From Chloroflexota bacterium (GTDB lineage Bacteria; Chloroflexota; UBA11872): a stretch of 64,000 nt of DNA. The translations under genes were made by a program, and so were the position numbers. Positions 1 to 64,000 of this stretch are shown in pieces; the stretch's first letter is position 1, and each line of letters opens with the position of its first letter. The stretch spans positions 1-64,000 of the forward strand of contig JAPOVQ010000003.1 of NCBI GenBank assembly GCA_026708035.1, written 5' to 3'. The notes beneath the pieces were generated by a model, which saw only the letters and a list, made by a program, of their open reading frames with translations, searched no databases and had not been told where the DNA came from.

Positions 1-1
1 G

Positions 2-1660
2 CTGATCCTCCAGCTGCTCCTCGTCGCGGCCCTGGCCCTGGCGCTGGCACGGCCCGAATGCACCGGCACGCGCACCGTCGGACCGCCGGTGGCGGTGGTG
101 CTGGACGCGTCCATGTCCATGCAGATTGCCGACGTGGGCCGTCCCCGGATCGAAGCCGCCAAGGACCAGGCGATCGCGTTCGTCCGCACGTTGCCCGCCG
201 ACGTGCGCGTGTCGGTGCTCAGCGCCGAGGGCGCGCCGCGGCCGCTGGTAACGCACAGCGCCAACCGATTTGAGATCGAGGCCGCGATCGACGGCATCCG
301 GCCAACCGCCGCCGAGGGTGCGATTCCGGGAACGCTGGACATTGCGCTGTCCCTGGCGCCGCTCGCCGCCGGCGGCATGGTGGCGCTGTTCAGCGACGGC
401 GCGTTCGAGCTGCCGCCGGGCCGCGCCTATGACGACGTGACGGCGTTCATCGTGGCGGGGGACGCGGCCAACGTGGCGCTGGAGCAATTCGCCGTGCGCC
501 GGGAGTTTGGAGAGGCGCGCGGCGTCCAAGGCCTGATCGTGGTCCGCAATGACGGCACGCGGGCGGCCGACGTCACAATCCGTATCGAGGCGGCCGGCAT
601 CGACGTTGCCGAACGCCAACTGACCATCGAGCCGCGCGCCCGCGAAACCTTGCTCATCGACGATCTCGGCGCGGCGCCGGGCTACTCCGCCACCGTGGTG
701 CGCGGCGACGACGGCCTGGCGCTGGACAACACCGCGTATGCGGAGCTGAGCGATCCGCGGAACCTGCGGGTCCTCGTTGTCGGTGAGGAAACCGAGCCGA
801 TCGTGCGGGCGCTGCAAGCGTCGGCCAGGGTCACGGCGGCCGGCGGAACGCCGGGCGAGTTCGACACCGAGCGCCCGCACGACGTCTACGTGTTCCAAGG
901 CTGGCTGCCCGAGTCGCTGCCCAACGCCTCGGTGGTGTTGGTGGGTCCGCCGGATGTCGAGGCGCTTGGGATTCAGGAGCTCCCCGCGCTGGAGTCCGCG
1001 CCCCGCGCCGCCCGGGACAGCGTGCTCCTGAGGCACGTGGACCCGATCGCGATCACCCTGCCGCAGGCGCGGCGCTATGGTGCACCGGCCGAGCTTGCAG
1101 TCGACCTGGACGTCGACGGCGGCGCCGTGCTGGCCCACGGGATCATGGACCGGCGGCGGCTGGTGCTCATCGGGCTCGACCTGCTGTCCCCGATCGCCAC
1201 CATCGCCCCCTGGTACCCCGTGCTGTGGAGCAACGTCCTGCAGTGGGCCGATCCGTTCAACCCGCGCGGGGGCGATGCGCCGCTCACCCCCGACCGGCCG
1301 GCGCGGCTGATTCCGCACCCGCTCGCCGACGCGTTCGAAGTGGTGCACCCGAGCGGGACTCGGACGGAATTCCCGGTCACCGCCCCCGCGGTGCTCGACG
1401 CCGGCGAGATCGGGACCTACGTCGTGCGGCAATACCGCGATGGCCAGGTGCTGTCGCAGACACGCCTGGTGGTCGAGCCGCCCGAGGGAGAAGTTGGCAC
1501 CGGTTTCGCCCAGACGATGACGGGCGCCGCGGCGCCCACGGCCGGCGCGACCGCGGGGGTGCCGGAGACCGTCCGGCTGTGGCCGGTCTTCGCCGCGCTG
1601 GCGTTGTTCTTCCTGATCGCCGAGTGGTGGTGGTTCCACCGCGTTCGCGGGTTGCGGTAG
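2..1660 (+). CDS. BatA/VWA-type membrane protein, 5' end outside window
   Basis: The reading frame is open from base 2, so the true start lies left of the window and only the last 552 residues are visible. The visible part begins with a hydrophobic helix, then a von Willebrand factor A-like domain whose metal-site motif DASMS is intact. A beta-rich middle region follows, and a second transmembrane helix sits at the very C-terminus before a short basic tail. This architecture (helix, VWA domain, helix) is that of aerotolerance-related BatA-type or chloroflexal VWA proteins facing the outside of the membrane. The stop is 4 bases before the GTG of the next, larger VWA gene, so the two are probably one operon acting together. 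Substrate or partner is unknown. Confidence 0.8.
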   Translation: MILQLLLVAALALALARPECTGTRTVGPPVAVVLDASMSMQIADVGRPRIEAAKDQAIAFVRTLPADVRVSVLSAEGAPRPLVTHSANRFEIEAAIDGIRPTAAEGAIPGTLDIALSLAPLAAGGMVALFSDGAFELPPGRAYDDVTAFIVAGDAANVALEQFAVRREFGEARGVQGLIVVRNDGTRAADVTIRIEAAGIDVAERQLTIEPRARETLLIDDLGAAPGYSATVVRGDDGLALDNTAYAELSDPRNLRVLVVGEETEPIVRALQASARVTAAGGTPGEFDTERPHDVYVFQGWLPESLPNASVVLVGPPDVEALGIQELPALESAPRAARDSVLLRHVDPIAITLPQARRYGAPAELAVDLDVDGGAVLAHGIMDRRRLVLIGLDLLSPIATIAPWYPVLWSNVLQWADPFNPRGGDAPLTPDRPARLIPHPLADAFEVVHPSGTRTEFPVTAPAVLDAGEIGTYVVRQYRDGQVLSQTRLVVEPPEGEVGTGFAQTMTGAAAPTAGATAGVPETVRLWPVFAALALFFLIAEWWWFHRVRGLR

Positions 1661-1664
1661 CGCC

Positions 1665-4313
1665 GTGACGCTGGATCGCATCTGGCTGCTCGCCTTCCTG
1701 GCGCTCATCCCGCTCGCCATTTGGATGACGCACGCGAGCCGCGCCCGACTCTCGCGGCGACGCACAGCCGTTGCCGCGATCCTGCGCTCGGTGGCCATCG
1801 CCGCCATGGTGGTGGCGCTGGCCGGACCCGGAGGCGGCAGCGGCCCACCCGTCACGATCTTCGCCGTTGACACCTCGGCCAGCGTGCCGCTGGCCGATCA
1901 GGCCCTGGCCATGGGGCAGGTCGAAGACTTCGCGCGGGCCTTCAGCTCCGACACACCGGTCGGCGTGGTTCAGTTCGCTGGCCGCGCCGCGGTGCTCGCC
2001 TCACCTGATCGTCTGGAGGAGGCCCCGCCGCTCACGGCAGCGGTGCCGACCGACGCGACGGATCTGGCGCAGGGCCTCTCGGCGGCCCTGGCGCTCGTGC
2101 CGCCCGATCGTGAGGGCCGGATCGTGCTCGTCAGCGACGGCAACCCGACGGCGGGCAATCTTGACGCGGCGATCAACGCGGCGGTCGTCCGCGGCGTCAC
2201 GGTCTCCCCGATGCCGGTGGCGAGCGAGGCCGGCACCGACCTGGCCATCGACGGTCTCGACGTGCCCCCGGCGGTGCGCCGGGGCGCGGCGGCCCAGGCG
2301 CAGATCACGGTCGTGTCCGGCCGTCTCACCAGCGCACGACTCCGGCTGTGGAGCGCGGGCACGCTGCTCAGCGACGCCCAGGTCGAGCTTCGCCCGGGTC
2401 GCCAGACCTTCATCGCGGACTTGACCGGCCTGCCCGACGGCTTTCACCGCCTGCGAGCGGAGCTGCTGGAGGACGCCGACGTGCGGCGGGCCAACAACGT
2501 GGCCGAGGCCGCCACCTGGGTGCAGCCGGCGGGATCGATTCTGCTCGTCGGCGACGCCGTGGCGCCGGCAGTCCAGGGGGCGCTCGCGGCGTCCGGCCTC
2601 GACATCACCGCGGTCCGACCGGCGGACCTCGAGTCCACAGCGCTCAGAGAATTCGACGCCGTGGTGATGACCGATACCGCCGCCGATTCGCTGAGTCGCA
2701 TCCAGATGGAATCGCTGCGGGAGTACGTGCGCGACGGCTACGGCCTCGTGGTGGCCGGCGGCGCCCAAAGCTACGCCGCGGGCGGGTATGAAGGCACGCC
2801 GCTGGACGAGGTGCTTCCCGTGTGGTCGAACCCAACCGAGGCGCGGCCCGACCCACGCCTGGCCATCGTGCTGCTGATCGATCGATCGTCGAGCATGTCG
2901 CGGGAGACGCCCGACGACAAAGTCAAGATCGACCTGGCGATCCAGGGGGCCGTGGAGGCGGTGGAGGTGCTCGACGAAGGCGACATCATCGGCGTGATCG
3001 CCTTCGACGAAAACACGCAGTGGGTCGTCCCGCCGCGCGCCATGGAAAGCGTCACCGACCTCTCAAGCGTGGTCGACGCCATCCAGCGGATTCAGATCGG
3101 CAATCTGACCGACATGTTCCTCGCCATGTATACGGCCAGGGAGCGACTGCAACGGGTCGACGCCTCCGTGAAGCACGTGATCCTGCTGACGGACGGCAAG
3201 GCCCACCGCGGCGACTTCGAGGCGATGACCCGCTCGATGCGGCGGCGCGATATCACCATCTCGTCCATCGCCATCGGGGAAGACGCGGACAAGGACCTGC
3301 TGACCGAGGTGGCGCGACTGGGCAACGGCCGCTACTACTTCGCACCCACGGCCAGCGACCTGCCGCGGGTCCTGACGCAAGAGACGCGGTTGGCCGGCGA
3401 GTTCGCCATCGTCGAGCGGGAGTTTCAGCCGCGGCTCCAGACGCCCAGCCCGGTCTTTGCCGGCGAGCTGCAGGGGCAGGCGCTGCCCAACCTGACGGGC
3501 TACGTCCGCACGCGGGCCAAGCCCACGGCCGAGGTCGTGCTGGCCTCCGATAGCAACGATCCCATCCTGGCGCAGTGGCAGTTCGGCCGTGGTCGCGCAG
3601 TGGCCTGGACATCGGATCTCGGGGGCGACTGGGCCGAGGACTGGTCCCAATGGCCCATGTTCGCCGCCTACCTGCGCCAGGCGGTGGACTGGGTGATGCC
3701 GCCGCCCGACGGGACGCTCGCGGAAGGCCTGTACCCGGTCGTGGAGGCCACCGCCGAGCGCACCACGATCACGATCGACTCGCTGGAGTCCGACGGGAGC
3801 TTCCGAAACGGGCTGGACACGAGCGTGCGACTGATCTCACCCGGGGGTGAAACGCTGGCCCACACCGCCCACCAGTCAGCGCCCGGCCGCTACACGCTCG
3901 ACACGGCCAGCCCTCCGCCGGGCGTCTACGAGGTCCAGATCGAGCAACGCACCGCCGGGGCGCTGGTGGCGAGCAGCCAGACGTCGCTCGTGGTGCCCGC
4001 GCGCGCGGAATTCCGCAGCATCGAGCCCGACCTGGCCACGCTGCGCCGCATCGCGGCGGCGACGGGCGGCGCGATGGTCGAGACGCCGACGGATCTTGCC
4101 CGCACCGCGCTCCGCGCCACGCCCGGGGGTCAGCACCTGGGATGGCCGCTGTTTCTCACCATCGGGCTGCTGTGCGCCGTGGCCGACATCGGCGTTCGCC
4201 GGGTTCGCGGTACCCCGCGCGAGGTCTGGGAACAGCTTCGGGAGCGTGTAGAATCGCTGCGTACGGCGCTTCGTTCGCTGCGCCGCCTGCGGCGCTTCCG
4301 ACAGCGCCCCTGA
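1665..4313 (+). CDS. Large membrane protein with two VWA domains and a glutamine-amidotransferase-like domain
   Basis: The GTG start lies 4 bases after the upstream VWA gene. Two transmembrane helices (about residues 5-23 and 37-53) are followed by a first VWA domain with DTSAS at 69-73. A beta-sandwich follows, then a class I glutamine-amidotransferase-like Rossmann segment at about 290-385. A second VWA domain has DRSSS at 406-410, then more beta-rich sequence and a C-terminal helix with a very basic tail. Proteins of this build (about 850-900 residues) are common in Chloroflexota and planctomycetes beside BatA-like genes. They are thought to be envelope proteins that bind metal-dependent ligands, and catalytic amidotransferase activity is not expected. 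The partner and physiological role are unknown. Confidence 0.85.
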   Translation: MTLDRIWLLAFLALIPLAIWMTHASRARLSRRRTAVAAILRSVAIAAMVVALAGPGGGSGPPVTIFAVDTSASVPLADQALAMGQVEDFARAFSSDTPVGVVQFAGRAAVLASPDRLEEAPPLTAAVPTDATDLAQGLSAALALVPPDREGRIVLVSDGNPTAGNLDAAINAAVVRGVTVSPMPVASEAGTDLAIDGLDVPPAVRRGAAAQAQITVVSGRLTSARLRLWSAGTLLSDAQVELRPGRQTFIADLTGLPDGFHRLRAELLEDADVRRANNVAEAATWVQPAGSILLVGDAVAPAVQGALAASGLDITAVRPADLESTALREFDAVVMTDTAADSLSRIQMESLREYVRDGYGLVVAGGAQSYAAGGYEGTPLDEVLPVWSNPTEARPDPRLAIVLLIDRSSSMSRETPDDKVKIDLAIQGAVEAVEVLDEGDIIGVIAFDENTQWVVPPRAMESVTDLSSVVDAIQRIQIGNLTDMFLAMYTARERLQRVDASVKHVILLTDGKAHRGDFEAMTRSMRRRDITISSIAIGEDADKDLLTEVARLGNGRYYFAPTASDLPRVLTQETRLAGEFAIVEREFQPRLQTPSPVFAGELQGQALPNLTGYVRTRAKPTAEVVLASDSNDPILAQWQFGRGRAVAWTSDLGGDWAEDWSQWPMFAAYLRQAVDWVMPPPDGTLAEGLYPVVEATAERTTITIDSLESDGSFRNGLDTSVRLISPGGETLAHTAHQSAPGRYTLDTASPPPGVYEVQIEQRTAGALVASSQTSLVVPARAEFRSIEPDLATLRRIAAATGGAMVETPTDLARTALRATPGGQHLGWPLFLTIGLLCAVADIGVRRVRGTPREVWEQLRERVESLRTALRSLRRLRRFRQRP

Positions 4314-4328
4314 CATCGTTTCTAGCCT

Positions 4329-5711
4329 GTGAATAACCCCATCGGGCGCCTCGCGCAATCATTTCAGCGGGCGGGGTTTGCCCTGTATCTGGTCGGTGGC
4401 CCCGTGCGCGACCGCATCCTCGGGCGCGAGTCTGCGGACTTGGACTTCACCACCGACGCGCGCCCGCCCGAGATCAAAGTGTTGCTGCGCCGCGCCGGCG
4501 CCGACCATATCTACGCCGTGGGCGAGCGGTTCGGCACCATCGGCGCGATCTTCGGCGACATGCCGGTCGAGATCACCACCTATCGGTCGGAAACCTACGA
4601 ACCCGGCTCACGCAAGCCAAGCGTGACGTTCGGCCACTCGCTGGAGGGCGATCTCTCCCGCCGCGACTTCACGGTGAACGCCATCACGCAGGACATCGCG
4701 ACGGGCCGCATCTTCGACCCGCTGGGCGGACTCGGCGACATCGCGCGGCGCGTGATTCGGGCCGTGGGCACCCCCGACGACCGGTTCCGCGAAGACCCCC
4801 TGCGCGTGCTGCGGGCCGTGCGCTTCGCCGCCCAACTGGATTTCACGATCGACCGCGACACGGCCGCCGCCATGCGCCGCCAGGCCACGGGCTTGGGGAC
4901 GATCAGCGCCGAGCGGATCGGCGCGGAAATGCACCTCATCATGGCCTCGGACCGCCCCAACCGCGCCATCGTGACGCTGCTGGAGCTCGGGCTGCTGGGC
5001 TTCGTGATTCCCGAGCTGATCGCCATGCAGTCCACGGTTCAGGACGAGCGGCACGAGCACAAGGACGTGTTCGCCCACACCATGCGCGTGCTCGCCGGGA
5101 CGCCGAACCGCCTGGAGTTGCGCTGGGGCGCCCTGCTGCACGACGTGGGCAAGCCCGCCACCAAGACCGTGCGTCGCGGGCGGGTGCACTTCTACGGCCA
5201 TGCCGAGGTCGGCGCCCGCATGACGCGCACCATCCTGGAGCGGCTGCGCGCCGACAACCGGCTGACCGACCGCGTCTGCCACATCGTGGTGCTGCACATG
5301 CGCGCCAACGGCTACGAGCCGTCGTGGACGGACGGCGCGGTGCGGCGCTTCATCCGCGAAGCCGGCGCGGAGCTCGACAACCTGCTCGCCCTGTCCCGCG
5401 CCGACATCACCAGCTATCGGCCGCGGCGCGTCGAGACGGGACTCGCCCGCGTCGCCGAGTTGCGGGCGCGCTGCGACAGCCTGATGGCCGAGCAGGACGT
5501 CACCGCCCTGGACAGCCCCCTGGACGGCCATGCCCTCATGGAGCTGTTCCAGCGCCCGCCCGGCCCATGGATCAAGCCCGTCAAACAGCACTTGCTCAAT
5601 CTCGTGCTCGACGGTGAGCTGGCCCCGGACGACACCGAAGGAGCGACCGAGATCGCGCGCGAGCTGGTCGAGCGTGAGTCGGGCATAGCGGCCGCACCGG
5701 CCAAGGCCTAG
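4329..5711 (+). CDS. CCA tRNA nucleotidyltransferase / poly(A) polymerase family protein
   Basis: This is a class II nucleotidyltransferase of 460 residues with a GTG start. The N-terminal head carries the signature GGPVRD (23-28) and the metal-binding carboxylates D37 and D39 in ADLDF. The neck contains the expected DDRFREDPLRVLRAVRFAAQ-type motif that binds the incoming nucleotide. The C-terminal half contains an HD phosphohydrolase domain with LLHDVGKP. The enzyme adds CCA to tRNA 3' ends or is a related nucleotide-adding enzyme; family members cannot be told apart by eye. It follows the VWA gene by 15 bases and precedes a small gene by 4, so it is probably co-transcribed with both. Confidence 0.88.
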   Translation: MNNPIGRLAQSFQRAGFALYLVGGPVRDRILGRESADLDFTTDARPPEIKVLLRRAGADHIYAVGERFGTIGAIFGDMPVEITTYRSETYEPGSRKPSVTFGHSLEGDLSRRDFTVNAITQDIATGRIFDPLGGLGDIARRVIRAVGTPDDRFREDPLRVLRAVRFAAQLDFTIDRDTAAAMRRQATGLGTISAERIGAEMHLIMASDRPNRAIVTLLELGLLGFVIPELIAMQSTVQDERHEHKDVFAHTMRVLAGTPNRLELRWGALLHDVGKPATKTVRRGRVHFYGHAEVGARMTRTILERLRADNRLTDRVCHIVVLHMRANGYEPSWTDGAVRRFIREAGAELDNLLALSRADITSYRPRRVETGLARVAELRARCDSLMAEQDVTALDSPLDGHALMELFQRPPGPWIKPVKQHLLNLVLDGELAPDDTEGATEIARELVERESGIAAAPAKA

Positions 5712-5715
5712 CTCG

Positions 5716-5931
5716 GTGGAGTCCAGCGCCGACCAGTGGGAGCGCCTACGGGGCTGGCTCCAGCGCAAGATTGCCCAGATGGCGGAAGGCGATTTCGAAC
5801 GCCTGCCGCCGCAGTTCAGCGATGACCGCGGCCGTCGGGCCAGTGAGGCCTATGAGACGGTGCTGCTGGCGATGGAGGTCCTCGAAGGGCGGCGCGGCAC
5901 GGTTGTCCGCCAGCCCGACGACACGACCTGA
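5716..5931 (+). CDS. Small hypothetical protein downstream of the CCA-adding enzyme
   Basis: A 71-residue soluble protein starts at a GTG only 4 bases after the stop of the nucleotidyltransferase gene. It is mostly predicted helix, with two charged amphipathic stretches (about 5-25 and 38-58), no cysteines, no membrane segment and no motif I recognise. The tight spacing and the codon pattern of the surrounding genes support a real gene translated together with its upstream neighbour. A role with tRNA or RNA is only guilt by association. Confidence 0.6.
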   Translation: MESSADQWERLRGWLQRKIAQMAEGDFERLPPQFSDDRGRRASEAYETVLLAMEVLEGRRGTVVRQPDDTT

Positions 5932-5950
5932 GCGGGGCCGCGCTCCCCTT

Positions 5951-6161
5951 CCGGTGGCCTAGGCTGCGTGCAGCCTGGGAACACTCCCCGCAAACCACGT
6001 CTGATCGCTTTGATTGTCACTCCGAGCCGCAGGCGAGGAATCTCAGACGTACGTTCTCGGAAGCAGAAAGTGAGATTCCCGCACCCCGGAACCTGGATTC
6101 CGGCTTTCGCCGGAATGACGGAAGGGCAGATCCGGTGGCCCGGGCTGCGTGCAGCCTGGGA
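5951..6161. repeat. Composite repeat element bounded by 30-bp near-identical direct repeats
   Basis: Two 30-base copies, at 5951-5980 and 6132-6161, differ at only two adjacent positions. Each contains a palindromic core (GGCTGC, two bases, GCAGCC). Between them are a 9-base inverted repeat (GGAATCTCA at 6037-6045 and TGAGATTCC at 6071-6079) around the palindrome ACGTACGT at 6047-6054, and one copy of the dispersed 32-base REP-like repeat at 6094-6125. The element fills most of the gap between the small gene and the GMC oxidoreductase gene. It has no coding capacity that I trust. The arrangement resembles a non-autonomous mobile or REP-type composite element. Confidence 0.65.
6094..6125 (+). 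repeat. REP-like dispersed repeat, copy 1
   Basis: A 32-base unit whose core is an imperfect hairpin: ATTCCGGC, a short TTTC-type loop, then GCCGGAAT, followed by GACGGAAGG. Closely related copies lie at 46809-46840 and 48280-48311. All three are intergenic and in the same orientation relative to the window. Confidence 0.75.
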
Positions 6162-6206
6162 TAGTCGTGCGCCCACCCGACCGGTCGCCGCCCGCGACGC
6201 GCTAGC

Positions 6207-7853
6207 ATGAGCCGTCTCGTCCCCGAGTCCAGCGAAGTGCCACAGGACCCTGACGCCACCGACGTATTGATCATCGGCGCCGGCGCTTCGGGCGCCGCCG
6301 TGGCCTGGTCTCTGGCTCGGGCCGGCATCGGGGTCACCTGCCTGGAGCAGGGCGGATGGCTGGATCGCACCGACTATCCGCACGAGTTGCCGGACTGGGA
6401 GATGCACCGGCAGACCGACTTTTCCAACGATCCAAACGTGCGCGGGCGGCCCGAGGACTACCCGCTCAACAATGCCGACACGCCCATCGCGCCGCTCATG
6501 TTCAACGCCGTGGGCGGCAGCACCATCCACTGGGCGGGCCACTTCCCGCGATTTCGGCCATCCGACTTCCGCGTGCGCGCGCTGGACGGGGTGGCCGACG
6601 ACTGGCCCATCGTCTATGAGGACCTGGAGCCCTTCTACGAAGAAAACGACCTCAACGTTGGCGTGGCCGGGCTCAGCGGCGATCCGGCCAATCCGCCGCG
6701 CGGCCCGCGGCCGCTGCCGCCGGTCGCGCTCGATCCCGCCGCGTACGTCTTCATCGACGGACTCGAAAAGCTCGGCTGGCATTGGTGGCCGGCCGACGGC
6801 GCCTTGCTTACCGCGCCCTACGGCGACGGCCGCCACGTGTGCAACCGTTGCGGTCCGTGCGACTTGGGGTGCCCGAACGGCGCCATGTCGAGCGCCCACG
6901 TCACCTATTGGCCCAAGGCCCTGGACCACGGCGCGCGCCTCGTGACCCACGCCCGCGTGCGCGAGATCACGGTCGATGCCCGCGGCCGGGCGTCCGGCGC
7001 CGTCTACTACGACCGGGACGGCGTGGCGCGACACCAAGCCGCACGCGCGGTCGTGATGGCGTGCAACGGCGTGGGCACACCGCGTCTGCTGCTCAACTCC
7101 GCCTCGGCGCTGTTTCCCGACGGGCTCGCCAACTCGAGCGGGTATGTCGGCCGGAACCTGATGTTCCATCCCATCGGCTTCGTGAGCGGAGAGTTCGAGG
7201 AAGATCTGGTTGGTTACCAGGGTCCGCTCGGCGTGCTGCTCCACTGCCAGGAGTTCTACGAAACCGACTTGTCGCGAGGCTTCGTGCGTGGATGCCAGAT
7301 GCAACTGCATCACGATTTCGGCCCGCTGAGCACGGCGCTCGGGGGGTTTACGGCACACCGCGTACCCTGGGGCGCCGATCACCATCGGGTGATGCGAAAG
7401 CGGCTCGGCCGCACGCTGTCGATCACCGCGATGACCGAGGATCTGCCGGAGCTTCACAATCGGGTCACGCTCGACGAGACCCTCACCGACAGCCACGGAA
7501 TCCCGGCGCCAAAGATCAGCTACACGCTGAGCGACAACACGCAGCGCGCGATCGACTTCGTGGTCGCGCGGGCGCGCGAGCTCCTCGAAACGTGCGGTGC
7601 GCACGAGGTGCGGGAGCTGCCCTGCGTTCCCGAGTCGGGCTGGCACCTGATGGGAACGGCGCGGATGGGGAACGACCCGGAAACCTCGGTGGTGGACCGC
7701 TGGGGCCGCGCCCACGACGTGCCAAATCTATTCGTGGTCGACGCCAGCCTCTTCGTGACCGGGGCGCCGGTCAACCCCACCAGTACGATTCAGGCGCTGG
7801 CCCTGCGCACGGCAAGCTGGATCGGCGCCCATCACCGCGAGATCGCCGCGTGA
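6207..7853 (+). CDS. GMC-family FAD-dependent oxidoreductase with a four-cysteine cluster motif
   Basis: A 548-residue flavoprotein. The FAD-binding Rossmann motif GAGASG is at 24-29. A C-terminal GMC domain contains the active-site histidine in GWHLMGTARMG and the asparagine in VNPTSTIQ. The central cysteines C212, C215, C218 and C222 (CNRCGPCDLGC) are typical of the gluconate/sorbitol/fructose dehydrogenase branch of the family and may bind an iron-sulfur cluster. These enzymes oxidise alcohol groups of sugars or sugar acids and pass electrons to a membrane acceptor. The next gene starts inside this stop codon (GTGA overlap) and encodes the usual small partner subunit. No Tat or Sec signal is visible at the N-terminus. 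Confidence 0.88.
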   Translation: MSRLVPESSEVPQDPDATDVLIIGAGASGAAVAWSLARAGIGVTCLEQGGWLDRTDYPHELPDWEMHRQTDFSNDPNVRGRPEDYPLNNADTPIAPLMFNAVGGSTIHWAGHFPRFRPSDFRVRALDGVADDWPIVYEDLEPFYEENDLNVGVAGLSGDPANPPRGPRPLPPVALDPAAYVFIDGLEKLGWHWWPADGALLTAPYGDGRHVCNRCGPCDLGCPNGAMSSAHVTYWPKALDHGARLVTHARVREITVDARGRASGAVYYDRDGVARHQAARAVVMACNGVGTPRLLLNSASALFPDGLANSSGYVGRNLMFHPIGFVSGEFEEDLVGYQGPLGVLLHCQEFYETDLSRGFVRGCQMQLHHDFGPLSTALGGFTAHRVPWGADHHRVMRKRLGRTLSITAMTEDLPELHNRVTLDETLTDSHGIPAPKISYTLSDNTQRAIDFVVARARELLETCGAHEVRELPCVPESGWHLMGTARMGNDPETSVVDRWGRAHDVPNLFVVDASLFVTGAPVNPTSTIQALALRTASWIGAHHREIAA

Positions 7854-8308
7854 ACGCCGAGTTGCGCTTCCTGACCGACGAGCAGTTGCGCCTGGCAACG
7901 GCCGTGCTGGACGTGATCGTCCCGCCCGATGGCGAAAGGCCAGGCGCCGGCGGGGCCGGAGGCGCCGAGCGCTTGGACGCCATCCTGGCCGAGCGACCCG
8001 ACGTCAGGCGCCCGGTGCTCGAAGCGCTGCGGGCGATTGACATCGCCGCCGGCCCACGCGGTTTTCTGGCACGTGATTCCGCGACCCGGCCCGATGTCTT
8101 GCGAACGGTTGAGATGGCGCAACCCGAGGCCTTCACCGCCCTGGTCACGCAGACATACAACGCCTACTACACGTGCCCCAAGGTTCGCCGTGAATTAGGC
8201 TTCACACCCGAGAATCCGCAGCCCGAGGGATACACGCAAGCCCGACCCTTCGACCCCACCCTGCTCGAAGGTGTGCGCACGCGCAATCGGACCTGGCGCC
8301 GCGTTTAG
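7850..8308 (+). CDS. Gluconate 2-dehydrogenase subunit 3-like protein
   Basis: A 152-residue protein starting at a GTG that overlaps the stop of the GMC oxidoreductase by 4 bases, indicating translational coupling. The N-terminal pattern (LTDEQLRLATAVLDVIVPPD) and the C-terminal YTCPKVRRELGF-type segment match the gluconate 2-dehydrogenase subunit 3 family. That family escorts or stabilises the GMC dehydrogenase subunit. Family members generally carry a Tat signal peptide; this one has none visible, so the complex may be cytoplasmic or the true signal may be lost. No cytochrome c subunit follows, so the electron acceptor is not apparent here. Confidence 0.8.
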   Translation: MNAELRFLTDEQLRLATAVLDVIVPPDGERPGAGGAGGAERLDAILAERPDVRRPVLEALRAIDIAAGPRGFLARDSATRPDVLRTVEMAQPEAFTALVTQTYNAYYTCPKVRRELGFTPENPQPEGYTQARPFDPTLLEGVRTRNRTWRRV

Positions 8309-8338
8309 TTGCGACGGCCGGTGGCCGCCGAGATTGGC

Positions 8339-8599
8339 TTACGCCTTCTGCACGCCCAGGTCGCCGGCCCGCATTTCGAACTGAACCTTGAAGCCGGACT
8401 GCGCGGCTGCCGACTGGATGCGGCCGCGAATCGTGGGCTGTCGCTTCTTCTCTTGATCCGAGAGGCTGATGACTACCCACTCGCCACGCGACGTTTTATC
8501 CAGACGGTCGACAATCTCGCGAATCTCAGGGCTGATGCGACGAGAACGCTGTGGTCGCTGCTTCCAGTCGCCGGTTGAAACTACCTCTTTGACCTTCAT
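8339..8599 (-). CDS. Small basic hypothetical protein
   Basis: An 86-residue basic protein on the minus strand. I chose the ATG at 8599 because GAGGA lies at a suitable distance upstream; an upstream in-frame ATG would lack this. The sequence is rich in Arg, Lys and Gln, has a helix around residues 22-36 and a likely beta-strand around 41-48, and has no signal peptide or membrane segment. It lies downstream of pyrK but about 200 bases away, in a stretch visibly less GC-rich than its neighbours. It may therefore be acquired and independently expressed. I do not recognise the family; nucleic-acid binding is only a guess from its charge. Confidence 0.55.
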   Translation of the reverse strand: MKVKEVVSTGDWKQRPQRSRRISPEIREIVDRLDKTSRGEWVVISLSDQEKKRQPTIRGRIQSAAAQSGFKVQFEMRAGDLGVQKA

Positions 8600-8798
8600 C
8601 CGATTCCTCACTCCTGTCGAACAATCCACATTGGATCGGGTCATCATGACACACGCCAATCGTCTGATGCAAATGTCGGACCAGTGTTGAAGCTATCCGG
8701 GATGTAATCGTGGCAATACTGGGCGGGCGGCTGCCGGTGCCTTGCACGCTATCTTTTTGCGACCTTGTATTGCGGCAATTGGTGCGCTGCCGGGTGAT

Positions 8799-9602
8799 CT
8801 AATCGTGGGTCCATTCCCACGAGAGCGTGTCTTGCCGAAAGACTGGTCCGTCCCTACATACGCGCTTGACGCCATGCGTGGTGCGGACCACGCAGGAGTA
8901 ACACACCCCAACGGCGCAGCCCATGCGCGCCTCAAGCGACGCGAAGACCGGGCGTTGACCGCGCTCTAATCCGAATCTGGCGCCGAGCCGCGACATTGCC
9001 TCGAGCATCGGCGTGGGACCGCACACGAACACTTGCTGGGACCAGTCCCACCAATCGGGAACTAGGTCCGTGATGACGCCCGCATGGCCCTGCGAGCCGT
9101 CGTCCGTCGCAGTGAGATAGGTCGTCGACTCCGGAATCCAGTCCGCGGGAGTGATACCCGCGGCATCCCGCGCGCCGCACAACATGGTGGATTCGACGCC
9201 GTTTGCCGCCGCGCGGTCTGCCATTACCAGCAGCGGCGCCAGTCCGATCCCCCCGCCGACGAAGAGCGCCCGCTCGGCGTTCGGCTGCCACTCGAACCAC
9301 GTTCCGAGCGGGCCGAGCAAGTCGATTTCCGTTCCCGGATCTTGCCGCACGAGCCAGTCGGTGCCGCGACCCACGACATCGATCAGAAAGGCGATTCGGC
9401 CCTGCTCGGACTCCACGCGGCTGAAGCTCAACGGTCGCCGCAGCATGGGGTCGTAGCTGCCGGGATCGCCGCACAGGGCGTGGGCAAACTGTCCGGCGCG
9501 GGCGGTCGCCGCAATGCCCGGCGACTCGTAGGTGCACCACCACAGGCGCTCGGTGATGCGCACGTTGCGGACGACCCGCGCCGTCTCCTGCTGCGCCTTC
9601 AC
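8799..9602 (-). CDS. pyrK: Dihydroorotate dehydrogenase electron-transfer subunit
   Basis: A 267-residue protein of the ferredoxin-reductase-like family. An N-terminal FAD-binding beta-barrel contains RRPLSFSR. The nucleotide-binding domain contains GGGIGLAPLL and VFVCGPTPML. The C-terminal [2Fe-2S] ligands are in MGCAVGVCYSC and a further cysteine about 12 residues on. PyrK carries electrons from the class 1B dihydroorotate dehydrogenase PyrD to NAD. The GTG start overlaps the carB stop by 4 bases, so it is the last gene of the pyrimidine operon. The pyrD partner is not in this window, which is unusual because pyrK and pyrD are normally adjacent. Confidence 0.92.
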   Translation of the reverse strand: MKAQQETARVVRNVRITERLWWCTYESPGIAATARAGQFAHALCGDPGSYDPMLRRPLSFSRVESEQGRIAFLIDVVGRGTDWLVRQDPGTEIDLLGPLGTWFEWQPNAERALFVGGGIGLAPLLVMADRAAANGVESTMLCGARDAAGITPADWIPESTTYLTATDDGSQGHAGVITDLVPDWWDWSQQVFVCGPTPMLEAMSRLGARFGLERGQRPVFASLEARMGCAVGVCYSCVVRTTHGVKRVCRDGPVFRQDTLSWEWTHD

Positions 9603-12600
9603 GCCGAGGCCGGCGCCGCGCCGCGGTATTCGTCGATTGTGCGCACGTCATACGATCCGCGCGTGGTGCCGAGCGCGTCCAGCAGCGAGCGGACCGTCTC
9701 CAGCGTGGTCAAGCAGGGAGTGCGCGTCTCCGCGGCGGCCCGACGCATGTAGTGACCGTCCTGCAGCGCCTGGCGGCGGCCCGTCAGCGTGTTGACCACC
9801 AGCACGCTGCTGCCCGAGCGGATGAACTGCTCCACGTTTGGGGTGCCGGCCCGCATTTTGGCCACCGTGCGAGCGCGGAGCCCAAGGTCGCGAATGAAGC
9901 GCGCTGTGCCTTCCGTGGCGACGAGCCCGTATCCCAGCTGATCCAGGCGTCGGATGATGTCGACGGCCCCGGGCTTGTCGCGGTCGGCGATCGAGAGCAG
10001 CACGTCGCCCTCGGGCGGCAGCGCGTTGCCCGCCGCGATCATGGCCTTGAGCAGAGCGGGCGGAAACGCGCGATCCACGCCCATCACTTCGCCCGTGCTC
10101 TTCATCTCCGGGCCCAAATAGGTATCCACGCCCGAGAGCTTGGCCATCGAGAACACGGGAGCCTTGACGGCGACCAACGGGGGCACCGGCGCCAGACCCG
10201 GCGCCCAGCCAAGCTCGGCCAGCGAGGCGCCGAACAGCGTCTGCATGGCCAGGCGCACCATCGGAATTCCGGTGGCCTTGCTCAAGAACGGCACCGTGCG
10301 GCTGGACCGCGGGTTCACCTCCAGCACGTAGACGTCGCCGTCGTACTCCACGTACTGCACGTTGACGAGCCCGCGCGCGCCGAGGCCGGCGCAGATGCGC
10401 TGCGTGGCTTCCAGAATGGCCGCCTGCGTCGCCGCCGACGCCGTGACCGGCGGGTACACGGCAAAGCTGTCGCCGGAATGAACGCCGGCCCGCTCGATGT
10501 GCTCCATGATGCCGGGAATCAGCGTGTGGACGCCGTCGCAGATCGCGTCGACTTCGAGCTCCCGGCCTTCGAGGTATTTGTCGACCAGCACCGGGCGTTC
10601 GGGCGAGGGCTGAGTGACCTCACGGATATAGCGTTCGAGCTCCTGCCGGTCGTCGACGATCTCCATGGCGCGCCCGCCCAAGACGTAGGACGGCCGCACG
10701 AGCACCGGATACCCCAGCTGCTCCGCCACGGTCACCGCGTCCTGCATGCGGGTCACCGTGGCCCCCGGCGGACGCAACAGCCCAAGCCGTTCGAGGAACC
10801 GGTCGAACTTGGCCCGATCCTCGGCCTCGTCGATGCTGCCCGGACCGCCGCCCGCGATCTCATGGCCCAGCGTGTAGAGCGGCTCGGCGAGGTTGATCGC
10901 CGTCTGGCCGCCAAACTGCGCGATGGCGGGAGGCATCCCGTTGCGCCGGCCCTCGTTCGCCAGCACGTCGGCCACGCTCTCCACGTCCAGCGCCTCGAAA
11001 TACAGCCGCGTGGACGAGTCGAAGTCGGTGCTCACGGTCTCCGGGTTCGAGTTGATCATCACGCTGGCGCGCCCCGCCGCTTGCAGGGCCCACGCCGCGT
11101 GGACGGAGCAGTAGTCGAACTCGATGCCCTGCCCGATGCGAATCGGTCCGCTGCCGATCACCACCGCCGGCGAGTCGGCTTCGGGCCGGGCCTCGTTTTC
11201 GTGCTCGTAGGTGCTCCAGTAGTAGGGCGTGACGGCGTCGAATTCCGCCGCGCACGTATCGACCATCTTGTAGACCGGAGTGATCCCGTATGACTCGCGC
11301 CGTTCGCGCACGCGCTGGGGCAGCTCGTCGGCCAACGCGGCGATCATCTCGTCGGAAAAGCCCATCCGCTTGGCATCCCACAGCAGGTCGGCCGTCAGCG
11401 GTTCGTTGAGCAGGCGGCGCTCCATGGCGTGGATGGCGGCCATCTTGTCAACGAAGAAGATGTCGATGCGCGACCGCCGGGCGACCTCCGCCGGCTCCGC
11501 CCCGCGCCGCAGGGCCGCCATGATGGCCCACAGCCGCTCGTCGTGCCCATGGTCGATGCGCCACCAGATGGCCTCATCGTCGTCGGCCCACGCCGGGTCC
11601 TCCCAGAGCAGCGTGCGGCCGCCGATCTCCAACCCGCGAACGGCCTTGTTGAGGCAGGCCTCGATGGTCCGCTCGATCGCCATCACCTCGCCGGTCGCCT
11701 TCATCTGGGTGCCCAGGCGCCGGTCGGCGTGCTCAAACTTGTCGAACGGCCAGCGCGGGATCTTGGTCACGACATAGTCGAGCGCGGGCTCGAACGCGGC
11801 GCAGGTCCGCTGGGTGATGGGGTTGGGCAACTCGTCGAGCCGCCGGCCCAGGGCGATCTTGGCGGCAATGCGCGCGATGGGATAGCCGGTGGCCTTGGAG
11901 GCCAGCGCGGATGACCGGCTCACGCGTGGATTCACTTCGATCACGGCGTAGTTGAAGGACTTGGGATCGAGGGCGAACTGGACGTTGCACCCGCCCTCCA
12001 CGCGCAGCGCGCGAATGATGCGCAGCGCCGCGGACCGGAGCATCTGGTACTCCTTGTCGCTGAGGGTTTGACTGGGGGCGAACACGATGGAGTCGCCCGT
12101 GTGCACGCCCATCGGGTCGAAGTTCTCCATGTTGCAGACGGTGATGCAGTTGTCGGCGCCGTCGCGCATCACCTCGTACTCGATCTCTTTCCACCCGGCC
12201 AGCGAGCGCTCCACGAGGACTTGCCCGATCGGGCTCGCCTGGAGCCCGCCATTGACCACCGCCTCAAACTCGTCCTCATGCCGCGCGAATCCCCCGCCGG
12301 TTCCGCCCAGGGTGTAGGCCGGGCGCACCACCAGCGGGAAGCCGCACGAGCGCGCGAAGTCCCAGGCTTCGGGCAGCGAGGTCACGGTGCGACTCTCGGG
12401 CACGGGCTCGCCGATGCGCTCCATCAACGCTCGAAATCGCTCCCGGTCCTCCGCGTCCTGGATGCCTTCCAGCGGCGTGCCCAGCACCCGCACGTCCGAG
12501 GCGTCCAAAATGCCCGCCTCGCCAAGCTCCACCGCCATGTTGAGGCCGGTTTGTCCGCCCATGGACGCCAGCAGCCCCTGCGGGCGTTCCTGCTCGATGA

Positions 12601-12820
12601 CTCGCGCGAGCACTTCGCGCGTGATGGGCTCGATGTAGACGCGGTCGGCGATGCCTTCGTCCGTCATGATCGTGGCGGGGTTGGAGTTGACCAGGATCGA
12701 GCGCACGCCTTCTTCGCGCAGCGCCTTGCAGGCCTGCGTCCCGGCGTAGTCGAACTCCGCCGCCTGGCCAATCACGATCGGCCCCGAGCCGATCACCAGC
12801 ACGCTGTCGAGATCAGCCAC
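9599..12820 (-). CDS. carB: Carbamoyl-phosphate synthase large subunit
   Basis: 1073 residues, the normal full length for the family. Two homologous ATP-grasp halves (about 1-400 and 545-930) flank an oligomerisation region. The C-terminal 130 residues form the MGS-like allosteric domain. Both halves keep the conserved segments, for example MGGQTGLN in the first and FGGQTAIN in the second. The enzyme makes carbamoyl phosphate from bicarbonate, ATP and ammonia delivered by the small subunit. It lies 27 bases after carA and overlaps pyrK by 4 bases. In this family the MGS domain binds UMP and ornithine, so feedback control by UMP is likely. Confidence 0.96.
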   Translation of the reverse strand: MADLDSVLVIGSGPIVIGQAAEFDYAGTQACKALREEGVRSILVNSNPATIMTDEGIADRVYIEPITREVLARVIEQERPQGLLASMGGQTGLNMAVELGEAGILDASDVRVLGTPLEGIQDAEDRERFRALMERIGEPVPESRTVTSLPEAWDFARSCGFPLVVRPAYTLGGTGGGFARHEDEFEAVVNGGLQASPIGQVLVERSLAGWKEIEYEVMRDGADNCITVCNMENFDPMGVHTGDSIVFAPSQTLSDKEYQMLRSAALRIIRALRVEGGCNVQFALDPKSFNYAVIEVNPRVSRSSALASKATGYPIARIAAKIALGRRLDELPNPITQRTCAAFEPALDYVVTKIPRWPFDKFEHADRRLGTQMKATGEVMAIERTIEACLNKAVRGLEIGGRTLLWEDPAWADDDEAIWWRIDHGHDERLWAIMAALRRGAEPAEVARRSRIDIFFVDKMAAIHAMERRLLNEPLTADLLWDAKRMGFSDEMIAALADELPQRVRERRESYGITPVYKMVDTCAAEFDAVTPYYWSTYEHENEARPEADSPAVVIGSGPIRIGQGIEFDYCSVHAAWALQAAGRASVMINSNPETVSTDFDSSTRLYFEALDVESVADVLANEGRRNGMPPAIAQFGGQTAINLAEPLYTLGHEIAGGGPGSIDEAEDRAKFDRFLERLGLLRPPGATVTRMQDAVTVAEQLGYPVLVRPSYVLGGRAMEIVDDRQELERYIREVTQPSPERPVLVDKYLEGRELEVDAICDGVHTLIPGIMEHIERAGVHSGDSFAVYPPVTASAATQAAILEATQRICAGLGARGLVNVQYVEYDGDVYVLEVNPRSSRTVPFLSKATGIPMVRLAMQTLFGASLAELGWAPGLAPVPPLVAVKAPVFSMAKLSGVDTYLGPEMKSTGEVMGVDRAFPPALLKAMIAAGNALPPEGDVLLSIADRDKPGAVDIIRRLDQLGYGLVATEGTARFIRDLGLRARTVAKMRAGTPNVEQFIRSGSSVLVVNTLTGRRQALQDGHYMRRAAAETRTPCLTTLETVRSLLDALGTTRGSYDVRTIDEYRGAAPASA

Positions 12821-12847
12821 GCATGCGTCCTCGGGCCGGCAACGTCG

Positions 12848-14050
12848 TCAAGCCGCGTGCCCGTCCACGCCCTCGATCGCGTCGAGAAACCGGTCGAAGA
12901 GGTATTGGTTGTCCTGGGGGCCTGGACTGGCCTCGGGGTGGTATTGAATGGAAAAGACGGGCAGGCGCTCGTGGCTCAGACCCTCGACTGAGCCGTCGTT
13001 CAAGTTGACGTGGCTCACGGTGAATCCGCTGTCGGCGGGAATCGAGTCCGCATCCACCTGAAAGCCGTGGTTCTGCGAGGTAATGTGCACCCGCCCATCC
13101 GTGAGGTCCTGCACCGGGTGGTTGGCGCCGCGATGGCCGAAGGGCAGGCGGCTGGTGGTGGCCCCGATCGCCAGCCCCAGGACCTGGTGCCCCAGGCAAA
13201 TGCCCATCAGGGGATAGCGACCGATCATGGCGCGGACGGTTTCTACGGCCCGGTCGGCCTGAACGGGATCGCCCGGTCCGTTGCCCACCACGACTCCGTC
13301 CGGCTGCAGGGCATCGATGTCGCTCGGCGTTGAGCCGTAGGGCAGCACGTGCACCCGCGCGCCCCGACGGGCGAGCGAGCGCACGATGTTGGTCTTGACG
13401 CCAATGTCCAGGAGGGCGATGCGCGGTTCTCGGTCGCGCCGTCGGGGCTCCGGCCAGGGCGCCCACGGCGCGCTGGTGGCCGTGAACGGCTCGGGGACGG
13501 TGACTTCGGCGACAAACGGCTGGTCGTCGTAGGGCGGCAAGTCCTGCGCCCGCTCGACCTCGCTCTCGGCCCAGGCCGCGGCGCCCGGATGCGCTCCCCG
13601 CAGCCAGTGGAGGGTCGTGGCGCCGCGGGCCACATCGCGCGGAGCGCGAACCAGCCGGCTCGGCGCCGGTCCCGTGCGGCGGATCACACGCACCAACGCT
13701 CGCGTGTCGATGCCCATGATCCCGGCGATTCCGTGCTCGTCCAGAAACGCGCCCAATCCGCCGGCCGCGCGCCAGTTGCTGGATGTCGGCGCAAGCTCAC
13801 GCACGACGAGCCCGGCGATCCACGGGCGGCGCGACTCGACGTCGTCGGCGTTCACGCCATAGTTGTTGATCAGCGGGTAGGTCAGGGTCACGATCTGCCC
13901 GCGGTACGACGCGTCGGTCGTGATTTCCTGATAGCCCGTCATGCTGGTGTTGAACACCACTTCGCCCTCGGCCGGCTCGCGGCTGCCGAAGCCGTAGCCG
14001 AAGAACACGTCGCCCGTGGCGAGCGCGAGGGCGGCGGGCTCAGCCTGCAT
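12848..14050 (-). CDS. carA: Carbamoyl-phosphate synthase small subunit
   Basis: 400 residues. The N-terminal CPSase small-chain domain begins with the typical GYGFGS and TSMTGYQEI segments. The C-terminal class I glutamine amidotransferase domain has the nucleophile cysteine in GICLGHQ, followed by the histidine and glutamate in YHPEAS. It releases ammonia from glutamine for CarB. The ATG start lies 11 bases inside the 3' end of pyrC, so translation is coupled. Confidence 0.96.
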   Translation of the reverse strand: MQAEPAALALATGDVFFGYGFGSREPAEGEVVFNTSMTGYQEITTDASYRGQIVTLTYPLINNYGVNADDVESRRPWIAGLVVRELAPTSSNWRAAGGLGAFLDEHGIAGIMGIDTRALVRVIRRTGPAPSRLVRAPRDVARGATTLHWLRGAHPGAAAWAESEVERAQDLPPYDDQPFVAEVTVPEPFTATSAPWAPWPEPRRRDREPRIALLDIGVKTNIVRSLARRGARVHVLPYGSTPSDIDALQPDGVVVGNGPGDPVQADRAVETVRAMIGRYPLMGICLGHQVLGLAIGATTSRLPFGHRGANHPVQDLTDGRVHITSQNHGFQVDADSIPADSGFTVSHVNLNDGSVEGLSHERLPVFSIQYHPEASPGPQDNQYLFDRFLDAIEGVDGHAA

Positions 14051-15398
14051 GGATCAGCTCAGGAGCGGAGGCCGCACGGTCGTAGACCACCGATCCGCTC
14101 ACGATCGTCTGCTGCACCACGCCCTGCATGGGCAAGCCGGCGAGCGGCGTGTTGCGCCCCTTCGAGCGGAAGGCGCTCAGATCGATGACGGTCTCCTCGT
14201 CGGGATCGAAGATCACCACGTCGGCGGGGGCGCCGGGCGTGAGCGTTCCCGAGGGCAGTCCGTAGACCCGGGCGGGCGCGCTGGTGAGCATGCGAATGGC
14301 GACGACCAGGTCCAGCTGGTCGGCGTGCACGAGGCTCAGCACGCTCTGCAGCGCCGTCTCGAAAGCGCTGAAGCCGACGGTGGCGTCGGCATATTCAATG
14401 TCTTTTTCGTGCACCGCGTGCGGTGCATGATCGGTGGCGATGCAGTCGATGGTGCCGTCGCGCAGCGCTTCGAGCAGGCGCTCGGTGTCGGCCTGCTCGC
14501 GGAGCGGCGGCGCGACCTTGGTGTTGCCGTCGTAGGGCGGCAGGATCGCGCTCACCGGATCGTCACGTCCGGCCACCAGGTCGCAGGTCAACGTCAGGTG
14601 ATGCGGCGTCACTTCCGCGGTCACGTTGGCCCCACGCGCCTTGGCCTGACGAATCAGGTCGACTGAACCGCCGGAGGTCACGTGCAGGCAGTGGTAGCGC
14701 CCGCCGGTCAACTCCGCGAGCAACAGATCGCGTCCGAGCATGATCTCCTCGGCCTGCCGCGGGGTGCCCGGCAGCCCGAGCCGCGCGCTCACCACGCCCT
14801 CGTGCATCGTGGTGCCGGCGGTCAGGGCCGGGTCCTCGCAGTGGTTGGAGACAGGGAGACCCAGCGGACGCGCGTATTCCATGGCGTGCCGCATCAGCGC
14901 GGTGTCGGCCAGCGGGCGGCCGTCGTCGGTGAACCCGACCACGCCGGCCTCGGCCAGGTCCACCATCTCGACCAGCTGGCGACCGTTTTGGCCGCAGGTG
15001 ATCGCCGCCAGCGGCAGCACGCGCACGATGGCGTGTCGCTCGATCTGCTCCTGCAAGCCTTCGATTACGCTCCGCGAATCGAGCACGGGATCGGTATTGG
15101 GCATGGCGCACACCGTGGTGAAGCCGCCGGCCGCCGCGGCGGCGGTACCGCTGGCGATGTCCTCCTTGTACTCGAACCCCGGCGTCCGCAGGTGCGCATG
15201 CACGTCCACGAATCCGGGCGCGACCACCCGGCCGGTGGCATCGATCACGCGGGGCGCGCCGAGCGGCAGCTGGGCGCCCACCTCACCGACGCTCACCAGC
15301 CGGCCATCGTCGATGAGCAAGTCGCCAATCCGATCGACCCCATTCGCGGGATCGATGATCCGTCCACCGCGAATGACCAGCGGCGTGTTCTCAGCCAT
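14040..15398 (-). CDS. pyrC: Dihydroorotase
   Basis: 452 residues, the class I (PyrC/AllB-type) amidohydrolase length. The metal ligands of the first strand are H67 and H69 in VDVHAHLRTPG. The later metal-binding Asp and His are in ATDHAPH, and the NHCED segment supplies further contacts. The enzyme closes carbamoyl-aspartate to dihydroorotate. The gene overlaps an MBL-fold gene upstream by 8 bases and carA downstream by 11, so the MBL-fold protein is locked between pyrB and pyrC at the translational level. Confidence 0.95.
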   Translation of the reverse strand: MAENTPLVIRGGRIIDPANGVDRIGDLLIDDGRLVSVGEVGAQLPLGAPRVIDATGRVVAPGFVDVHAHLRTPGFEYKEDIASGTAAAAAGGFTTVCAMPNTDPVLDSRSVIEGLQEQIERHAIVRVLPLAAITCGQNGRQLVEMVDLAEAGVVGFTDDGRPLADTALMRHAMEYARPLGLPVSNHCEDPALTAGTTMHEGVVSARLGLPGTPRQAEEIMLGRDLLLAELTGGRYHCLHVTSGGSVDLIRQAKARGANVTAEVTPHHLTLTCDLVAGRDDPVSAILPPYDGNTKVAPPLREQADTERLLEALRDGTIDCIATDHAPHAVHEKDIEYADATVGFSAFETALQSVLSLVHADQLDLVVAIRMLTSAPARVYGLPSGTLTPGAPADVVIFDPDEETVIDLSAFRSKGRNTPLAGLPMQGVVQQTIVSGSVVYDRAASAPELIHAG

Positions 15399-16011
15399 CC
15401 AGGGCCTCGTTCAGATAGCGGCGCAGGGCCTCCTTGGCCACGTCGAGAATCGGCTCGCCGTGTCCCACCGTCAGCGAGGTGAAGGGCAGCTCCAGCAGGC
15501 CCGTCAAGGCATGGGGCGGCCGAGCCCGCGGGTGTGCGCCAACCTGGCCTTCGTTATGCGTCCAATAGCTCGTGGTCCCCAGCGCGTCGCCGACAAGAAG
15601 CACGCCGCGATTCTCGGGCCACAGCAGCGCGTGCTCGCCCTCGGTGATCGTGCCGAGCGCGATCGCCTGCAGCCCGGCGGGAAGCTCTGTGTCCGCGCCG
15701 TAGACGTGATCGGGCGCTATCGATTCAAGCTCGCCGATGTCTCCCTCGGGCGCCCAGACCTCGGCGCCAAAGCGACCGCGCAGCATGGCCGCCGCCCGCT
15801 CGTGAAAGTGGTTGGTGATGAGGATGTGGCTGACGCCGTGGCGCTCGATGGCGCCGATCGCGCGCGGCGGGTAGTCGCTGGGGTCGATCAGCACGCAGCC
15901 GTCCGGCTGCACGATGGCGTAGGACTCCAGCGAATACCGCTGCCAACCGACCGACCAATGGATCAGGCCGGGCAGGATCTCCCGCGGCCCGGATCCCGCA
16001 TAGCCGCTCAT
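15391..16011 (-). CDS. MBL-fold protein embedded in the pyrimidine operon, metal site partly lost
   Basis: 206 residues of metallo-beta-lactamase fold. The usual HxHxDH motif is reduced to NHFHER: H68 and H70 remain, but the Asp and His of the second metal site are replaced by Arg and Ala. The later ligands, D142 in VGDAL and H184 in VGHGEP, are present, so one metal could still be bound. The ATG overlaps the pyrB stop by 4 bases and the stop overlaps pyrC by 8, so it is produced together with PyrB and PyrC. No step of UMP synthesis needs such an enzyme. A hydrolase for a damaged or side-product intermediate, or a structural role, are possibilities only. Confidence 0.85.
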   Translation of the reverse strand: MSGYAGSGPREILPGLIHWSVGWQRYSLESYAIVQPDGCVLIDPSDYPPRAIGAIERHGVSHILITNHFHERAAAMLRGRFGAEVWAPEGDIGELESIAPDHVYGADTELPAGLQAIALGTITEGEHALLWPENRGVLLVGDALGTTSYWTHNEGQVGAHPRARPPHALTGLLELPFTSLTVGHGEPILDVAKEALRRYLNEALDG

Positions 16012-16928
16012 CGTCGCCCGTCTCCGGTGAGCAAGAGATAGAGCACCGCCATGCGCACCGCCACGCCGTTGGCCACCTGCTCTTCGATGACGGACTGCTC
16101 GCTGTAGGCCACGGCCGGCGAGATTTCTATGCCCTGGTTCATTGGTCCGGGATGCATCACCAGCGCGTGGCGCTGGGCGCGCTCGAGTCGCGCGGGATTG
16201 ACCGACCAGCGGCGAGCGTATTCGCGCAGGTCCGGCAGCAGGCCCGCCTGCATGCGCTCGCGCTGCACGCGCAGGGCCATGACCACGTCGGCGCCCTCGA
16301 TGGCAGCGTCCAGGTCGTGCTCGATGCGCACTTCGCCGGCGCCGTTGGTGAGGGCCGCCATGGTGTCGGGCAGCAGGGATGGCGGCCCACTCAGGACCAC
16401 CTGCGCTCCCATGCGCGCGAAGGCCCAGATTCCGGATCGCGCCACGCGGCTGTGCAGGATGTCGCCCACGATGACGATCTTGCGGCCCTCCACGTCGCCC
16501 AGCCGACGCCGCACGGTGTAGAGGTCCAGCAGCGCTTGGGTGGGGTGACCGCGGGTGCCGTCGCCGGCGTTGATCACGCCGCAGTCAAGGTGGCGTGAGG
16601 CCAACTCGGGTGCACCCGCGCGTGAGTGGCGCACGACCACGATGTCCGCGCCAAGCGCCTGAATGGTCTGGAACGTGTCGATCAACGACTCGCCCTTCTC
16701 GACGCTGCTGCCCGAGGCGGCGATGTTGACGACGTCCGCACTCAGGTTCTTGCCCGCCAGCTCAAACGAGACGCGGGTGCGCGTGCTGGGCTCGTAAAAG
16801 ACGTTGGCGATCGTGGTGCCGCGCAGCGTCGGCACGCGCCGGATGGGGCGCTCCAGCACCGCGTGCATTCGCTCGGCGGTATCCAGGACTTCCACGAACT
16901 CGTCGCGGGTGAAGTCGCTCACGTCCAA
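16008..16928 (-). CDS. pyrB: Aspartate carbamoyltransferase catalytic subunit
   Basis: 306 residues. The carbamoyl-phosphate site STRTR is at 48-52, HPTQALLDLYT lies mid-protein, and the C-terminal MHPGPMNQGIE segment binds aspartate. The enzyme transfers the carbamoyl group to aspartate, the committed step. The start is uncertain: a TTG at 16928 or a GTG two codons later at 16922 both fit, and neither has a clear ribosome-binding site. A 7-base-pair hairpin in the end of pyrR just upstream may assist or limit coupling. There is no pyrI regulatory-chain gene nearby, so it is probably a catalytic trimer controlled at the operon level by PyrR. Confidence 0.95.
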   Translation of the reverse strand: MDVSDFTRDEFVEVLDTAERMHAVLERPIRRVPTLRGTTIANVFYEPSTRTRVSFELAGKNLSADVVNIAASGSSVEKGESLIDTFQTIQALGADIVVVRHSRAGAPELASRHLDCGVINAGDGTRGHPTQALLDLYTVRRRLGDVEGRKIVIVGDILHSRVARSGIWAFARMGAQVVLSGPPSLLPDTMAALTNGAGEVRIEHDLDAAIEGADVVMALRVQRERMQAGLLPDLREYARRWSVNPARLERAQRHALVMHPGPMNQGIEISPAVAYSEQSVIEEQVANGVAVRMAVLYLLLTGDGRR

Positions 16929-16935
16929 TAGATGC

Positions 16936-17502
16936 TTACGTTGCAGGAGTGGCCTCCTGCGTCACGCGCTCGATGTGCACGGCGTCTTCACCGTCGAGTT
17001 CCTCCAGTCGCACGGTCACCCGCTCGTCGTCCGCGGTGGGGAGGTTCTTGCCGACGAAATCGGCGCGGACCGGCAACTCGCGATGGCCGCGGTCGACGAT
17101 GACGGCGAACTGAATCGCGCGCGGCCGGCCAAAGTCGTTCAGCGCGTCCAGCGCGGCGCGCAACGTGCGGCCGGTGTACAGCACGTCGTCCACCAGGACC
17201 ACGGTGCGATCGGTCACGTCGACCGGGATATTGCTGGGACGCACCGGCGGGCCGATGGACCGGCGGTCCAGGTCGTCGCGGTGCATCGCGGTGTCCACGG
17301 CGCCGGTCGGCACCTGCCGGCCCTCGATCGTCTCGATCAGGCCGGCCAGTCGCTCGGCAAGCACAGGTCCGGGCCGTGGAATGCCGACGAGGACGAGCGA
17401 TGCCGCGCCGCGGTTGCGCTCGATGATTTCGTGGGCAATGCGGGACATCGCGCGGCCAATGTCGGCCGCGGACATCACCACGCGGCGCTGCGCCGCTGCC
17501 AC
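16936..17502 (-). CDS. pyrR: Bifunctional pyrimidine operon regulator / uracil phosphoribosyltransferase
   Basis: 188 residues. The PRPP-binding motif VVLVDDVLYTGRT is at 101-113 and a uracil-phosphoribosyltransferase-like core precedes it. PyrR senses UMP/UTP and binds a stem-loop in the leader RNA to favour transcription termination. The GTG start at 17502 is chosen because AGGGAGGTG lies directly upstream at normal spacing. The leader in front of it holds a U-tract terminator and a PyrR-type binding loop, so the operon pyrR-pyrB-MBL-pyrC-carA-carB-pyrK is probably autoregulated by attenuation. Confidence 0.94.
   Translation of the reverse strand: MAAAQRRVVMSAADIGRAMSRIAHEIIERNRGAASLVLVGIPRPGPVLAERLAGLIETIEGRQVPTGAVDTAMHRDDLDRRSIGPPVRPSNIPVDVTDRTVVLVDDVLYTGRTLRAALDALNDFGRPRAIQFAVIVDRGHRELPVRADFVGKNLPTADDERVTVRLEELDGEDAVHIERVTQEATPAT
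16943..16960 (-). other. Perfect 7-bp hairpin at the pyrR/pyrB junction
   Basis: GCAGGAG and CTCCTGC, separated by TGGC, lie inside the last codons of pyrR, 15 bases before the TTG start of pyrB. On the transcript the stem contains the only SD-like purine tract upstream of pyrB. It could modulate re-initiation or processing at this junction. No U-tract follows, so it is not a terminator. Confidence 0.5.
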
Positions 17503-17550
17503 CTACACCTCCCTATGCCTTTGCCCTCCGGCCCGGGGCGTCCGCGGCAC

Positions 17551-17573
17551 AAAAAAAGGGCCGCGAGGGCCCT
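17551..17573 (-). terminator. Leader attenuator terminator upstream of pyrR
   Basis: On the minus strand AGGGCC, loop CTCGC and GGCCCT are followed directly by a run of U residues (the A-tract is 17551-17557 on the plus strand). The hairpin is about 50 bases before the pyrR start and downstream of a PyrR-type binding loop, the order known for PyrR-controlled attenuation in Bacillus and relatives. A GAGCCCU stretch further upstream in the leader (about 17638-17645) could pair with the first strand of this stem to form an antiterminator. Confidence 0.75.
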
Positions 17574-17610
17574 CTGTCCGCGTCCGACACCTACGGCGCC
17601 GACGGTCTGC

Positions 17611-17640
17611 CGCTTTCCGTCTCGCTGGAACGGATTAAAG
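17611..17640 (-). promoter_or_regulatory. Probable PyrR-binding (anti-antiterminator) loop in the pyr leader
   Basis: The leader RNA contains TCCGT and ACGGA (17630-17634 and 17616-17620 in plus-strand numbering) closing a loop that reads TCCAGCGAG. The conserved PyrR recognition core is a UCCAGNGAG-like loop on a short stem, so the match is good. It lies about 40 bases upstream of the U-tract terminator and close to the inferred transcription start. Binding of PyrR with UMP would stabilise this loop and allow the terminator to form. Confidence 0.7.
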
Positions 17641-17648
17641 GGCTCTGA

Positions 17649-17654
17649 AGTATA
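17649..17654 (-). promoter_or_regulatory. Candidate -10 box of the pyr operon
   Basis: TATACT read on the minus strand. It would start the transcript at about 17642, leaving a leader of about 140 bases that begins just before the PyrR-type loop. The matching -35 region (TAGGGT) is poor, so this promoter is a proposal based on position. Confidence 0.35.
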
Positions 17655-17705
17655 GCCGCTCCGGCCCGGAGACCCTACGCGGATTGCGGTTAGGAAGTGG
17701 GCGAC

Positions 17706-17714
17706 TTATCCACA
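17706..17714 (+). promoter_or_regulatory. Single consensus DnaA box
   Basis: TTATCCACA matches the DnaA box consensus exactly. It lies in the gap between purA and the pyr leader, about 55 bases upstream of the proposed pyr -10 box. I noticed no second box beside it, so it is not an origin; a role in controlling the operon or titrating DnaA is conceivable. Confidence 0.4.
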
Positions 17715-17772
17715 TTTCTAAGCGCTACCGAGACTCGGCGCTGGCGGGCGCCCGCGACTGGGTGGTGTTCGT

Positions 17773-19071
17773 TTAGCCTGCCAGGCTGAACGCTGGGTCC
17801 CGCGTCGCCACGGCCGTCCGATGCTGGCCCGTGCCGACCATCGCCACGGGAATGCCCGTGATCTCCTCGATGGTGCGGACGTACTGCTGGGCGTTTGGCG
17901 GCAGCGCGTCGTAGTCCTGCACGCCCTCGGTGGAGGACATCCAGCCGGGCACGTCCCGGTAGATGGGGCGAGCACGGCCCAGGGCGTGCGTATCGGGCGC
18001 CAGGTCCACGCGCCGGCCATCGACCATGTAGCCCTCGCAGACGCGCAGCTGCTCGAATCCGTCCAGCGCGTCGATCTTGGTCAGCGCCAGGGCGTCGACC
18101 CCGCTCAGCGCGCCCACGGTGCGGATGGGCACCGCGTCGAACCAGCCGCAGCGCCGCGGACGCCCGGTCGAGGCGCCGTATTCCCCGGCGCCCACGTTGC
18201 GCAAGCGGTCGCCGGTGCTGTCGATGAGCTCCGTGGGGAACGGCCCCTCGCCGACCGAGGAGGTGAACGCCTTCGCAATCCCGAGCACTTTGTCCAGCGC
18301 CTTGGGCGGAATCCCGGCGCCGATGCAGGCGCCCGCCGCCGATGGGCTCGACGACGTGACGTAGGGATAGTGACCCCAATCCAGGTCGCGCATCACACCC
18401 AGCTGGCCTTCGAGCACGATGTTGCGATTCTGGTTCAGCGCCTCGGCTACCAGCGGCAGCGAGTCGACCACGTGGGGGCGCAGCGCCTCGCCCCAGGCGA
18501 GGGCCTCATCAACGAGCGCGCTCGGGTCCAGGGGCTCCAGGCCGTAGGCCTCGGTCAGTAGCCGGTTCTTAGGTTCCAGGATGCTCGGAAGCCACGTGGA
18601 CAAGTAGTTGGCGTCGAGCAGGTCGCCGACGCGCACGCCTGATCGAGCCGCTTTATCGGCGTAGGTTGGCCCGACGCCGCGCAGTGTCGTGCCCTGCACC
18701 AGCTCGCCGCGCTGCTGCTCCTCGGCGGCATCGAGCGCGATGTGATAGGGCATCACTACGTGCGCGCGCTCGGCGATCTTGAACGTGTCGAACGAAATGC
18801 CGGTGGCTTCTCCAATCTCCGCCATCTCGTCGACCAGCGCCTGCGGATTCACGATCGTTCCCGGCCCGAGCAGGTTCACCGTGCCCGCGTGAAAGACGCC
18901 GGCCGGCAGCAGGTGCAGCGCATAGGTGCCGTAGTCGTTGACGATGGTGTGGCCGGCGTTGTTGCCGCCCTGGAAGCGGATGACCAAGTCGGCGTGCTCC
19001 GACAGACGGTCGACGATCTTGCCCTTGCCTTCGTCGCCCCATTGCGTGCCGATCACGGCGATGGTGCTCAT
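17773..19071 (-). CDS. purA: Adenylosuccinate synthase
   Basis: 432 residues, the standard length. The N-terminal GTP-binding motif GDEGKGK is at 12-18, with catalytic D13. It is followed by GGNNAGHT with the conserved histidine. The TTLRGVGPTYADK segment, the GQLGVMRDLDWGHYPYVTSS region and the GRPRRCGWFD segment are all in place. It joins IMP and aspartate using GTP, the first committed step to AMP. It lies 92 bases after pyrG on the same strand and is followed by the pyr leader with its own promoter candidate. Confidence 0.96.
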   Translation of the reverse strand: MSTIAVIGTQWGDEGKGKIVDRLSEHADLVIRFQGGNNAGHTIVNDYGTYALHLLPAGVFHAGTVNLLGPGTIVNPQALVDEMAEIGEATGISFDTFKIAERAHVVMPYHIALDAAEEQQRGELVQGTTLRGVGPTYADKAARSGVRVGDLLDANYLSTWLPSILEPKNRLLTEAYGLEPLDPSALVDEALAWGEALRPHVVDSLPLVAEALNQNRNIVLEGQLGVMRDLDWGHYPYVTSSSPSAAGACIGAGIPPKALDKVLGIAKAFTSSVGEGPFPTELIDSTGDRLRNVGAGEYGASTGRPRRCGWFDAVPIRTVGALSGVDALALTKIDALDGFEQLRVCEGYMVDGRRVDLAPDTHALGRARPIYRDVPGWMSSTEGVQDYDALPPNAQQYVRTIEEITGIPVAMVGTGQHRTAVATRDPAFSLAG

Positions 19072-19163
19072 CGGGTGTCCTCTCGCGGGCGGTGCGCGTG
19101 AAGCCGCGCGCGCCGGGTCCTGCAGTTCATGGTCCTCTTAGCGGGGTCGGGCGGCGGCGACCC

Positions 19164-20864
19164 TCAGCCAGCCACCTCGGGCACCGATTCGGGCACGGGA
19201 CTCCGCCCCTCGACGTGCCGCACCGCCGCTTCCAGGAACCCCCAGAACAACGGGTGCGGGCGCGTCGGCCGCGAGGCGAACTCCGGATGAAACTGGCACC
19301 CAACAAACCACGGATGGTGCTCCAACTCCACGATTTCCACCAGTGCGCCGTCCGGCGACAGGCCGCTGAGGGTCATGCCCTGCGAGCGCAGGATATCGCG
19401 GTAGTTGTTGTTGACTTCCATGCGGTGGCGGTGTCGCTCTTCGATGCTGGCGGCGCCGTATACGCGCCGGGCCTGTGTGCCGGCCACCAAGTCGCAGCGC
19501 CACGCGCCCAAGCGCATCGAGCCGCCCTTGTTGGCCACGTGATAGTACTCCGGCATGGGGTGGATCGCCGGATGCGGCGTGTCCGGGTTGAACTCGATGC
19601 TGGTGCAGTCGTCGGTGCCCAGCACCTGGCGGACAAATTCGATCACGGCCACCTGCATCCCGAGGCAAAGCCCCAAATAGGGCACCTTCTGGGTGCGCGC
19701 ATAGTGGGCCGCCATGATCTTGCCTTCGATGCCCCGCGGCCCGAACCCGCCCGGCACGATGATGCCCGCGACTCCGGCCAGCAGGTCGTGGGGATCGCGG
19801 TCCTCGAGCTCCTCCGAGTCGACCCAGCGAATGACCGGCCGCACCTTCCAAGCAATGCCGGCATGCCGCACCGCCTCCACGACGCTCAGGTAGGCGTCGG
19901 GCAGCGAGATGTACTTGCCCACGATGGCGATCTCGAGCTCGGGCACGGTGGGATCGAGCAGCGCGTCCACCGTGGTGCGCCACTCGTCGAACTCCGGCGT
20001 CACGTCGCCGAGGCCGAAGTGCTCGGTGATGAAGGCCCCCAACCCCGCCTCCTCGAGCACCAGCGGGACCTCGTAGATGGACTCCACGTCATGGTTTGAG
20101 ATCACGGCCCGCGACTCAACGTCGGCAAACAGCGCGATCTTATCGACGAGCTCTGGCGTCAAGCGGTCGTCCGAGCGACAGACCACCACATCCGGCTGAA
20201 TACCGATGCTTCGCAGCTCCCGCACGCTGTGCTGGGTGGGTTTGGTTTTGAGTTCGAGCGTCGATCCGAGCCTCGGCACCAGCGTCACATGCACAAACAG
20301 CACGTTGCGCATGCCGACCTCGCGGCGGAGCTGCCGCAGCGCCTCGAGAAACGGAATGTTCTCGATGTCGCCCACCGTGCCACCGACCTCGACGATCACG
20401 ATATCGGGATCGTCTCCGTCGCCCACGTCTCGAATGCGCGCCTTGATCTCGTCGGTCACGTGCGGGATTACCTGAATCGTGCCGCCCAGGAAGTCGCCGC
20501 GCCGCTCGCGCGTGATCACGCGGTCGTAGACCCCGCCGGTCGTCAGGTTGCTGGCCCCGGTGAGGCTCTCGTCCACGAACCGCTCGTAGTGGCCCAGATC
20601 CTGGTCGGTTTCGGCGCCGTCGACGGTGACGAACACCTCCCCGTGCTCGAGGGGACTCATGGTGCCGGGGTCGACGTTGATATAGGGATCGAGTTTCATG
20701 ATCGACACGCGCAGGCCGCGGCTCTTGACCATGCGACCGATGCTGGCGGCCGTGACCCCCTTGCCGATGGCGGAGACCACGCCGCCCGTTACGAAGATGT
20801 ACCGCCGCTGGGACGGATACATCGCCGCGGCCCGCCCGCTGCCCGCCGTTCCGTCGCGCGTCAC
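19164..20864 (-). CDS. pyrG: CTP synthase
   Basis: 566 residues. The N-terminal amidoligase domain begins YIFVTGGVVSAIGKG and contains KLDPYINVDPGTMSP. The C-terminal class I glutamine amidotransferase domain has the nucleophile cysteine in PYLGLCLGMQ and His-Glu in FHPEF. It converts UTP to CTP with glutamine-derived ammonia. I kept the GTG start at 20864, since AAGGAA lies upstream; an ATG 14 codons later is an alternative that would fit the usual family N-terminus equally well. It starts 6 bases after the upstream MBL-fold gene. Confidence 0.95.
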   Translation of the reverse strand: MTRDGTAGSGRAAAMYPSQRRYIFVTGGVVSAIGKGVTAASIGRMVKSRGLRVSIMKLDPYINVDPGTMSPLEHGEVFVTVDGAETDQDLGHYERFVDESLTGASNLTTGGVYDRVITRERRGDFLGGTIQVIPHVTDEIKARIRDVGDGDDPDIVIVEVGGTVGDIENIPFLEALRQLRREVGMRNVLFVHVTLVPRLGSTLELKTKPTQHSVRELRSIGIQPDVVVCRSDDRLTPELVDKIALFADVESRAVISNHDVESIYEVPLVLEEAGLGAFITEHFGLGDVTPEFDEWRTTVDALLDPTVPELEIAIVGKYISLPDAYLSVVEAVRHAGIAWKVRPVIRWVDSEELEDRDPHDLLAGVAGIIVPGGFGPRGIEGKIMAAHYARTQKVPYLGLCLGMQVAVIEFVRQVLGTDDCTSIEFNPDTPHPAIHPMPEYYHVANKGGSMRLGAWRCDLVAGTQARRVYGAASIEERHRHRMEVNNNYRDILRSQGMTLSGLSPDGALVEIVELEHHPWFVGCQFHPEFASRPTRPHPLFWGFLEAAVRHVEGRSPVPESVPEVAG

Positions 20865-20870
20865 GATTTT

Positions 20871-21506
20871 CTAGTTCCTTCGTTCGAGCATTCGCACGTC
20901 AACGGGATCGGGAAGCTGTCGGCGGTTGGCGCTCAGGTTGCCGTCGGCCACGGGGTCCGCGCCGTGAAGCTCCCGCGCCACCGCGCGCCAGGCCGCCTCG
21001 GGACTCGCGGCGTCATCGTCGCCATAGGGAATCACGATGTTCGGCTCGATGCGAGAAACGGTCTTGATGATCTGGTCGGGCGAGAGAAATCCGTCGCCGC
21101 CGCGCACGCCGATCAGCAGCACGTGAATCGTGCCCAATTCATCCAATAGCGCGTCGACCGGGACGCTCGAGAGCTCGGGGACATGTCCCACCGATACGCC
21201 GTCGACGTCGAACGTGAACAGGGTGGTCCGTCGATCGGCCCGGCCGGGCGCGGGAACGCCGTGCACATACACGCCGGCAACCTCGTATTCGCCAGGGCCG
21301 TCGGCGACGTATGCCGGGAGCGTGCGATCGGTGCGCCGCTGCGGCACGCTGGTTCCACGGTCGGCGTCCAGGTCGCTCAGCGTCACCACGTCGGCCTTGG
21401 GCAAAGCCGACCGCTGCCTGATGCCGCTGGTGTGTGGGTCGGTGAGAACGGTAGCGTCACGGCCGCGGAGGCGAAAACAGCCGCCTCCCACCCAGGTGAC
21501 GTCCAT
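20871..21506 (-). CDS. UlaG-like MBL-fold protein with all histidine ligands of the active site lost
   Basis: 211 residues. The ATG at 21506 is chosen because GGAGGGGG lies just before it; an in-frame start 21 codons upstream lacks this. The opening pattern (VTWVGGGCFRLRG, then VLTDPH) is that of UlaG-like metallo-hydrolases. However, the usual histidine after the glycine is absent, and the SHxHxDH-type motif has become SDLDADR, so the classical metal site cannot form. The rest of the fold, including the GPGEYEVAGVYVHG strand pair, is conserved. It lies 6 bases before pyrG and is probably its operon partner. A binding or regulatory function is more likely than hydrolysis. Confidence 0.8.
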   Translation of the reverse strand: MDVTWVGGGCFRLRGRDATVLTDPHTSGIRQRSALPKADVVTLSDLDADRGTSVPQRRTDRTLPAYVADGPGEYEVAGVYVHGVPAPGRADRRTTLFTFDVDGVSVGHVPELSSVPVDALLDELGTIHVLLIGVRGGDGFLSPDQIIKTVSRIEPNIVIPYGDDDAASPEAAWRAVARELHGADPVADGNLSANRRQLPDPVDVRMLERRN

Positions 21507-21552
21507 CCCCCTCCAATGGTGCCTGTGTGTTGGGCAACCCCAGAATCGGCGG

Positions 21553-21558
21553 ATTGTA
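21553..21558 (-). promoter_or_regulatory. Candidate extended -10 promoter for the MBL-pyrG-purA genes
   Basis: On the minus strand TACAAT is preceded by TGC, giving an extended -10 element. A transcript would start near 21546, about 40 bases before the MBL-fold ATG. No convincing -35 element is present. The position in the divergent gap before the ABC exporter genes supports it. Confidence 0.4.
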
Positions 21559-21628
21559 GCATGGGGCACGATCCAAACCGGGCGTGAAATGCGCCCGCGA
21601 TCCGCCTAGCACGCGCATGGAGCACTGC

Positions 21629-22471
21629 ATGGCACGCGCCGCCGCCCTGCTCAGCCCTTCCTGGGCGCGGCGCGTTTGGAGCGCCGTTCGAGAGCTCGCG
21701 GACTATACGGACCTGTTGCGCAACCTCGTGGTTCGCGACCTCAAAGTGCGCTATCGCGGTTCGATTTTCGGCTTCGGCTGGTCACTGCTCAATCCGCTTC
21801 TGATGATGGCCGTGTTCACCCTCGTGTTCCAGGTGTTGGCGCAATACGACGAAATCCATCTCTACCCATTCTTCCTCATGGCGGCGCTCGTGCCCTGGCT
21901 GTTCACGGCGCAGGCGCTCACCTCCGCCATGCGCAGCATTACGAGCAACGCGCAGCTCATCAAGAAGGTCTACTTTCCGCGTGAATTGCTGCCAATGAGT
22001 GCCGTGCTTGCCAGCTTTGTCAACTTTGTGTTGGCGTTCTTCATATTCTGGATCATTGGTCTGTTTTTCGGCGTCGGTACGACTCGCGCCATGCTCATGA
22101 TTCCGTTGATCATGCTGTTGCAGCTTGCGCTGGTCATGGGTCTCAGTTTGATTCTGGCGATGGCCAACGTGTTCTTCCGGGATACGGAGCACCTGGTCGA
22201 AGTTGGATTGCTGGCGTGGTTCTTTCTCACGCCTATTTTCTATCCCATTTCGTTTGTTCCCAACGTCACCTTTCTCGGGCTCGACGTGCACCGGTGGGTC
22301 TTCATGCTCAATCCCATGGCCACGCTGACGACCGACTACCGCTTCGCCATCATGTTTGGGTCCTTCCCCATCCGCCACACGATCGCCACCGTTGTCGTCG
22401 CAGCAGTGGCGCTCGGCTTCGGCTGGTGGGTGTTTCGACGCTACGGCCACCGCTTCGCCGAGGAGCTGTAG
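21629..22471 (+). CDS. ABC-2 type polysaccharide exporter permease (Wzm-like)
   Basis: About 280 residues with six predicted membrane helices. The N-terminal amphipathic segment contains LRNLVVRDLKVRYRGS, and FGFGWSLLNPLLMM opens the first helix; both are hallmarks of the O-antigen/teichoic-acid exporter permeases. Two in-frame ATGs exist, at 21617 and 21629; the second has GGAG at good spacing and is preferred. Followed 6 bases later by its ATPase. Together they move a lipid-linked glycan across the cytoplasmic membrane. This is the first gene of the plus-strand glycan locus and reads less GC-rich than its neighbours. Confidence 0.9.
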   Translation: MARAAALLSPSWARRVWSAVRELADYTDLLRNLVVRDLKVRYRGSIFGFGWSLLNPLLMMAVFTLVFQVLAQYDEIHLYPFFLMAALVPWLFTAQALTSAMRSITSNAQLIKKVYFPRELLPMSAVLASFVNFVLAFFIFWIIGLFFGVGTTRAMLMIPLIMLLQLALVMGLSLILAMANVFFRDTEHLVEVGLLAWFFLTPIFYPISFVPNVTFLGLDVHRWVFMLNPMATLTTDYRFAIMFGSFPIRHTIATVVVAAVALGFGWWVFRRYGHRFAEEL

Positions 22472-22477
22472 CGCGTC

Positions 22478-24193
22478 GTGCCGGACCACTCACCGCCCGC
22501 CATCGAGCTGCGCGACATCCGCAAGCGGTTTGTCATTCGCCACGAGGCGGCCCGCACCTTTCAGGGAATGGCGCTGGCTCTGCTTGGACGGCGCCCCATG
22601 GAGCATGAGGAGTTCTGGGCGCTCGACGGCGTGAACCTTGCCGTGGCGCCCGGCGAGACGTTGGGGATCATCGGGCCGAACGGGTCGGGCAAGAGCACCA
22701 TCCTGAAGCTGCTCGCCGGAACGATCCAGCCCACGGAGGGTCAGGTCACCGCGCGCGGTCGGGTGTTCGGACTGCTCGAGCTGGGAGCCGGCATGCATCC
22801 GGACCTCACCGGGCGCGAGAACGTATTTCTCAACGGATCGTTTCTGGGCCTCAACCGACGCGCGATTCAGGGGATGTATGACGACATCGTGGCGTTTGCG
22901 GAGCTCGAGCAATTCATCGATACGCCGGTCAAGCACTACTCGTCCGGCATGTTCATGCGGCTGGGCTTCGCCATCGCCATCCACGTGGATCCGGAGATCC
23001 TGCTGATCGACGAGGTCCTGGCCGTGGGCGACGCGCACTTCGCGGCCAAGTGCTACGCGGCCTTGGCCCGCGTGAAGCGCCGCGGCCGCACGATGGTGCT
23101 GGTCTCGCACGATCCCATCCAGGTGCGCCGGTTCTGCGACCGCGTGGTCTGGCTGGATCGGGGCAAGGTGCGCCAGGCCGGCGATCCCCACCAGGTCATT
23201 CAGGACTACGTCCAGCACATGCAGGGCGACGCACCCCCAGGCGATGCGGCAGCGGTGCAGCGCGACGCGGACGGTCCCACCGACCTCAGAATTCGGGCGG
23301 CGGTGCTGCGGGAGAGCGCGACCGGACCCGAGCAATACACCGTGCTCCCGGGCGACACGGTCACCGTGGCCGCCGAGCTGGAGGCCGAGACGCACCTGAC
23401 CGACGTGATTGTCGGCTGCGCGCTGCACCGCAGCGACGGGTTGCTGGTCGCCGAGTCAAGCACGGAGACCACCATCGGCCCGCTGGAGGTGCCGCCGGGC
23501 CGCACCATCGTCACCTGCCGTCTCGGGCCGGTGCCGGTCGGCGTCGGCGCCTACAACATTTCGCTTCGCGCCTGGCCAGAGCTCAAACGCCACCAGCCAT
23601 ACCATCGGTGGGACAACGCCCTGACGTTCTTCGTGGGCAAGTTCGCCGGCTATCAGCGGGGCGCGGTCGTCGTTCCCGCCCAATGGCGCGCCCGCGTCTC
23701 GCGCGATCATCCGCCGCTGGAGCGCGGCGACGCCCCGGTTGCCCAGCCGGACATGATCAGCGAGTCGCCGCGCCAGATCTGGCGTCATCCGCCCGCCGAG
23801 CTCCGCCTTGGCGACGGCGATGACGACTGGCTCGGCGAGGGCTGGCACCCGGCCGAGGAGTGGCCGCCTCGCCTCCGCTGGACCACGGATCGCGCGGTGG
23901 CCTATATCACCCAATCCGTGGGCCAGGGCACGTTGCGGATGTCGGTGTGCCGGCCGTTTCACGACATCGACGGCGCAGGCGTCCAGATTCGTCTCAATGG
24001 ACGGCACGTGGCGACGTTCACGGTGCGGCACATGGACTTCGAGGACGTGATCGTGCCGCTGGATCCGGTGACCGAGCCCACGACGTTGCAGCTCGAAATC
24101 GTCGTCGAGGAGCCGCTCGTGCCCGCGGCGGTGGGCGTTGAGGACGACACCCGCGTCCTGGGGCTGGCCGTGCGCACGATCAGCGTGGAATGA
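22478..24193 (+). CDS. Polysaccharide exporter ATPase (Wzt-like) with an extra C-terminal beta-sandwich module
   Basis: 571 residues, longer than a usual Wzt (about 400-450). Residues 1-245 are an ABC ATPase with Walker A GPNGSGKST (66-74), signature YSSGM (154-158) and Walker B ending in D178-E179. Residues about 265-395 are a Wzt_C-like carbohydrate-binding domain that would select the finished glycan. Residues about 452-571 form a further beta-rich module opening with GWHP and RWTTDRAV and ending DDTRVLGLAV. The same pattern recurs inside the two downstream glycosyltransferases. The GTG start lies 6 bases after the permease. The next gene overlaps by 4 bases (ATGA). Confidence 0.88.
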   Translation: MPDHSPPAIELRDIRKRFVIRHEAARTFQGMALALLGRRPMEHEEFWALDGVNLAVAPGETLGIIGPNGSGKSTILKLLAGTIQPTEGQVTARGRVFGLLELGAGMHPDLTGRENVFLNGSFLGLNRRAIQGMYDDIVAFAELEQFIDTPVKHYSSGMFMRLGFAIAIHVDPEILLIDEVLAVGDAHFAAKCYAALARVKRRGRTMVLVSHDPIQVRRFCDRVVWLDRGKVRQAGDPHQVIQDYVQHMQGDAPPGDAAAVQRDADGPTDLRIRAAVLRESATGPEQYTVLPGDTVTVAAELEAETHLTDVIVGCALHRSDGLLVAESSTETTIGPLEVPPGRTIVTCRLGPVPVGVGAYNISLRAWPELKRHQPYHRWDNALTFFVGKFAGYQRGAVVVPAQWRARVSRDHPPLERGDAPVAQPDMISESPRQIWRHPPAELRLGDGDDDWLGEGWHPAEEWPPRLRWTTDRAVAYITQSVGQGTLRMSVCRPFHDIDGAGVQIRLNGRHVATFTVRHMDFEDVIVPLDPVTEPTTLQLEIVVEEPLVPAAVGVEDDTRVLGLAVRTISVE

Positions 24194-25596
24194 CCGGCGC
24201 CATTGCCGCCGAGACGCCGCGACCGGTTGGTGGAATCGGCACCGGCCTACCCCATGTCCACGTGGTCGTGCTCACCTACAACCCCGGCGCGTTCATCGAC
24301 CGATGCCTGAGTTCCGTGCTGGACACGGACTATCCGGCCTTCGACGTCACCGTCGTCGACAACGACTCCACCGATGGGTCCGTGCGCAATCTGCGCCGGG
24401 ACTTTCCGGGGGTCGCGCTGGTGGAGGCCGGGGCGAACCTCGGCTTTTCGCGCGGCAACAACCTGGCCATGCGCGAGGCGACCGCCCCGTTTATCGCCCT
24501 GCTCAATCCCGATACGGAGGTCGATCCGGACTGGCTGCGGCCCTTGGTCGAGCGGCTGTGCTCGGACCCGGTGGCGGGAGGCGCCGCGCCGAAGATTCTG
24601 TACCTGCACGACCGCGTTCCCGTGGACCTGCGCGCGCCGACCTTCGTGCCCGGCGGCGGCGACACGCGGGAGCTCGGCGTGCGCCTGTATGAGAGTGCGG
24701 GCGAAGCCGCCCCGGCCGTCGTCAACCAGGGGGCCTATGGACCCGAGACCGACCACGAGGGGGCCACGTTTCGCTGGATCGGCGCCTCGGCGACGCTGGC
24801 CGTTCCCGTGGTCGACGGCAAGGCCCGGATCGCGCTCGACGTCGCCGCCGGCCCCGGACGCGACAACCTGGAGCTCGCGGTATCGGTCGGCGGCGGCGAG
24901 CTTGCCGCACTGCGCGTTGCGCCTGAGCGCACCCGCTTCGAACGTGGCATCCCCGAGGATGCGGTCCGTGAATTCGCACGCCCGGTGATTGAGAACGCCG
25001 GCATCAAGCCGCTACCCGACGGCTCCATGCGCGATCGCGGCACCTTCGTGACCCACGGCAACGTGTGGCAAGCGTGGGACGGACCGGACTTCGCCGCGCC
25101 CCGCGAGGTGTTCGCCGTCAAGGGCGGGGCGGCGCTCTATCGGCGTTCGATGCTCGAAGCGCTGGACTTCTTCGATCCCGGCATCTTCATGTACTACGAA
25201 GACGCGGACCTTGCCTGGCGCGCGCGCCGCCGCGGCTGGCGCTTCTGGTACGAGCCGGCGTCGGTGGTCCGCCATGCCCACGCGGCGTCCAGCCGCGAAT
25301 GGTCCCCCTCGTTCATCCGCAATGTCGAGTTCGGCAAGCTGCGCATGTTGGCGAAGAACGCGTCCTGGGGCTGCGCCGGCCACCACGCGGCGCTGGCGGC
25401 GGTCCAGGGCAGGCGTGAGATTCGCCGCGGGCTGGCCGCGGGCGACGCGGAGGCGCTGGCGCGGGGACGCGCCCGGGCTTCGGCGCTGAACGCGGCGCTG
25501 CGGGCCATGCCGTCTACGCTGCGGCTGCGGCGCACCGAAGCGCGGCTGGGGCCGTTGGACGCGCGCGAGCTGCCCCCCTTCTTCGAGCCCGAGTGA
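24190..25596 (+). CDS. GT2 family glycosyltransferase with an inserted beta-sandwich module
   Basis: 468 residues. The GT-A fold starts with VVVLTYNPGAFID, the nucleotide-sugar Asp-Asp-Asn region VDNDSTDGSV, and NPDTEVDPDWL carrying the DxD-like metal site. After residue about 183 the fold is interrupted by about 100 residues of beta-rich sequence (GATFRWIG, then ALDVAAGPGRDNLELAVSVGGGE). It then resumes with GGAALYRRSML, FMYYEDADL and WRFWYEPA, the acceptor part. The insert resembles the modules of the neighbouring ABC ATPase and GT4 gene. The enzyme would transfer a sugar, perhaps rhamnose, to a lipid-linked glycan; the donor is not evident. Overlaps both neighbours by 4 bases. Confidence 0.85.
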   Translation: MTGAIAAETPRPVGGIGTGLPHVHVVVLTYNPGAFIDRCLSSVLDTDYPAFDVTVVDNDSTDGSVRNLRRDFPGVALVEAGANLGFSRGNNLAMREATAPFIALLNPDTEVDPDWLRPLVERLCSDPVAGGAAPKILYLHDRVPVDLRAPTFVPGGGDTRELGVRLYESAGEAAPAVVNQGAYGPETDHEGATFRWIGASATLAVPVVDGKARIALDVAAGPGRDNLELAVSVGGGELAALRVAPERTRFERGIPEDAVREFARPVIENAGIKPLPDGSMRDRGTFVTHGNVWQAWDGPDFAAPREVFAVKGGAALYRRSMLEALDFFDPGIFMYYEDADLAWRARRRGWRFWYEPASVVRHAHAASSREWSPSFIRNVEFGKLRMLAKNASWGCAGHHAALAAVQGRREIRRGLAAGDAEALARGRARASALNAALRAMPSTLRLRRTEARLGPLDARELPPFFEPE

Positions 25597-27182
25597 AAGC
25601 CGCCGTCTACAACCGCTGGCTGCATCAGCGCGGCGGCGGCGAGCGCCACGCCGCCATGGCGGCCGCCGTATTGGCCCAGCGCTTCGACGACACGCGCCTG
25701 GTGACGCATCGCGGCATTGCTCGCGAAGACCTGGAATCCTCGCTCAACCTCGATCTGTCGAACGTGCAGATCGAGGTCATCCCGGCGCTGCCGCCAAACC
25801 GATTCGCCGAGTACACCTCGCAGTTCGACCTCTTCGTGAACGCCTCGTTCATGACCTCGCAGCCGTCCGCGGCGCGCCGCAGCCTGATGCTGGTGCTCTT
25901 CCCGTCGCCGATCGAGCGCGGTTGGACCGCGCGCCTGCGGCGAAAGGTCGGGGAGATGCTGATTCGGCAGCTGCTCCTGCCGGAGTGGCTGGACGGCTTC
26001 TACGACGTGCATCCGCTGGGCCGCGGTTGGTTCAGGTACACCACGGATCGTGCGGTGGTGCGCCTCCCCTGGCCGCCGGGCCGCACGGCGGCGAACGTCG
26101 AAGTCATCGCCGGCAACTTTCGCCGCGACGAGCCGCTGCCGGTCCGGTGCCTGGTCGACGGCCACGTGCTCGCCGAGCGCACGTTCGAGCCGCGCCCGGG
26201 CGAGTTCGAGCGCTGGCCGCTGCGCATCGATAGATCACGTGGGGCGAAGGACCCACTCGAGCTCACGCTCGAATCGCCGGTGTTCAACCCCGCCGATACC
26301 CTGGACGAGGCGGACAACCGCGAGGTGGGCCTGGCGGTCACCGACGTGCGCGTGCGGAGCCCGCGCCGGCTGCTCTACGAGCTGCTGTTCCGCCGCCTCC
26401 TGCCGGAAGCGGGCATCCGGCTGGAGGGACTGTCGACCTATGGGTCGCTCGACTTCCTGGACGCTTACGATCTCATCGCGCCCATTTCCGAGTTCAGCCG
26501 CCGTTGGATGCGCCACTACTGGGACCGCGACGGTCCATTGCTCTTCCCACCGGTTGACACGTCGTGGGCGACGCCCAGGCGCCGTCGTCACTCTATTCTG
26601 GGGGTGGGCCGGTTCTTTCGCGGCACGCACGAGAAGAAGCACCGGGTGATGATCGACCAGTTCATTCGCATGCGGCGCGAGGGCCTTGACGGCTGGACGC
26701 TGCACCTGGCCGGGCAGCAGAGTGAGCGCGATATCGACCTTGACTACACCCGTGACCTCAAGCGCCGCGCCGCGGGGCATCCCATCGAGTTCCACGTCGA
26801 CGCGCCGTTCGCCGACCTGCAACGGTTGTACGGTGAAGCGCAGGTCTATTGGCATGCCGCCGGCCACGGGGAGCGCGAGTCGCGCCATCCGGTGAGATTC
26901 GAGCACTTCGGCATCACGGTGGTGGAGGCCATGGCGAGCGGCGCGGTTCCGGTGGTGCTCGACCGAGGGGGACTGCCTGAAATCATCAGCCACGGCCTGG
27001 ACGGATTTCGCTGGTCGACGACTCGCGAGCTGCGCGACCACACGTGGCGGCTCGTGCATGACGCGGAACTGCGCCGCCGTATGTCCGAGGCCGCCCAGGC
27101 CGCGAGCCAGCGATTCAATGTCGCCGCCTTCGCTCAGCGTCTACATGCACTGGTTGATGAGCTTGGATTTCCCGCCGCGTAG
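25593..27182 (+). CDS. GT4 family glycosyltransferase with an inserted beta-sandwich module
   Basis: 529 residues, over 100 more than a normal GT4. The N-terminal Rossmann domain carries the nucleotide-independent start of the family. Residues about 143-255 are an inserted module beginning GWFRYTTDRAVVRLP and ending NREVGLAVTDVRV. It closely follows the pattern of the C-terminal module of the exporter ATPase. The C-terminal GT-B half keeps GVGRFF, a HEKKHR segment, the acidic EHFGITVVEAMASG active-site motif and the following GGLPEI. It would use a nucleotide sugar to extend the glycan. The GTG start overlaps the GT2 stop by 4 bases and the membrane protein begins 7 bases after the stop, so the set is one operon. 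Confidence 0.85.
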   Translation: MKAAVYNRWLHQRGGGERHAAMAAAVLAQRFDDTRLVTHRGIAREDLESSLNLDLSNVQIEVIPALPPNRFAEYTSQFDLFVNASFMTSQPSAARRSLMLVLFPSPIERGWTARLRRKVGEMLIRQLLLPEWLDGFYDVHPLGRGWFRYTTDRAVVRLPWPPGRTAANVEVIAGNFRRDEPLPVRCLVDGHVLAERTFEPRPGEFERWPLRIDRSRGAKDPLELTLESPVFNPADTLDEADNREVGLAVTDVRVRSPRRLLYELLFRRLLPEAGIRLEGLSTYGSLDFLDAYDLIAPISEFSRRWMRHYWDRDGPLLFPPVDTSWATPRRRRHSILGVGRFFRGTHEKKHRVMIDQFIRMRREGLDGWTLHLAGQQSERDIDLDYTRDLKRRAAGHPIEFHVDAPFADLQRLYGEAQVYWHAAGHGERESRHPVRFEHFGITVVEAMASGAVPVVLDRGGLPEIISHGLDGFRWSTTRELRDHTWRLVHDAELRRRMSEAAQAASQRFNVAAFAQRLHALVDELGFPAA

Positions 27183-27188
27183 CGAGCG

Positions 27189-29468
27189 ATGCGCGCCACG
27201 TCTCGGTTCGGCGCGCGGCTGATGCGACTGCACGTGCCGGGTTGGATCGTGCGGCGTCCGGCGCTTGTGCTGTTTGTGCTCGCCGCCAGTGTCTATCTGC
27301 TCACCGCCGGCGTGAGTCGCAACGGCGTCGGCTACAGCGCCGACGGGACGTTTGCCTTTGAGATGGCCAAGAGCGTGGTGGTCGACCCCGATCAGAAATA
27401 TCTGCGGGAGCACGGCGGCAATTTCTCACGCTGGGGCGTGGGCTTGCCGCTGGCCCTGATACCGGTGGTTGCCGCCGCCGAGCCGTTCGCGCAAATCGCG
27501 CCGCAGCGCGATCGGCTCCCCATCCATGGCGGCGAGCACGAAATGCTGTTGGTCAACTACGCGCCGCTCGGCGGAATGCCGCAGCCCAACAGCACCAGAG
27601 TCCTCGAGCTTGGCCTGAAACCCGGACGCTATGACCGGTTGTCGCTGCTCACCCACGCGGGCTTGAGCGCCGACTTTGCCCAGGGCCTTCAAGTGGCCAG
27701 CCTCGTCCTCACCGCGACCGACGGGACCGAGATCGTGCGGCCGATTCGCGTGGGCATCGAGACCGCGGAGTGGGCCTACGACCGCGGCGATGTCCGCGCC
27801 CGGATTCAGCATGAGCGTCCCCCGCCCGCCGGACGCCAGATCGGCAACGCGCGGGCGTATTACTACCTCGCGACCTGGGACCTTGCGGAGCCCATGGACC
27901 TGGCGTCCGCCCGACTGGAGTACCTTCAGCCGGACGGCAACCTCTACGTGGACGGGGTGGCCGCACGGCTGGTTGACGGCACGTGGGTTGACGGCCCGGG
28001 CATCGGCCGGCTGTGGTCCGAGCGGCAGACGGTCGACTTCTTCCGACGCATTTGGGTGCCGCTGGTCAATTCGCTGATCACCGCCTTCGGTGCGGTCGTC
28101 GTGTTCCGCATCGTGCGGCGCCTGGACTACGGCGCGGTCATCGCCCTGGCCATTGGACTCGTCTATGCGCTCGGCACGATGGCCTGGCCCTACGCGGTCG
28201 TCGACTTCGCGGAACCGTTGGTGACCCTGCTGGTGCTCGTGTGCGTCTGGCTGCTCTTGATTTACAACCAGACGCAGCTGCGGCGATACCTGCTGCTCGC
28301 CGGGACGGTGGCGCTGGCCGCGGCCGTGACCAAGTACGTCACCGTGATCGTCATGCCGCTGCTCGTGGCGGCGATCTTCCTGAGCCACAAGCCCGGACGC
28401 ACCTGGCGCCAGGCCGGGCGCGAAGGCTTCATGCCGACGCTGGCGTTCGCCGCGCCCATCATCGCCGTCGTGCCCGTGGGCCTGGTGGCAGCCGCCTTCC
28501 TGTTCGACGTGCGGCTGCTGTACGTCCACGAGCTGTGGGGCGGCATCAGCCGCGGGTGGCTGGGCCTCCCGATCGAGCTCGGAATGCACGGGCTGATCTC
28601 CAGTTGGGGCAAGGGTCTGCTCTGGTACAACCCGGTGCTGCTGGTGGCAATTCCCGCGATTCCCTGGTTCATCCGGCGCCACGGATGGCAGGCGTTCATT
28701 TTCGTGGCCATCCCGATCGGCTACCTGCTGCTCTACAGCAAGAAGGAAGTCTGGTACGGCGGCAACGCCTGGGGCCCGCGCTACCTCGTGCCCATCGTGC
28801 CGCTCCTCGTCATCATGGCCGCGCCGGCGATCGAGTGGCTGGCCCGCAAGGGACGCCGCGCGCTGCCGCGGGCGGCCTTCGCCGTCGTGCTCCTGGCCAG
28901 CCTGGGCGTGCAGATGATGGGTGTGAGCAAGGACTTTGGCTCCTACCTCGACCTTTATCAACAGCAGGTGGTTGGGGAGCTTCCGGAGAGCGGCGCCGTG
29001 TACGGCGGGGCGGCGTATCAGCCCTGGTCGGCCAAGCAGCCGGAGGGCGATTTCGTGGCCGTGCTCTACGCCCACCAGTTTTCCCCAATCCTGGCGCATG
29101 CCTGGCTGCTGCGCGCCGACGCGACGAACCTTTTTGCGCCGGATCGGACCGATATGCTTGAAGACGCGCTGGAGCGCTCGCCCTGGTCCCGCTTCGGGAT
29201 CGACGTGCGTCCGCCGCATCCCGAGAACGGGTTGGGCCTCGATTTCTGGTCGACCACGCTGACCGAGTACTACCTGGCCTATCCGGTGGTCCTGGCGCTG
29301 GCCGCCCTGGTTCTTGTGGCGCTGCAATTGATCTCTATTGGCGCGCTCGCCGCGGCGACCCACCAGCTCTGGCCGAACGGGCCCCATGCCGCGCGCTGGC
29401 GGCTCGCCGTCGTTGGCGTCTATGGAGCCCTCCTACTCGCTTTTGACACGCTCCACTTCATGCTCTAG
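27189..29468 (+). CDS. Large polytopic membrane protein, GT-C-like, with an extracytoplasmic beta domain
   Basis: 759 residues. A first helix (about 23-43) is followed by an outward loop containing YSADGTFAFEMAK with acidic residues as in GT-C enzymes. A beta-rich domain at about 100-280 is followed by about ten membrane helices at 290-605, a second beta or mixed loop at about 610-690, and two more helices to the C-terminus. GT-C enzymes of the family 39/83 type use polyprenyl-phosphate sugars outside the membrane. This could modify the exported glycan or a protein. The class is clear, the reaction is not; it might instead be a ligase or polymerase. Confidence 0.7.
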   Translation: MRATSRFGARLMRLHVPGWIVRRPALVLFVLAASVYLLTAGVSRNGVGYSADGTFAFEMAKSVVVDPDQKYLREHGGNFSRWGVGLPLALIPVVAAAEPFAQIAPQRDRLPIHGGEHEMLLVNYAPLGGMPQPNSTRVLELGLKPGRYDRLSLLTHAGLSADFAQGLQVASLVLTATDGTEIVRPIRVGIETAEWAYDRGDVRARIQHERPPPAGRQIGNARAYYYLATWDLAEPMDLASARLEYLQPDGNLYVDGVAARLVDGTWVDGPGIGRLWSERQTVDFFRRIWVPLVNSLITAFGAVVVFRIVRRLDYGAVIALAIGLVYALGTMAWPYAVVDFAEPLVTLLVLVCVWLLLIYNQTQLRRYLLLAGTVALAAAVTKYVTVIVMPLLVAAIFLSHKPGRTWRQAGREGFMPTLAFAAPIIAVVPVGLVAAAFLFDVRLLYVHELWGGISRGWLGLPIELGMHGLISSWGKGLLWYNPVLLVAIPAIPWFIRRHGWQAFIFVAIPIGYLLLYSKKEVWYGGNAWGPRYLVPIVPLLVIMAAPAIEWLARKGRRALPRAAFAVVLLASLGVQMMGVSKDFGSYLDLYQQQVVGELPESGAVYGGAAYQPWSAKQPEGDFVAVLYAHQFSPILAHAWLLRADATNLFAPDRTDMLEDALERSPWSRFGIDVRPPHPENGLGLDFWSTTLTEYYLAYPVVLALAALVLVALQLISIGALAAATHQLWPNGPHAARWRLAVVGVYGALLLAFDTLHFML

Positions 29469-29488
29469 CGTCGAATCGAGGCAACGTG

Positions 29489-29710
29489 ATGTCCGACTCC
29501 TCAAACGCCGACCTGATCCCCGCGGACTTCCTCGCTATTCTGCGCTGCGTGAACGACGCGCACCCGCGCGATGACGGGGTGTTGCGCATTGTCGGCAAGA
29601 CGCTGGTGTGCACGGTGTGCGGCTACGCCTACACCGTTGAGGACGGCATCCCCAACATGCTTTGGGACGAAGCGATTCCGCCGTCCGAATCAGCTCCGGC
29701 GAGCCCGTGA
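29489..29710 (+). CDS. Trm112-like small zinc-ribbon protein
   Basis: 73 residues. LAILRCVNDAHP supplies one cysteine, and CTVCGYAYTVEDGIPNML supplies the CxxC and the characteristic terminal segment of the Trm112/YcaR (UPF0434) family. The pattern is that of a small zinc-ribbon that stabilises methyltransferases or other enzymes. I prefer the ATG at 29489, which has GAGG eight bases upstream, to the adjacent GTG. The stop overlaps the GTG of the radical SAM gene (GTGA), so the two proteins may be partners. Such proteins are often seen next to glycan or tRNA-modification genes. Confidence 0.8.
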   Translation: MSDSSNADLIPADFLAILRCVNDAHPRDDGVLRIVGKTLVCTVCGYAYTVEDGIPNMLWDEAIPPSESAPASP

Positions 29711-30795
29711 ACTCGGTTACGCAGGCCAAGGATCTCGTCCTCAAATTTCGCCGCCACAAGGCGGTGGCGCACCCGGGCCTGGCACGCTTCGCCTACCACT
29801 GGATGCGCGGCACCAGCGAGTTGCCCTACGGCCCGCTGAAGATGCACGTGGAGCCCACCAGCTTCTGCAACCTGCGCTGTCCCATGTGCCCGCAGAGCGT
29901 CGGGGCCAACTCGACCAACGGGTTCATGGAGATGGACCTGTTCAACAAGATCATCGACGAGGCCCGCCACTTCACCCGCGAGATCAATCTGTTCTTCCGC
30001 GGCGAATCCCTGATGCACAAGGGCATCTACGAGATGATCGAGACCTGCGAGCGCGCCGGAATCGCGGCCCACATCAACACCAACGCCACGCTGTGGCGCG
30101 ACGACGCCATCGCCAATCTGCTCGAAGCCCGGCCCTCGAAGGTGACCATCAGCTTCGATTCCGGCGAACCCGAGACCTACGAGGCGATGCGCAAGGGCGC
30201 CACCTTCGATCGCGTGCTGGAGCGCGTCCTGCGGTTTCTCGAGGCCCGCAAGCGACTCCCCGGCCCGAAGCCTTACGTCGTCATGCAAGTGATCCAGCTT
30301 TGGGAGAAGTCGATGGGCATCGGCGCCCGCCCGGTGATCCCGGCTCATTTCACGGATCGCTTCGCCGGCTTGCCGGTCGACGAGTGGGACACCTTCTGGG
30401 CTCACGGATGGGCGGGCACGCTGACCGACTCCGACTTCTACACGGCGCGCCCCCACGGTCCCGTCTACTACCCCTGCAACTGGCTGTGGAAGTCCATGGC
30501 GGTCTACTGGGACGGCCGAGTGCCGTCGTGCTGCGCCGACTTCGCCGAAGAGCAAATCATGGGCGACCTCAGCACGCAGTCGATCCAGGAGGTCTGGAAC
30601 AGCGACGCCTATCGGGCCATCCGCGAGGCGCACACCGGGGGACAGTTGGCCGACTATCCGCTGTGCGCCGGCTGCGACGCCAAGTGGCAGGAAGACACCC
30701 CGCTCTGGCGGGCATTTGCCGGCGCCCGATCGGTCGCCACCACCGAGCCGCTGCCCGTATTGCAGAACGGTCGCGCGAACGGCCACGCCGGATAG
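29707..30795 (+). CDS. Radical SAM protein with SPASM-like C-terminus
   Basis: 362 residues from the GTG that overlaps the Trm112-like stop by 4 bases. The radical SAM cluster motif CNLRCPMC is near residue 50. The C-terminal region contains a YYPCNW cysteine, SCCAD, and a final CAGC pair, the cysteine arrangement of SPASM/twitch auxiliary-cluster proteins. The middle is a TIM-like barrel with INLFFRGE and FDSGEPETYEA. Enzymes of this group modify peptides, sugars or lipids. Given its place inside the glycan operon, a sugar-modifying step is the best guess, without direct proof. Confidence 0.82.
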   Translation: MNSVTQAKDLVLKFRRHKAVAHPGLARFAYHWMRGTSELPYGPLKMHVEPTSFCNLRCPMCPQSVGANSTNGFMEMDLFNKIIDEARHFTREINLFFRGESLMHKGIYEMIETCERAGIAAHINTNATLWRDDAIANLLEARPSKVTISFDSGEPETYEAMRKGATFDRVLERVLRFLEARKRLPGPKPYVVMQVIQLWEKSMGIGARPVIPAHFTDRFAGLPVDEWDTFWAHGWAGTLTDSDFYTARPHGPVYYPCNWLWKSMAVYWDGRVPSCCADFAEEQIMGDLSTQSIQEVWNSDAYRAIREAHTGGQLADYPLCAGCDAKWQEDTPLWRAFAGARSVATTEPLPVLQNGRANGHAG

Positions 30796-30880
30796 GCTTT
30801 CGCGAGGGCGGGTGACGTTTGGCTCGCCCGGTTGATCGCGGGTCACTCTGTTCGAGACTGCGAGCGGTCGGCGGGGGACC

Positions 30881-30917
30881 CCCTCACCCTAACCCTCTCC
30901 CACGGAGGGGAGAGGGG
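30881..30917 (+). repeat. CCCTCACCCTAACCC-type intergenic repeat
   Basis: CCCTCACCCTAACCCTCTCC is followed a few bases later by a GGGGAGAGGGG stretch, which can fold back on it. Related sequences lie at about 48204-48255 and 48336-48365, both in the gap before the LanC-like gene. It sits between the radical SAM gene and the next GT4 gene. Confidence 0.5.
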
Positions 30918-31018
30918 ACCAGACCGGAGACGCGGAGAGGGAAACCGACTGGTGCTAGTCAATGTGACCCGGGCCCGTCCGGTTGTGACGCCGAACGGTC
31001 GGTGCTAGCGTCGCGAGC

Positions 31019-32191
31019 ATGCGCCTAACGCTGGTGTCGAACATATTTCCGCCCGCCGTCGGCGGCCCCGCCACGCACGTGTATCACCTGGCCGAGTCGC
31101 TGCATCAGCGCGGCCACACGGTGCGCGTGATCGCCGGTACCGACGATCCCGAGGGCGCGGTCAAGGTTCCCTATCCCCTCGTGCGGGTGTCGTGGAGCAT
31201 GCCGGTGCCGATCCGCTATCTCCGAGTCATGTGGCACACCTGGCGCGCGGCGTTGCAGTCCGACGTGGTGTACATCAACGGCATCGAGCTCCCCGCCAGC
31301 CTCGGGGCGCTGCTGGCCGGCCGCCCGCGCGTGCTCAAGGTGGTGGGCGACTGGGCGTGGGAGTCGGCGATCCGCCGGGGGCTGACGACGCTGGGCATCG
31401 AGCCGTTCCAGACCGGCGCGCACGGCCTGAAGACTCGCGTATTCCGAGCCATCCAACGGTTCTACTGCCGCCTCGCCAGCGTGGTCGTCGTCCCCAGCGC
31501 CTACGTGGGTTCCCTGGTCGCGGGGTGGGGCGTCGATGCGCGCAAGACGCAGGTTATCCAGAACGCGCTCACCAGCACGCCGCGTCCCAGCGAGGAGCCG
31601 GAGGCGGTGCGCCAGGCCCTGGGCCTACAAACCCCCGTGGTCTGCAACGTTTCGCGGCTCTACGCCTGGAAGCACGTGGACGCGCTGATTCGCATGGTGG
31701 CGCGGTTCGATCACGGCGCCGCCTTGCTCATCGTCGGCGGCGGTCCGGAGCAGTCCCGGCTGGAGCAATTGACGCGGGAGGTTGGGGTCGCCGAGCGGGT
31801 GGTCTTCACCGGCGACGTGCCCCACGACCAAGTGGCGACCTACCTGCGGGCATCCCAGATATGCGTCCTCAACACGCAGTATGAGGGTCTCTCGCACACG
31901 TTGGTGGAGGCCCGCCACGTGGGAACGCCGATCGTGACGACCGACATTGGGGGCAACCGCGAGATTCTGCGCCACGAGCACTCCGCGGTGCTGGTGCCGT
32001 TCGGCGATGAGGACGCCTTCGTGCACGCCGTGAACGACCTGCTCGCCGACCCGGCCCACGGCGCGCGGTTGGCCCGCGCCGCGCAGACCGGGCTGGAGCA
32101 CTTTCGCTGGGACCGGCTGGTGGACCAGACGCTTGAGGTGCTGCACGACGCCATCGACCGCCGGCCGGGAGCCGCCCGCGCCGTCGCATGA
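31019..32191 (+). CDS. GT4 family glycosyltransferase
   Basis: 390 residues of GT-B fold. The N-terminus MRLTLVSNIFPPAVGGPATHV is the glycine-rich acceptor/donor loop of the family. The C-terminal donor domain carries NVSRLYAWKHVD, VGGGPEQSRL and the EX7E-type catalytic pair in YEGLSHTLVEARHVGTP. It should add one sugar from a nucleotide donor to a growing lipid-linked glycan in the cytoplasm. The ATG start is preceded by a short gap after the repeat region, so a local promoter is possible. The stop overlaps the next GT4 gene by 4 bases. Confidence 0.9.
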   Translation: MRLTLVSNIFPPAVGGPATHVYHLAESLHQRGHTVRVIAGTDDPEGAVKVPYPLVRVSWSMPVPIRYLRVMWHTWRAALQSDVVYINGIELPASLGALLAGRPRVLKVVGDWAWESAIRRGLTTLGIEPFQTGAHGLKTRVFRAIQRFYCRLASVVVVPSAYVGSLVAGWGVDARKTQVIQNALTSTPRPSEEPEAVRQALGLQTPVVCNVSRLYAWKHVDALIRMVARFDHGAALLIVGGGPEQSRLEQLTREVGVAERVVFTGDVPHDQVATYLRASQICVLNTQYEGLSHTLVEARHVGTPIVTTDIGGNREILRHEHSAVLVPFGDEDAFVHAVNDLLADPAHGARLARAAQTGLEHFRWDRLVDQTLEVLHDAIDRRPGAARAVA

Positions 32192-33318
32192 AACCCAGCC
32201 TGCTGATGCTCAGCGGCGATCGCGACGTAGCGGCGGGGCGGCGAGGTCCGTTCTACTACACGCTCGAAGGACTGTCGCGGGAGTTCGATCGAATCGACGT
32301 GCTGACGCCGAACGTTCGCCTGGCCCAACCGCGCACGGTCCATCGCGGCGTGCACGTCCATCCGTCGCCGGGCGGGCGGCTCTGGCACGCGCGTTGGCTG
32401 ATCCGCCGGGCGCGAGCCCTGGCCGCCGAGCGGCGCTACCAACTGATCGTGAGCCACGACTACGGCATATTTTCAAACGGCATCGCCGCCGCGCGTCTGA
32501 GCGGGCGGATTGGCGTGCCCTACGTCAGCGAAATTCACCACGTCCCGGCGCACCCGCGGCGTGCGCAGTGGTGGGAGTCGGCGGCCAAGCTCGGATATCG
32601 AGCGTACGTCGGATTCGCGGCCTCACGCGCGCGCGCTATCCGCGTGGTCAACCGCCAACAGGTGCCCGAGTTGCTGCGACGGTGGGGCGTGCCGTCAGCG
32701 AAGATCCTGGTGCTGCCATCGGCGCACGTTGACCGCGAGGTGTTTCGTCCAGGCGACGAGCCACGGCCCTATGCGCTGGGCTTCGTGGGGCGTCTGGTCG
32801 CCAACAAGGGCCTGGACTATCTGGTCGAGATCTTCGCCACCGTGGCGGCTGACGCGCCCGAATCGCGCTTCGTTGTCGTGGGCGACGGTCCTGGAGCCAA
32901 CGCCTTGCAGCGCCGCCTTTCGGCGGCGGGAATCGAAGGTCAGGTCGACCGCATTGCCTGGGTTGACGGTCCGGACGATCTGGCGGCGCTCTACCGGCAG
33001 ATGGAAGCCCTGGCATGCACCTCGCGCAGCGAGGGCGGACCGCGCGTGTGCCTGGAGGCCATGGCCTGCGGCACGCCGGTGTTCAGCACGCCGGTGGGCC
33101 TGATGCCCGAGATCATCGACCACGGCGTGAACGGCTGGCTCTTGCCGTGGGAGGCGAAGGCCGGCGGCGATCTGGTCACGCAAGTGCGTGGCTCACCCGA
33201 AGCCCTGGCCGGCGCCGGTACCGCAGCGCGGCGGGCAACCGCGCCCTTCACTCGGGAGCGGATCCTCGGCGCCTACGCCCGGGCCTATCGCGACCTGGCG
33301 GCGGAGTCGCTGCCGTGA
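32188..33318 (+). CDS. GT4 family glycosyltransferase
   Basis: 376 residues. The C-terminal domain shows GFVGRLVANKGLDYLVEIF, a VVGDGPG loop, and SRSEGGPRVCLEAMACGTPV with the family glutamates. The N-terminal half is shorter and has HDYGIFSNGIAAA in the acceptor region. The ATG lies in the last codons of the previous GT4 gene and its stop overlaps the next by 4 bases, so three GT4 enzymes are made as one coupled set. The donor sugar cannot be read from the sequence. Confidence 0.9.
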   Translation: MKPSLLMLSGDRDVAAGRRGPFYYTLEGLSREFDRIDVLTPNVRLAQPRTVHRGVHVHPSPGGRLWHARWLIRRARALAAERRYQLIVSHDYGIFSNGIAAARLSGRIGVPYVSEIHHVPAHPRRAQWWESAAKLGYRAYVGFAASRARAIRVVNRQQVPELLRRWGVPSAKILVLPSAHVDREVFRPGDEPRPYALGFVGRLVANKGLDYLVEIFATVAADAPESRFVVVGDGPGANALQRRLSAAGIEGQVDRIAWVDGPDDLAALYRQMEALACTSRSEGGPRVCLEAMACGTPVFSTPVGLMPEIIDHGVNGWLLPWEAKAGGDLVTQVRGSPEALAGAGTAARRATAPFTRERILGAYARAYRDLAAESLP

Positions 33319-34460
33319 GCGAGACCGGGCGCGGGCTGCGGCTGCTGATGATCACGCAGGAACTTTCGACCGACAGCTCCATCCTGGGTTTCGCCCATCT
33401 CTGGGCGGGCGAGCTCGCCGGGCTCGTCGACCAGGTGCACGTCATTGCCGCCTCGACGGGCGCGGTGGATTTGCCGCCCAACGTCACCGTGCATGGGCTG
33501 GGCAAGGAGCGAGGGCGTGGGCGCGCGTCCCGCTGGCCGCTGCTGCTTGGCCGGTGCCTGCAGTTGATCGGCGGAGGTCGCGTGGACGGTGTGCTGGCGC
33601 ACATGGTCCCGGCCTACGCCGTCGCCGCCGCCCCCTGGTGCATCGCGCGTCGGACCCCCCTCGTGCTTTGGTACGCCAGCCACGGCCTCACGCGAACGCT
33701 GCGCGCCGGCGTGAAACTGTCCAGCGCGACCATCACCTCGGCTCCGGAGAGCTACCCGCTGCCATCGCCGAGCGCATTCATCGTGGGACAGGGCATCGAT
33801 ACGGCCCGGCTCGCGGCAATGCCGATCCGGCCGGCGCCGCCGGCGCGGCCCGTCATCGGCGTCGCCGGGCGGATCACGCCGCTCAAGGGGCTGACCACGG
33901 TGATCGAGGCCGTCGCACGACTCCGCGACGACGGCCTGCCGGTCGAGCTGCGCGTCGCCGGCGAGCCGTTCTATCCCTCGGATCACGCCTACCTGGCCGA
34001 GGTTCACGAGCGCGTGCGTCAGGCGGAGCTCACGGAGCACGTCACGTTCTTGGGCGGGCTGCCCAGCACGGCCATGCCGGAGTTTTACGCCGGCCTCGAT
34101 GCCTTCGTCGCCTGGCGCAGCGGAACTTCCCTCGACAAGACGGGATTGGAAGCGCTCGCCGCCGGCACGTTGCTCGTCACGAACAACGTCGTCTATCGCG
34201 CGGCGCTTGGCGAATTCGCGGGCGACTTTCTCCTCGAGTCATCGCCGGAAGACCTGGCGGATGGCCTGCGACGGGCGCTGGCGCTTCAACCAAGCCAGCG
34301 CACGGCCACGATCGAGCAACTCAGGCAAACGGTGATCGAGAACCACGCCGCGAGCGGCCTGGCGGGTCGACTCGTGAAGGTGTTCACGGCCTTGCGCGAG
34401 GGCCGGGAGCCGCCGTTTACGCGCACCGCGACCGCCGCGAAGGTGGGCGAGGGTGTCTAG
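33315..34460 (+). CDS. GT4-like glycosyltransferase with an altered EX7E motif
   Basis: 381 residues. The GTG start overlaps the previous stop. The donor domain has GVAGRITPLKGLTTVIEAV and FLGGLPSTAMPEFYAGLDAF, typical GT4 features. The first glutamate of the EX7E motif is replaced (GTSLDKTGLEALAAG, Thr in that position). That is a variant seen in some GT4 subfamilies, so activity may persist. The next gene begins 8 bases before its stop. Role as for the neighbouring transferases. Confidence 0.82.
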   Translation: MSETGRGLRLLMITQELSTDSSILGFAHLWAGELAGLVDQVHVIAASTGAVDLPPNVTVHGLGKERGRGRASRWPLLLGRCLQLIGGGRVDGVLAHMVPAYAVAAAPWCIARRTPLVLWYASHGLTRTLRAGVKLSSATITSAPESYPLPSPSAFIVGQGIDTARLAAMPIRPAPPARPVIGVAGRITPLKGLTTVIEAVARLRDDGLPVELRVAGEPFYPSDHAYLAEVHERVRQAELTEHVTFLGGLPSTAMPEFYAGLDAFVAWRSGTSLDKTGLEALAAGTLLVTNNVVYRAALGEFAGDFLLESSPEDLADGLRRALALQPSQRTATIEQLRQTVIENHAASGLAGRLVKVFTALREGREPPFTRTATAAKVGEGV

Positions 34461-36198
34461 CGAGCCGGCGCGACTCACGGCTCGCGCCCGCTGGGCGTTG
34501 GAGCAGGCCTCGGACGCCTTTGAACGCCTCCTGGGTCGCGACGGCTACGCCCGCTGCCCTGAGTACGGCGTGGACCACACGGGCAAGACGGCGCGCGCCA
34601 TCGTGCTCAGTTGCGCCCTGGCCTCTCAGGACGCCGACGACCGCTACATCGACCGCGCGGTGCGCGTGGCCCGCGCCGTCACCGGTCGACTCGCCCAGGA
34701 TGACGCGGCGGGTGGGGCCTGGGTGTTCTTTCCCACCCGGCAGCAGCCACACCATGTGACGACGCAACTCATCGATTGCGGCGAATGCGTGGACGCGCTG
34801 GCGACGCTGCTCGACGTGGCCGGCGACCGGCTGCCCGACATCGACCGCGCACGCATCGAGGAGGCAGTCCGCCTTTGCGCCGAGACCTATCTGGCGCCGA
34901 CCGTCCAAAACGCCCCGGCCATCAGCGAGCGACTTTGCGGAGCGCTGGGCCTGGCAAGCGCCGCCGCGGTGCTTGACGAACAACGCTGGATGGACACCGT
35001 GCGCGAGACGGTGGCCGGCGCCCTTGGCGAGATGCGGCCCGACGGGTCATTTCCCGCCGCAAGCGACACCGCGGTCGCCGACCACGGACGGATCCTCGCC
35101 TTCGCTCGCTGCGCCCTGACACGCATCGGCGACCGGGAGTCCCACGCCGATGCGCTGCAACGGGGCGTGGACTTTCTGATCGACATCCTGCGGCCCGACG
35201 GCGTGAAACCGCTGGCCCTCGACGGGAAGCGCTGGTGCTGGGACGCGGACGCCGAGGCCGGCTCGGCGCCCTATGACGCCTACGCCCTCGCGACGGACGG
35301 GCGTCCGGCGGCGCTCCGGCTGGCGGGAATCGTCGCGGCGCGCTCGGCCCAAGCCGTGGGCCCCGACGGGCTGGTCGACGCCTGCCCAACCGGCGCGACG
35401 GCCATTTCCCGCGTCGCGCATACCGCCGACCTCGCCTGGCTCGCGCGCGCGCACGGGGCCGCGGAGCTCGACGACCTCCCGACGAATCCCCCGCCTCCCA
35501 CGCCGGCGCCGCCGATCCACCGAGCCGACGCCGGCGTGGTGCGCCTCCAGACCCGCCGCGCGTGCGCCATCCTGCGCGTCCGCAAGGAGCGGGCGAACGG
35601 CCTCGTCGGGGCTCGAATCGGCGGTGGGGGCCTGGTATACGTCGGCGACGCCGAGCGCGGCTGGGCCAATGCCCTCGCGACCGTCTGTGAGCCCTGGATG
35701 CCCGAGGGCACGTGGTTCCTGTCCTCCGCGGCCAGGGCGGCGCCAGCCTCCCTCGACGCCGACGCGTGGTTTCGGCTGCGCCTCGCGCGCATGCACTGGC
35801 GCGGCGGCCGCCGCCGGCATGCCCTGCGGATGCTCTACCGCTTCCTCGGTCCGCCCGCGTGGGCGGCCGCCGGCCAATTCGCCTCGATCCACGCGCTCGA
35901 CGGCGAGGTCACGCTCGACGACGACGGCGTGCTGATCGCTTCATGCCTGGCGCGCGCCGACGGCCAGCCGCATCCCGCCCTGCGCACCGTGCGCCGCTAT
36001 CGCTGGAACGGTGACCGCCTGCTGGTGGCCGACGCCGTGAGCATCGGGCAGCCAATTACGGGACTTGCCTATCGCTACCCCAAGGCCATTGAATGGTTTG
36101 AGGTCGATGCCCCGACCAGCTGGCGCGTCGAGGACGCCCAGGTGCGATTTGGACCACTCGGCGCCGGCGTCGCGGCGTCGATTCGCTACGAGATCTGA
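34453..36198 (+). CDS. Unrecognised 581-residue protein, probable alpha-toroid plus beta domain
   Basis: GTG start inside the previous GT4 gene, so translation is coupled. Residues about 1-340 are helix-rich with repeated pairs of helices and regular hydrophobic spacing, suggesting an (alpha/alpha) toroid like those of polysaccharide lyases and some hydrolases. Residues about 345-581 look beta-rich, with a short Pro-rich linker (PPPPTPAPP) between the halves. The overall plan resembles heparinase II/III-type or related lyase/hydrolase proteins, but I see no catalytic motif that I can name. No signal peptide is visible. In this locus it might trim or edit the glycan precursor. Confidence 0.55.
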   Translation: MSSEPARLTARARWALEQASDAFERLLGRDGYARCPEYGVDHTGKTARAIVLSCALASQDADDRYIDRAVRVARAVTGRLAQDDAAGGAWVFFPTRQQPHHVTTQLIDCGECVDALATLLDVAGDRLPDIDRARIEEAVRLCAETYLAPTVQNAPAISERLCGALGLASAAAVLDEQRWMDTVRETVAGALGEMRPDGSFPAASDTAVADHGRILAFARCALTRIGDRESHADALQRGVDFLIDILRPDGVKPLALDGKRWCWDADAEAGSAPYDAYALATDGRPAALRLAGIVAARSAQAVGPDGLVDACPTGATAISRVAHTADLAWLARAHGAAELDDLPTNPPPPTPAPPIHRADAGVVRLQTRRACAILRVRKERANGLVGARIGGGGLVYVGDAERGWANALATVCEPWMPEGTWFLSSAARAAPASLDADAWFRLRLARMHWRGGRRRHALRMLYRFLGPPAWAAAGQFASIHALDGEVTLDDDGVLIASCLARADGQPHPALRTVRRYRWNGDRLLVADAVSIGQPITGLAYRYPKAIEWFEVDAPTSWRVEDAQVRFGPLGAGVAASIRYEI

Positions 36199-36209
36199 GG
36201 CCGATCACC

Positions 36210-37406
36210 GTGCGTCTGATCTTCCTCGCCAATGCGCGAATTCCCAGCGAAAAGGCCCACCCGCTGCAGATCATGCACATGGCCGAGGCGTTCGCGGCGC
36301 AGGGCCTGGAAGTCCTGTTGCTGCATGCGCGCCGCGCCAACATGGACGCCATGCAGCGCGTCAAAGACCCCTTTGCCTACTTCGGCGTCGAGCGCGCGTT
36401 CGGGCTCATCGGCCTGCCCTGCATCGATCTGATCAAGCGCGTTACGGTCGATTGGCCCGCACTCAGCCGCCGACCCATCCCGCTTCTGGCTCACCTGATC
36501 CAGCTCGCGACGTTCACGCTCAGCGCGCTGGTGCTCATGCGGCGACTTCGCGGCGACGTGGTCTACAGCCGCGACCTGTTTCCGCTGACGCTGACGACGC
36601 TGCGCCGCGGCGCCGGCGTGCGCACTTGCTTCGAATGCCACACGCTGCCGCGGTCGGCGCCGTCGCAGCGTTTGCACCTGTGGGCCGCGCGCCGGGTAGA
36701 CCGGATCGTGGTCATTTCGTCCGCGCTGCGACGGTGGTACCTGGAACGCGGTCTGCCGCCCGAGCGCGTGCTCGTGGCGCACGACGCGGCCCCCGCCGCC
36801 GCATTCGACCTCGAGCCGCGGGCCACGGCGCGCCAGGCGCTCAATCTCGCACCGGACGCGCCGCTCGTCTGCTACGTGGGCCACCTCTACGCCTGGAAGG
36901 GCGTCGACACGCTCATTGCGGCCACGGCGAAGCTGCCCGAGTCCGTGCAGGTTGCCATCGTCGGGGGCGTGCCGCCGGACCTCGACCGGGTGCGCCGGCT
37001 TGCCGGCACCAGGCGCAACGTGCGGACCACGGGCCATCGCCCGCCGGCCGAGGCGAGGCGCTACCTTGCCGCGGCCGACGTGGCGGTGATCCCCTTCAGC
37101 GGCCGAACGCTCATCGCGCGCGAGCACACCTCGCCGCTGAAGATGTTCGAGTACATGGCGGCCGGCGTTCCCATCGTGGCCAGCGATCTGCCGTCGCTGC
37201 GCGAGGTGCTGCGCCACGAGCACAACGCGCTGCTCGTGCCTGCCGACGATAATGCGGCGCTCGCCGCCGCCATCGAGCGCCTGTTGAGCGACCATGAGCT
37301 CGCCGCCCGCCTGGCGCGCACGGCTCGGAATGAGGTAGCGGACTGCACGTGGAATCGACGCGCGGCCAGGATCGTGGAGTTCCTCGACCTGCCGCAGCCG
37401 GCCTGA
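36210..37406 (+). CDS. GT4 family glycosyltransferase
   Basis: 398 residues. The GTG at 36210 follows GAGG at normal spacing. The N-terminus RLIFLANARIPSEKAHPLQIMHMAEAF is of the type found in WbuB/PimC-like GT4 enzymes. The donor domain has CYVGHLYAWKGVDTLI and HTSPLKMFEYMAAGVPIVASD, the subfamily form of the catalytic region. It should add a sugar to the cytoplasmic glycan precursor. Its 3' end overlaps the YfhO-like gene by 58 bases if the GTG start of the latter is correct. Confidence 0.88.
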   Translation: MRLIFLANARIPSEKAHPLQIMHMAEAFAAQGLEVLLLHARRANMDAMQRVKDPFAYFGVERAFGLIGLPCIDLIKRVTVDWPALSRRPIPLLAHLIQLATFTLSALVLMRRLRGDVVYSRDLFPLTLTTLRRGAGVRTCFECHTLPRSAPSQRLHLWAARRVDRIVVISSALRRWYLERGLPPERVLVAHDAAPAAAFDLEPRATARQALNLAPDAPLVCYVGHLYAWKGVDTLIAATAKLPESVQVAIVGGVPPDLDRVRRLAGTRRNVRTTGHRPPAEARRYLAAADVAVIPFSGRTLIAREHTSPLKMFEYMAAGVPIVASDLPSLREVLRHEHNALLVPADDNAALAAAIERLLSDHELAARLARTARNEVADCTWNRRAARIVEFLDLPQPA

Positions 37407-39961
37407 CGCGCGCCGCCGCCCGGCTGGGGCGAGCGGCCGAGCGCCTGGAGCACGCCGGCGCCGGCCGGCACCGGCTGCTGGTGGCTATCGGACTGCTCGC
37501 GCCGCTTCTCATCCTGTACCGCGGCGTGCTGTTTGCGGGCGAGGCCTGGCTCGATTTTGACCTGCTCTTGACCTTCCAGCCGCGATACCGCCTGCTGGCG
37601 GCTGGCCTCGCGGAGGGCCGGATTCCGTTGTGGATGGACGGCGTCCTCGGCGGATTCCCCGTGGCGTTTTCCGAGTTTGGCTGGTTCTATCCACTGACCT
37701 GGGGCCTGCTGCGCGTCTTCGAACCGCTAAGGGCCTATTTCATCGAGACATCGCTTGGCCTGATGCTGGCGGCGGCCTCGGCCTATGGCCTGGGTCGCGT
37801 GTGGGGCCTGTCGCGGCGCGGGGCGTTTCTCGCTGCTTTCCTCTACGCCTATAGCCCATTCGTGTTTGCGACGGCCCGCCTCCTCAACTGGGCCGACATC
37901 TTTTTTGTACTGCCCGCCGGTCTGCTGGCCATCGAACGCATTGCGCAGGGACGCCGGGCGTGGGCCGTCGGGCTCGCGGTCATCACCGGCATCGCGGGCC
38001 TCGGGGGATCGCCGCAGATTGCCCTGCTCTTCGTCTCGGTTTGGCTGGTGTATGCCCTGTTTCGTCTCACCTGGACGTGGTGCGAGGCCGGGCGGGCGCC
38101 CGCGTTCGAAGTTGGCGCTTGGCTGCTCGCGTCCGTCGTCCTGGGCCTGGCCCTGGGCGCCGTGCGATTTCTGCCGACCATTGAAACCACCGCGCTTTCC
38201 GGGCGCGCGGGGGGGCTGGAATACACCGCAGCGGCCGCCGGCTCGATCCCGCCCTGGAACCTGGTGCTCGGCTACCTCTACCCGTCGTTCGAGTTTCCGC
38301 GCGTGCTCGACGAGACGCTCAACGCCGAAGAGCTGCTCTATCTCGGGATTCTCACGCCCGTGCTCACTCTGCTCGCGCTGGTGGCCGCGCGCCGGCACCG
38401 CGTCGTGCGATTCCTCGCCGTGCTCGTCGTCGTCGCCTGGGTGCTGGCCATGGGCGCCTACAGCCTTGGGTTTCCGCTGCTGCACAAGCTGCCGTTGTTC
38501 AGCTTCTTCCGCGACCCCTCGCGGTTCGGGATTCCGGCGACGTTCGGCCTGGCCTTCCTCGCGGCCTTCGGCTTCGAGCTGCTGCCCCGGCCCGACCTGG
38601 CGGCCGCGCGGGCGGTTGGCTGGCTGGTGCGCGCCTGGACCTGGCTGGCCGGCCTCATCGCCGGAGGCACCCTGGCCGCCACGATTACGCTCACCGGCTT
38701 CGCCTTCTTGATCGTGCCCTATGGCTACGACTACATCGACCGCGTGATCGTCGGGTCCGAGGGCCGCTTTCTGACCGCCGAGCGCTACTACCGCACCTTC
38801 GACCAGCTGTACGCGCGGCTCGAATCGGCGTTCAGCCTGGCGGGGTCCACGCCTCGACTGGTGCTGGTGACCGCGGTGCTCGGCGCGTTGCTGATCTGGG
38901 CGTATCGACGCGGCGCGCTGCGGGGCGTGCACGCGCAAATCGGCGTTGGCGCCGTGCTCGCGGTCGACCTGCTGCTGGCGCCCGGCCACGTCATTCCCAC
39001 GGTGCCGGCCGAGTGGTACGACCGTCCCTCGCCGCTGCTAGCCGTTTCCGCCGACGATCGCGACGGACGGTTCTTTTCCTATCGCGCCCAGGCCCAGAAG
39101 TTCGAGCTGTCGACGGCGACCGGCGATCGCCTGTTGCGCGATCAGCGCGACCTGCTGGAGTGGGTGTTTCTCACCGCCACTCGCGCCCCGAATCTGGCGC
39201 TGGACGGCGGGCCAAGGACGATTGACGGCTACGAAAACCTGATGCCACGCAGCACGGCGGAGTTTCTGGCGTTTGTCGGCAGCGAACGCGCCATCGTGCC
39301 CGGCTTCGCCAGCGACGCCTCGCTCGACGCCGCCGCACGCCTCGACATCCTGGAGTCCCGTCTGGGCGCTCTCGCCGCGGCTAACGTCCGGTACATCACG
39401 TCGGGGGTGCCGCTGCCGATTGAGGGACTGCGCGAAGTGCATGCGGGCACGGTCCCGCTGCCCGATTGGGCCGGCGTGGAGCAGCCGCTGTACGTCTATG
39501 AGATCGACAACTGGCGCCCCGAGGCCTGGATCGCGCGACGCTGGTCCGTCGTCGACGATCCCGAGTCCATGCTGGAACAGCTCGCGGAGCGACCCGAGCA
39601 CGCGTTTGTGTCGCGTGACCCCGGCATCGATCCGGGGCAAGACTCGAGCCGGTCCGACGTCATCGGCCCCATCGCCCGCGGCCCGGAGCGCATCGACCTC
39701 AGCGTCGATCTGGCCGCGCCGGGCCTGCTGGTGCTCAACCACGCACCGAATCCCGGCTGGAGCGCCGAGGTGAACGGCCGTCCGGCGGAAATCTTGACCG
39801 TCAACCTTGTGGCGCGCGGTCTCGCGCTCCCGGCGGGCGCGCACGAGATCAGCATGCGGTTCGAGCCGCCGGGGTTTGCGGCGGGCGTGGTCGCGTCGCT
39901 GGTTGCCACGGGTCTGTTGGCGCCGCTGCTGGCGTTGAGCGTTTGGAGGCAGCGGCGGTGA
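37349..39961 (+). CDS. YfhO-like polytopic membrane protein
   Basis: 870 residues with about a dozen membrane helices (first at about 46-62). The outward loop DFDLLLTFQPRYRLLAAGL with GRIPLWMDGVLGGFPV is the YfhO/GT-C pattern of acidic residues and glycines. The C-terminal region is a large extracytoplasmic part ending in a beta domain (NHAPNPGWSAEVNG, LPAGAHEISMRF) and a last helix. YfhO-like proteins add sugars to teichoic acids or other glycans from polyprenyl-phosphate donors. The GTG at 37349 overlaps the GT4 gene and has a distant GAGG; a CTG at 37403, overlapping the upstream stop by 4 bases, is the alternative. Confidence 0.8.
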   Translation: MESTRGQDRGVPRPAAAGLTRAAARLGRAAERLEHAGAGRHRLLVAIGLLAPLLILYRGVLFAGEAWLDFDLLLTFQPRYRLLAAGLAEGRIPLWMDGVLGGFPVAFSEFGWFYPLTWGLLRVFEPLRAYFIETSLGLMLAAASAYGLGRVWGLSRRGAFLAAFLYAYSPFVFATARLLNWADIFFVLPAGLLAIERIAQGRRAWAVGLAVITGIAGLGGSPQIALLFVSVWLVYALFRLTWTWCEAGRAPAFEVGAWLLASVVLGLALGAVRFLPTIETTALSGRAGGLEYTAAAAGSIPPWNLVLGYLYPSFEFPRVLDETLNAEELLYLGILTPVLTLLALVAARRHRVVRFLAVLVVVAWVLAMGAYSLGFPLLHKLPLFSFFRDPSRFGIPATFGLAFLAAFGFELLPRPDLAAARAVGWLVRAWTWLAGLIAGGTLAATITLTGFAFLIVPYGYDYIDRVIVGSEGRFLTAERYYRTFDQLYARLESAFSLAGSTPRLVLVTAVLGALLIWAYRRGALRGVHAQIGVGAVLAVDLLLAPGHVIPTVPAEWYDRPSPLLAVSADDRDGRFFSYRAQAQKFELSTATGDRLLRDQRDLLEWVFLTATRAPNLALDGGPRTIDGYENLMPRSTAEFLAFVGSERAIVPGFASDASLDAAARLDILESRLGALAAANVRYITSGVPLPIEGLREVHAGTVPLPDWAGVEQPLYVYEIDNWRPEAWIARRWSVVDDPESMLEQLAERPEHAFVSRDPGIDPGQDSSRSDVIGPIARGPERIDLSVDLAAPGLLVLNHAPNPGWSAEVNGRPAEILTVNLVARGLALPAGAHEISMRFEPPGFAAGVVASLVATGLLAPLLALSVWRQRR

Positions 39962-41088
39962 AGCTGGCGATCGTGGCCGATGAGCTGGATCCCAGCAATG
40001 GGTGGGGGCGCTACGCCGGCGAGCTGGCGCGCGGGCTGATTGCGGCGGGCGTCGACGTGCGATTGGTCACGCCCGGCGGCGCGATGCCCGACGACCTGCG
40101 CGCGCATCCGGACCATGCGCCGATCCCGTCGTTTCGCGCCGGCACGCCCCACTTCGCGCGCTTGCTGGCAAGGACCATCCGTCCCTTGTGGAGCGCGCTG
40201 CGCGGTGTGGACGCCGTCCACTGCATGGTCGAGCCCTACGCCCCGGCCGTTGCCCTCGCCGCCGGCCTCCGCCCTCTGTTCGTGTCGCTCGTCGGCACCT
40301 ATTCGGTGCCGTCCAGCCGAGTTTGGCTGGAGTCGCACATGCTGCGCCTAGCCATGCGCCGCGCGCGGAGACTGATCGCCATCAGCCGCTATACCGAGCA
40401 GCGGGTGCGGCGGGACACGGGATTCAGCCACTCCACCGTCGTGCCGCTGGCCGTGCGGGCGGATGAATTCGCCGTCCCCGACCCGCCGCCCGCGCGCGAG
40501 GCCGGGCTGGTGCTCGCGGTCGGTGAACCGAAGCCGCGCAAAGGCTTCGACGTGGCGTTGGAGGCCTTCGCCGGCGTGCGCGCGCGGCTGCCCCAGTCGC
40601 GATTCGTCATCGTGGGGCCGTATGCGCCACGCTCGTCGTTCGTGGCACGGCTCCGTGAACGCATCCGCGGCCTGGGCCTGGAAGACGACGTAGTCCTCAC
40701 CGGAGCCGTGAGCCACGATGAGCTGGTGCGCTGGTATGCCCGCGCCTCCGTGGTCGTCATGCCCTACCGCTCGGTTGGACGCGACTTCGAGGGGTTCGGC
40801 CTGGTGCTGCTCGAGGCCGGCGCCTGCGGCGCGCCCGTGATCAGCTCACTGGACTCCCCGGCGGAGGAGATCGTGGCGCACGGCGAGACCGGGCTGTTGG
40901 TCGCACCGGGCGATGTGACAGCGCTGGAGGCGGCAATGCTCGAGGTGCTGACCTCCGCGGACGAGCGCCGGCGCCTCGGGGAGGGCGGCAGAGCCCACGC
41001 GACGACCATGACCTGGGAGCGATCGACGGCCCAACTCATCGACGTCTACGAGCAGACGATCAGCCGGTCCATCCGGCAAGGGTCGTGA
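39958..41088 (+). CDS. GT4 family glycosyltransferase
   Basis: 376 residues from the GTG at 39958, which overlaps the YfhO-like stop and has GGAGG upstream. The donor domain shows AVGEPKPRKGFDVALEAF and EGFGLVLLEAGACGAPVI with the EX7E glutamates, followed by HGETGLLVAPGD. A standard inverting-or-retaining-unknown GT4 whose donor cannot be read. The flippase gene starts one base after its stop. Confidence 0.9.
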   Translation: MKLAIVADELDPSNGWGRYAGELARGLIAAGVDVRLVTPGGAMPDDLRAHPDHAPIPSFRAGTPHFARLLARTIRPLWSALRGVDAVHCMVEPYAPAVALAAGLRPLFVSLVGTYSVPSSRVWLESHMLRLAMRRARRLIAISRYTEQRVRRDTGFSHSTVVPLAVRADEFAVPDPPPAREAGLVLAVGEPKPRKGFDVALEAFAGVRARLPQSRFVIVGPYAPRSSFVARLRERIRGLGLEDDVVLTGAVSHDELVRWYARASVVVMPYRSVGRDFEGFGLVLLEAGACGAPVISSLDSPAEEIVAHGETGLLVAPGDVTALEAAMLEVLTSADERRRLGEGGRAHATTMTWERSTAQLIDVYEQTISRSIRQGS

Positions 41089-41089
41089 C

Positions 41090-42577
41090 ATGACGGCTGA
41101 AGCACCCCAACGCGAGTCGTCCTCGACCCTGGGCGAGCGAGCCGTGCGCGGGGTAGTCGCGCTGGGCGTGCGTGAGGGCGGCATGAAGCTCGTGTCGTTT
41201 ACGGGCGACATTGCGCTGTATCGCCTGCTCACGACGGCCGACTTCGGCGTCGTCGTGCCGATCGCCTTCCTCGCCGGCATCATCAAGCAGTTCACGGATG
41301 TTGGGCTGCATCCGAGCGTGATCCAGCGCCGGGACGATCCCAGCCGGTCCGATTTGCGCGCCGTGTTCACCTTGCATCTAGGGCTGGTGACTCTTGCCGC
41401 GGCCATCGTTGTATTCGCCGGCCCGCCGATGCTCACGGAATGGATCGGCGTAGACGCCGATCCGTGGATGATCCGCATCTTCGGAATCTCCATCTGGCTT
41501 TCGGCGTTTCGGCTCGTGCCGGCGGCGCTGCTCGAGCGTCACCTGCGCTTTGGTCGCCTGGCTGCCGCGGACATCGCCGGCACGGTGTGGTATTTCAGCG
41601 CCGGGATCGGGTTCGCCATCGGCGCGTTCGAGGCCTGGAGCCTGATCATCGCCCACGTCGGGGCAAGCATCGTCTCGACGCTGGCGGTGGTCGTCGCGCG
41701 GCCGTGGGCGCCAATTCCAACCTGGCGGCCCGCGGGGCTGCGGAGCTACCTTCGATTCGGCGCCCAGTTTCAGGGCGCTCGGCTCGCCTTGATGGCGAAA
41801 GATTCGCTGATTCCGCTCCTGTCGCCGCGCACGGTCGGCGTTGACGGCACCGGCCTATTGAGCTGGGCGGACAAGATCGCGTCTCAGCCGCTCACGCTGA
41901 CGCAGTTGGTGTCCAGGGTCACGCTGCCCACGTTTGCCCGCATGCAGGACGATATGGAGCGGGTGCGGCGCGGCGCGGAGCTTACGCTCAAGTGGAACGC
42001 CATCGTGACGCTGCCGGCCTTCGCGGCGGTGATCGCTTTCGCGCCGGAGATTGCGATCTACATCTACAGCGAGCAGTGGCTACCGGCGATCCCGGCACTC
42101 TACGCGCTGGCGGCCAGCGCCGTCCTCGTACCGATCAACGGCCTGCTCACGCCGATCCTCGCGGCGCTCGGCCGGACGCGCGTCATTCTCGTGATCGCGA
42201 TCGTCTGGGCGGTGGCGGCGTGGGCGCTGGCTATTGGCCTCAGCACGGCCGGACTGGAGCTACTCGCTATCCCGATTGCCCTGGCGGCCACCCAATTCGC
42301 CGCGGCGCTGGTGCTACTACCGCTGGCACGGGACGTTTTCGACTTCCGCCTGCTGCGGCACCTCGTGCGACCGCTGGCCGCGGCTGTGCTGGCGGGCGCC
42401 TTCGGTCGCCTGGTCATGCTGCCGCTGCTGACCGACTGGGTGCTGCTGATCCAGGGCGGCATCGTGGTCGTGCTGCTTTACGCCGGACTCATCTACCTGA
42501 TGGATCGCGAGACCATTCGGTACGAGGTCGGCCTGCTCTTCCGACGTCGTGAGCCCGACCCAGGCAAAGGCTCCTGA
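41090..42577 (+). CDS. Polysaccharide flippase, Wzx/MATE-like
   Basis: 495 residues with about fourteen predicted membrane helices. The N-terminal RAVRGVVALGVREGGMKLVSF and the TTADFGVVVPIAFLAGII segments are typical of the oligosaccharidyl-lipid flippase (PST) branch of the MOP superfamily. It would move lipid-linked oligosaccharide units to the outside. Its presence together with the Wzm/Wzt-type ABC exporter at the start of the locus is notable, because either system alone is usually enough. The next GT4 gene shares one base with its stop (TGATG). Confidence 0.87.
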   Translation: MTAEAPQRESSSTLGERAVRGVVALGVREGGMKLVSFTGDIALYRLLTTADFGVVVPIAFLAGIIKQFTDVGLHPSVIQRRDDPSRSDLRAVFTLHLGLVTLAAAIVVFAGPPMLTEWIGVDADPWMIRIFGISIWLSAFRLVPAALLERHLRFGRLAAADIAGTVWYFSAGIGFAIGAFEAWSLIIAHVGASIVSTLAVVVARPWAPIPTWRPAGLRSYLRFGAQFQGARLALMAKDSLIPLLSPRTVGVDGTGLLSWADKIASQPLTLTQLVSRVTLPTFARMQDDMERVRRGAELTLKWNAIVTLPAFAAVIAFAPEIAIYIYSEQWLPAIPALYALAASAVLVPINGLLTPILAALGRTRVILVIAIVWAVAAWALAIGLSTAGLELLAIPIALAATQFAAALVLLPLARDVFDFRLLRHLVRPLAAAVLAGAFGRLVMLPLLTDWVLLIQGGIVVVLLYAGLIYLMDRETIRYEVGLLFRRREPDPGKGS

Positions 42578-43734
42578 TGCGCGCCGCCGTCAACCTCCGC
42601 AACGCCAATCTCATGGTCACCGACGGGCATGGCGAGAGCATGCGCAGCCTCGCGCGCGCCCTAGTGGAAACCGCGGAATCTCACCGGCTCGACCTGCTCA
42701 TGGATGCTCCGTCACGCTATCCCGGATTCGACGGTCCGAATGCCAGGATTCGCGTGCTGCGGCCCTTCAGGTTCGGCAACCGCCTCCTGACCCAGGCGTT
42801 CAGCGGCGACCCCTGGTACCGTGCCCGGGTGCCGCTCGCCCGAGCCTGGCGCGCCGCCGACGTGTACTTCCAGAGCGCTCACGAACCTCCGCCCTTCGTC
42901 AGTGGTCCGCCCCACGTCGCGATGGTCCACGACGTGGCGTTCATGCGGCCCGGGGCCGAGGCGTACTTCGACGCGCCGACACGCGACTACCTCGATCGGT
43001 GGACGGCGAGCAGCATTCATCGCGCCGACCGCATCCTGGCGGTTTCCGATTGGGTGCGGGACGAGGTCGTGCGGATCTACGGCTTTCCGGCCGAACGGGT
43101 GGACGTGGCGCCCCATGGCGTCGACGGCGATCGATTCCGGGCAGACATCGACCCACAATCCGTGAGTGACTCGTTGAGCCGTCTCGGCATCCAGACGCCC
43201 TACGTGCTGTTCCTGGGCACGCTGCAGCCGCGCAAGAATCTCGGCACGCTGGCCCGGGCCTATGTTGAGGCCCGGCGGCGCGGCCTCGAACACTCGCTCG
43301 TGTTGGCGGGCGTCCCCGGCTGGCGCTACGCGGATGTCGCCGCGGACCTCGAACGCCTAAGCGGCGAGGGAATCCAAATCACGGGCGCGGTCGATGCCCC
43401 CGACCTGCCGGCGTTGGTGGCCGGGGCCTCGGCGTTCGTCAGCGTCGCCATTGACGAGGGCTTCGGCATGCCGGTGCTGGAGGCCATGGCCTCGGGCGTG
43501 CCGGTGGTCGCGACAAATCAGGGCGGGCTGGCCAACGCCGCCGGCGATGCCGGGATGACCGTCGACCCGCACCAGCCCGACGCCATCGCCGAGGCGCTGC
43601 TGCAAGTCACGGGCGACGACCGGCTGCGCGAGGACCTTCGGTCGCGCGGCCTGGCGCGGGCGGCGGAGTTCACCTGGACCCGCACGGCGCGGCGGGCGTG
43701 GAAATCGCTGGAGCAAGCATGCGCGTCCTCCTGA
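42577..43734 (+). CDS. GT4 family glycosyltransferase
   Basis: 385 residues; ATG overlapping the flippase stop by one base. The donor domain contains FLGTLQPRKNLGTLARAY and DEGFGMPVLEAMASGVPVVATNQGG, the classical GT4 catalytic signature, and the middle has VSDWVRDEVVRIYGFPAERV. It resembles mannosyltransferase-like enzymes of polysaccharide loci, but sugar specificity is not decided. Its last codons overlap the CgeB-like gene. Confidence 0.9.
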   Translation: MRAAVNLRNANLMVTDGHGESMRSLARALVETAESHRLDLLMDAPSRYPGFDGPNARIRVLRPFRFGNRLLTQAFSGDPWYRARVPLARAWRAADVYFQSAHEPPPFVSGPPHVAMVHDVAFMRPGAEAYFDAPTRDYLDRWTASSIHRADRILAVSDWVRDEVVRIYGFPAERVDVAPHGVDGDRFRADIDPQSVSDSLSRLGIQTPYVLFLGTLQPRKNLGTLARAYVEARRRGLEHSLVLAGVPGWRYADVAADLERLSGEGIQITGAVDAPDLPALVAGASAFVSVAIDEGFGMPVLEAMASGVPVVATNQGGLANAAGDAGMTVDPHQPDAIAEALLQVTGDDRLREDLRSRGLARAAEFTWTRTARRAWKSLEQACASS

Positions 43735-44786
43735 TCGGGCCCGAGTGGGACACGGGCCTATGGGCCGAATACTGCGGCGCGGGGCTGGAGGCCGGAGGCC
43801 ATGAGGTGGCGTCGCTGCTCTATGGCCGCGACCTGGCGCGTCCGGTGGGCCTCTGGGGCCGCGTGCGGCGCCGGCTCGCCGGGCCGCATCGATTTCACAT
43901 CGGTCGGGTGCTCGAGGCCATGCGCCGGGACAACCTGCGCGTGCTGGATGCCGCCGTGCGTCACCGCCCCGATCTCACCGTCGTCCTGAAGGGCGAGGTG
44001 CTGCTGCCGGAAACCGTCGAGCGTCTGCGGGACCTTACGTCGGGACCCGTCGTGCAGTGGTGTGGGGACGATCCTTCGTGGTTTCCCCACATCATGGCCG
44101 CAGCCCATCTCTACGACCGCTTCTTCCTCGCCGAGCCGTCCTATTCCGCCGACCTCGCGCGGCACAGGGTGGGGGCCGAGTTCATGACCCATGCCGCCGA
44201 TCCCGACACCTGGGGACCAGCGCCCGACGAAGCCCAAGATCCGCCGGAGTGGGACGTGGTCTTCGTGGGCGACTCGCGGCACAACATGGGGCATTTACCG
44301 TCCACGCGCCTGCGCGTGGACCTGGTCGAGGCCGCGGCCCGCAGCGGCCTGCGCGTGGCGGTTTGGGGTCGGGGGTGGGAGAAGCTCGACGCCGACTCGC
44401 CCGCGCGGCAGCGGCACGAAGCGCTGACGCTGTTGCCCGCCGCGGCCGTGGCGCAAACCTATCGCCGCGCCAAGATTGCGCTCAACGCGCACCATGCCCA
44501 GATGCGCGAAGGCCTGAACATGCGCACGTTCGAGATTCCGGCCGCGGGCGCCTTTCAGCTCTGCGACGCCAAGACGCGGCTCGGCGAGCTGCTCGAGATC
44601 GGACACGAAGTTGCCGTCTACGACGGCGTCGACGACATGGTCGACCAGCTGCACCGCTACGCGGGCGACGACGCGGCCCGGGCGCGTATCGCCGAGGCCG
44701 GCCGCCGGCGCGTTCTGCGCGACCACACCTACACCGTGCGCATGGCCCAACTCGTCGCGCGATCGCATGGCGAACCGGCCGCCTAG
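43719..44786 (+). CDS. CgeB-like glycosyltransferase-family protein
   Basis: 355 residues from the ATG at 43719, which has GGAG upstream and overlaps the previous gene by 16 bases. VVQWCGDDPSWF in the middle, the aspartate-rich VVFVGDSRHNMGHLPSTRL segment, and the C-terminal HHAQMREGLNMRTFEIPAAGAFQL are characteristic of the CgeB/DUF3880 group. These are GT-B proteins that decorate surface layers such as spore coats. The donor and acceptor are unknown. The methyltransferase gene begins inside its 3' end. Confidence 0.82.
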   Translation: MRVLLIGPEWDTGLWAEYCGAGLEAGGHEVASLLYGRDLARPVGLWGRVRRRLAGPHRFHIGRVLEAMRRDNLRVLDAAVRHRPDLTVVLKGEVLLPETVERLRDLTSGPVVQWCGDDPSWFPHIMAAAHLYDRFFLAEPSYSADLARHRVGAEFMTHAADPDTWGPAPDEAQDPPEWDVVFVGDSRHNMGHLPSTRLRVDLVEAAARSGLRVAVWGRGWEKLDADSPARQRHEALTLLPAAAVAQTYRRAKIALNAHHAQMREGLNMRTFEIPAAGAFQLCDAKTRLGELLEIGHEVAVYDGVDDMVDQLHRYAGDDAARARIAEAGRRRVLRDHTYTVRMAQLVARSHGEPAA

Positions 44787-45633
44787 CGTGCCCGCCGGCT
44801 CACCGTCGCCGCTACCCACGGCCCTTGCGGAACGCTCCGACCGCGAGCTCTTGCGGCTGGCGATCGAGGCGCACCTGCATCAGCCGGCGATCGCGCTCTG
44901 GCGCGCCACCGAGTTCGCCATGTTGCGCGAGGTGGAGTTCGGCGCGCCGGTTCTCGACCTGGGCTGCGGCGGGGGCACGGTCGCCGGAGTGGTGCTTCAC
45001 GACCACTGGCCACGCGACGGCCTCGAATTGCTCACCAGCGAGGCCCGCGCCGCCCGCGCCCTGGGCGTCTACCGCGGCGTGATTCGGTCGGACGCGACAC
45101 GGGCGCCGCTGGTTGCAGGCGCCTACGCCACGGTCTTCAGCCAAAGCGTGCTGGAGCACATTCCGGACGACCGGGCCGCCGTGCGCGAGGCGGCGCGCGC
45201 GCTGGCGCCGCGCGGGCGGCTGGTGTTCACCGTGCCGTCGCCGGCCTTCGCCGAGCGGATTCGCCATGGACCCGGCGGTGAGGCCGCCCTTCAAGCGACG
45301 AACGACCGGCTGGGCCACTTCCACTACCGCTCGCTCGACGAGTGGGCCGGGCTGCTGGCCGAATGCGGCCTCGACATCGTCGGCACCGGCGGACACCTGC
45401 CCGCTCGCACGCAACGCGCCTGGCAGCGCCTGGACGCGCTGATGACGCATCGGCTGGGCCGGCGCCGCATCCTGGATATCTTTCGGGCGCTGCACCGCCG
45501 CCGGCTCGTGCACCGCGGCGCGTGGATTGCCGCATGGACCGCCATGCTCTGGCGCCCCTTCCGTCGGCCGGTGGACGATCCCGGCGGCTACCTGATCGTG
45601 GCCCAAGCGCCCGACGGCGCCGCCGGGCCCTAG
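44767..45633 (+). CDS. Class I SAM-dependent methyltransferase
   Basis: 288 residues from the ATG at 44767, overlapping the CgeB-like gene by 20 bases. Motif I VLDLGCGGGTVAGV is near residue 60, and FSQSVLEHIPDD matches the post-motif acidic and aromatic region. LVFTVPSP continues the Rossmann fold, and a C-terminal basic/hydrophobic tail (around 235-270) may form a membrane-associated helix. It probably methylates a sugar or the terminal residue of the glycan, a step that in some O-antigens stops chain growth. This is an inference from location. Confidence 0.85.
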   Translation: MANRPPSVPAGSPSPLPTALAERSDRELLRLAIEAHLHQPAIALWRATEFAMLREVEFGAPVLDLGCGGGTVAGVVLHDHWPRDGLELLTSEARAARALGVYRGVIRSDATRAPLVAGAYATVFSQSVLEHIPDDRAAVREAARALAPRGRLVFTVPSPAFAERIRHGPGGEAALQATNDRLGHFHYRSLDEWAGLLAECGLDIVGTGGHLPARTQRAWQRLDALMTHRLGRRRILDIFRALHRRRLVHRGAWIAAWTAMLWRPFRRPVDDPGGYLIVAQAPDGAAGP

Positions 45634-45634
45634 C

Positions 45635-46750
45635 ATGCCGGCACGCGATCGTCCGCGAGTCCTCCACCTGTCGCCGACGTGGTTCGGGGAGATCTCGGTC
45701 ATCGGCGGAGGCGAGCGCTTTCCCCTCGAACTCGCGCGCGCCATGCGGGGACGAGTGCCGACCCGCCTCGTCGCCTTCGGTGGGCCGCCCACAACGGCCG
45801 ATGCCGGCGGATTTCCCATCGAGGTGGCCCGCACCTGGCGCCACTTGCGGGGCCGCCCGTACGACGCCATCGGTCCGGGCTTCATTCCCGCCCTCTTGTG
45901 GGCCGATGTCGTTCACTGCCACCAGGCACGTACCGGGCTGACGGCGCTGGCGACACTGCTGGCGCGCCCGCTCGGGAAGCGCGTGTTCGTCACGGATCAC
46001 GGAGGCGGCGGCGTCGGGTGGCTACGTCGCGCTCGCCTGGGGCGCTGGGTCCACGCCCACCTGGCGCAGAGCCGGTTCGTGGTGGACACACTGCCGTACA
46101 CGGGCCGTCGCACGGCGATCGTCCACGGTGGGGTCGACCCGCAGGTATTCGCGCCATCGGCGGCCAAGGCTCGCGGCGAGGTGGTGTTTGTGGGCCGCCT
46201 GCTGCCGCACAAGGGGATCGAGCACGCAATTCGCGCGCTGCCCGACGATGCCCATCTCGGCGTGTACGGTCGGCCGGCCGATCCCGATTACGCCGCGTTC
46301 CTGCGGCGCGAGGCCGAGGGCCGCGCGGTTACCTTTCATGAAGACGCCGACGACCGAGAGCTCGTACAGGCGCTCAGCCGCGCCTGCGTGGCGGTGATGC
46401 CCTCGGTGTTCGAGGACTTTCGCGGCCGCCACCAGGAGCATCCGGAGCTGCTCGGGCTGGCCGCGCTGGAGGCCATGGCGTGCGGCACGGCCGTGGTGGT
46501 CTCACAGGCGGGCGGGCTGCCCGAGGTCGTCGATCCGTCCTACGGGGCCGTGGCGCCGCCGGGCGATGCGGCGGCGCTTCGCGCGGCCCTGCTGCCGTTC
46601 ACGTCAAATCCCGACCACGCGGCGGCCTGCGGCGCGCGCGCCCGCGAGCGGGCGCTGCGCGACTTCACCTGGAGCGCCGTCGCCCACCGGTGCCTGGCCG
46701 CCTACGGCTACGGTCCGGTCCCCTCTCCAACGAAAGAGTCCATCGAATAA
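45635..46750 (+). CDS. GT4 family glycosyltransferase
   Basis: 371 residues. The N-terminus LHLSPTWFGEISVIGGGERFPLELARAM has the glycine-rich acceptor loop. The donor domain has VVFVGRLLPHKGIEHAIRAL and ELLGLAALEAMACGTAVVVSQAGGLPEVV with both catalytic glutamates. It starts one base after the methyltransferase stop and ends the plus-strand glycan locus. A REP-like repeat and the convergent dehydratase-like gene follow, so this is the likely end of the operon. Confidence 0.9.
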   Translation: MPARDRPRVLHLSPTWFGEISVIGGGERFPLELARAMRGRVPTRLVAFGGPPTTADAGGFPIEVARTWRHLRGRPYDAIGPGFIPALLWADVVHCHQARTGLTALATLLARPLGKRVFVTDHGGGGVGWLRRARLGRWVHAHLAQSRFVVDTLPYTGRRTAIVHGGVDPQVFAPSAAKARGEVVFVGRLLPHKGIEHAIRALPDDAHLGVYGRPADPDYAAFLRREAEGRAVTFHEDADDRELVQALSRACVAVMPSVFEDFRGRHQEHPELLGLAALEAMACGTAVVVSQAGGLPEVVDPSYGAVAPPGDAAALRAALLPFTSNPDHAAACGARARERALRDFTWSAVAHRCLAAYGYGPVPSPTKESIE

Positions 46751-46808
46751 CCGGGCGAGGGCGGTTCGCGAACCGCCCTACATGACGGTTTAGAGGTTCA
46801 GCGATCGG

Positions 46809-46840
46809 TGGATTCCCGCCTTCGCGGGAATGACGGAGGG
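46809..46840 (+). repeat. REP-like dispersed repeat, copy 2
   Basis: Same 32-base unit as at 6094, with the hairpin arms ATTCCCGC and GCGGGAAT. Four arm or loop bases differ from copy 1, in a way that keeps the pairing. It lies in the 186-base gap between the convergent GT4 and dehydratase-like genes. Confidence 0.75.
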
Positions 46841-46936
46841 GGCGGCGGGAAAGGCGAAGAGGGTTGGATCGCCCTCGGACTGACCCCCATCCTAGCCTTC
46901 CCCCTTCCAGGGGGAAGGGATTGAATCAGGTCCCTG

Positions 46937-48085
46937 CTAGATATCCGCCACCGCGCCGTCGGCGTACACGTCGGAGCCGAACTCCAGCTCGTGCGGCGGG
47001 TTCGCCGCGATGAAGGCTTCATCCAACTCAACGCCAAGCCCGGGAGCCTCCGGCAACGCGAAGTGCCCGTCGGCGAAGGCCAGCGGTTCCTGCAAGACGC
47101 TCTCGAAGTAGGGCGGCTTACGCGCATACTCGAGGATCAGGAAGTTCGGCGTCGCCGCCGCCAGTTGGATATTCGCCGCCGTGGCCACGGGGCCGTTGGG
47201 ATTGTGCGGCGCCATGGCGATGTAGTGCGTTTCGGCGTGCGCGGCGATGCGGCGCAGCTCGGAGATGCCGCCCGCGTAGCAGATGTCGGGCTGGACCACG
47301 TGCACGGCGCGTGATTCGATCAGCTCGCGGAACCCCCAGCGCGTATACAGCCGCTCGCCGGTCGCGCAGGGCACTTCGGGCACCGCGGCCGTCACCTGCG
47401 CGTAGGCCGGGACGTTGTCCGGCGGGATCAGCTCCTCCGCGAACAGCAGGTCCTGGTCGCGGACTCCGTGAAGGAAGCGGGCGGCCGCCGCCGGCGAGAG
47501 TCGCCCGTGAAAGTCGATCATCAGATCGAGCTCGGGACCCGCCGCGGCTCGAACGGCCGCCACCAACTCCACGGCGGCCTTGGCCAGGGCGAACTCGTTG
47601 AATCCGCCGTCGAGGTGCGGCGGCGCGATCTTGAACGCCGTGAAGCCCTGTCGCTGGGCGTCCAGCACCTGGTCGATTTCCGAGCCTCCCAGGTCGGCCC
47701 GGGCGTAGGCGCGGACGCGATCGCGCACCGGGCCGCCGAGCATGCGGTACACGGGCAGCCCGGCGGCCTTGCCCGCGATATCCCACAGCGCCATGTCGAT
47801 GCCGCTAATCGCGGCATTGAGGATCGGCCCGCCGCGGAAGAACGGGTGGCGATACATCTGCTGCCACAGGTACTCGACACGAGTGGGATCTTGCCCGACA
47901 AGAAACGTGCCGAACCGCTCCACCACCTCCGCGACGGCCTGGTTAACCTTGAACAGGCTGCACTCGCCGATGCCGTGGATGCCGCTGTCGGTCTCGATCC
48001 GCACGAAGGTCCACACCCGGTTGAGGCGTGCTCCGGGAGCGGCCGGCGCGCCGCTGTGCATGGTCTGAATGTCGGTGATTCGCAT
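46937..48085 (-). CDS. Enolase-superfamily dehydratase, D-galactonate dehydratase-like
   Basis: 382 residues from the ATG at 48085; longer in-frame starts lack support. The active-site pattern is complete for the galactonate/gluconate dehydratase branch: D191 and H193 in DFHGR, E217 in FAEEL, E244 in ATGER, D267 in QPDICY and H294 in MAPHNP. These bind Mg and remove water from a sugar acid to give a 2-keto-3-deoxy acid. The exact sugar acid is not evident. It lies alone on the minus strand beside repeats and upstream of no obvious aldolase or kinase; related sugar genes lie at 60.8-63.4 kb. Confidence 0.87.
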   Translation of the reverse strand: MRITDIQTMHSGAPAAPGARLNRVWTFVRIETDSGIHGIGECSLFKVNQAVAEVVERFGTFLVGQDPTRVEYLWQQMYRHPFFRGGPILNAAISGIDMALWDIAGKAAGLPVYRMLGGPVRDRVRAYARADLGGSEIDQVLDAQRQGFTAFKIAPPHLDGGFNEFALAKAAVELVAAVRAAAGPELDLMIDFHGRLSPAAAARFLHGVRDQDLLFAEELIPPDNVPAYAQVTAAVPEVPCATGERLYTRWGFRELIESRAVHVVQPDICYAGGISELRRIAAHAETHYIAMAPHNPNGPVATAANIQLAAATPNFLILEYARKPPYFESVLQEPLAFADGHFALPEAPGLGVELDEAFIAANPPHELEFGSDVYADGAVADI

Positions 48086-48203
48086 GGGTCTGGCTCGCGG
48101 AAACCGGCGCCGCAGCCTAGCGCACGGTCGGCGGGTTACTACGAATCGGCCCGCGCCGGAGACCCTTGGATGATCGCTTGACATCCCCCGCCCAAGCCTC
48201 GAA

Positions 48204-48255
48204 TCACCCTCACCCTATCCCTCTCCCATCAAGTGCGAGGGGACCGGACCTGCTC
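48204..48255 (+). repeat. CACCCTCACCCTATCCC-type intergenic repeat
   Basis: A C-rich TCACCCTCACCCTATCCCTC stretch followed by a purine-rich arm ending GGGGACCGGACCTGCTC. A shorter partial copy of the second arm (GAGAGGGGACCGGACCTGCTC) recurs at about 48336-48357. Related to the sequence at 30881. The gap between the dehydratase-like gene and the LanC-like gene is nearly filled by such repeats. Confidence 0.5.
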
Positions 48256-48279
48256 CCACCGACTGCGAGTAGTCCAGAC

Positions 48280-48311
48280 TGGATTCCGGCCTTCGCCGGA
48301 ATGACGGAGGG
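48280..48311 (+). repeat. REP-like dispersed repeat, copy 3
   Basis: The 32-base unit TGGATTCCGG...CCGGAATGACGGAGGG. Only the loop base and one 3' base differ from the copy at 6094. It lies upstream of the dehydratase-like gene and downstream of the LanC-like gene. Confidence 0.75.
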
Positions 48312-48375
48312 GTGACGCAAAGGCCTCATCATTCGAGAGGGGACCGGACCTGCTCTCCAAGCTCCGCTGGAGGTG

Positions 48376-49572
48376 CTACGCAAGAGTCTCCACCGGGGCG
48401 GCCATGAGGGGCATGTCGACCGCGTCCGGTCGGGCGAGTCGCAGGAAGAAATGCCCAAGGCCGGCCGAACCCATCATGAAGTCGGGGCTGTAGTTGCCCG
48501 GCTCGTCCCCGCGCCACCGGGCGCCGTCCGGCCCTTCCTCGCGGTAGGCCGCGGCCGCGTCGCCGAATTCCACCGCTCGCTCAAGCCACAGGTCATCTCC
48601 GAGAACTCGCCACAACTCCAGGAACGGCTCGGCGTTTCCGGCCAGCCCGTGGCACTGGCTGGGGTTCGCTCGGATGTCTCCGGCGGCGTAGGTCGACTCG
48701 GCGGCGCGCAGCGCCAGGTCCTTGAGCTCGGCGTTACCCAGCGCCGCAAAGGCGCGCACGGCAAACAGTCCAATGCCCGGCGCTCCGTGGCACCACTGCA
48801 CACTCGCCGCACGCTCGTCGCCCGGCCAGCGTCGCCACGCCGGCCCGGGTTCCGCATGCGCATCGATCCAGCGCGCCGCGCCCAGCACCGCCTCCGGCAG
48901 TCGCGGGTCGCTGGAATAGCGCGAAAGCTCCGCCAGGAAACAGGCGATGCCCGCCGTCCCATGCGCAAAGCCAATGCCGTCGAAGCTCCCCGAGCGGCGA
49001 TTCCAGGGCCAGTACCTACCACGGTCATCCATGCGCGCGCGCTGCAGCAGGTACTCGCCCGCCGCGACGGCCAGATCCAGCGCGCCGGCGTCGCCCGCCA
49101 CCTGGTGCATGCGCAACAGGAAAGTCCCCGTGCCCGACGCCCCCTCCAGCGGATCCTCTTCCTGATACGCGATGCCGCGAAGCGCCTTGACTCGCGTTCG
49201 GGCCAGGTTGAGCCAGCGCTCACGGCCGGTGCATTCGTAGAGGTGCAGAAAGGTCATGCCGTCGCCCGCCACGCCGAAATACAGGCCCGGATCGCGGTCC
49301 GGCGCCGTGAGCGCGCGGCGCGTCTGCGGCTCGATCCACAGCGCTCCGCTCTCGGCCACGTCGCGGAAGCGGGTCTCTTGCGTGGCGGCGAAGAGGCTCG
49401 CCAGCAGGATCACCGGTCCGGCGGAGCCTGCGAAGACGTCGGTGCCGTAGGCGTCCTCGCCAAAGTATGTGCGCGTGCGCCAGCGCGACCCGGCGACGTC
49501 CGGCTCGGCCGCCGCGGAGATGAGCCGCCCAACGTCGATCGCCAGGTCCAAGAACCGCTCGGTGTCCGGCAT
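48376..49572 (-). CDS. Orphan LanC-like protein
   Basis: 398 residues from the ATG at 49572, chosen because GGGGAG lies just upstream; a longer form from 49629 is less likely. The (alpha/alpha) toroid of the LanC family shows its repeated GxxG-type turns. The diagnostic ligands are H204 in GFAHGTAG, C261-H262 in WCHGAPG and C307-H308 in QCHGLAGN, which in lanthionine cyclases bind zinc and the substrate thiol. No precursor peptide or LanB/LanM dehydratase gene lies nearby, so it may resemble eukaryotic LanC-like proteins or act on glutathione or other electrophile adducts rather than a lantibiotic. Partner unknown. Confidence 0.85.
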   Translation of the reverse strand: MPDTERFLDLAIDVGRLISAAAEPDVAGSRWRTRTYFGEDAYGTDVFAGSAGPVILLASLFAATQETRFRDVAESGALWIEPQTRRALTAPDRDPGLYFGVAGDGMTFLHLYECTGRERWLNLARTRVKALRGIAYQEEDPLEGASGTGTFLLRMHQVAGDAGALDLAVAAGEYLLQRARMDDRGRYWPWNRRSGSFDGIGFAHGTAGIACFLAELSRYSSDPRLPEAVLGAARWIDAHAEPGPAWRRWPGDERAASVQWCHGAPGIGLFAVRAFAALGNAELKDLALRAAESTYAAGDIRANPSQCHGLAGNAEPFLELWRVLGDDLWLERAVEFGDAAAAYREEGPDGARWRGDEPGNYSPDFMMGSAGLGHFFLRLARPDAVDMPLMAAPVETLA

Positions 49573-49684
49573 GTCGGCTCCCCTGGGCTCGCCGTGATTA
49601 CCGCCAAGCCTACTCGGCGCACGCGACAAACCCCGCGGGCGGCGCGTACGCTGCCAGCGTCACACCTGACACGAAACACGCCCC

Positions 49685-51067
49685 ATGTCTGAGCCCGGCT
49701 CCCGGTCAAACGGCTCCCAGCATCCCGGCCTGGCGAATCTGATGGTCGACTTCAATCAGATGCAGGCCTTTATGGAGAACCCGCTGGTCATCGTTGAAGG
49801 CTCCGGGGTGCGGCTGACGGATGTGGAAGGCCGGTCCTACATCGACGGGATCGCGGGCATTGCCGCGATGCAGTTCGGCCACGGCAACCGGCCCATCATC
49901 GAGGCCATGCAGGCGCAACTCGAGCGCGTCGCGCTGACCCTGCCCATCTACGCCACGAACCAGCCCGCGATGGAGCTTGCCGATCGCCTGATCGATGTCT
50001 TCCCGCCGGAGTTCAGCACCGTCAAGTTCGTCAGCGGCGGCTCCGAGGCCAACGAGACCGCGATGAAGATGGCCCGGCAGTACCACAAGCAGACCGGCAA
50101 TCCGGGCAAGTACAAGGTGATTTCGCGCTACTCCAGCTACCACGGAGCGACCCTGGGCGCGCTATCCGCGACCGGCGGAGCGGCGCGCAAGACGAAGTAC
50201 GAGCCGCTTCCGACCGGATTCCTCAAGGTCCACCCGCCCGACTGCTACCACTGCCCCTTCAAACTCACCTATCCCGAGTGCGGCGTGCTGTGCGCGGAGA
50301 TCGTCGACGACGTGATTCGCGGCGAAGGCCCCGAGACCGTCGCAGCCTTCATCGCGGAGCCGGTCATCATGTCCGCGGAAGCCTTTGTGGTGCCGCCGCC
50401 CGAGTATTTCAAGATCCTGCGGGAGATCTGCGACCGGCACAACGTGGTGCTGATCTACGACGAAATCATCACCGGCTTCGGCCGGCTGGGCGAGCTGTTT
50501 GGCGCGGATGTCTACGGGGCGTATCCCGACATCATGACGGTGGGCAAGGGCATCAGCGGCGGCTACGCGCCGTTGGCGGCGGCCATCATTCGCGGCAGCA
50601 TTTCCGAGACGTTCCTCGGCGAGCGGGACGCCGGCGTGCACTTCAACGCCGGACACACATACTCCGGCAACCCCGTCGCGTGCGCCGCGGGACTCGCCGC
50701 GCTGCAGCAGATCACCGGCGGCAAAGTGCTGGACAACTGCCGGCGCCAGAGCCAGCGCCTGCGCCGCCAACTGGAGGACATGGCCGAGCGCTACGAGGTC
50801 GTCGGACGCGTCGACGGACACGGGCTGCTCCTCGGCGCAGAGTTCGTGGCCGACCGTTCCACCCATGCCAGCTTTCCCAGCGAACGACCGTTCGGACGCG
50901 CGGTCGGGGCCGAGGCGCGCCGCCGCGGCCTGATCGGCCGGGCCGGGGACCACGTGTGGGTATTCGCCCCGCCGCTCACGTCCACCGACGACGAGATCGA
51001 CGAGATGGCGGCCATTCTCGACGCCTCGATCGCCGAGACGCTCGAGACCTACGAGTGGCCGGCCTGA
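49685..51067 (+). CDS. Class III aminotransferase (PLP)
   Basis: 460 residues. The PLP lysine is in TVGKGISGGYAPL, preceded by the aspartate of LIYDEIITGFGRLG and by the phosphate-binding SGGSEANETAMK. This group includes omega-amino acid:pyruvate, beta-alanine and 2,2-dialkylglycine aminotransferases. The substrate is not readable. It starts divergently from the LanC-like gene across a 112-base gap and overlaps the downstream methyltransferase by 13 bases. Confidence 0.9.
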   Translation: MSEPGSRSNGSQHPGLANLMVDFNQMQAFMENPLVIVEGSGVRLTDVEGRSYIDGIAGIAAMQFGHGNRPIIEAMQAQLERVALTLPIYATNQPAMELADRLIDVFPPEFSTVKFVSGGSEANETAMKMARQYHKQTGNPGKYKVISRYSSYHGATLGALSATGGAARKTKYEPLPTGFLKVHPPDCYHCPFKLTYPECGVLCAEIVDDVIRGEGPETVAAFIAEPVIMSAEAFVVPPPEYFKILREICDRHNVVLIYDEIITGFGRLGELFGADVYGAYPDIMTVGKGISGGYAPLAAAIIRGSISETFLGERDAGVHFNAGHTYSGNPVACAAGLAALQQITGGKVLDNCRRQSQRLRRQLEDMAERYEVVGRVDGHGLLLGAEFVADRSTHASFPSERPFGRAVGAEARRRGLIGRAGDHVWVFAPPLTSTDDEIDEMAAILDASIAETLETYEWPA

Positions 51068-51807
51068 CGCAACAGGCCTTCGACGACCGGGTGGCCGGTT
51101 ACGCCGACTCGCCCTGCCACCGTTCCGGTCCGAGCCTGCCGCTGGTGCTCGAGTTCGCCAACATCTCGCCCGAATACTTCGTGCTGGACGTGGGAACCGG
51201 CACCGGCTTCACGGCGCATGCGTTGGTGCAGCGCGGCGCATACGTGGACGCCCTGGACGTATCGCGACCGATGCTGCGACATACGCGAGCGACCGCCCCG
51301 GGGCCATTGCGCGCGGTGCGCGCCGCCGCCGGCCGCATTCCGACGCGCGGTCGCAGCTACGACGTGGTCACGTGCCGGCACGCGCTGCATCACTTCGGGG
51401 ATCCCGCCGACGCCATCGGCGAGATGGCCCGCGTGCTGCGCCCGGGCGGGCGCGTGGTCATCGCCGACACGCAGAGCCCCGACGATCCGTGGGTGGCTGC
51501 CGAGATGCACGACATCGAGACGATCCGCGACCCCTCGCACGTGCGCAATCTGTCGGCTGAGGAATTCCCGCGCTACCTCCGCGCCGCCGGGCTGGTCGTA
51601 GCCGCCGACCGTGAGTGCCGTTCGCCCATGGACTTCGACCAGTGGGTGGCCCGGTCCGGCGGCACGCCCACGATGGCCGACGAGCTATGGGGCCGGATGT
51701 CGGAGCAGCGGGTCGCCGCGGCCTTCGACGCTTATTTGGACGATGGCGTGCGCCGCTTCGCCTGGCCCGTGCGCGTGATCGCGGCCCGCCGACCGCTCCG
51801 GCCCTAG
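51055..51807 (+). CDS. Class I SAM-dependent methyltransferase
   Basis: 250 residues from a GTG at 51055 overlapping the aminotransferase by 13 bases. Motif I is VLDVGTGTGFTAHAL, with an acidic ribose-binding residue in VDALDVSRPML and the later HALHHFGDPADAIGEMARVLRPGGRVVIAD typical of the UbiE/Methyltransf_11 group. The acceptor is unknown; a small molecule made by or with the aminotransferase is one possibility. Its stop faces the sugar transferase gene at 6 bases' distance (convergent). Confidence 0.85.
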   Translation: MAGLTQQAFDDRVAGYADSPCHRSGPSLPLVLEFANISPEYFVLDVGTGTGFTAHALVQRGAYVDALDVSRPMLRHTRATAPGPLRAVRAAAGRIPTRGRSYDVVTCRHALHHFGDPADAIGEMARVLRPGGRVVIADTQSPDDPWVAAEMHDIETIRDPSHVRNLSAEEFPRYLRAAGLVVAADRECRSPMDFDQWVARSGGTPTMADELWGRMSEQRVAAAFDAYLDDGVRRFAWPVRVIAARRPLRP

Positions 51808-51813
51808 CTCGAC

Positions 51814-53229
51814 CTAGTAGGCCCCCCGCCCGCGCGCCACCACCCAGACGGTGCGGGCGAGGATGGAGATGTCCAGCAGCGGCGAGTAGTTCTGGATGTA
51901 GAACAGGTCGTATTCCACGTTTTCGACCAGCGGCAAATCGCCGCGGCCGTTGACCTGCCACCAGCCGGTGATTCCCGGGAGCACCGAGAGTCGCTGCCGC
52001 TGCCAGGATTCGTATTGGTCCACCACCCAGGGCAGCTCGGGCCGCGGGCCCACCAGGCTCATCTCGCCGCGCAGCACGTTCCAGAGCTGGGGCAGCTCAT
52101 CCAGGCTGGCGCGGCGCAGCACGCGACCGACTCTGGTGACCCGCATGTCGTTGGCCGGCTTGTAGATGTCTTCGAGCCGCTGGCCGCTCTGGCGGGCGGC
52201 CTCGATCTGGGCCTCGGCGTTCGCGACCATGGTGCGGAATTTGAACATCGTGAAGAGCCGGCCGTTCTCTCCCACGCGGCGCTGGGCAAAAATGACCGGA
52301 CGCCCGGTTTCGAGCCATACGGCCAGGGCGGAAAACGCCATCACCGGCGCCATCACCACCAGGGTCAAGAGCCCGAGCACCAGGTCGAACACGCGCTTGA
52401 CCACTCGATCGAAGCCGGTGATCTCCGGCGCACGCACGCTGATCATCGGGATGCCCCAGGTGTCCTCGGCCATGGTGCGACCCGGCATCAGGTCAAAGAC
52501 GTCGGGCACAACGCGGATGCGCACGTCGGCGCGCTCCAGCGCCAGCACGGACTCCCGCAGCCGGCTGTGGGCGTGTAACGGCAGCGCGATGATCACGTCG
52601 TCGGGCGCATGCCGCTCCACGAGCGCAGGCAACTCCTCCACGAGTCCCAGCACCGGACGCCCGTTCAGGATCGTGCCCTGCTTTTGCGCGTCGTCGTCGG
52701 CGAATCCCAGCACCTCGTAGCCCGACCAGGGCCGGTCGATGATGAGCCGGGACACGCGGTCGCCGACGGGACCGGCGCCGGCGATCAGCACCAGCCGCCG
52801 CGTCGCGGGCGAGAGATGCCGCGTGCGCAGCGCCAGGTTGAGCAGCCAGCGGAAGTTGATCAGGATCGCCAGGTTGAGCACCACGAAGTAGACGAAGAGC
52901 AACCGCGACAGGAACTCGACCTTGAGCACGAAGAAGGCCGCGAAGAGCGCGCCCGTGGCCAGCAGCACCGCGAAAGTGATCGCGCGCGCTTCCAGCACCA
53001 CGCGCATCACCCGCCGGTGGTCATAGACCCTGGCGAAGCGCAGGAAGAACGCCCAGGTGACCGCGACGATGACGTACTCGCGCGCGCCCAGCCAGTCCAG
53101 GTACTCGGCGGGGCCAAAGCCGAATGGCAGCGCGTGGCGCAGCGCGTCGGCCGCCAGCAGCGCCAGCATGGTCAACAGCACGTCGGCGATCGCGAGGAAT
53201 CCGCCGACGGCGCGAGTTCGACTTAGCAC
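51814..53229 (-). CDS. Initiating sugar-phosphate transferase (exopolysaccharide PHPT family)
   Basis: 471 residues. Four or five N-terminal membrane helices (about 12-30, 48-66, 85-103, 110-128) precede a CoA_binding_3-like Rossmann domain (about 143-255). The C-terminal bacterial sugar-transferase domain contains RVFDLVLGLLTLVVMAP, MFKFRTM, LDELPQLWNVLRGEMSLVGPRPE and PGITGWWQVNGR. It transfers a hexose-1-phosphate to undecaprenyl phosphate at the membrane and thus starts glycan units. It is the last gene of the minus-strand glycan block and may serve the transferases of both blocks. GTG start; the GT4 gene ends 1 base before it. Confidence 0.92.
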   Translation of the reverse strand: MLSRTRAVGGFLAIADVLLTMLALLAADALRHALPFGFGPAEYLDWLGAREYVIVAVTWAFFLRFARVYDHRRVMRVVLEARAITFAVLLATGALFAAFFVLKVEFLSRLLFVYFVVLNLAILINFRWLLNLALRTRHLSPATRRLVLIAGAGPVGDRVSRLIIDRPWSGYEVLGFADDDAQKQGTILNGRPVLGLVEELPALVERHAPDDVIIALPLHAHSRLRESVLALERADVRIRVVPDVFDLMPGRTMAEDTWGIPMISVRAPEITGFDRVVKRVFDLVLGLLTLVVMAPVMAFSALAVWLETGRPVIFAQRRVGENGRLFTMFKFRTMVANAEAQIEAARQSGQRLEDIYKPANDMRVTRVGRVLRRASLDELPQLWNVLRGEMSLVGPRPELPWVVDQYESWQRQRLSVLPGITGWWQVNGRGDLPLVENVEYDLFYIQNYSPLLDISILARTVWVVARGRGAY

Positions 53230-53230
53230 G

Positions 53231-54415
53231 TCAGTTTGTCTGCACGAGTTCGCGGTATACGGCTTCGGTGGCGCGGGCCATGCCGTGGCGATCCTGCCGC
53301 CGGCGCATGTCGCGCGCCGCCGCCTGCGTGATGGTGCGAGCCAACGCTGGCTCTGTCAACACGCGCAGGGCCGCGCCGCCAGCCGCGGCTCCGTCGCCGG
53401 CATCCACCAACAAACCCGTTTCCTCGTCGGTTATCAGATCGCTGGTGCCGATGGCTTGCGCGCCCACGACGGGCACGCCGGCCCACATGGCCTCCATGAC
53501 GGAATAGGGCACGCCCTCCCAGCGGGCCAGGTGCAGATAGACGTCCATGGCCGGCAGCAGCGTCCGGGCGTCGGGCACGAAGCCGGGACGAAGGGTGGCG
53601 TGCAAGAGGCCGAGGTCCGCCAAGCGCTGCTCGACCACCGTTTGCAGCTCGCCGCCGTTGATCCACAGCAGGCGCGTTTCCGGATGCGCCGCGTGAATCA
53701 CGCGGAACGCCTCGACGATGTCCATCGGGGCCTTCTGGGCGGTGAAGCGCGAGGTCGTGCCGACCACTGGCACATCGGGGGACAGACCAAGCCGCCGCCG
53801 CGCCTCGGGCTTGGACAGCGCCTCGAAGGGTTCGAACCCGTTGGGCACCAGCCGCACGCGCGCCGACCCCAGAAGCCTTGCGGCCTCGCGCTGCTCGCCG
53901 TCGGAAAGCGCGATCACGCGATCGGTCATCGAACCCAAGAACTTCTCGAGCCCGCGCGCCATGGCGCGACCGACCCCGCCGGCGAAGTTCAGGTAGTAGA
54001 AGCCGTGCGGGGTATGCACGGTGCGGACGCGGCGCCACCGCGCGGCGAGCCGTCCGGTGATTCCAGCCTTGGTGCTATGGGTGTGGACGACGTCGTAGCC
54101 GCCCTTGCGGATCAGCCGCGCCAGACGAACGATGGTCGTGGCGTCGTCCCACGGGTTGAGCGCGCGCAGCATCGGGATCTCCCGCACGGTGACGCCCGCC
54201 TCGCGCAGGTCGCCGGCGAAGGACGTGTCGCCGTGTGCTTCGGATCGCACTGGGGGGCACGCCACTTCTACCGCCACGACGGCCGGATCGAGCGACGTGG
54301 TCAGGTCGAACAGATGCCGCTTCGTGCCGCCGATGGTCGCCTCCATCACCTGGAGGACGCGCAGCGGGCGGTTCGGTGGCGTCAGTGTCGCCCCAGCACC
54401 GATTCGCGCAGCCAC
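53231..54415 (-). CDS. GT4 family glycosyltransferase
   Basis: 394 residues, GTG start overlapping the epimerase gene by 34 bases. The N-terminus LRVLQVMEATIGGTKRHLFDL is the classical acceptor loop, VVHTHSTKAGITGRLAA and HTPHGFYY follow, and the donor domain has GTTSRFTAQKAPMDIVEAF and EGVPYSVMEAMWAGVPVVGAQAIG. The HSTKAG/HGFYY patterns occur in GT4 enzymes that act early on undecaprenyl-linked sugars. Sits between the initiating transferase and the epimerase. Confidence 0.9.
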   Translation of the reverse strand: MAARIGAGATLTPPNRPLRVLQVMEATIGGTKRHLFDLTTSLDPAVVAVEVACPPVRSEAHGDTSFAGDLREAGVTVREIPMLRALNPWDDATTIVRLARLIRKGGYDVVHTHSTKAGITGRLAARWRRVRTVHTPHGFYYLNFAGGVGRAMARGLEKFLGSMTDRVIALSDGEQREAARLLGSARVRLVPNGFEPFEALSKPEARRRLGLSPDVPVVGTTSRFTAQKAPMDIVEAFRVIHAAHPETRLLWINGGELQTVVEQRLADLGLLHATLRPGFVPDARTLLPAMDVYLHLARWEGVPYSVMEAMWAGVPVVGAQAIGTSDLITDEETGLLVDAGDGAAAGGAALRVLTEPALARTITQAAARDMRRRQDRHGMARATEAVYRELVQTN

Positions 54416-55350
54416 GCGTACTCGGCCTCGAGTCCCTGGCGCACGGTGGTGGTGGGATTGAAGTCCAACTCACGCCGGGCCTTGCCGATATCGGCCTGGC
54501 TGTGGAGCTGATCCGCCGGATTGGCGTCGGTGTAGATCAGCTCCGCCGGTCGGCCGACGACGTACTCCATTTCCTGCACGAACTCGTTCACGGACACCGT
54601 CGGGCCGCTGCCGATGTTGTAAATCTCGCCGATCGGCAGCACGTCCAGCACCCGGGCCTGCGCCTCCACGGCGTCCATCACGTACGTCAGCTCGCGCGTC
54701 TGCTCGCCGTCGCCGTAGATCGTGATCGGGCGGCCTTCGGCGATGGCCTTGAGGCCGATGTGCGCCAGCATGTCGGGTCGCTGGCGGGGGCCGAAGAGCG
54801 TGTAGTACCGCAGGATCACGACCGGAAGGCCGAAGAGCTGGCGGAACCCATTGAGCACGTGCTCGTCCATCAGCTTGGACATGGCGTAGAACGCGCGGGG
54901 GTTCAGGTCGTGATCCTCGGGCGTCGGCAGCTTCGGATTGAAGCCGTAAATCGACGACGTGGACGCAAAGCTGAACAGCTCGACGCCGGATGCCAGGGCC
55001 GCCTCCGCCAGCCGCTGCGTCGAGAGGCAGTTGTCGCGCATGTAGCGGCCGTAGTTGAACGCGGTCCACCCCTCGCGCACGCCGGCGCGCGCCGCGAGAT
55101 GGAAGATGAATTGCGCCCGATCGGTCAGGGGCCGGAGGTCCAGGTCCATCAGGTGACCCTCGACCGTTTCGTATTCCGGGTGCGCCAGCAGCCGGCGCTC
55201 GTTGTCTCGCTTCTGCCGGATGTCGTAGGAGTCGGTGAACCCGTCCAGCCCGATCACGCGGTGACCTTCGGTGAGCAAGCGCTCGGCGAGGTGGGAGCCG
55301 ATGAAGCCGCAGGCTCCGGTCACGAGGCTGGTTGGGCGGTTACTGGACAT
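54382..55350 (-). CDS. NAD-dependent nucleotide-sugar epimerase/dehydratase
   Basis: 322 residues, extended SDR family. The NAD-binding motif GACGFIGSHL is at the N-terminus, FHLAARAGVREGW follows, and the catalytic YAMSK pair with the upstream STSSIYG serine/threonine is intact. LRYYTLFGPRQRPDM and the C-terminal GEIYNIGSGPTVSV match UDP-glucuronate/galactose epimerase-like enzymes. It would supply an epimerised nucleotide sugar to the neighbouring transferases. Precedes the GT4 gene with a 34-base overlap. Confidence 0.9.
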   Translation of the reverse strand: MSSNRPTSLVTGACGFIGSHLAERLLTEGHRVIGLDGFTDSYDIRQKRDNERRLLAHPEYETVEGHLMDLDLRPLTDRAQFIFHLAARAGVREGWTAFNYGRYMRDNCLSTQRLAEAALASGVELFSFASTSSIYGFNPKLPTPEDHDLNPRAFYAMSKLMDEHVLNGFRQLFGLPVVILRYYTLFGPRQRPDMLAHIGLKAIAEGRPITIYGDGEQTRELTYVMDAVEAQARVLDVLPIGEIYNIGSGPTVSVNEFVQEMEYVVGRPAELIYTDANPADQLHSQADIGKARRELDFNPTTTVRQGLEAEYAWLRESVLGRH

Positions 55351-55427
55351 TCAGGGTCTTCACGTCAAGGTGGCGCGCCCCACGCGCGCCTACCCGGAAG
55401 TATATCGGCGCGGTGGGTAAGGCCATT

Positions 55428-56558
55428 TCAGACGCGCGCACTCAACGCCTCGTCGTAGACGGCCCGGGTGGCGGCGCGCATGCGATCCAGGTCGAACGTG
55501 TCGCGAGCCCGCCGCGCCGCGGCCTCGCCCATGCGTTCGCGGTCGGCGTCATCTTTGAGCAGGCGCGCCAGCGCATCGGCGATTCCAAACATGTTGCCCG
55601 CCGGGACCAGGATGCCGGTCTCACCGTCGCTCACCACCTCGGGCACGCCGCCCACGGCCGTCGCCACGACGGGCCGGCCGGCGGCCATCGCCTCCAGCAG
55701 CGCGAGGCCGAACCCTTCCCAATCCGACGCCAGCGCGACGATGTCACAGGCGGCCAGCAATCTGGGCATATCGGTCCGGACTCCCAGCCAGCGAATAGCG
55801 CCGTGGGCGTCAGTGAGATCGGCGAGGGCGTGGAGGTCGCGCTCGTAGGCTTCCGACCCAAGCTGCCGTCCGCCCGCCAGCAACAGCACGGCGTCCGGCA
55901 GCTCCCGGTGCACGCGCTCAAGGGCGCGCAGCAGCATGCCATGGTTCTTCTGCGGATCGAGACGCGCCGGGCACAGCACGACTTTGGCGCTCGCTTCGAT
56001 GCCAAGGTCGGACCGAGCGGCCGCTCGGTCCAGCTCCGCAAACGGCGCCGCGTCGATGCCGTAGAGCACCACCCGGGTCTTCTCAGGCGGTGCGCCGCCC
56101 GTGGTCACGGCCCACTCGCGCACCGCGTCCGAGATGCCGATGGTGAGGTCCGGCAACCGCGCGGTGCGCCGATGGAGCCAGTGCCAGACCGGGTGCTCCA
56201 GCCGGGCCTCAAGGTTGTGCTTGGTCGCGACCAGCCCGCGGACCCGCGCCACGCGGGCCGCCAGCGCCCCGTACATATCGGCGCGCAGCAGATGCGTATG
56301 CACCACGTCGTAGCGGCCGCGCACGATGGCCGCGGTGAGCTGGGGCAGCCGCGTCCAGCCCCAAGGTCCGGCCATGGGGACGTGGCGTACACGGCCGGCC
56401 AAACGTTGGGCGTCCGGGCGAAGGTCGTGGTCGCGGAAGTAGATCACGTCTTGCTGCACGCCGTCCTCGGGCTGCGCGAGCAGTTGGAGCAAGTGGCCCT
56501 GCGCTCCGCCAACGGCGAGCGACGAGATGACGTGGACGATCCGGCGCGGGGCCGTCAT
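55428..56558 (-). CDS. GT4 family glycosyltransferase
   Basis: 376 residues from the ATG at 56558, which overlaps the stop of the upstream GT4 gene by 4 bases (ATGA); a much longer in-frame reading is a shadow of that gene. IVHVISSLAVGGAQGHLLQL is the acceptor loop, VVHTHLLRADMYGALAA and VLCPARLDPQKNHGMLLRAL follow, and DWEGFGLALLEAMAAGRPVVATAVGGVPEVV carries the catalytic glutamates. This is the most canonical GT4 in the block. Confidence 0.92.
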   Translation of the reverse strand: MTAPRRIVHVISSLAVGGAQGHLLQLLAQPEDGVQQDVIYFRDHDLRPDAQRLAGRVRHVPMAGPWGWTRLPQLTAAIVRGRYDVVHTHLLRADMYGALAARVARVRGLVATKHNLEARLEHPVWHWLHRRTARLPDLTIGISDAVREWAVTTGGAPPEKTRVVLYGIDAAPFAELDRAAARSDLGIEASAKVVLCPARLDPQKNHGMLLRALERVHRELPDAVLLLAGGRQLGSEAYERDLHALADLTDAHGAIRWLGVRTDMPRLLAACDIVALASDWEGFGLALLEAMAAGRPVVATAVGGVPEVVSDGETGILVPAGNMFGIADALARLLKDDADRERMGEAAARRARDTFDLDRMRAATRAVYDEALSARV

Positions 56559-57772
56559 GCGGCGGCGATCAGCGCCTCGTAGCGCGCCAGCGTCCGCTCC
56601 ACCTGGCGGTCCAGGGTGAACCACTGCGCCACGCGCTGCCGGCCCGCCTCGCCAAGCTTGCGGGCGAACGCCGGGTCCTCGACGATGAGCGAGAGACGGT
56701 CGGCCAGGCCCATGGTGTCGTCGGGGTGCACCGCGAATCCCGTCTCGCCGTCGGGGACGATCTCCGGTCCGGCGCCGAGCGTCGACGCGATCACCGGCGT
56801 GCCGGCGGCCATGGACTCGATCAGCGTCAGGTTGAACGGGTCGGGATAGGTCGACGGCGCCAGCGTGACGCCGGCGGCGTGGTAGGCATCCCGCAGCGTG
56901 TCGGCATGCAGCCAGCCGGGCAATACCAGCCGGTCGCCCACGCCCAGCTCCTGCGCCATTTGGCGCAGCTTGGGCGCATAGCGCGGGTTGTCCCCGGCGA
57001 TGACCAGCCGCGCCTCGGGATTTCGCGTTTTCGCCAGGGCGTGCAGCGCGGCTTCGGCGCCTTTTTCGCGGCTCACGCGAGCGGCCAGCAGCGCGAAGGG
57101 CGCGTCGTCCAGGCCAAGCTTCGCCCGAAACCGCGTGCCGTCGCCCTGCGCCCACCACTCGGCGTCGACGCCGTTGTGCATCACCTCGGCCCCGCCGTAG
57201 CCGTTGGCTCGCAGCGCGGTCTGCAAGGCGCGGCTGATGACGAAGATGTGAGACACGTGCGCCGACATCTGTCGCTGGATGGCCGTGTTGCGCGCCGGGT
57301 TCCAGCGGAAGCGCTGGCACTTGGCGCAGTTGAACCACCGCTGGCGAAAGTCCACCTCGCCCCCACTGCAGATGAACTTGATGCAGCAAAACAGCAGGAA
57401 GTCGTGCGCGGTGTAGGCCACCGGAGCGCCCGTGGCGGCCGCCGCCTCCAGCGACGCGAACGACAGGTGCTGGTGCACGTTGTGCGCGTGCACCACGTCG
57501 GGCCCGAAGTCCGCCAGCGCGCGGCGTACGCCGCCCAGGACCACCGGATTCATCATGGCCACCGTGTTCCGGAAGCGCTCCGGATAGCTCGACTGCAATC
57601 GCCGCACCTGCACCGGGCCGTCCGTCGTTTCGGTGGCCGCGTCGGGCCAGGTGGTCACCACCAGCACGTCGTGGCCGCGCGCCGCGAATGCGCGCGCCAG
57701 GCGCTGCGCCACAACACCCGCCCCGCCTCGGTTCGCGGGGGGATAGGTATCAGCCAGCAGGGCGATGCGCAT
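56555..57772 (-). CDS. GT4 family glycosyltransferase with a cysteine-rich central segment
   Basis: 405 residues. The N-terminus RIALLADTYPPANRGGAGVVAQRL carries the glycine-rich loop. The middle has LLFCCIKFICSGGEVDF and NCAKCQRF, a cluster of cysteines also found in a subgroup of GT4 enzymes and possibly a small metal-binding site. The donor domain shows LAARVSREKGAEAALHAL, LPGWLHADTLRDAY and ATLGAGPEIVPDGETGF. It is the first gene of the minus-strand glycan block, transcribed away from a strong inverted repeat. Confidence 0.88.
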   Translation of the reverse strand: MRIALLADTYPPANRGGAGVVAQRLARAFAARGHDVLVVTTWPDAATETTDGPVQVRRLQSSYPERFRNTVAMMNPVVLGGVRRALADFGPDVVHAHNVHQHLSFASLEAAAATGAPVAYTAHDFLLFCCIKFICSGGEVDFRQRWFNCAKCQRFRWNPARNTAIQRQMSAHVSHIFVISRALQTALRANGYGGAEVMHNGVDAEWWAQGDGTRFRAKLGLDDAPFALLAARVSREKGAEAALHALAKTRNPEARLVIAGDNPRYAPKLRQMAQELGVGDRLVLPGWLHADTLRDAYHAAGVTLAPSTYPDPFNLTLIESMAAGTPVIASTLGAGPEIVPDGETGFAVHPDDTMGLADRLSLIVEDPAFARKLGEAGRQRVAQWFTLDRQVERTLARYEALIAAA

Positions 57773-57844
57773 GGGCGCCTTCCGAATGCGAGTGCTTGAT
57801 TCTATGGAACTCCTATACGAGCGAAGTTTCGTGGCCTACATGAA

Positions 57845-57896
57845 CCACAATCCGTTCGGTCACCCCTTTGACAAGCTCAGGGCGAACGGATTGTGG
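57845..57896. repeat. 14-bp perfect inverted repeat with intergenic-repeat loop
   Basis: CCACAATCCGTTCG and CGAACGGATTGTGG are separated by 24 bases that include CCTTTGACAAGCTCAGGG. It lies between the GT4 gene and the DUF5069 gene on the minus strand. It could act as a transcription terminator for the upstream penicillin-acylase operon or as a dispersed repeat; the run of A residues after the right arm (57897-57900) is too short to decide. Confidence 0.7.
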
Positions 57897-57940
57897 AAAA
57901 CCGCTCGGCCATCTGCTGACCTTTTGCGGTCAGCCGGTCG

Positions 57941-58396
57941 CTACTTGTACGGACGTCCGCCCTGGGGCACGTCGCGACCTTCGTCGAGGTCCAGGCGGTC
58001 GAAGTGACGGGTGATGTCCGTGCGGTGCGCCTGTCCGCAGTCCGCCAGGAATTCCCGGAACTCGGCCCACGTCCAGCGATCGTTTTCGTCCTCGGGCGTG
58101 GCGGCCCACGACTTTCGGTTGAATTCCTCGATCTCGTCAGGCGTGCGCGGCGTCATGCGCTCGGCCACCCAGGCCCACACGTCCTGGTCGCTCGGGCGGT
58201 CGCGCAGCGATTCAATGAAGTCGTCGGCCGAGACGCCGAGGAACTCGAACAAGCGCTCCGATCGTCCGGTCCGGGCCACGTACTCGCCCAACGTTCCCGC
58301 CAGATCCGCCCGCCCCTTGTCGATGCTGCGCGGCAGAAACACGATTCCGCCGAGCTTTTCGTAAGGGCTGCGCGGCACCTCGTGCGTCAGGTCCAT
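57941..58396 (-). CDS. DUF5069 domain protein
   Basis: 151 residues from the ATG at 58396, preceded by GGAG at normal spacing. The opening DLTHEVPRSPYEKLGGIVFLPRSIDKGRADLAG is the signature of DUF5069, followed by FEFLGVSADDF and DVWAWV. The family is widespread in Chloroflexota and proteobacteria; its function is unknown, and a small helix-rich soluble fold is expected. It lies 4 bases after the penicillin-acylase homologue stop, so the pair is one transcription unit. Confidence 0.82.
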   Translation of the reverse strand: MDLTHEVPRSPYEKLGGIVFLPRSIDKGRADLAGTLGEYVARTGRSERLFEFLGVSADDFIESLRDRPSDQDVWAWVAERMTPRTPDEIEEFNRKSWAATPEDENDRWTWAEFREFLADCGQAHRTDITRHFDRLDLDEGRDVPQGGRPYK

Positions 58397-58400
58397 TGCG

Positions 58401-60803
58401 TCACTCCTCTGGCTGCAACGTGCGCGTGTGTCCGATCGTTGCGCGCACGGCGTCGCGTTCCAAGGGCACCTGGCGGTAGCGGCCCGCCAGCCAGTCGCCG
58501 AACTGGTCCGCATAGTGCGGACTGCCCGGCTGTCCCGACGGTCCCGCCGCGTCCAGCGACCACAGGCAGGCCGGCGACTCGGCCACGTCCACGATCAGTC
58601 GATAGTTGGCGCCGCCAGTCGATTCGAATTCCGGCGACGACCCCGTGTTGCACACGACGAAGCCGTTGCCGCTCGAGGGCTCGCCGCCGCGATCGAACAG
58701 GCGCCCCAGGTCGCCGCAGTCCGTCAGCAGGTGGGGCAGCCACACCTTGTGCAGCCCGCCCCAGCTCCAGGCAGACATGTCGTCGCCGAGCCGCTCGGTG
58801 AGCAGGTCCAAGGCGCGAGCCATCGCCGACCGCGCCGCCGCGTCGCGCGCTTCGGCAGAGACAAACCAACCCGCCGCGTCCTCGCCCAGCAGGCGCAGCG
58901 ACAACGCGCCGATGCCTCCCGCCACGAAGGCCGCCGGATCGCCGACGGCCAGCGCCGAGGCGTCCGCCGAGAAGCGTTCCGAGGCCACCGCTTCGTCCCA
59001 TTGCTGATGAAAGGCCTCGAAAATCGCCGCTCCGGCGCTGTCGGCGTCCATGCGGCAGTCCCAGGCGCGCAGCGCCGCGGCGGCCGCCTGCAGCCGCGCG
59101 TCGCCGCCGTCCAGGATGCGAGTCAGCGCGTCGACCGCGTTCACCGCCCGCAGCGACAGCGGGTCATATTGCATCGCGGCCACTTCCTCGCGGGTGTGAG
59201 CCTGGCGCGACTCGATCATTTCCCGGATGCGCCGTGCCCGGTAGCCGCTGGGAGACGTGTTGGCCAGCGGATGCGGGTAGTCCGACGGCGCCGGCAGGTT
59301 GTTGGCTGTTGCCACCCAACCGCGCTCGGGATTGCGCACGCTGGGCATGCCCTCGAACGGCGTCATTCCCGTCCAGGCGTCGGCGGGGTCCCAGCCGCGG
59401 CGATAGCCGCGCTCAACCCGCGAGCGCAGCGGCACCTGGCCCGTCGCCCGGTAGCCGAAGCCGCCGTCCACGTCCGCGAGCACCATGCTCAGCGTCGGCG
59501 ACACCCAGCCCCGCAGCGCGTCCTCGAGCTCGGCGCAGGATCCGGCCAGGTTCCACTCCAGCAACGCCGTCGGCCAGGCGCAGGGCAGCGCCCCGGCCCA
59601 GCGCAGCGACACCGGCCCCGTGCCCTGCGCGAATCCCGGCAGGATGTCATCCACGATCGGGCCGTTGCGCGAGGACCGGATCGTTTCCTCGCGCACGCCC
59701 TCGCCGCGCACGCTGATGGCTTCCACCCGCTCGCGCGCCGGCTCCCAATTTCCGTCGTAGAGGAACGCGCCAGGATGCGCCGGGTCGGTGCGTTCCTGGT
59801 AGAGGTCGCGCTGCGAGCTGATGTTGTTGGTGATGCCCCAGGCAACGCGGAGGTTGCGACCGAAGATGATCCCCGGCGCCCCGGCATAGCCGGAGCCCGC
59901 GACGTTGTAGCGCCCGCCAACAAGGTGGACCTGGTACCAGCAGCACGGCGACCCAAAGGCGATGTGCGGATCGCTGGCCACCACTCCTCCGCCGGACGCG
60001 CTGCGGCTCGGGCCGATCACCCAGTTATTGCTGCCGGTGCAGTCGTCGACCCCGCCCAACTGCGGCTCCAAGGGGTCTGTCCCGCTGCCGGCGCTTGGGT
60101 ACTCCCCGGGATGCATAATCGTCTCGTCGATCGCCTCGGCGGTCATGAAGTTGCGGTACAGCGGACCGTCGCCCAGGACACGCCGCGCCACCTCGGGAAT
60201 GGCAATGACCGGAAACCGCCCCGTGAGATACCAGCGAAACTCGCCCAGCAGCGCGATGGAGTCGAGCGGCCGCCACGGTTCCGGCCGGTAGTCCAGCAGG
60301 TCGAACTCGATGGGCAGCCGGTCGCGGCACTCCTCGATGACTGCGTTCACGCCCGCCGCGAAGGCCTCATAGCGCTCGGCCGTCTCGGCGGGCAGCCGCG
60401 CCGTTTCTTCCTCGGCGATTCGATGCAGCCCCACCGTGCGCACGAGCAGGTCGTAGTCGAACGCCTCGGCGCCGAGAATCTCCGCCAGCCGCCCCTGCGC
60501 CCGCCGCCGCAGATAGTCCATCTGGAACAGCCGGTCCTGCGCCATCGCGTAGCCGTAGCCCACGAAGAGGTCGGTTTCATCCTCGGCAAAGACGTGCGCC
60601 AGGCCGCTCGTGTCTCGGTGAATCTCCACCGCCGCGCCGACGGGACCCGACCTCTGCCCATCGGCCGGCGCCAGCCGGCTCTCGAGCTCCTGGTTCCACC
60701 AAGCGTCGAACTCGGCGTCGCTCAGCCCGGCGGCAGCGCGCACGGCGTCAAACGGCTCGCCGCGGCCCAATTGGTGCAGGATCCGGCGCGAGTCGATGGC
60801 CAT
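58401..60803 (-). CDS. Penicillin acylase family N-terminal nucleophile hydrolase, no signal peptide
   Basis: 800 residues from the ATG at 60803. The auto-cleavage site and nucleophile is S268 in CTGSNNWVIGP, so residues 1-267 would be the alpha chain and 268-800 the beta chain. SRNGPIVDDILPG, NNLPAPSDYP and GSPHYADQFGDWLAGRY are the expected beta-chain segments. The enzymes hydrolyse amides such as acyl-homoserine lactones, beta-lactams or fatty acyl amides. Most are secreted, but this one begins with a polar 50-residue helix-rich extension (PFDAVRAAAGLSDAEFDAWW) instead of a signal peptide. The substrate is unknown. Confidence 0.88.
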   Translation of the reverse strand: MAIDSRRILHQLGRGEPFDAVRAAAGLSDAEFDAWWNQELESRLAPADGQRSGPVGAAVEIHRDTSGLAHVFAEDETDLFVGYGYAMAQDRLFQMDYLRRRAQGRLAEILGAEAFDYDLLVRTVGLHRIAEEETARLPAETAERYEAFAAGVNAVIEECRDRLPIEFDLLDYRPEPWRPLDSIALLGEFRWYLTGRFPVIAIPEVARRVLGDGPLYRNFMTAEAIDETIMHPGEYPSAGSGTDPLEPQLGGVDDCTGSNNWVIGPSRSASGGGVVASDPHIAFGSPCCWYQVHLVGGRYNVAGSGYAGAPGIIFGRNLRVAWGITNNISSQRDLYQERTDPAHPGAFLYDGNWEPARERVEAISVRGEGVREETIRSSRNGPIVDDILPGFAQGTGPVSLRWAGALPCAWPTALLEWNLAGSCAELEDALRGWVSPTLSMVLADVDGGFGYRATGQVPLRSRVERGYRRGWDPADAWTGMTPFEGMPSVRNPERGWVATANNLPAPSDYPHPLANTSPSGYRARRIREMIESRQAHTREEVAAMQYDPLSLRAVNAVDALTRILDGGDARLQAAAAALRAWDCRMDADSAGAAIFEAFHQQWDEAVASERFSADASALAVGDPAAFVAGGIGALSLRLLGEDAAGWFVSAEARDAAARSAMARALDLLTERLGDDMSAWSWGGLHKVWLPHLLTDCGDLGRLFDRGGEPSSGNGFVVCNTGSSPEFESTGGANYRLIVDVAESPACLWSLDAAGPSGQPGSPHYADQFGDWLAGRYRQVPLERDAVRATIGHTRTLQPEE

Positions 60804-60807
60804 GGCT

Positions 60808-62334
60808 CTACTCCCAGGCGTATCCGTACAGGCGTGATCGGAGCAAATGGAAGCGCACGGCGCACTCGTCCAGCGGGCACACGTCGCCGCCGGTCCAGCG
60901 CGCCGGGGCGGCGGTGGAGTCACCGCGCCACGGGATGAAGTCGTCCTTGCCGAAGCCCTCCACGACATTGCCGTCCGGGTCCAGCAACTCCGCGTGCAGC
61001 TCACCCTCGGCCACGGTCGACGTCGCGGCGTTGAGAATCAGCTGCTTACCGCCGACCGGCAACGCGTGCGTGGTCAGCGTGCCCGCCACATCGCCGCCGG
61101 GGCCTGAGACGGCCGCCCAGTAGCGATTGACGGCCCAACTGGCGCGGCAAATGGCGGAGAAGAACGGCCAGATCGTCGGGCCCTTGGCCGCCGGGTCGCC
61201 GTGCAGCCCCTCGGTGCCCGAGAAATACATGTAGTGCCGGCCGTTGTGCTCGACCATGTGGTGCGAGGGCCAGAGCATGCCGCCGCCGTAGTCGCCCAGA
61301 GCCCCGACCGCGACCGCGGGCAGGCGCACGCGCCGGTCCCAAATGCGCCCGTCCGCGCTGCCGCCCAACTGCAACTCGATCGTCTGTGTGCGGTTGAGGT
61401 AGATGGCGATCACGCCGATGTACCCGCTCCGCACCGGGGTGACGCAAAGCTCCATGATCTGGACGTCGTGCGGGTCGTAGATGTCGGGCTGGATGATGGT
61501 CTCGAAGGGGCTCCACTCCGAGCCGTCGGGGCTCGTGCGGCGCGCCATCACCCGCCGGCCCTCGGCGAAGACGTCGTAGGCCACCAACCCGCCCGGGTGC
61601 ACCGGCTCACCCAGCTTGTGCGTCGCAAAGTAGGTGCCGTCCGCGTCGCGGAAGACGTATGTGGTGTCCGCCGTGTGCTTGGGGTTCTCGTACGGGATGA
61701 CCAGCCGGACTCCGGGCACCGCCACTTCCAGGACCGGGCCTTCGCTTACGGTCCAGTTGATGCCGTCCGGCGAGAAGTAGCGATACATGCCGCGCGCCTG
61801 CTTTTCGCCCGGCGGCGGAGGCGGCAGCCCGCGAATGTGGCCCGGTCCTCCGCCGATGGTGTTGCTCGGATCGCGCATCACGAACATCTCGTAGCGGCGG
61901 TCGGGCTCGGCGTCCGGGTCGATCATCACCGAGCTGTACATGCTCGGGCCGCCCGACTCGAAGTCCAGCAGGATATTGGTGCGCGGATATCCGGGTTGCG
62001 GGCACAGGTCCAGCTCGGGGCGCGTCCACTCCACGCCGTCTTCCGACGTCAGATAGGTCACGCGCCGGTAGTTCTCGAAATATCCCGCCGTCAGCGGCGT
62101 GGAGACGTGCCAGGCCTTCCACAAGTCGTCGATCGGGTCATGGGCGAATGTGCCGTGGGCGAACACCGAGCCGCTGTCCCAGGGCATGGCCGGCGTCACC
62201 AGCGGGTTGTTGGGGTCCAGCTCGCCCAACTCCTGGCGCCAGGCCAGCATGTGCTGCTCGGCGACGTCGTCGACCAGGATCATCGAGAGGCAGTCGGTGC
62301 GCCGCTTGACGCTCGTGGGAAACGAGAAGGCCAT
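60808..62334 (-). CDS. Beta-propeller protein resembling GH43/GH32-type glycoside hydrolases
   Basis: 508 residues. The sequence has repeated propeller blades with patterns such as RRVTYLTSEDGVEWTRPEL, GMYRYFSPDGINWTV and ARRTSPDGSEWSPFET, each with a Ser/Asp-Gly-Trp blade end. This is a five-bladed propeller like those of GH32/43/130. An MLWPSHHMVEHNGRHYMYFSG region supplies conserved acidic/His residues, and a C-terminal beta-sandwich follows at about 430-500. A sugar-cleaving or phosphorylase role fits the neighbours, but I see no clear catalytic acid pair that I can assign. No signal peptide. It ends 4 bases before the penicillin acylase homologue start. Confidence 0.75.
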   Translation of the reverse strand: MAFSFPTSVKRRTDCLSMILVDDVAEQHMLAWRQELGELDPNNPLVTPAMPWDSGSVFAHGTFAHDPIDDLWKAWHVSTPLTAGYFENYRRVTYLTSEDGVEWTRPELDLCPQPGYPRTNILLDFESGGPSMYSSVMIDPDAEPDRRYEMFVMRDPSNTIGGGPGHIRGLPPPPPGEKQARGMYRYFSPDGINWTVSEGPVLEVAVPGVRLVIPYENPKHTADTTYVFRDADGTYFATHKLGEPVHPGGLVAYDVFAEGRRVMARRTSPDGSEWSPFETIIQPDIYDPHDVQIMELCVTPVRSGYIGVIAIYLNRTQTIELQLGGSADGRIWDRRVRLPAVAVGALGDYGGGMLWPSHHMVEHNGRHYMYFSGTEGLHGDPAAKGPTIWPFFSAICRASWAVNRYWAAVSGPGGDVAGTLTTHALPVGGKQLILNAATSTVAEGELHAELLDPDGNVVEGFGKDDFIPWRGDSTAAPARWTGGDVCPLDECAVRFHLLRSRLYGYAWE

Positions 62335-62462
62335 GGTCGTCCCTGTGCGGGTACCCCAACGTCGTTGGGAGCGCGGCGAGCGAGCCTAGCAAAACCCTCG
62401 GCGGCGCCCCGTGTTAGGTTTCCGCTACGTGGCCGCCGGGGAGGACCGAGCCCATCGACACG

Positions 62463-63422
62463 GTGAGGATCGGCATGGTGGGCGCCGGCCGCATGGCCAA
62501 CACCGCCCACTACCCCTCGCTCGCCGCCATGCCCGACGTGGAAATCGTGGGCATCGCGGAGCTGGACGCCGAGCGCCTGCAAACGACGGCCGACACCTAC
62601 GGCGTTGCCGGGCGCTATTCGGACTTTCGCGAGCTTGTCGCGCGGGAGAAGCCCGACGCGGTCTACGCGATCATGCCGCCGCAGTATCTGCACAACCTCG
62701 TGGTGGACCTGCTGGAGCTAGGCGTCCACGTCTTCGTGGAGAAGCCGCCCGCCCTCACCACCTACCAGACGGAGGCGCTCGCGTGGTACGCCGACCGGCA
62801 CGATCGGCTGACGATGGTCGGGTTCAACCGGCGCTACAGCGAGATGTTGCGCCGTTGCCGCGCGGCCATCACCGAGCGGGGGCCGCTGCACCAGTGCCTG
62901 GCGGGGTTTCATAAGTTCGAGGGCAAGCCGGATGGCTATGGCTACGGTCGCGGCGCCGGTTCGCACCTGACGACCGACATCGTCCACTCGGTGGACACGC
63001 TGCGCTGGATGGCGGGCGGCGAGGTCGCATCGGTCGCCGCCGACAACCGCGCCGTGGACATGCCGTTCGTCAACAACCACAACGCCCTCGTCACCTTCAG
63101 CACCGGCTGCACGGCCATCCTCACGGCCTCGCGACGATCCGGCCGGCGAGACCACTACTTCGAGATGCACGGGCAAGGCGTCTCGGCCTTCGCGGACGAT
63201 CAATGGCGCGCTGAGATCTATCGCGACGGCGCCGCCGAGGGCGAATCGGTCGATGCCGCGGAGGTCGGCGGTGGGTCGGAAATCATTCATCGCTTCGGCT
63301 TCTTCGCCGAGAACCGGCACTTCATCGACGCCGTCAAGGCCGGCCGTCAGCCCGACACGTGCTTTGCCGACGCGGTCAAGACCATGGACCTCGTCGACCG
63401 CATCATGCAGTCACAGATCTAG
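62463..63422 (+). CDS. Gfo/Idh/MocA-family oxidoreductase
   Basis: 319 residues. The NAD(P)-binding motif VGAGRMANTAH is at the N-terminus, EKPPALT follows at about 97-103, and DIVHSVDTLRWM gives the family's Asp-His pair. The C-terminal domain is the usual beta-sheet of sugar dehydrogenases. It oxidises a hydroxyl of a sugar, inositol or sugar acid. The GTG start at 62463 has no SD at normal distance; an SD-like GGGGAGG sits about 20 bases upstream, nearer to an in-frame ATC codon at 62454, so the start is uncertain. Divergent from the propeller gene and probably part of the same catabolic set. Confidence 0.88.
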   Translation: MRIGMVGAGRMANTAHYPSLAAMPDVEIVGIAELDAERLQTTADTYGVAGRYSDFRELVAREKPDAVYAIMPPQYLHNLVVDLLELGVHVFVEKPPALTTYQTEALAWYADRHDRLTMVGFNRRYSEMLRRCRAAITERGPLHQCLAGFHKFEGKPDGYGYGRGAGSHLTTDIVHSVDTLRWMAGGEVASVAADNRAVDMPFVNNHNALVTFSTGCTAILTASRRSGRRDHYFEMHGQGVSAFADDQWRAEIYRDGAAEGESVDAAEVGGGSEIIHRFGFFAENRHFIDAVKAGRQPDTCFADAVKTMDLVDRIMQSQI

Positions 63423-63468
63423 GGGCCGGTCCACACCCCGGCGGGGGCTTTGCCTAACCGTCAGTCCC

Positions 63469-63536
63469 TGTAGGGGCAGCCCTTGTGGCTGCCCGGATCA
63501 CCGGCAGCGCGGGCGCCCACAAGGGGCGCCCCTACA
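63469..63536. repeat. Interrupted 9+9-bp inverted repeat
   Basis: TGTAGGGGC and CCCTTGTGG on the left pair with CCACAAGGG and GCCCCTACA on the right; the arms are separated by an internal mismatch of two bases and a 28-base loop. It lies 46 bases after the Gfo/Idh/MocA stop and could end that transcript. Such GTAGGGGC...GCCCCTAC elements are also common dispersed repeats. The rest of the 390-base gap 63423-63813 holds no gene that I trust. Confidence 0.7.
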
Positions 63537-63590
63537 TGTCGGTCCAGCCGTCTCTCACGTCGGAGACGGTTGGGGTGAGGGAATAGCTCC

Positions 63591-63722
63591 TCAGGTGAAT
63601 TCTGTTTGGCAGAGCTCCCGCACCCGTTGGACATCCGCATTGGGCAACGGCGCACCCCGGGGCATTCGGCCTTCGGCGATTCTAGGCCGCAATGCCACTT
63701 CCAGACGGCCGCGCCAACCCAT
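63591..63722 (-). CDS. Possible 43-residue protein or gene fragment
   Basis: A short open frame (MGWRGRLEVALRPRIAEG, ending DVQRVRELCQTEFT) reads on the minus strand. The composition is like the neighbours and the C-terminus looks natural, but there is no ribosome-binding site that convinces me and no known motif. It might be the decayed 3' end of a gene. Listed because the 63.4-63.8 kb gap otherwise holds only repeats. Confidence 0.2.
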   Translation of the reverse strand: MGWRGRLEVALRPRIAEGRMPRGAPLPNADVQRVRELCQTEFT

Positions 63723-63813
63723 GCGCAATTCCGAAGCGATGTGAAGAATCTAGAACGAACACCCACGGCCGCAGGGATAAGGGTTTCGCCTGGGGACGCC
63801 GGGTGCGCGCCTC

Positions 63814-64000
63814 TCAGCCTGCCCGATTGCTACTTCCCAGCAGCAGTTCTTGCTGGCGCAGGTCCTTTTCGAAGGGATCGGGAATTGGCCTCCGATCTCG
63901 ACGGATCGACGCCTCCAGCGTCTTCAGGGCGTTCGACGCCACGTAGTGCCGCCCACGCGCTTGGCCCCGCGCTACCAGCAGCCCTGCATCGCTCATCGCC
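63814..64000 (-). CDS. C-terminal part of a gene running off the right edge, possibly Fic family
   Basis: The minus-strand frame is open to the right edge of the window, so the 5' end is missing. At least 62 residues are visible, ending SIRRDRRPIPDPFEKDLRQQ and a short tail. The GLLVARGQARGRHYVASNAL segment resembles the winged-helix-like end of Fic-family adenylyltransferases, which is the basis for the guess. No catalytic Fic motif is inside the window. Confidence 0.45.
   Translation of the reverse strand, partial: AMSDAGLLVARGQARGRHYVASNALKTLEASIRRDRRPIPDPFEKDLRQQELLLGSSNRAG

Follow-up and report, generated by a model that had tools for sequence, protein, structure and literature searches.

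In a Chloroflexota genome, a small Trm112-like protein and a radical SAM/SPASM enzyme are encoded by overlapping genes within a polysaccharide cluster, and the arrangement recurs among related genomes. We propose that the two proteins form a functional pair, in which a radical SAM sugar modifier acting on an exported glycan is served by a dedicated, translationally coupled Trm112-like accessory protein; we regard this proposal as evenly poised. The genes, their predicted folds, the invariant cluster cysteines, the overlap, the glycan setting and the recurrence are observed; that the two proteins bind each other, that the small one stabilises the enzyme, and what reaction takes place on what substrate are inferred. 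The evidence comes from the stretch of 64,000 nucleotides analysed here (the window) and from comparisons with related loci across the phylum.

The overlapping genes and their glycan cluster

The source genome amounts to 3.46 Mb in 36 contigs, and the window has a G+C content of 69%. The first gene (29489..29710, plus strand) extends from an ATG at 29489 to a TGA at 29710 and encodes a Trm112/UPF0434-like protein of 73 amino acids (aa), an assignment drawn from PF03966, alignment, predicted fold and purifying selection. The second gene (29707..30795, plus strand) begins with a GTG at 29707, ends with a TAG at 30795 and encodes a 362-aa radical SAM/SPASM enzyme assigned to a twitch-type, BtrN-like class on the grounds given below. 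Two further plus-strand features can be read from the sequence: a Shine-Dalgarno-like GAGG (29478..29481) located 7 nt 5' of the small gene's ATG, and a GTGA stop/start overlap of 4 bases (29707..29710) that suggests translational coupling of the two genes. The initial annotation had described exactly this four-base overlap, and the coordinates of both genes agree with it to the base. It had also read the overlap as the sign of a 1:1 relation, which within the source genome is supported because neither Pfam family has a second match there: a genome-wide Pfam scan returned the 73-aa gene as the sole match to PF03966 (Trm112p), and the 362-aa enzyme is likewise the single match of its own family.

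The pair lies within a plus-strand glycan cluster (21584-46750) delineated by Pfam scans and profile matches, in keeping with the glycan operon first described for it. A Wzm-like polysaccharide ABC exporter permease (21584..22471) and a Wzt-like ABC exporter ATPase with a Wzt C-terminal domain (22478..24193) are followed by a GT2 glycosyltransferase (24190..25596), a second glycosyltransferase (Glycos_transf_1; 25593..27182) and, immediately before the pair, a 759-aa GT-C-like membrane protein with weak DUF2079/PMT_2 matches (27189..29468). Next after the pair comes a GT4 glycosyltransferase (31019..32191), then two further GT4-type glycosyltransferases (32188..33318 and 33303..34460), and the rest of the cluster (36210..46750) encodes glycosyltransferases, a YfhO-type membrane protein and a flippase, all of these genes again on the plus strand. 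The GT-C gene before the pair is kept in families f1 and f2 and has a 34% relative in the f38 cluster, and the GT4 gene adjoins the enzyme gene in f3, f4, f38 and, with the exception of genome G018, f1. The cluster proteins scanned, a subset of the ORFs of the window, include none with a methyltransferase domain, so that no classical Trm112 partner is encoded locally among them and a local methyltransferase partner was ruled out to that extent; no aminocyclitol genes were recognised among them either. Two other features of the cluster are recorded here in their own right: a 581-aa protein (34453-36198) that has no Pfam match at E 0.1 and has relatives in most f1 loci, and a predicted tRNA-Ala (GGC) at 45176-45246, between glycosyltransferase genes.

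Identities of the two proteins

The enzyme scores 69.6 bits against Radical_SAM (PF04055; cut-off 29.5) and 57.9 bits against SPASM (PF13186; cut-off 21.5). When the window enzyme was aligned with those of 22 of the 25 close-relative loci (alignment A1, 23 sequences; L054, L075 and L077 excluded), a CX3CX2C motif (C54, C58 and C61) and five later cysteines (257, 275, 276, 320 and 323) proved invariant in 23/23. These later cysteines are enough for one auxiliary cluster, as predicted from sequence, and enzymes with one such cluster are termed 'twitch' enzymes, examples being BtrN and MoaA (PMC9012708, in the part available). The predicted structure of the enzyme (pLDDT 79.6) retrieved BtrN first both by Foldseek and by VIA-align, the latter aligning it with 4m7t at Z 18.7 and rmsd 3.1 over 231 residues, with ~22% identity over the aligned part; SkfB and DesII fell within 1 Z unit of BtrN, SuiB and BlsE were close behind, and BtrN was also the first match in a profile search with the enzyme. 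By its cysteines, its SPASM score and its predicted fold, the enzyme fits a twitch-type, BtrN-like class, with putative cluster binding. Among the best 25 NCBIfam matches listed, the enzyme reached no cut-off. The model for the tungsten cofactor oxidoreductase maturase (TIGR04317) gave the window enzyme 103.1 bits, short of its equivalog cut-off of 380, and is matched by all 23 aligned enzymes at E<=1e-20. An N-terminal segment, residues ~12-27, is specific to this branch and is mostly missing from the distant relatives aligned; no residues other than columns of the C-terminal tail separate 8 paired from 3 unpaired enzymes.

The small protein lies at the border of recognition by Trm112p (PF03966), its 21.8 bits (E 1.8e-4) falling just short of the curated cut-off of 22. 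When the whole genome was scanned it exceeded this cut-off with 22 bits, and it matched the NCBIfam archaeal Trm112 model at E 1.6e-7, far under that model's cut-off. Applied to the genes adjoining the enzyme in relatives, PF03966 scored those of f2 and f38 clearly over cut-off and those of f3 at the borderline. The predicted model is of moderate confidence (pLDDT 74.5) and matches 2pk7 (Z 6.1), chain H of 6zxw (Z 5.2, rmsd 1.8), 6f5z, 2kpi and 3q87, the top of the PDB lists being mostly Trm112/UPF0434, which supports a predicted Trm112 zinc-knuckle fold. Foldseek E-values for this model were weak (best 0.097), as they commonly are when a chain is this short. Given the match of its predicted fold to Trm112/UPF0434 structures and the PF03966 scores of the f2 neighbours, which lie well above cut-off, the protein is best described as a putative diverged Trm112. 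Judged from its codons, the reading frame is a real gene under purifying selection, with dN/dS against the window copy of 0.11-0.17 in three of three within-genus comparisons.

Across 21 aligned small proteins (alignment A2: the window plus 20 of the 25 close-relative loci), with divergence down to 34% identity, I54, P55, M57 and L58 are invariant in 21/21; both ends of the protein vary, the IPxML strand is kept, and Cys20 is the only invariant cysteine. The window protein carries C20 and C41xxC44 as its only cysteines and does not match the Trm112 zinc ligands as given for an archaeal subfamily ([C/D]PX[C/D]..CX2C; PMC5372719, in the part available). The small proteins contain two cysteines in f2, one in f5 and four in f3, f38 and genome G030, and the CxxC motif is missing from the f2 and f5 sequences in the alignment. 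As a separate observation, eight loci of f3 and f4 genomes (L079, L080 and L082-L087) encode stand-alone Trm112 proteins of ~130-160 aa, in which a hydrophobic stretch at the N-terminus resembles a membrane anchor.

Recurrence of the pair and alternative readings

A genome contig search placed the close relatives of the enzyme at 25 loci, all in Chloroflexota metagenome assemblies. Within the GTDB family, both genes are present in 18 of 19 genomes, G001 having neither; the upstream GT-C gene is missing from G001 as well, so the joint loss is uninformative as support for pairing. The enzyme is found in 32 of 41 genomes at the class level and, at E<=1e-25, in at least 42 of 400 genomes of the phylum, a count that may be low since at most five candidates were scored per genome. 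Thirty-four of the enzyme matches, with identities of 49-100%, belong to a single group, and a profile check detected a Trm112-like gene adjoining the enzyme in 29 of them: 25 with the same four-base overlap, two in which it precedes the enzyme gene at a distance of 70 or 115 nt, and two in which it lies downstream. Of the other five, two are no more than 125 nt away from the end of their contig, and three (G026, G028 and G034, all f4) have no adjacent Trm112 gene despite several kilobases of upstream DNA; Trm112 genes are present elsewhere in these f4 genomes. The pair is thus not confined to the window, a restriction that the initial annotation had said would refute the link: families f1, f2, f3 and f38 retain it, as do one f4 member and, in reversed order, f5. 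Chance overlap is ruled out by the recurrence of a Trm112-like neighbour in 29/34 relatives, and the four-base overlap persists to ~50% enzyme identity while other neighbours change. The 29 cases are related and therefore represent perhaps five or six lineages. One family member, locus L058 of G018, has the pair at a gap of 70 nt and no GT4 gene downstream in the sequence available.

A tree of 29 of the 34 family members and 6 distant relatives (G009, G013, both G010 copies and the partial G016 excluded) recovers the family members as one well-supported clade, in which f3 and f4 branch close to the base, the order of the deep forks being poorly resolved. From the basal position of f3 and f4, the pairing was probably ancestral and was unlinked later in f4. 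More distant relatives of the enzyme, at ~24-34% identity, include several whose loci are polysaccharide-type clusters, with neighbours such as a perosamine synthetase gene or heptose genes, and no Trm112 neighbour was annotated or detected beside them in the loci read; this enzyme type is therefore probably a glycan enzyme whose Trm112 link is specific to one branch. Plasmids yielded 9 records with relatives at 24-29% identity, and the 3 of these that were inspected have no Trm112 neighbour annotated in the plasmid gene table, which is incomplete; a plasmid search with P0001 returned one haloarchaeal Trm112, and viral contigs yielded two distant enzyme relatives at 22-25% identity. In loci L123 and L124 (G113 and G067), two distant enzyme relatives stand in tandem with one gene between them, which in L124 is class I methyltransferase-like. 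The pairing was seen in Chloroflexota only. Among the matches listed, comparison by eye showed no SPASM protein outside this enzyme family paired with Trm112, and a general Trm112-SPASM association was rejected to that extent. Nor is the adjacency a general habit of Trm112, since no member of this enzyme family neighbours any of the 30 top-scoring Trm112 loci found elsewhere in the phylum. The link of a Trm112-like protein to a radical SAM enzyme, proposed at the outset as new, matched no paper found in the literature searched (subscription journals lay mostly outside it).

The f5 loci keep the Trm112 neighbour without the glycan setting and so argue, more strongly than any other single observation, that the enzyme goes with Trm112 and not with the glycan genes. 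Here the enzyme adjoins RuvB-like and membrane-protease-like genes (recognised by eye), and the Trm112 gene, of another subtype with a long insert, lies 45 nt downstream of it. In three f5 genomes the surroundings are similar and include the Trm112 gene but no SPASM protein, the genomes being too few to tell gain from loss; together with the three f4 relatives without an adjacent Trm112, they weaken the notion of a strict obligate pair. Loci L109-L113 (f5), similar neighbourhoods with and without a radical SAM gene beside Trm112, amount to a natural presence/absence case.

These same exceptions bear on whether the two genes are operon companions only, the Trm112-like protein serving a methyltransferase or another protein elsewhere and merely sharing a pathway with the enzyme, which we consider somewhat unlikely. 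Methyltransferases are the established partners of Trm112, and in bacteria some Trm112 domains form one polypeptide with them (PMC5372719, in the part available); f3 and f4 genomes encode proteins that, judged by eye, combine an N-terminal Trm112 part with a methyltransferase-like remainder. However, the cluster proteins scanned contain no methyltransferase domain, the tight overlap is found in 25/34 relatives, and the adjacency in f5 outlives the glycan genes.

A SPASM enzyme frequently acts on a small protein whose gene adjoins its own. With SkfB and SuiB among the structural matches, the small protein might accordingly be the substrate of the enzyme, a RiPP precursor as in sactipeptides, yet we judge this improbable: the neighbour is a predicted globular protein of Trm112-like fold, it has no conserved leader and variable core (its ends vary and its IPxML strand is kept), the enzyme has a single set of auxiliary cysteines, as does the small-molecule enzyme BtrN, and f5 pairs the enzyme with a different Trm112 subtype. 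A historical accident kept by descent is equally improbable; most of the 29 pairs do occur in related genomes and in one arrangement, but the overlap extends to ~50% enzyme identity among changing neighbours, and f5 differs in both gene order and Trm112 subtype. Finally, a metal or electron carrier for the iron-sulphur clusters, rubredoxin-like in its CxxCGY and weakly matched by rubredoxins at residues 37-56, is highly improbable with CxxC absent from f2 and f5 and only Cys20 invariant, and zinc or rubredoxin function as a general role was ruled out, the cysteines not being conserved.

A proposed mechanism and its relation to known systems

For the functional pair that we propose, the BtrN-like radical SAM enzyme would oxidise or otherwise modify a sugar during biosynthesis of the exported glycan, and the Trm112-like accessory protein would be made in step with it through translational coupling. 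By analogy with BtrN, a sugar hydroxyl would be oxidised with the auxiliary cluster as the electron acceptor. Of the sugar or lipid carrier initially suggested as the target of radical-based modification, the sugar fits the BtrN, BlsE and DesII folds and the glycan setting and is the putative substrate that we retain, whereas nothing points to a lipid carrier in particular. By analogy with Trm112-methyltransferase complexes, the small protein would bind the enzyme via the strand bearing its I-P-x-M-L motif and would keep the enzyme soluble or aid binding of SAM or substrate. Enzyme residues ~12-27 are a weak candidate for the contact, since unpaired f4 enzymes keep this segment. For the methyltransferases themselves, the C-terminal strand of Trm112 pairs with the enzyme and Trm112 stimulates SAM binding by HEMK2 (PMC5372719, in the part available).

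Trm112 acting with methyltransferases (Trm9, Trm11, Mtq2 and Bud23; the archaeal Trm11-Trm112 complex, 6zxw) shares with the present pair the predicted fold, the IPxML strand region and a SAM-using partner, putative here; in contrast, the putative partner here is a radical SAM barrel enzyme and not a class I methyltransferase, and the zinc ligands are not conserved. Several radical SAM enzymes of the SPASM type, PqqE with PqqD among them, have a small dedicated partner encoded nearby, as in the present case, but PqqD-type helpers differ from Trm112 in fold and bind the peptide substrate. BlsE and DesII, which are among the next-best structures at 15-18% identity to the enzyme here, act on nucleotide-linked sugars. 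BtrN (2-deoxy-scyllo-inosamine dehydrogenase, 4m7t), the top match by structure and by profile, has the cysteines of one auxiliary cluster; the enzyme here is longer, 362 aa versus 270 in the PDB chain, with an identity that stays low over the aligned part, and its gene belongs to a cluster for glycan export, whereas that of BtrN belongs to one for an antibiotic. The available part of PMC9012708 mentions no accessory protein of BtrN. Members of the bacterial UPF0434/YcaR family (2pk7, 2jr6 and 2kpi) resemble the small protein in size class and predicted fold, but their function is described as unknown (PMC5372719, in the part available), whereas the gene here is coupled to a radical SAM gene.

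According to the same 2017 review (PMC5372719, in the part available), the function of bacterial Trm112 is unknown and its partners are still to be clarified, for which reason the pair described here offers a concrete and testable partner. A conserved, coupled partner that is no methyltransferase would, if true, give bacterial Trm112 a testable role, and the enzyme represents an uncharacterised BtrN-like family in Chloroflexota glycan clusters. If binding is real, this would be a new kind of Trm112 partner, although not a categorically new one, because both components belong to known families. The pairing suggests, without proving, that Trm112-like proteins are able to assist radical enzymes as well. 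We advance only tentatively, and at less than even confidence, the broader view that Trm112-like proteins are general small activators of SAM-using enzymes and that in Chloroflexota one of them was recruited as a subunit by a sugar-modifying radical SAM enzyme, with its zinc site lost; if true, Trm112-type activation would extend from methyl transfer to radical chemistry.
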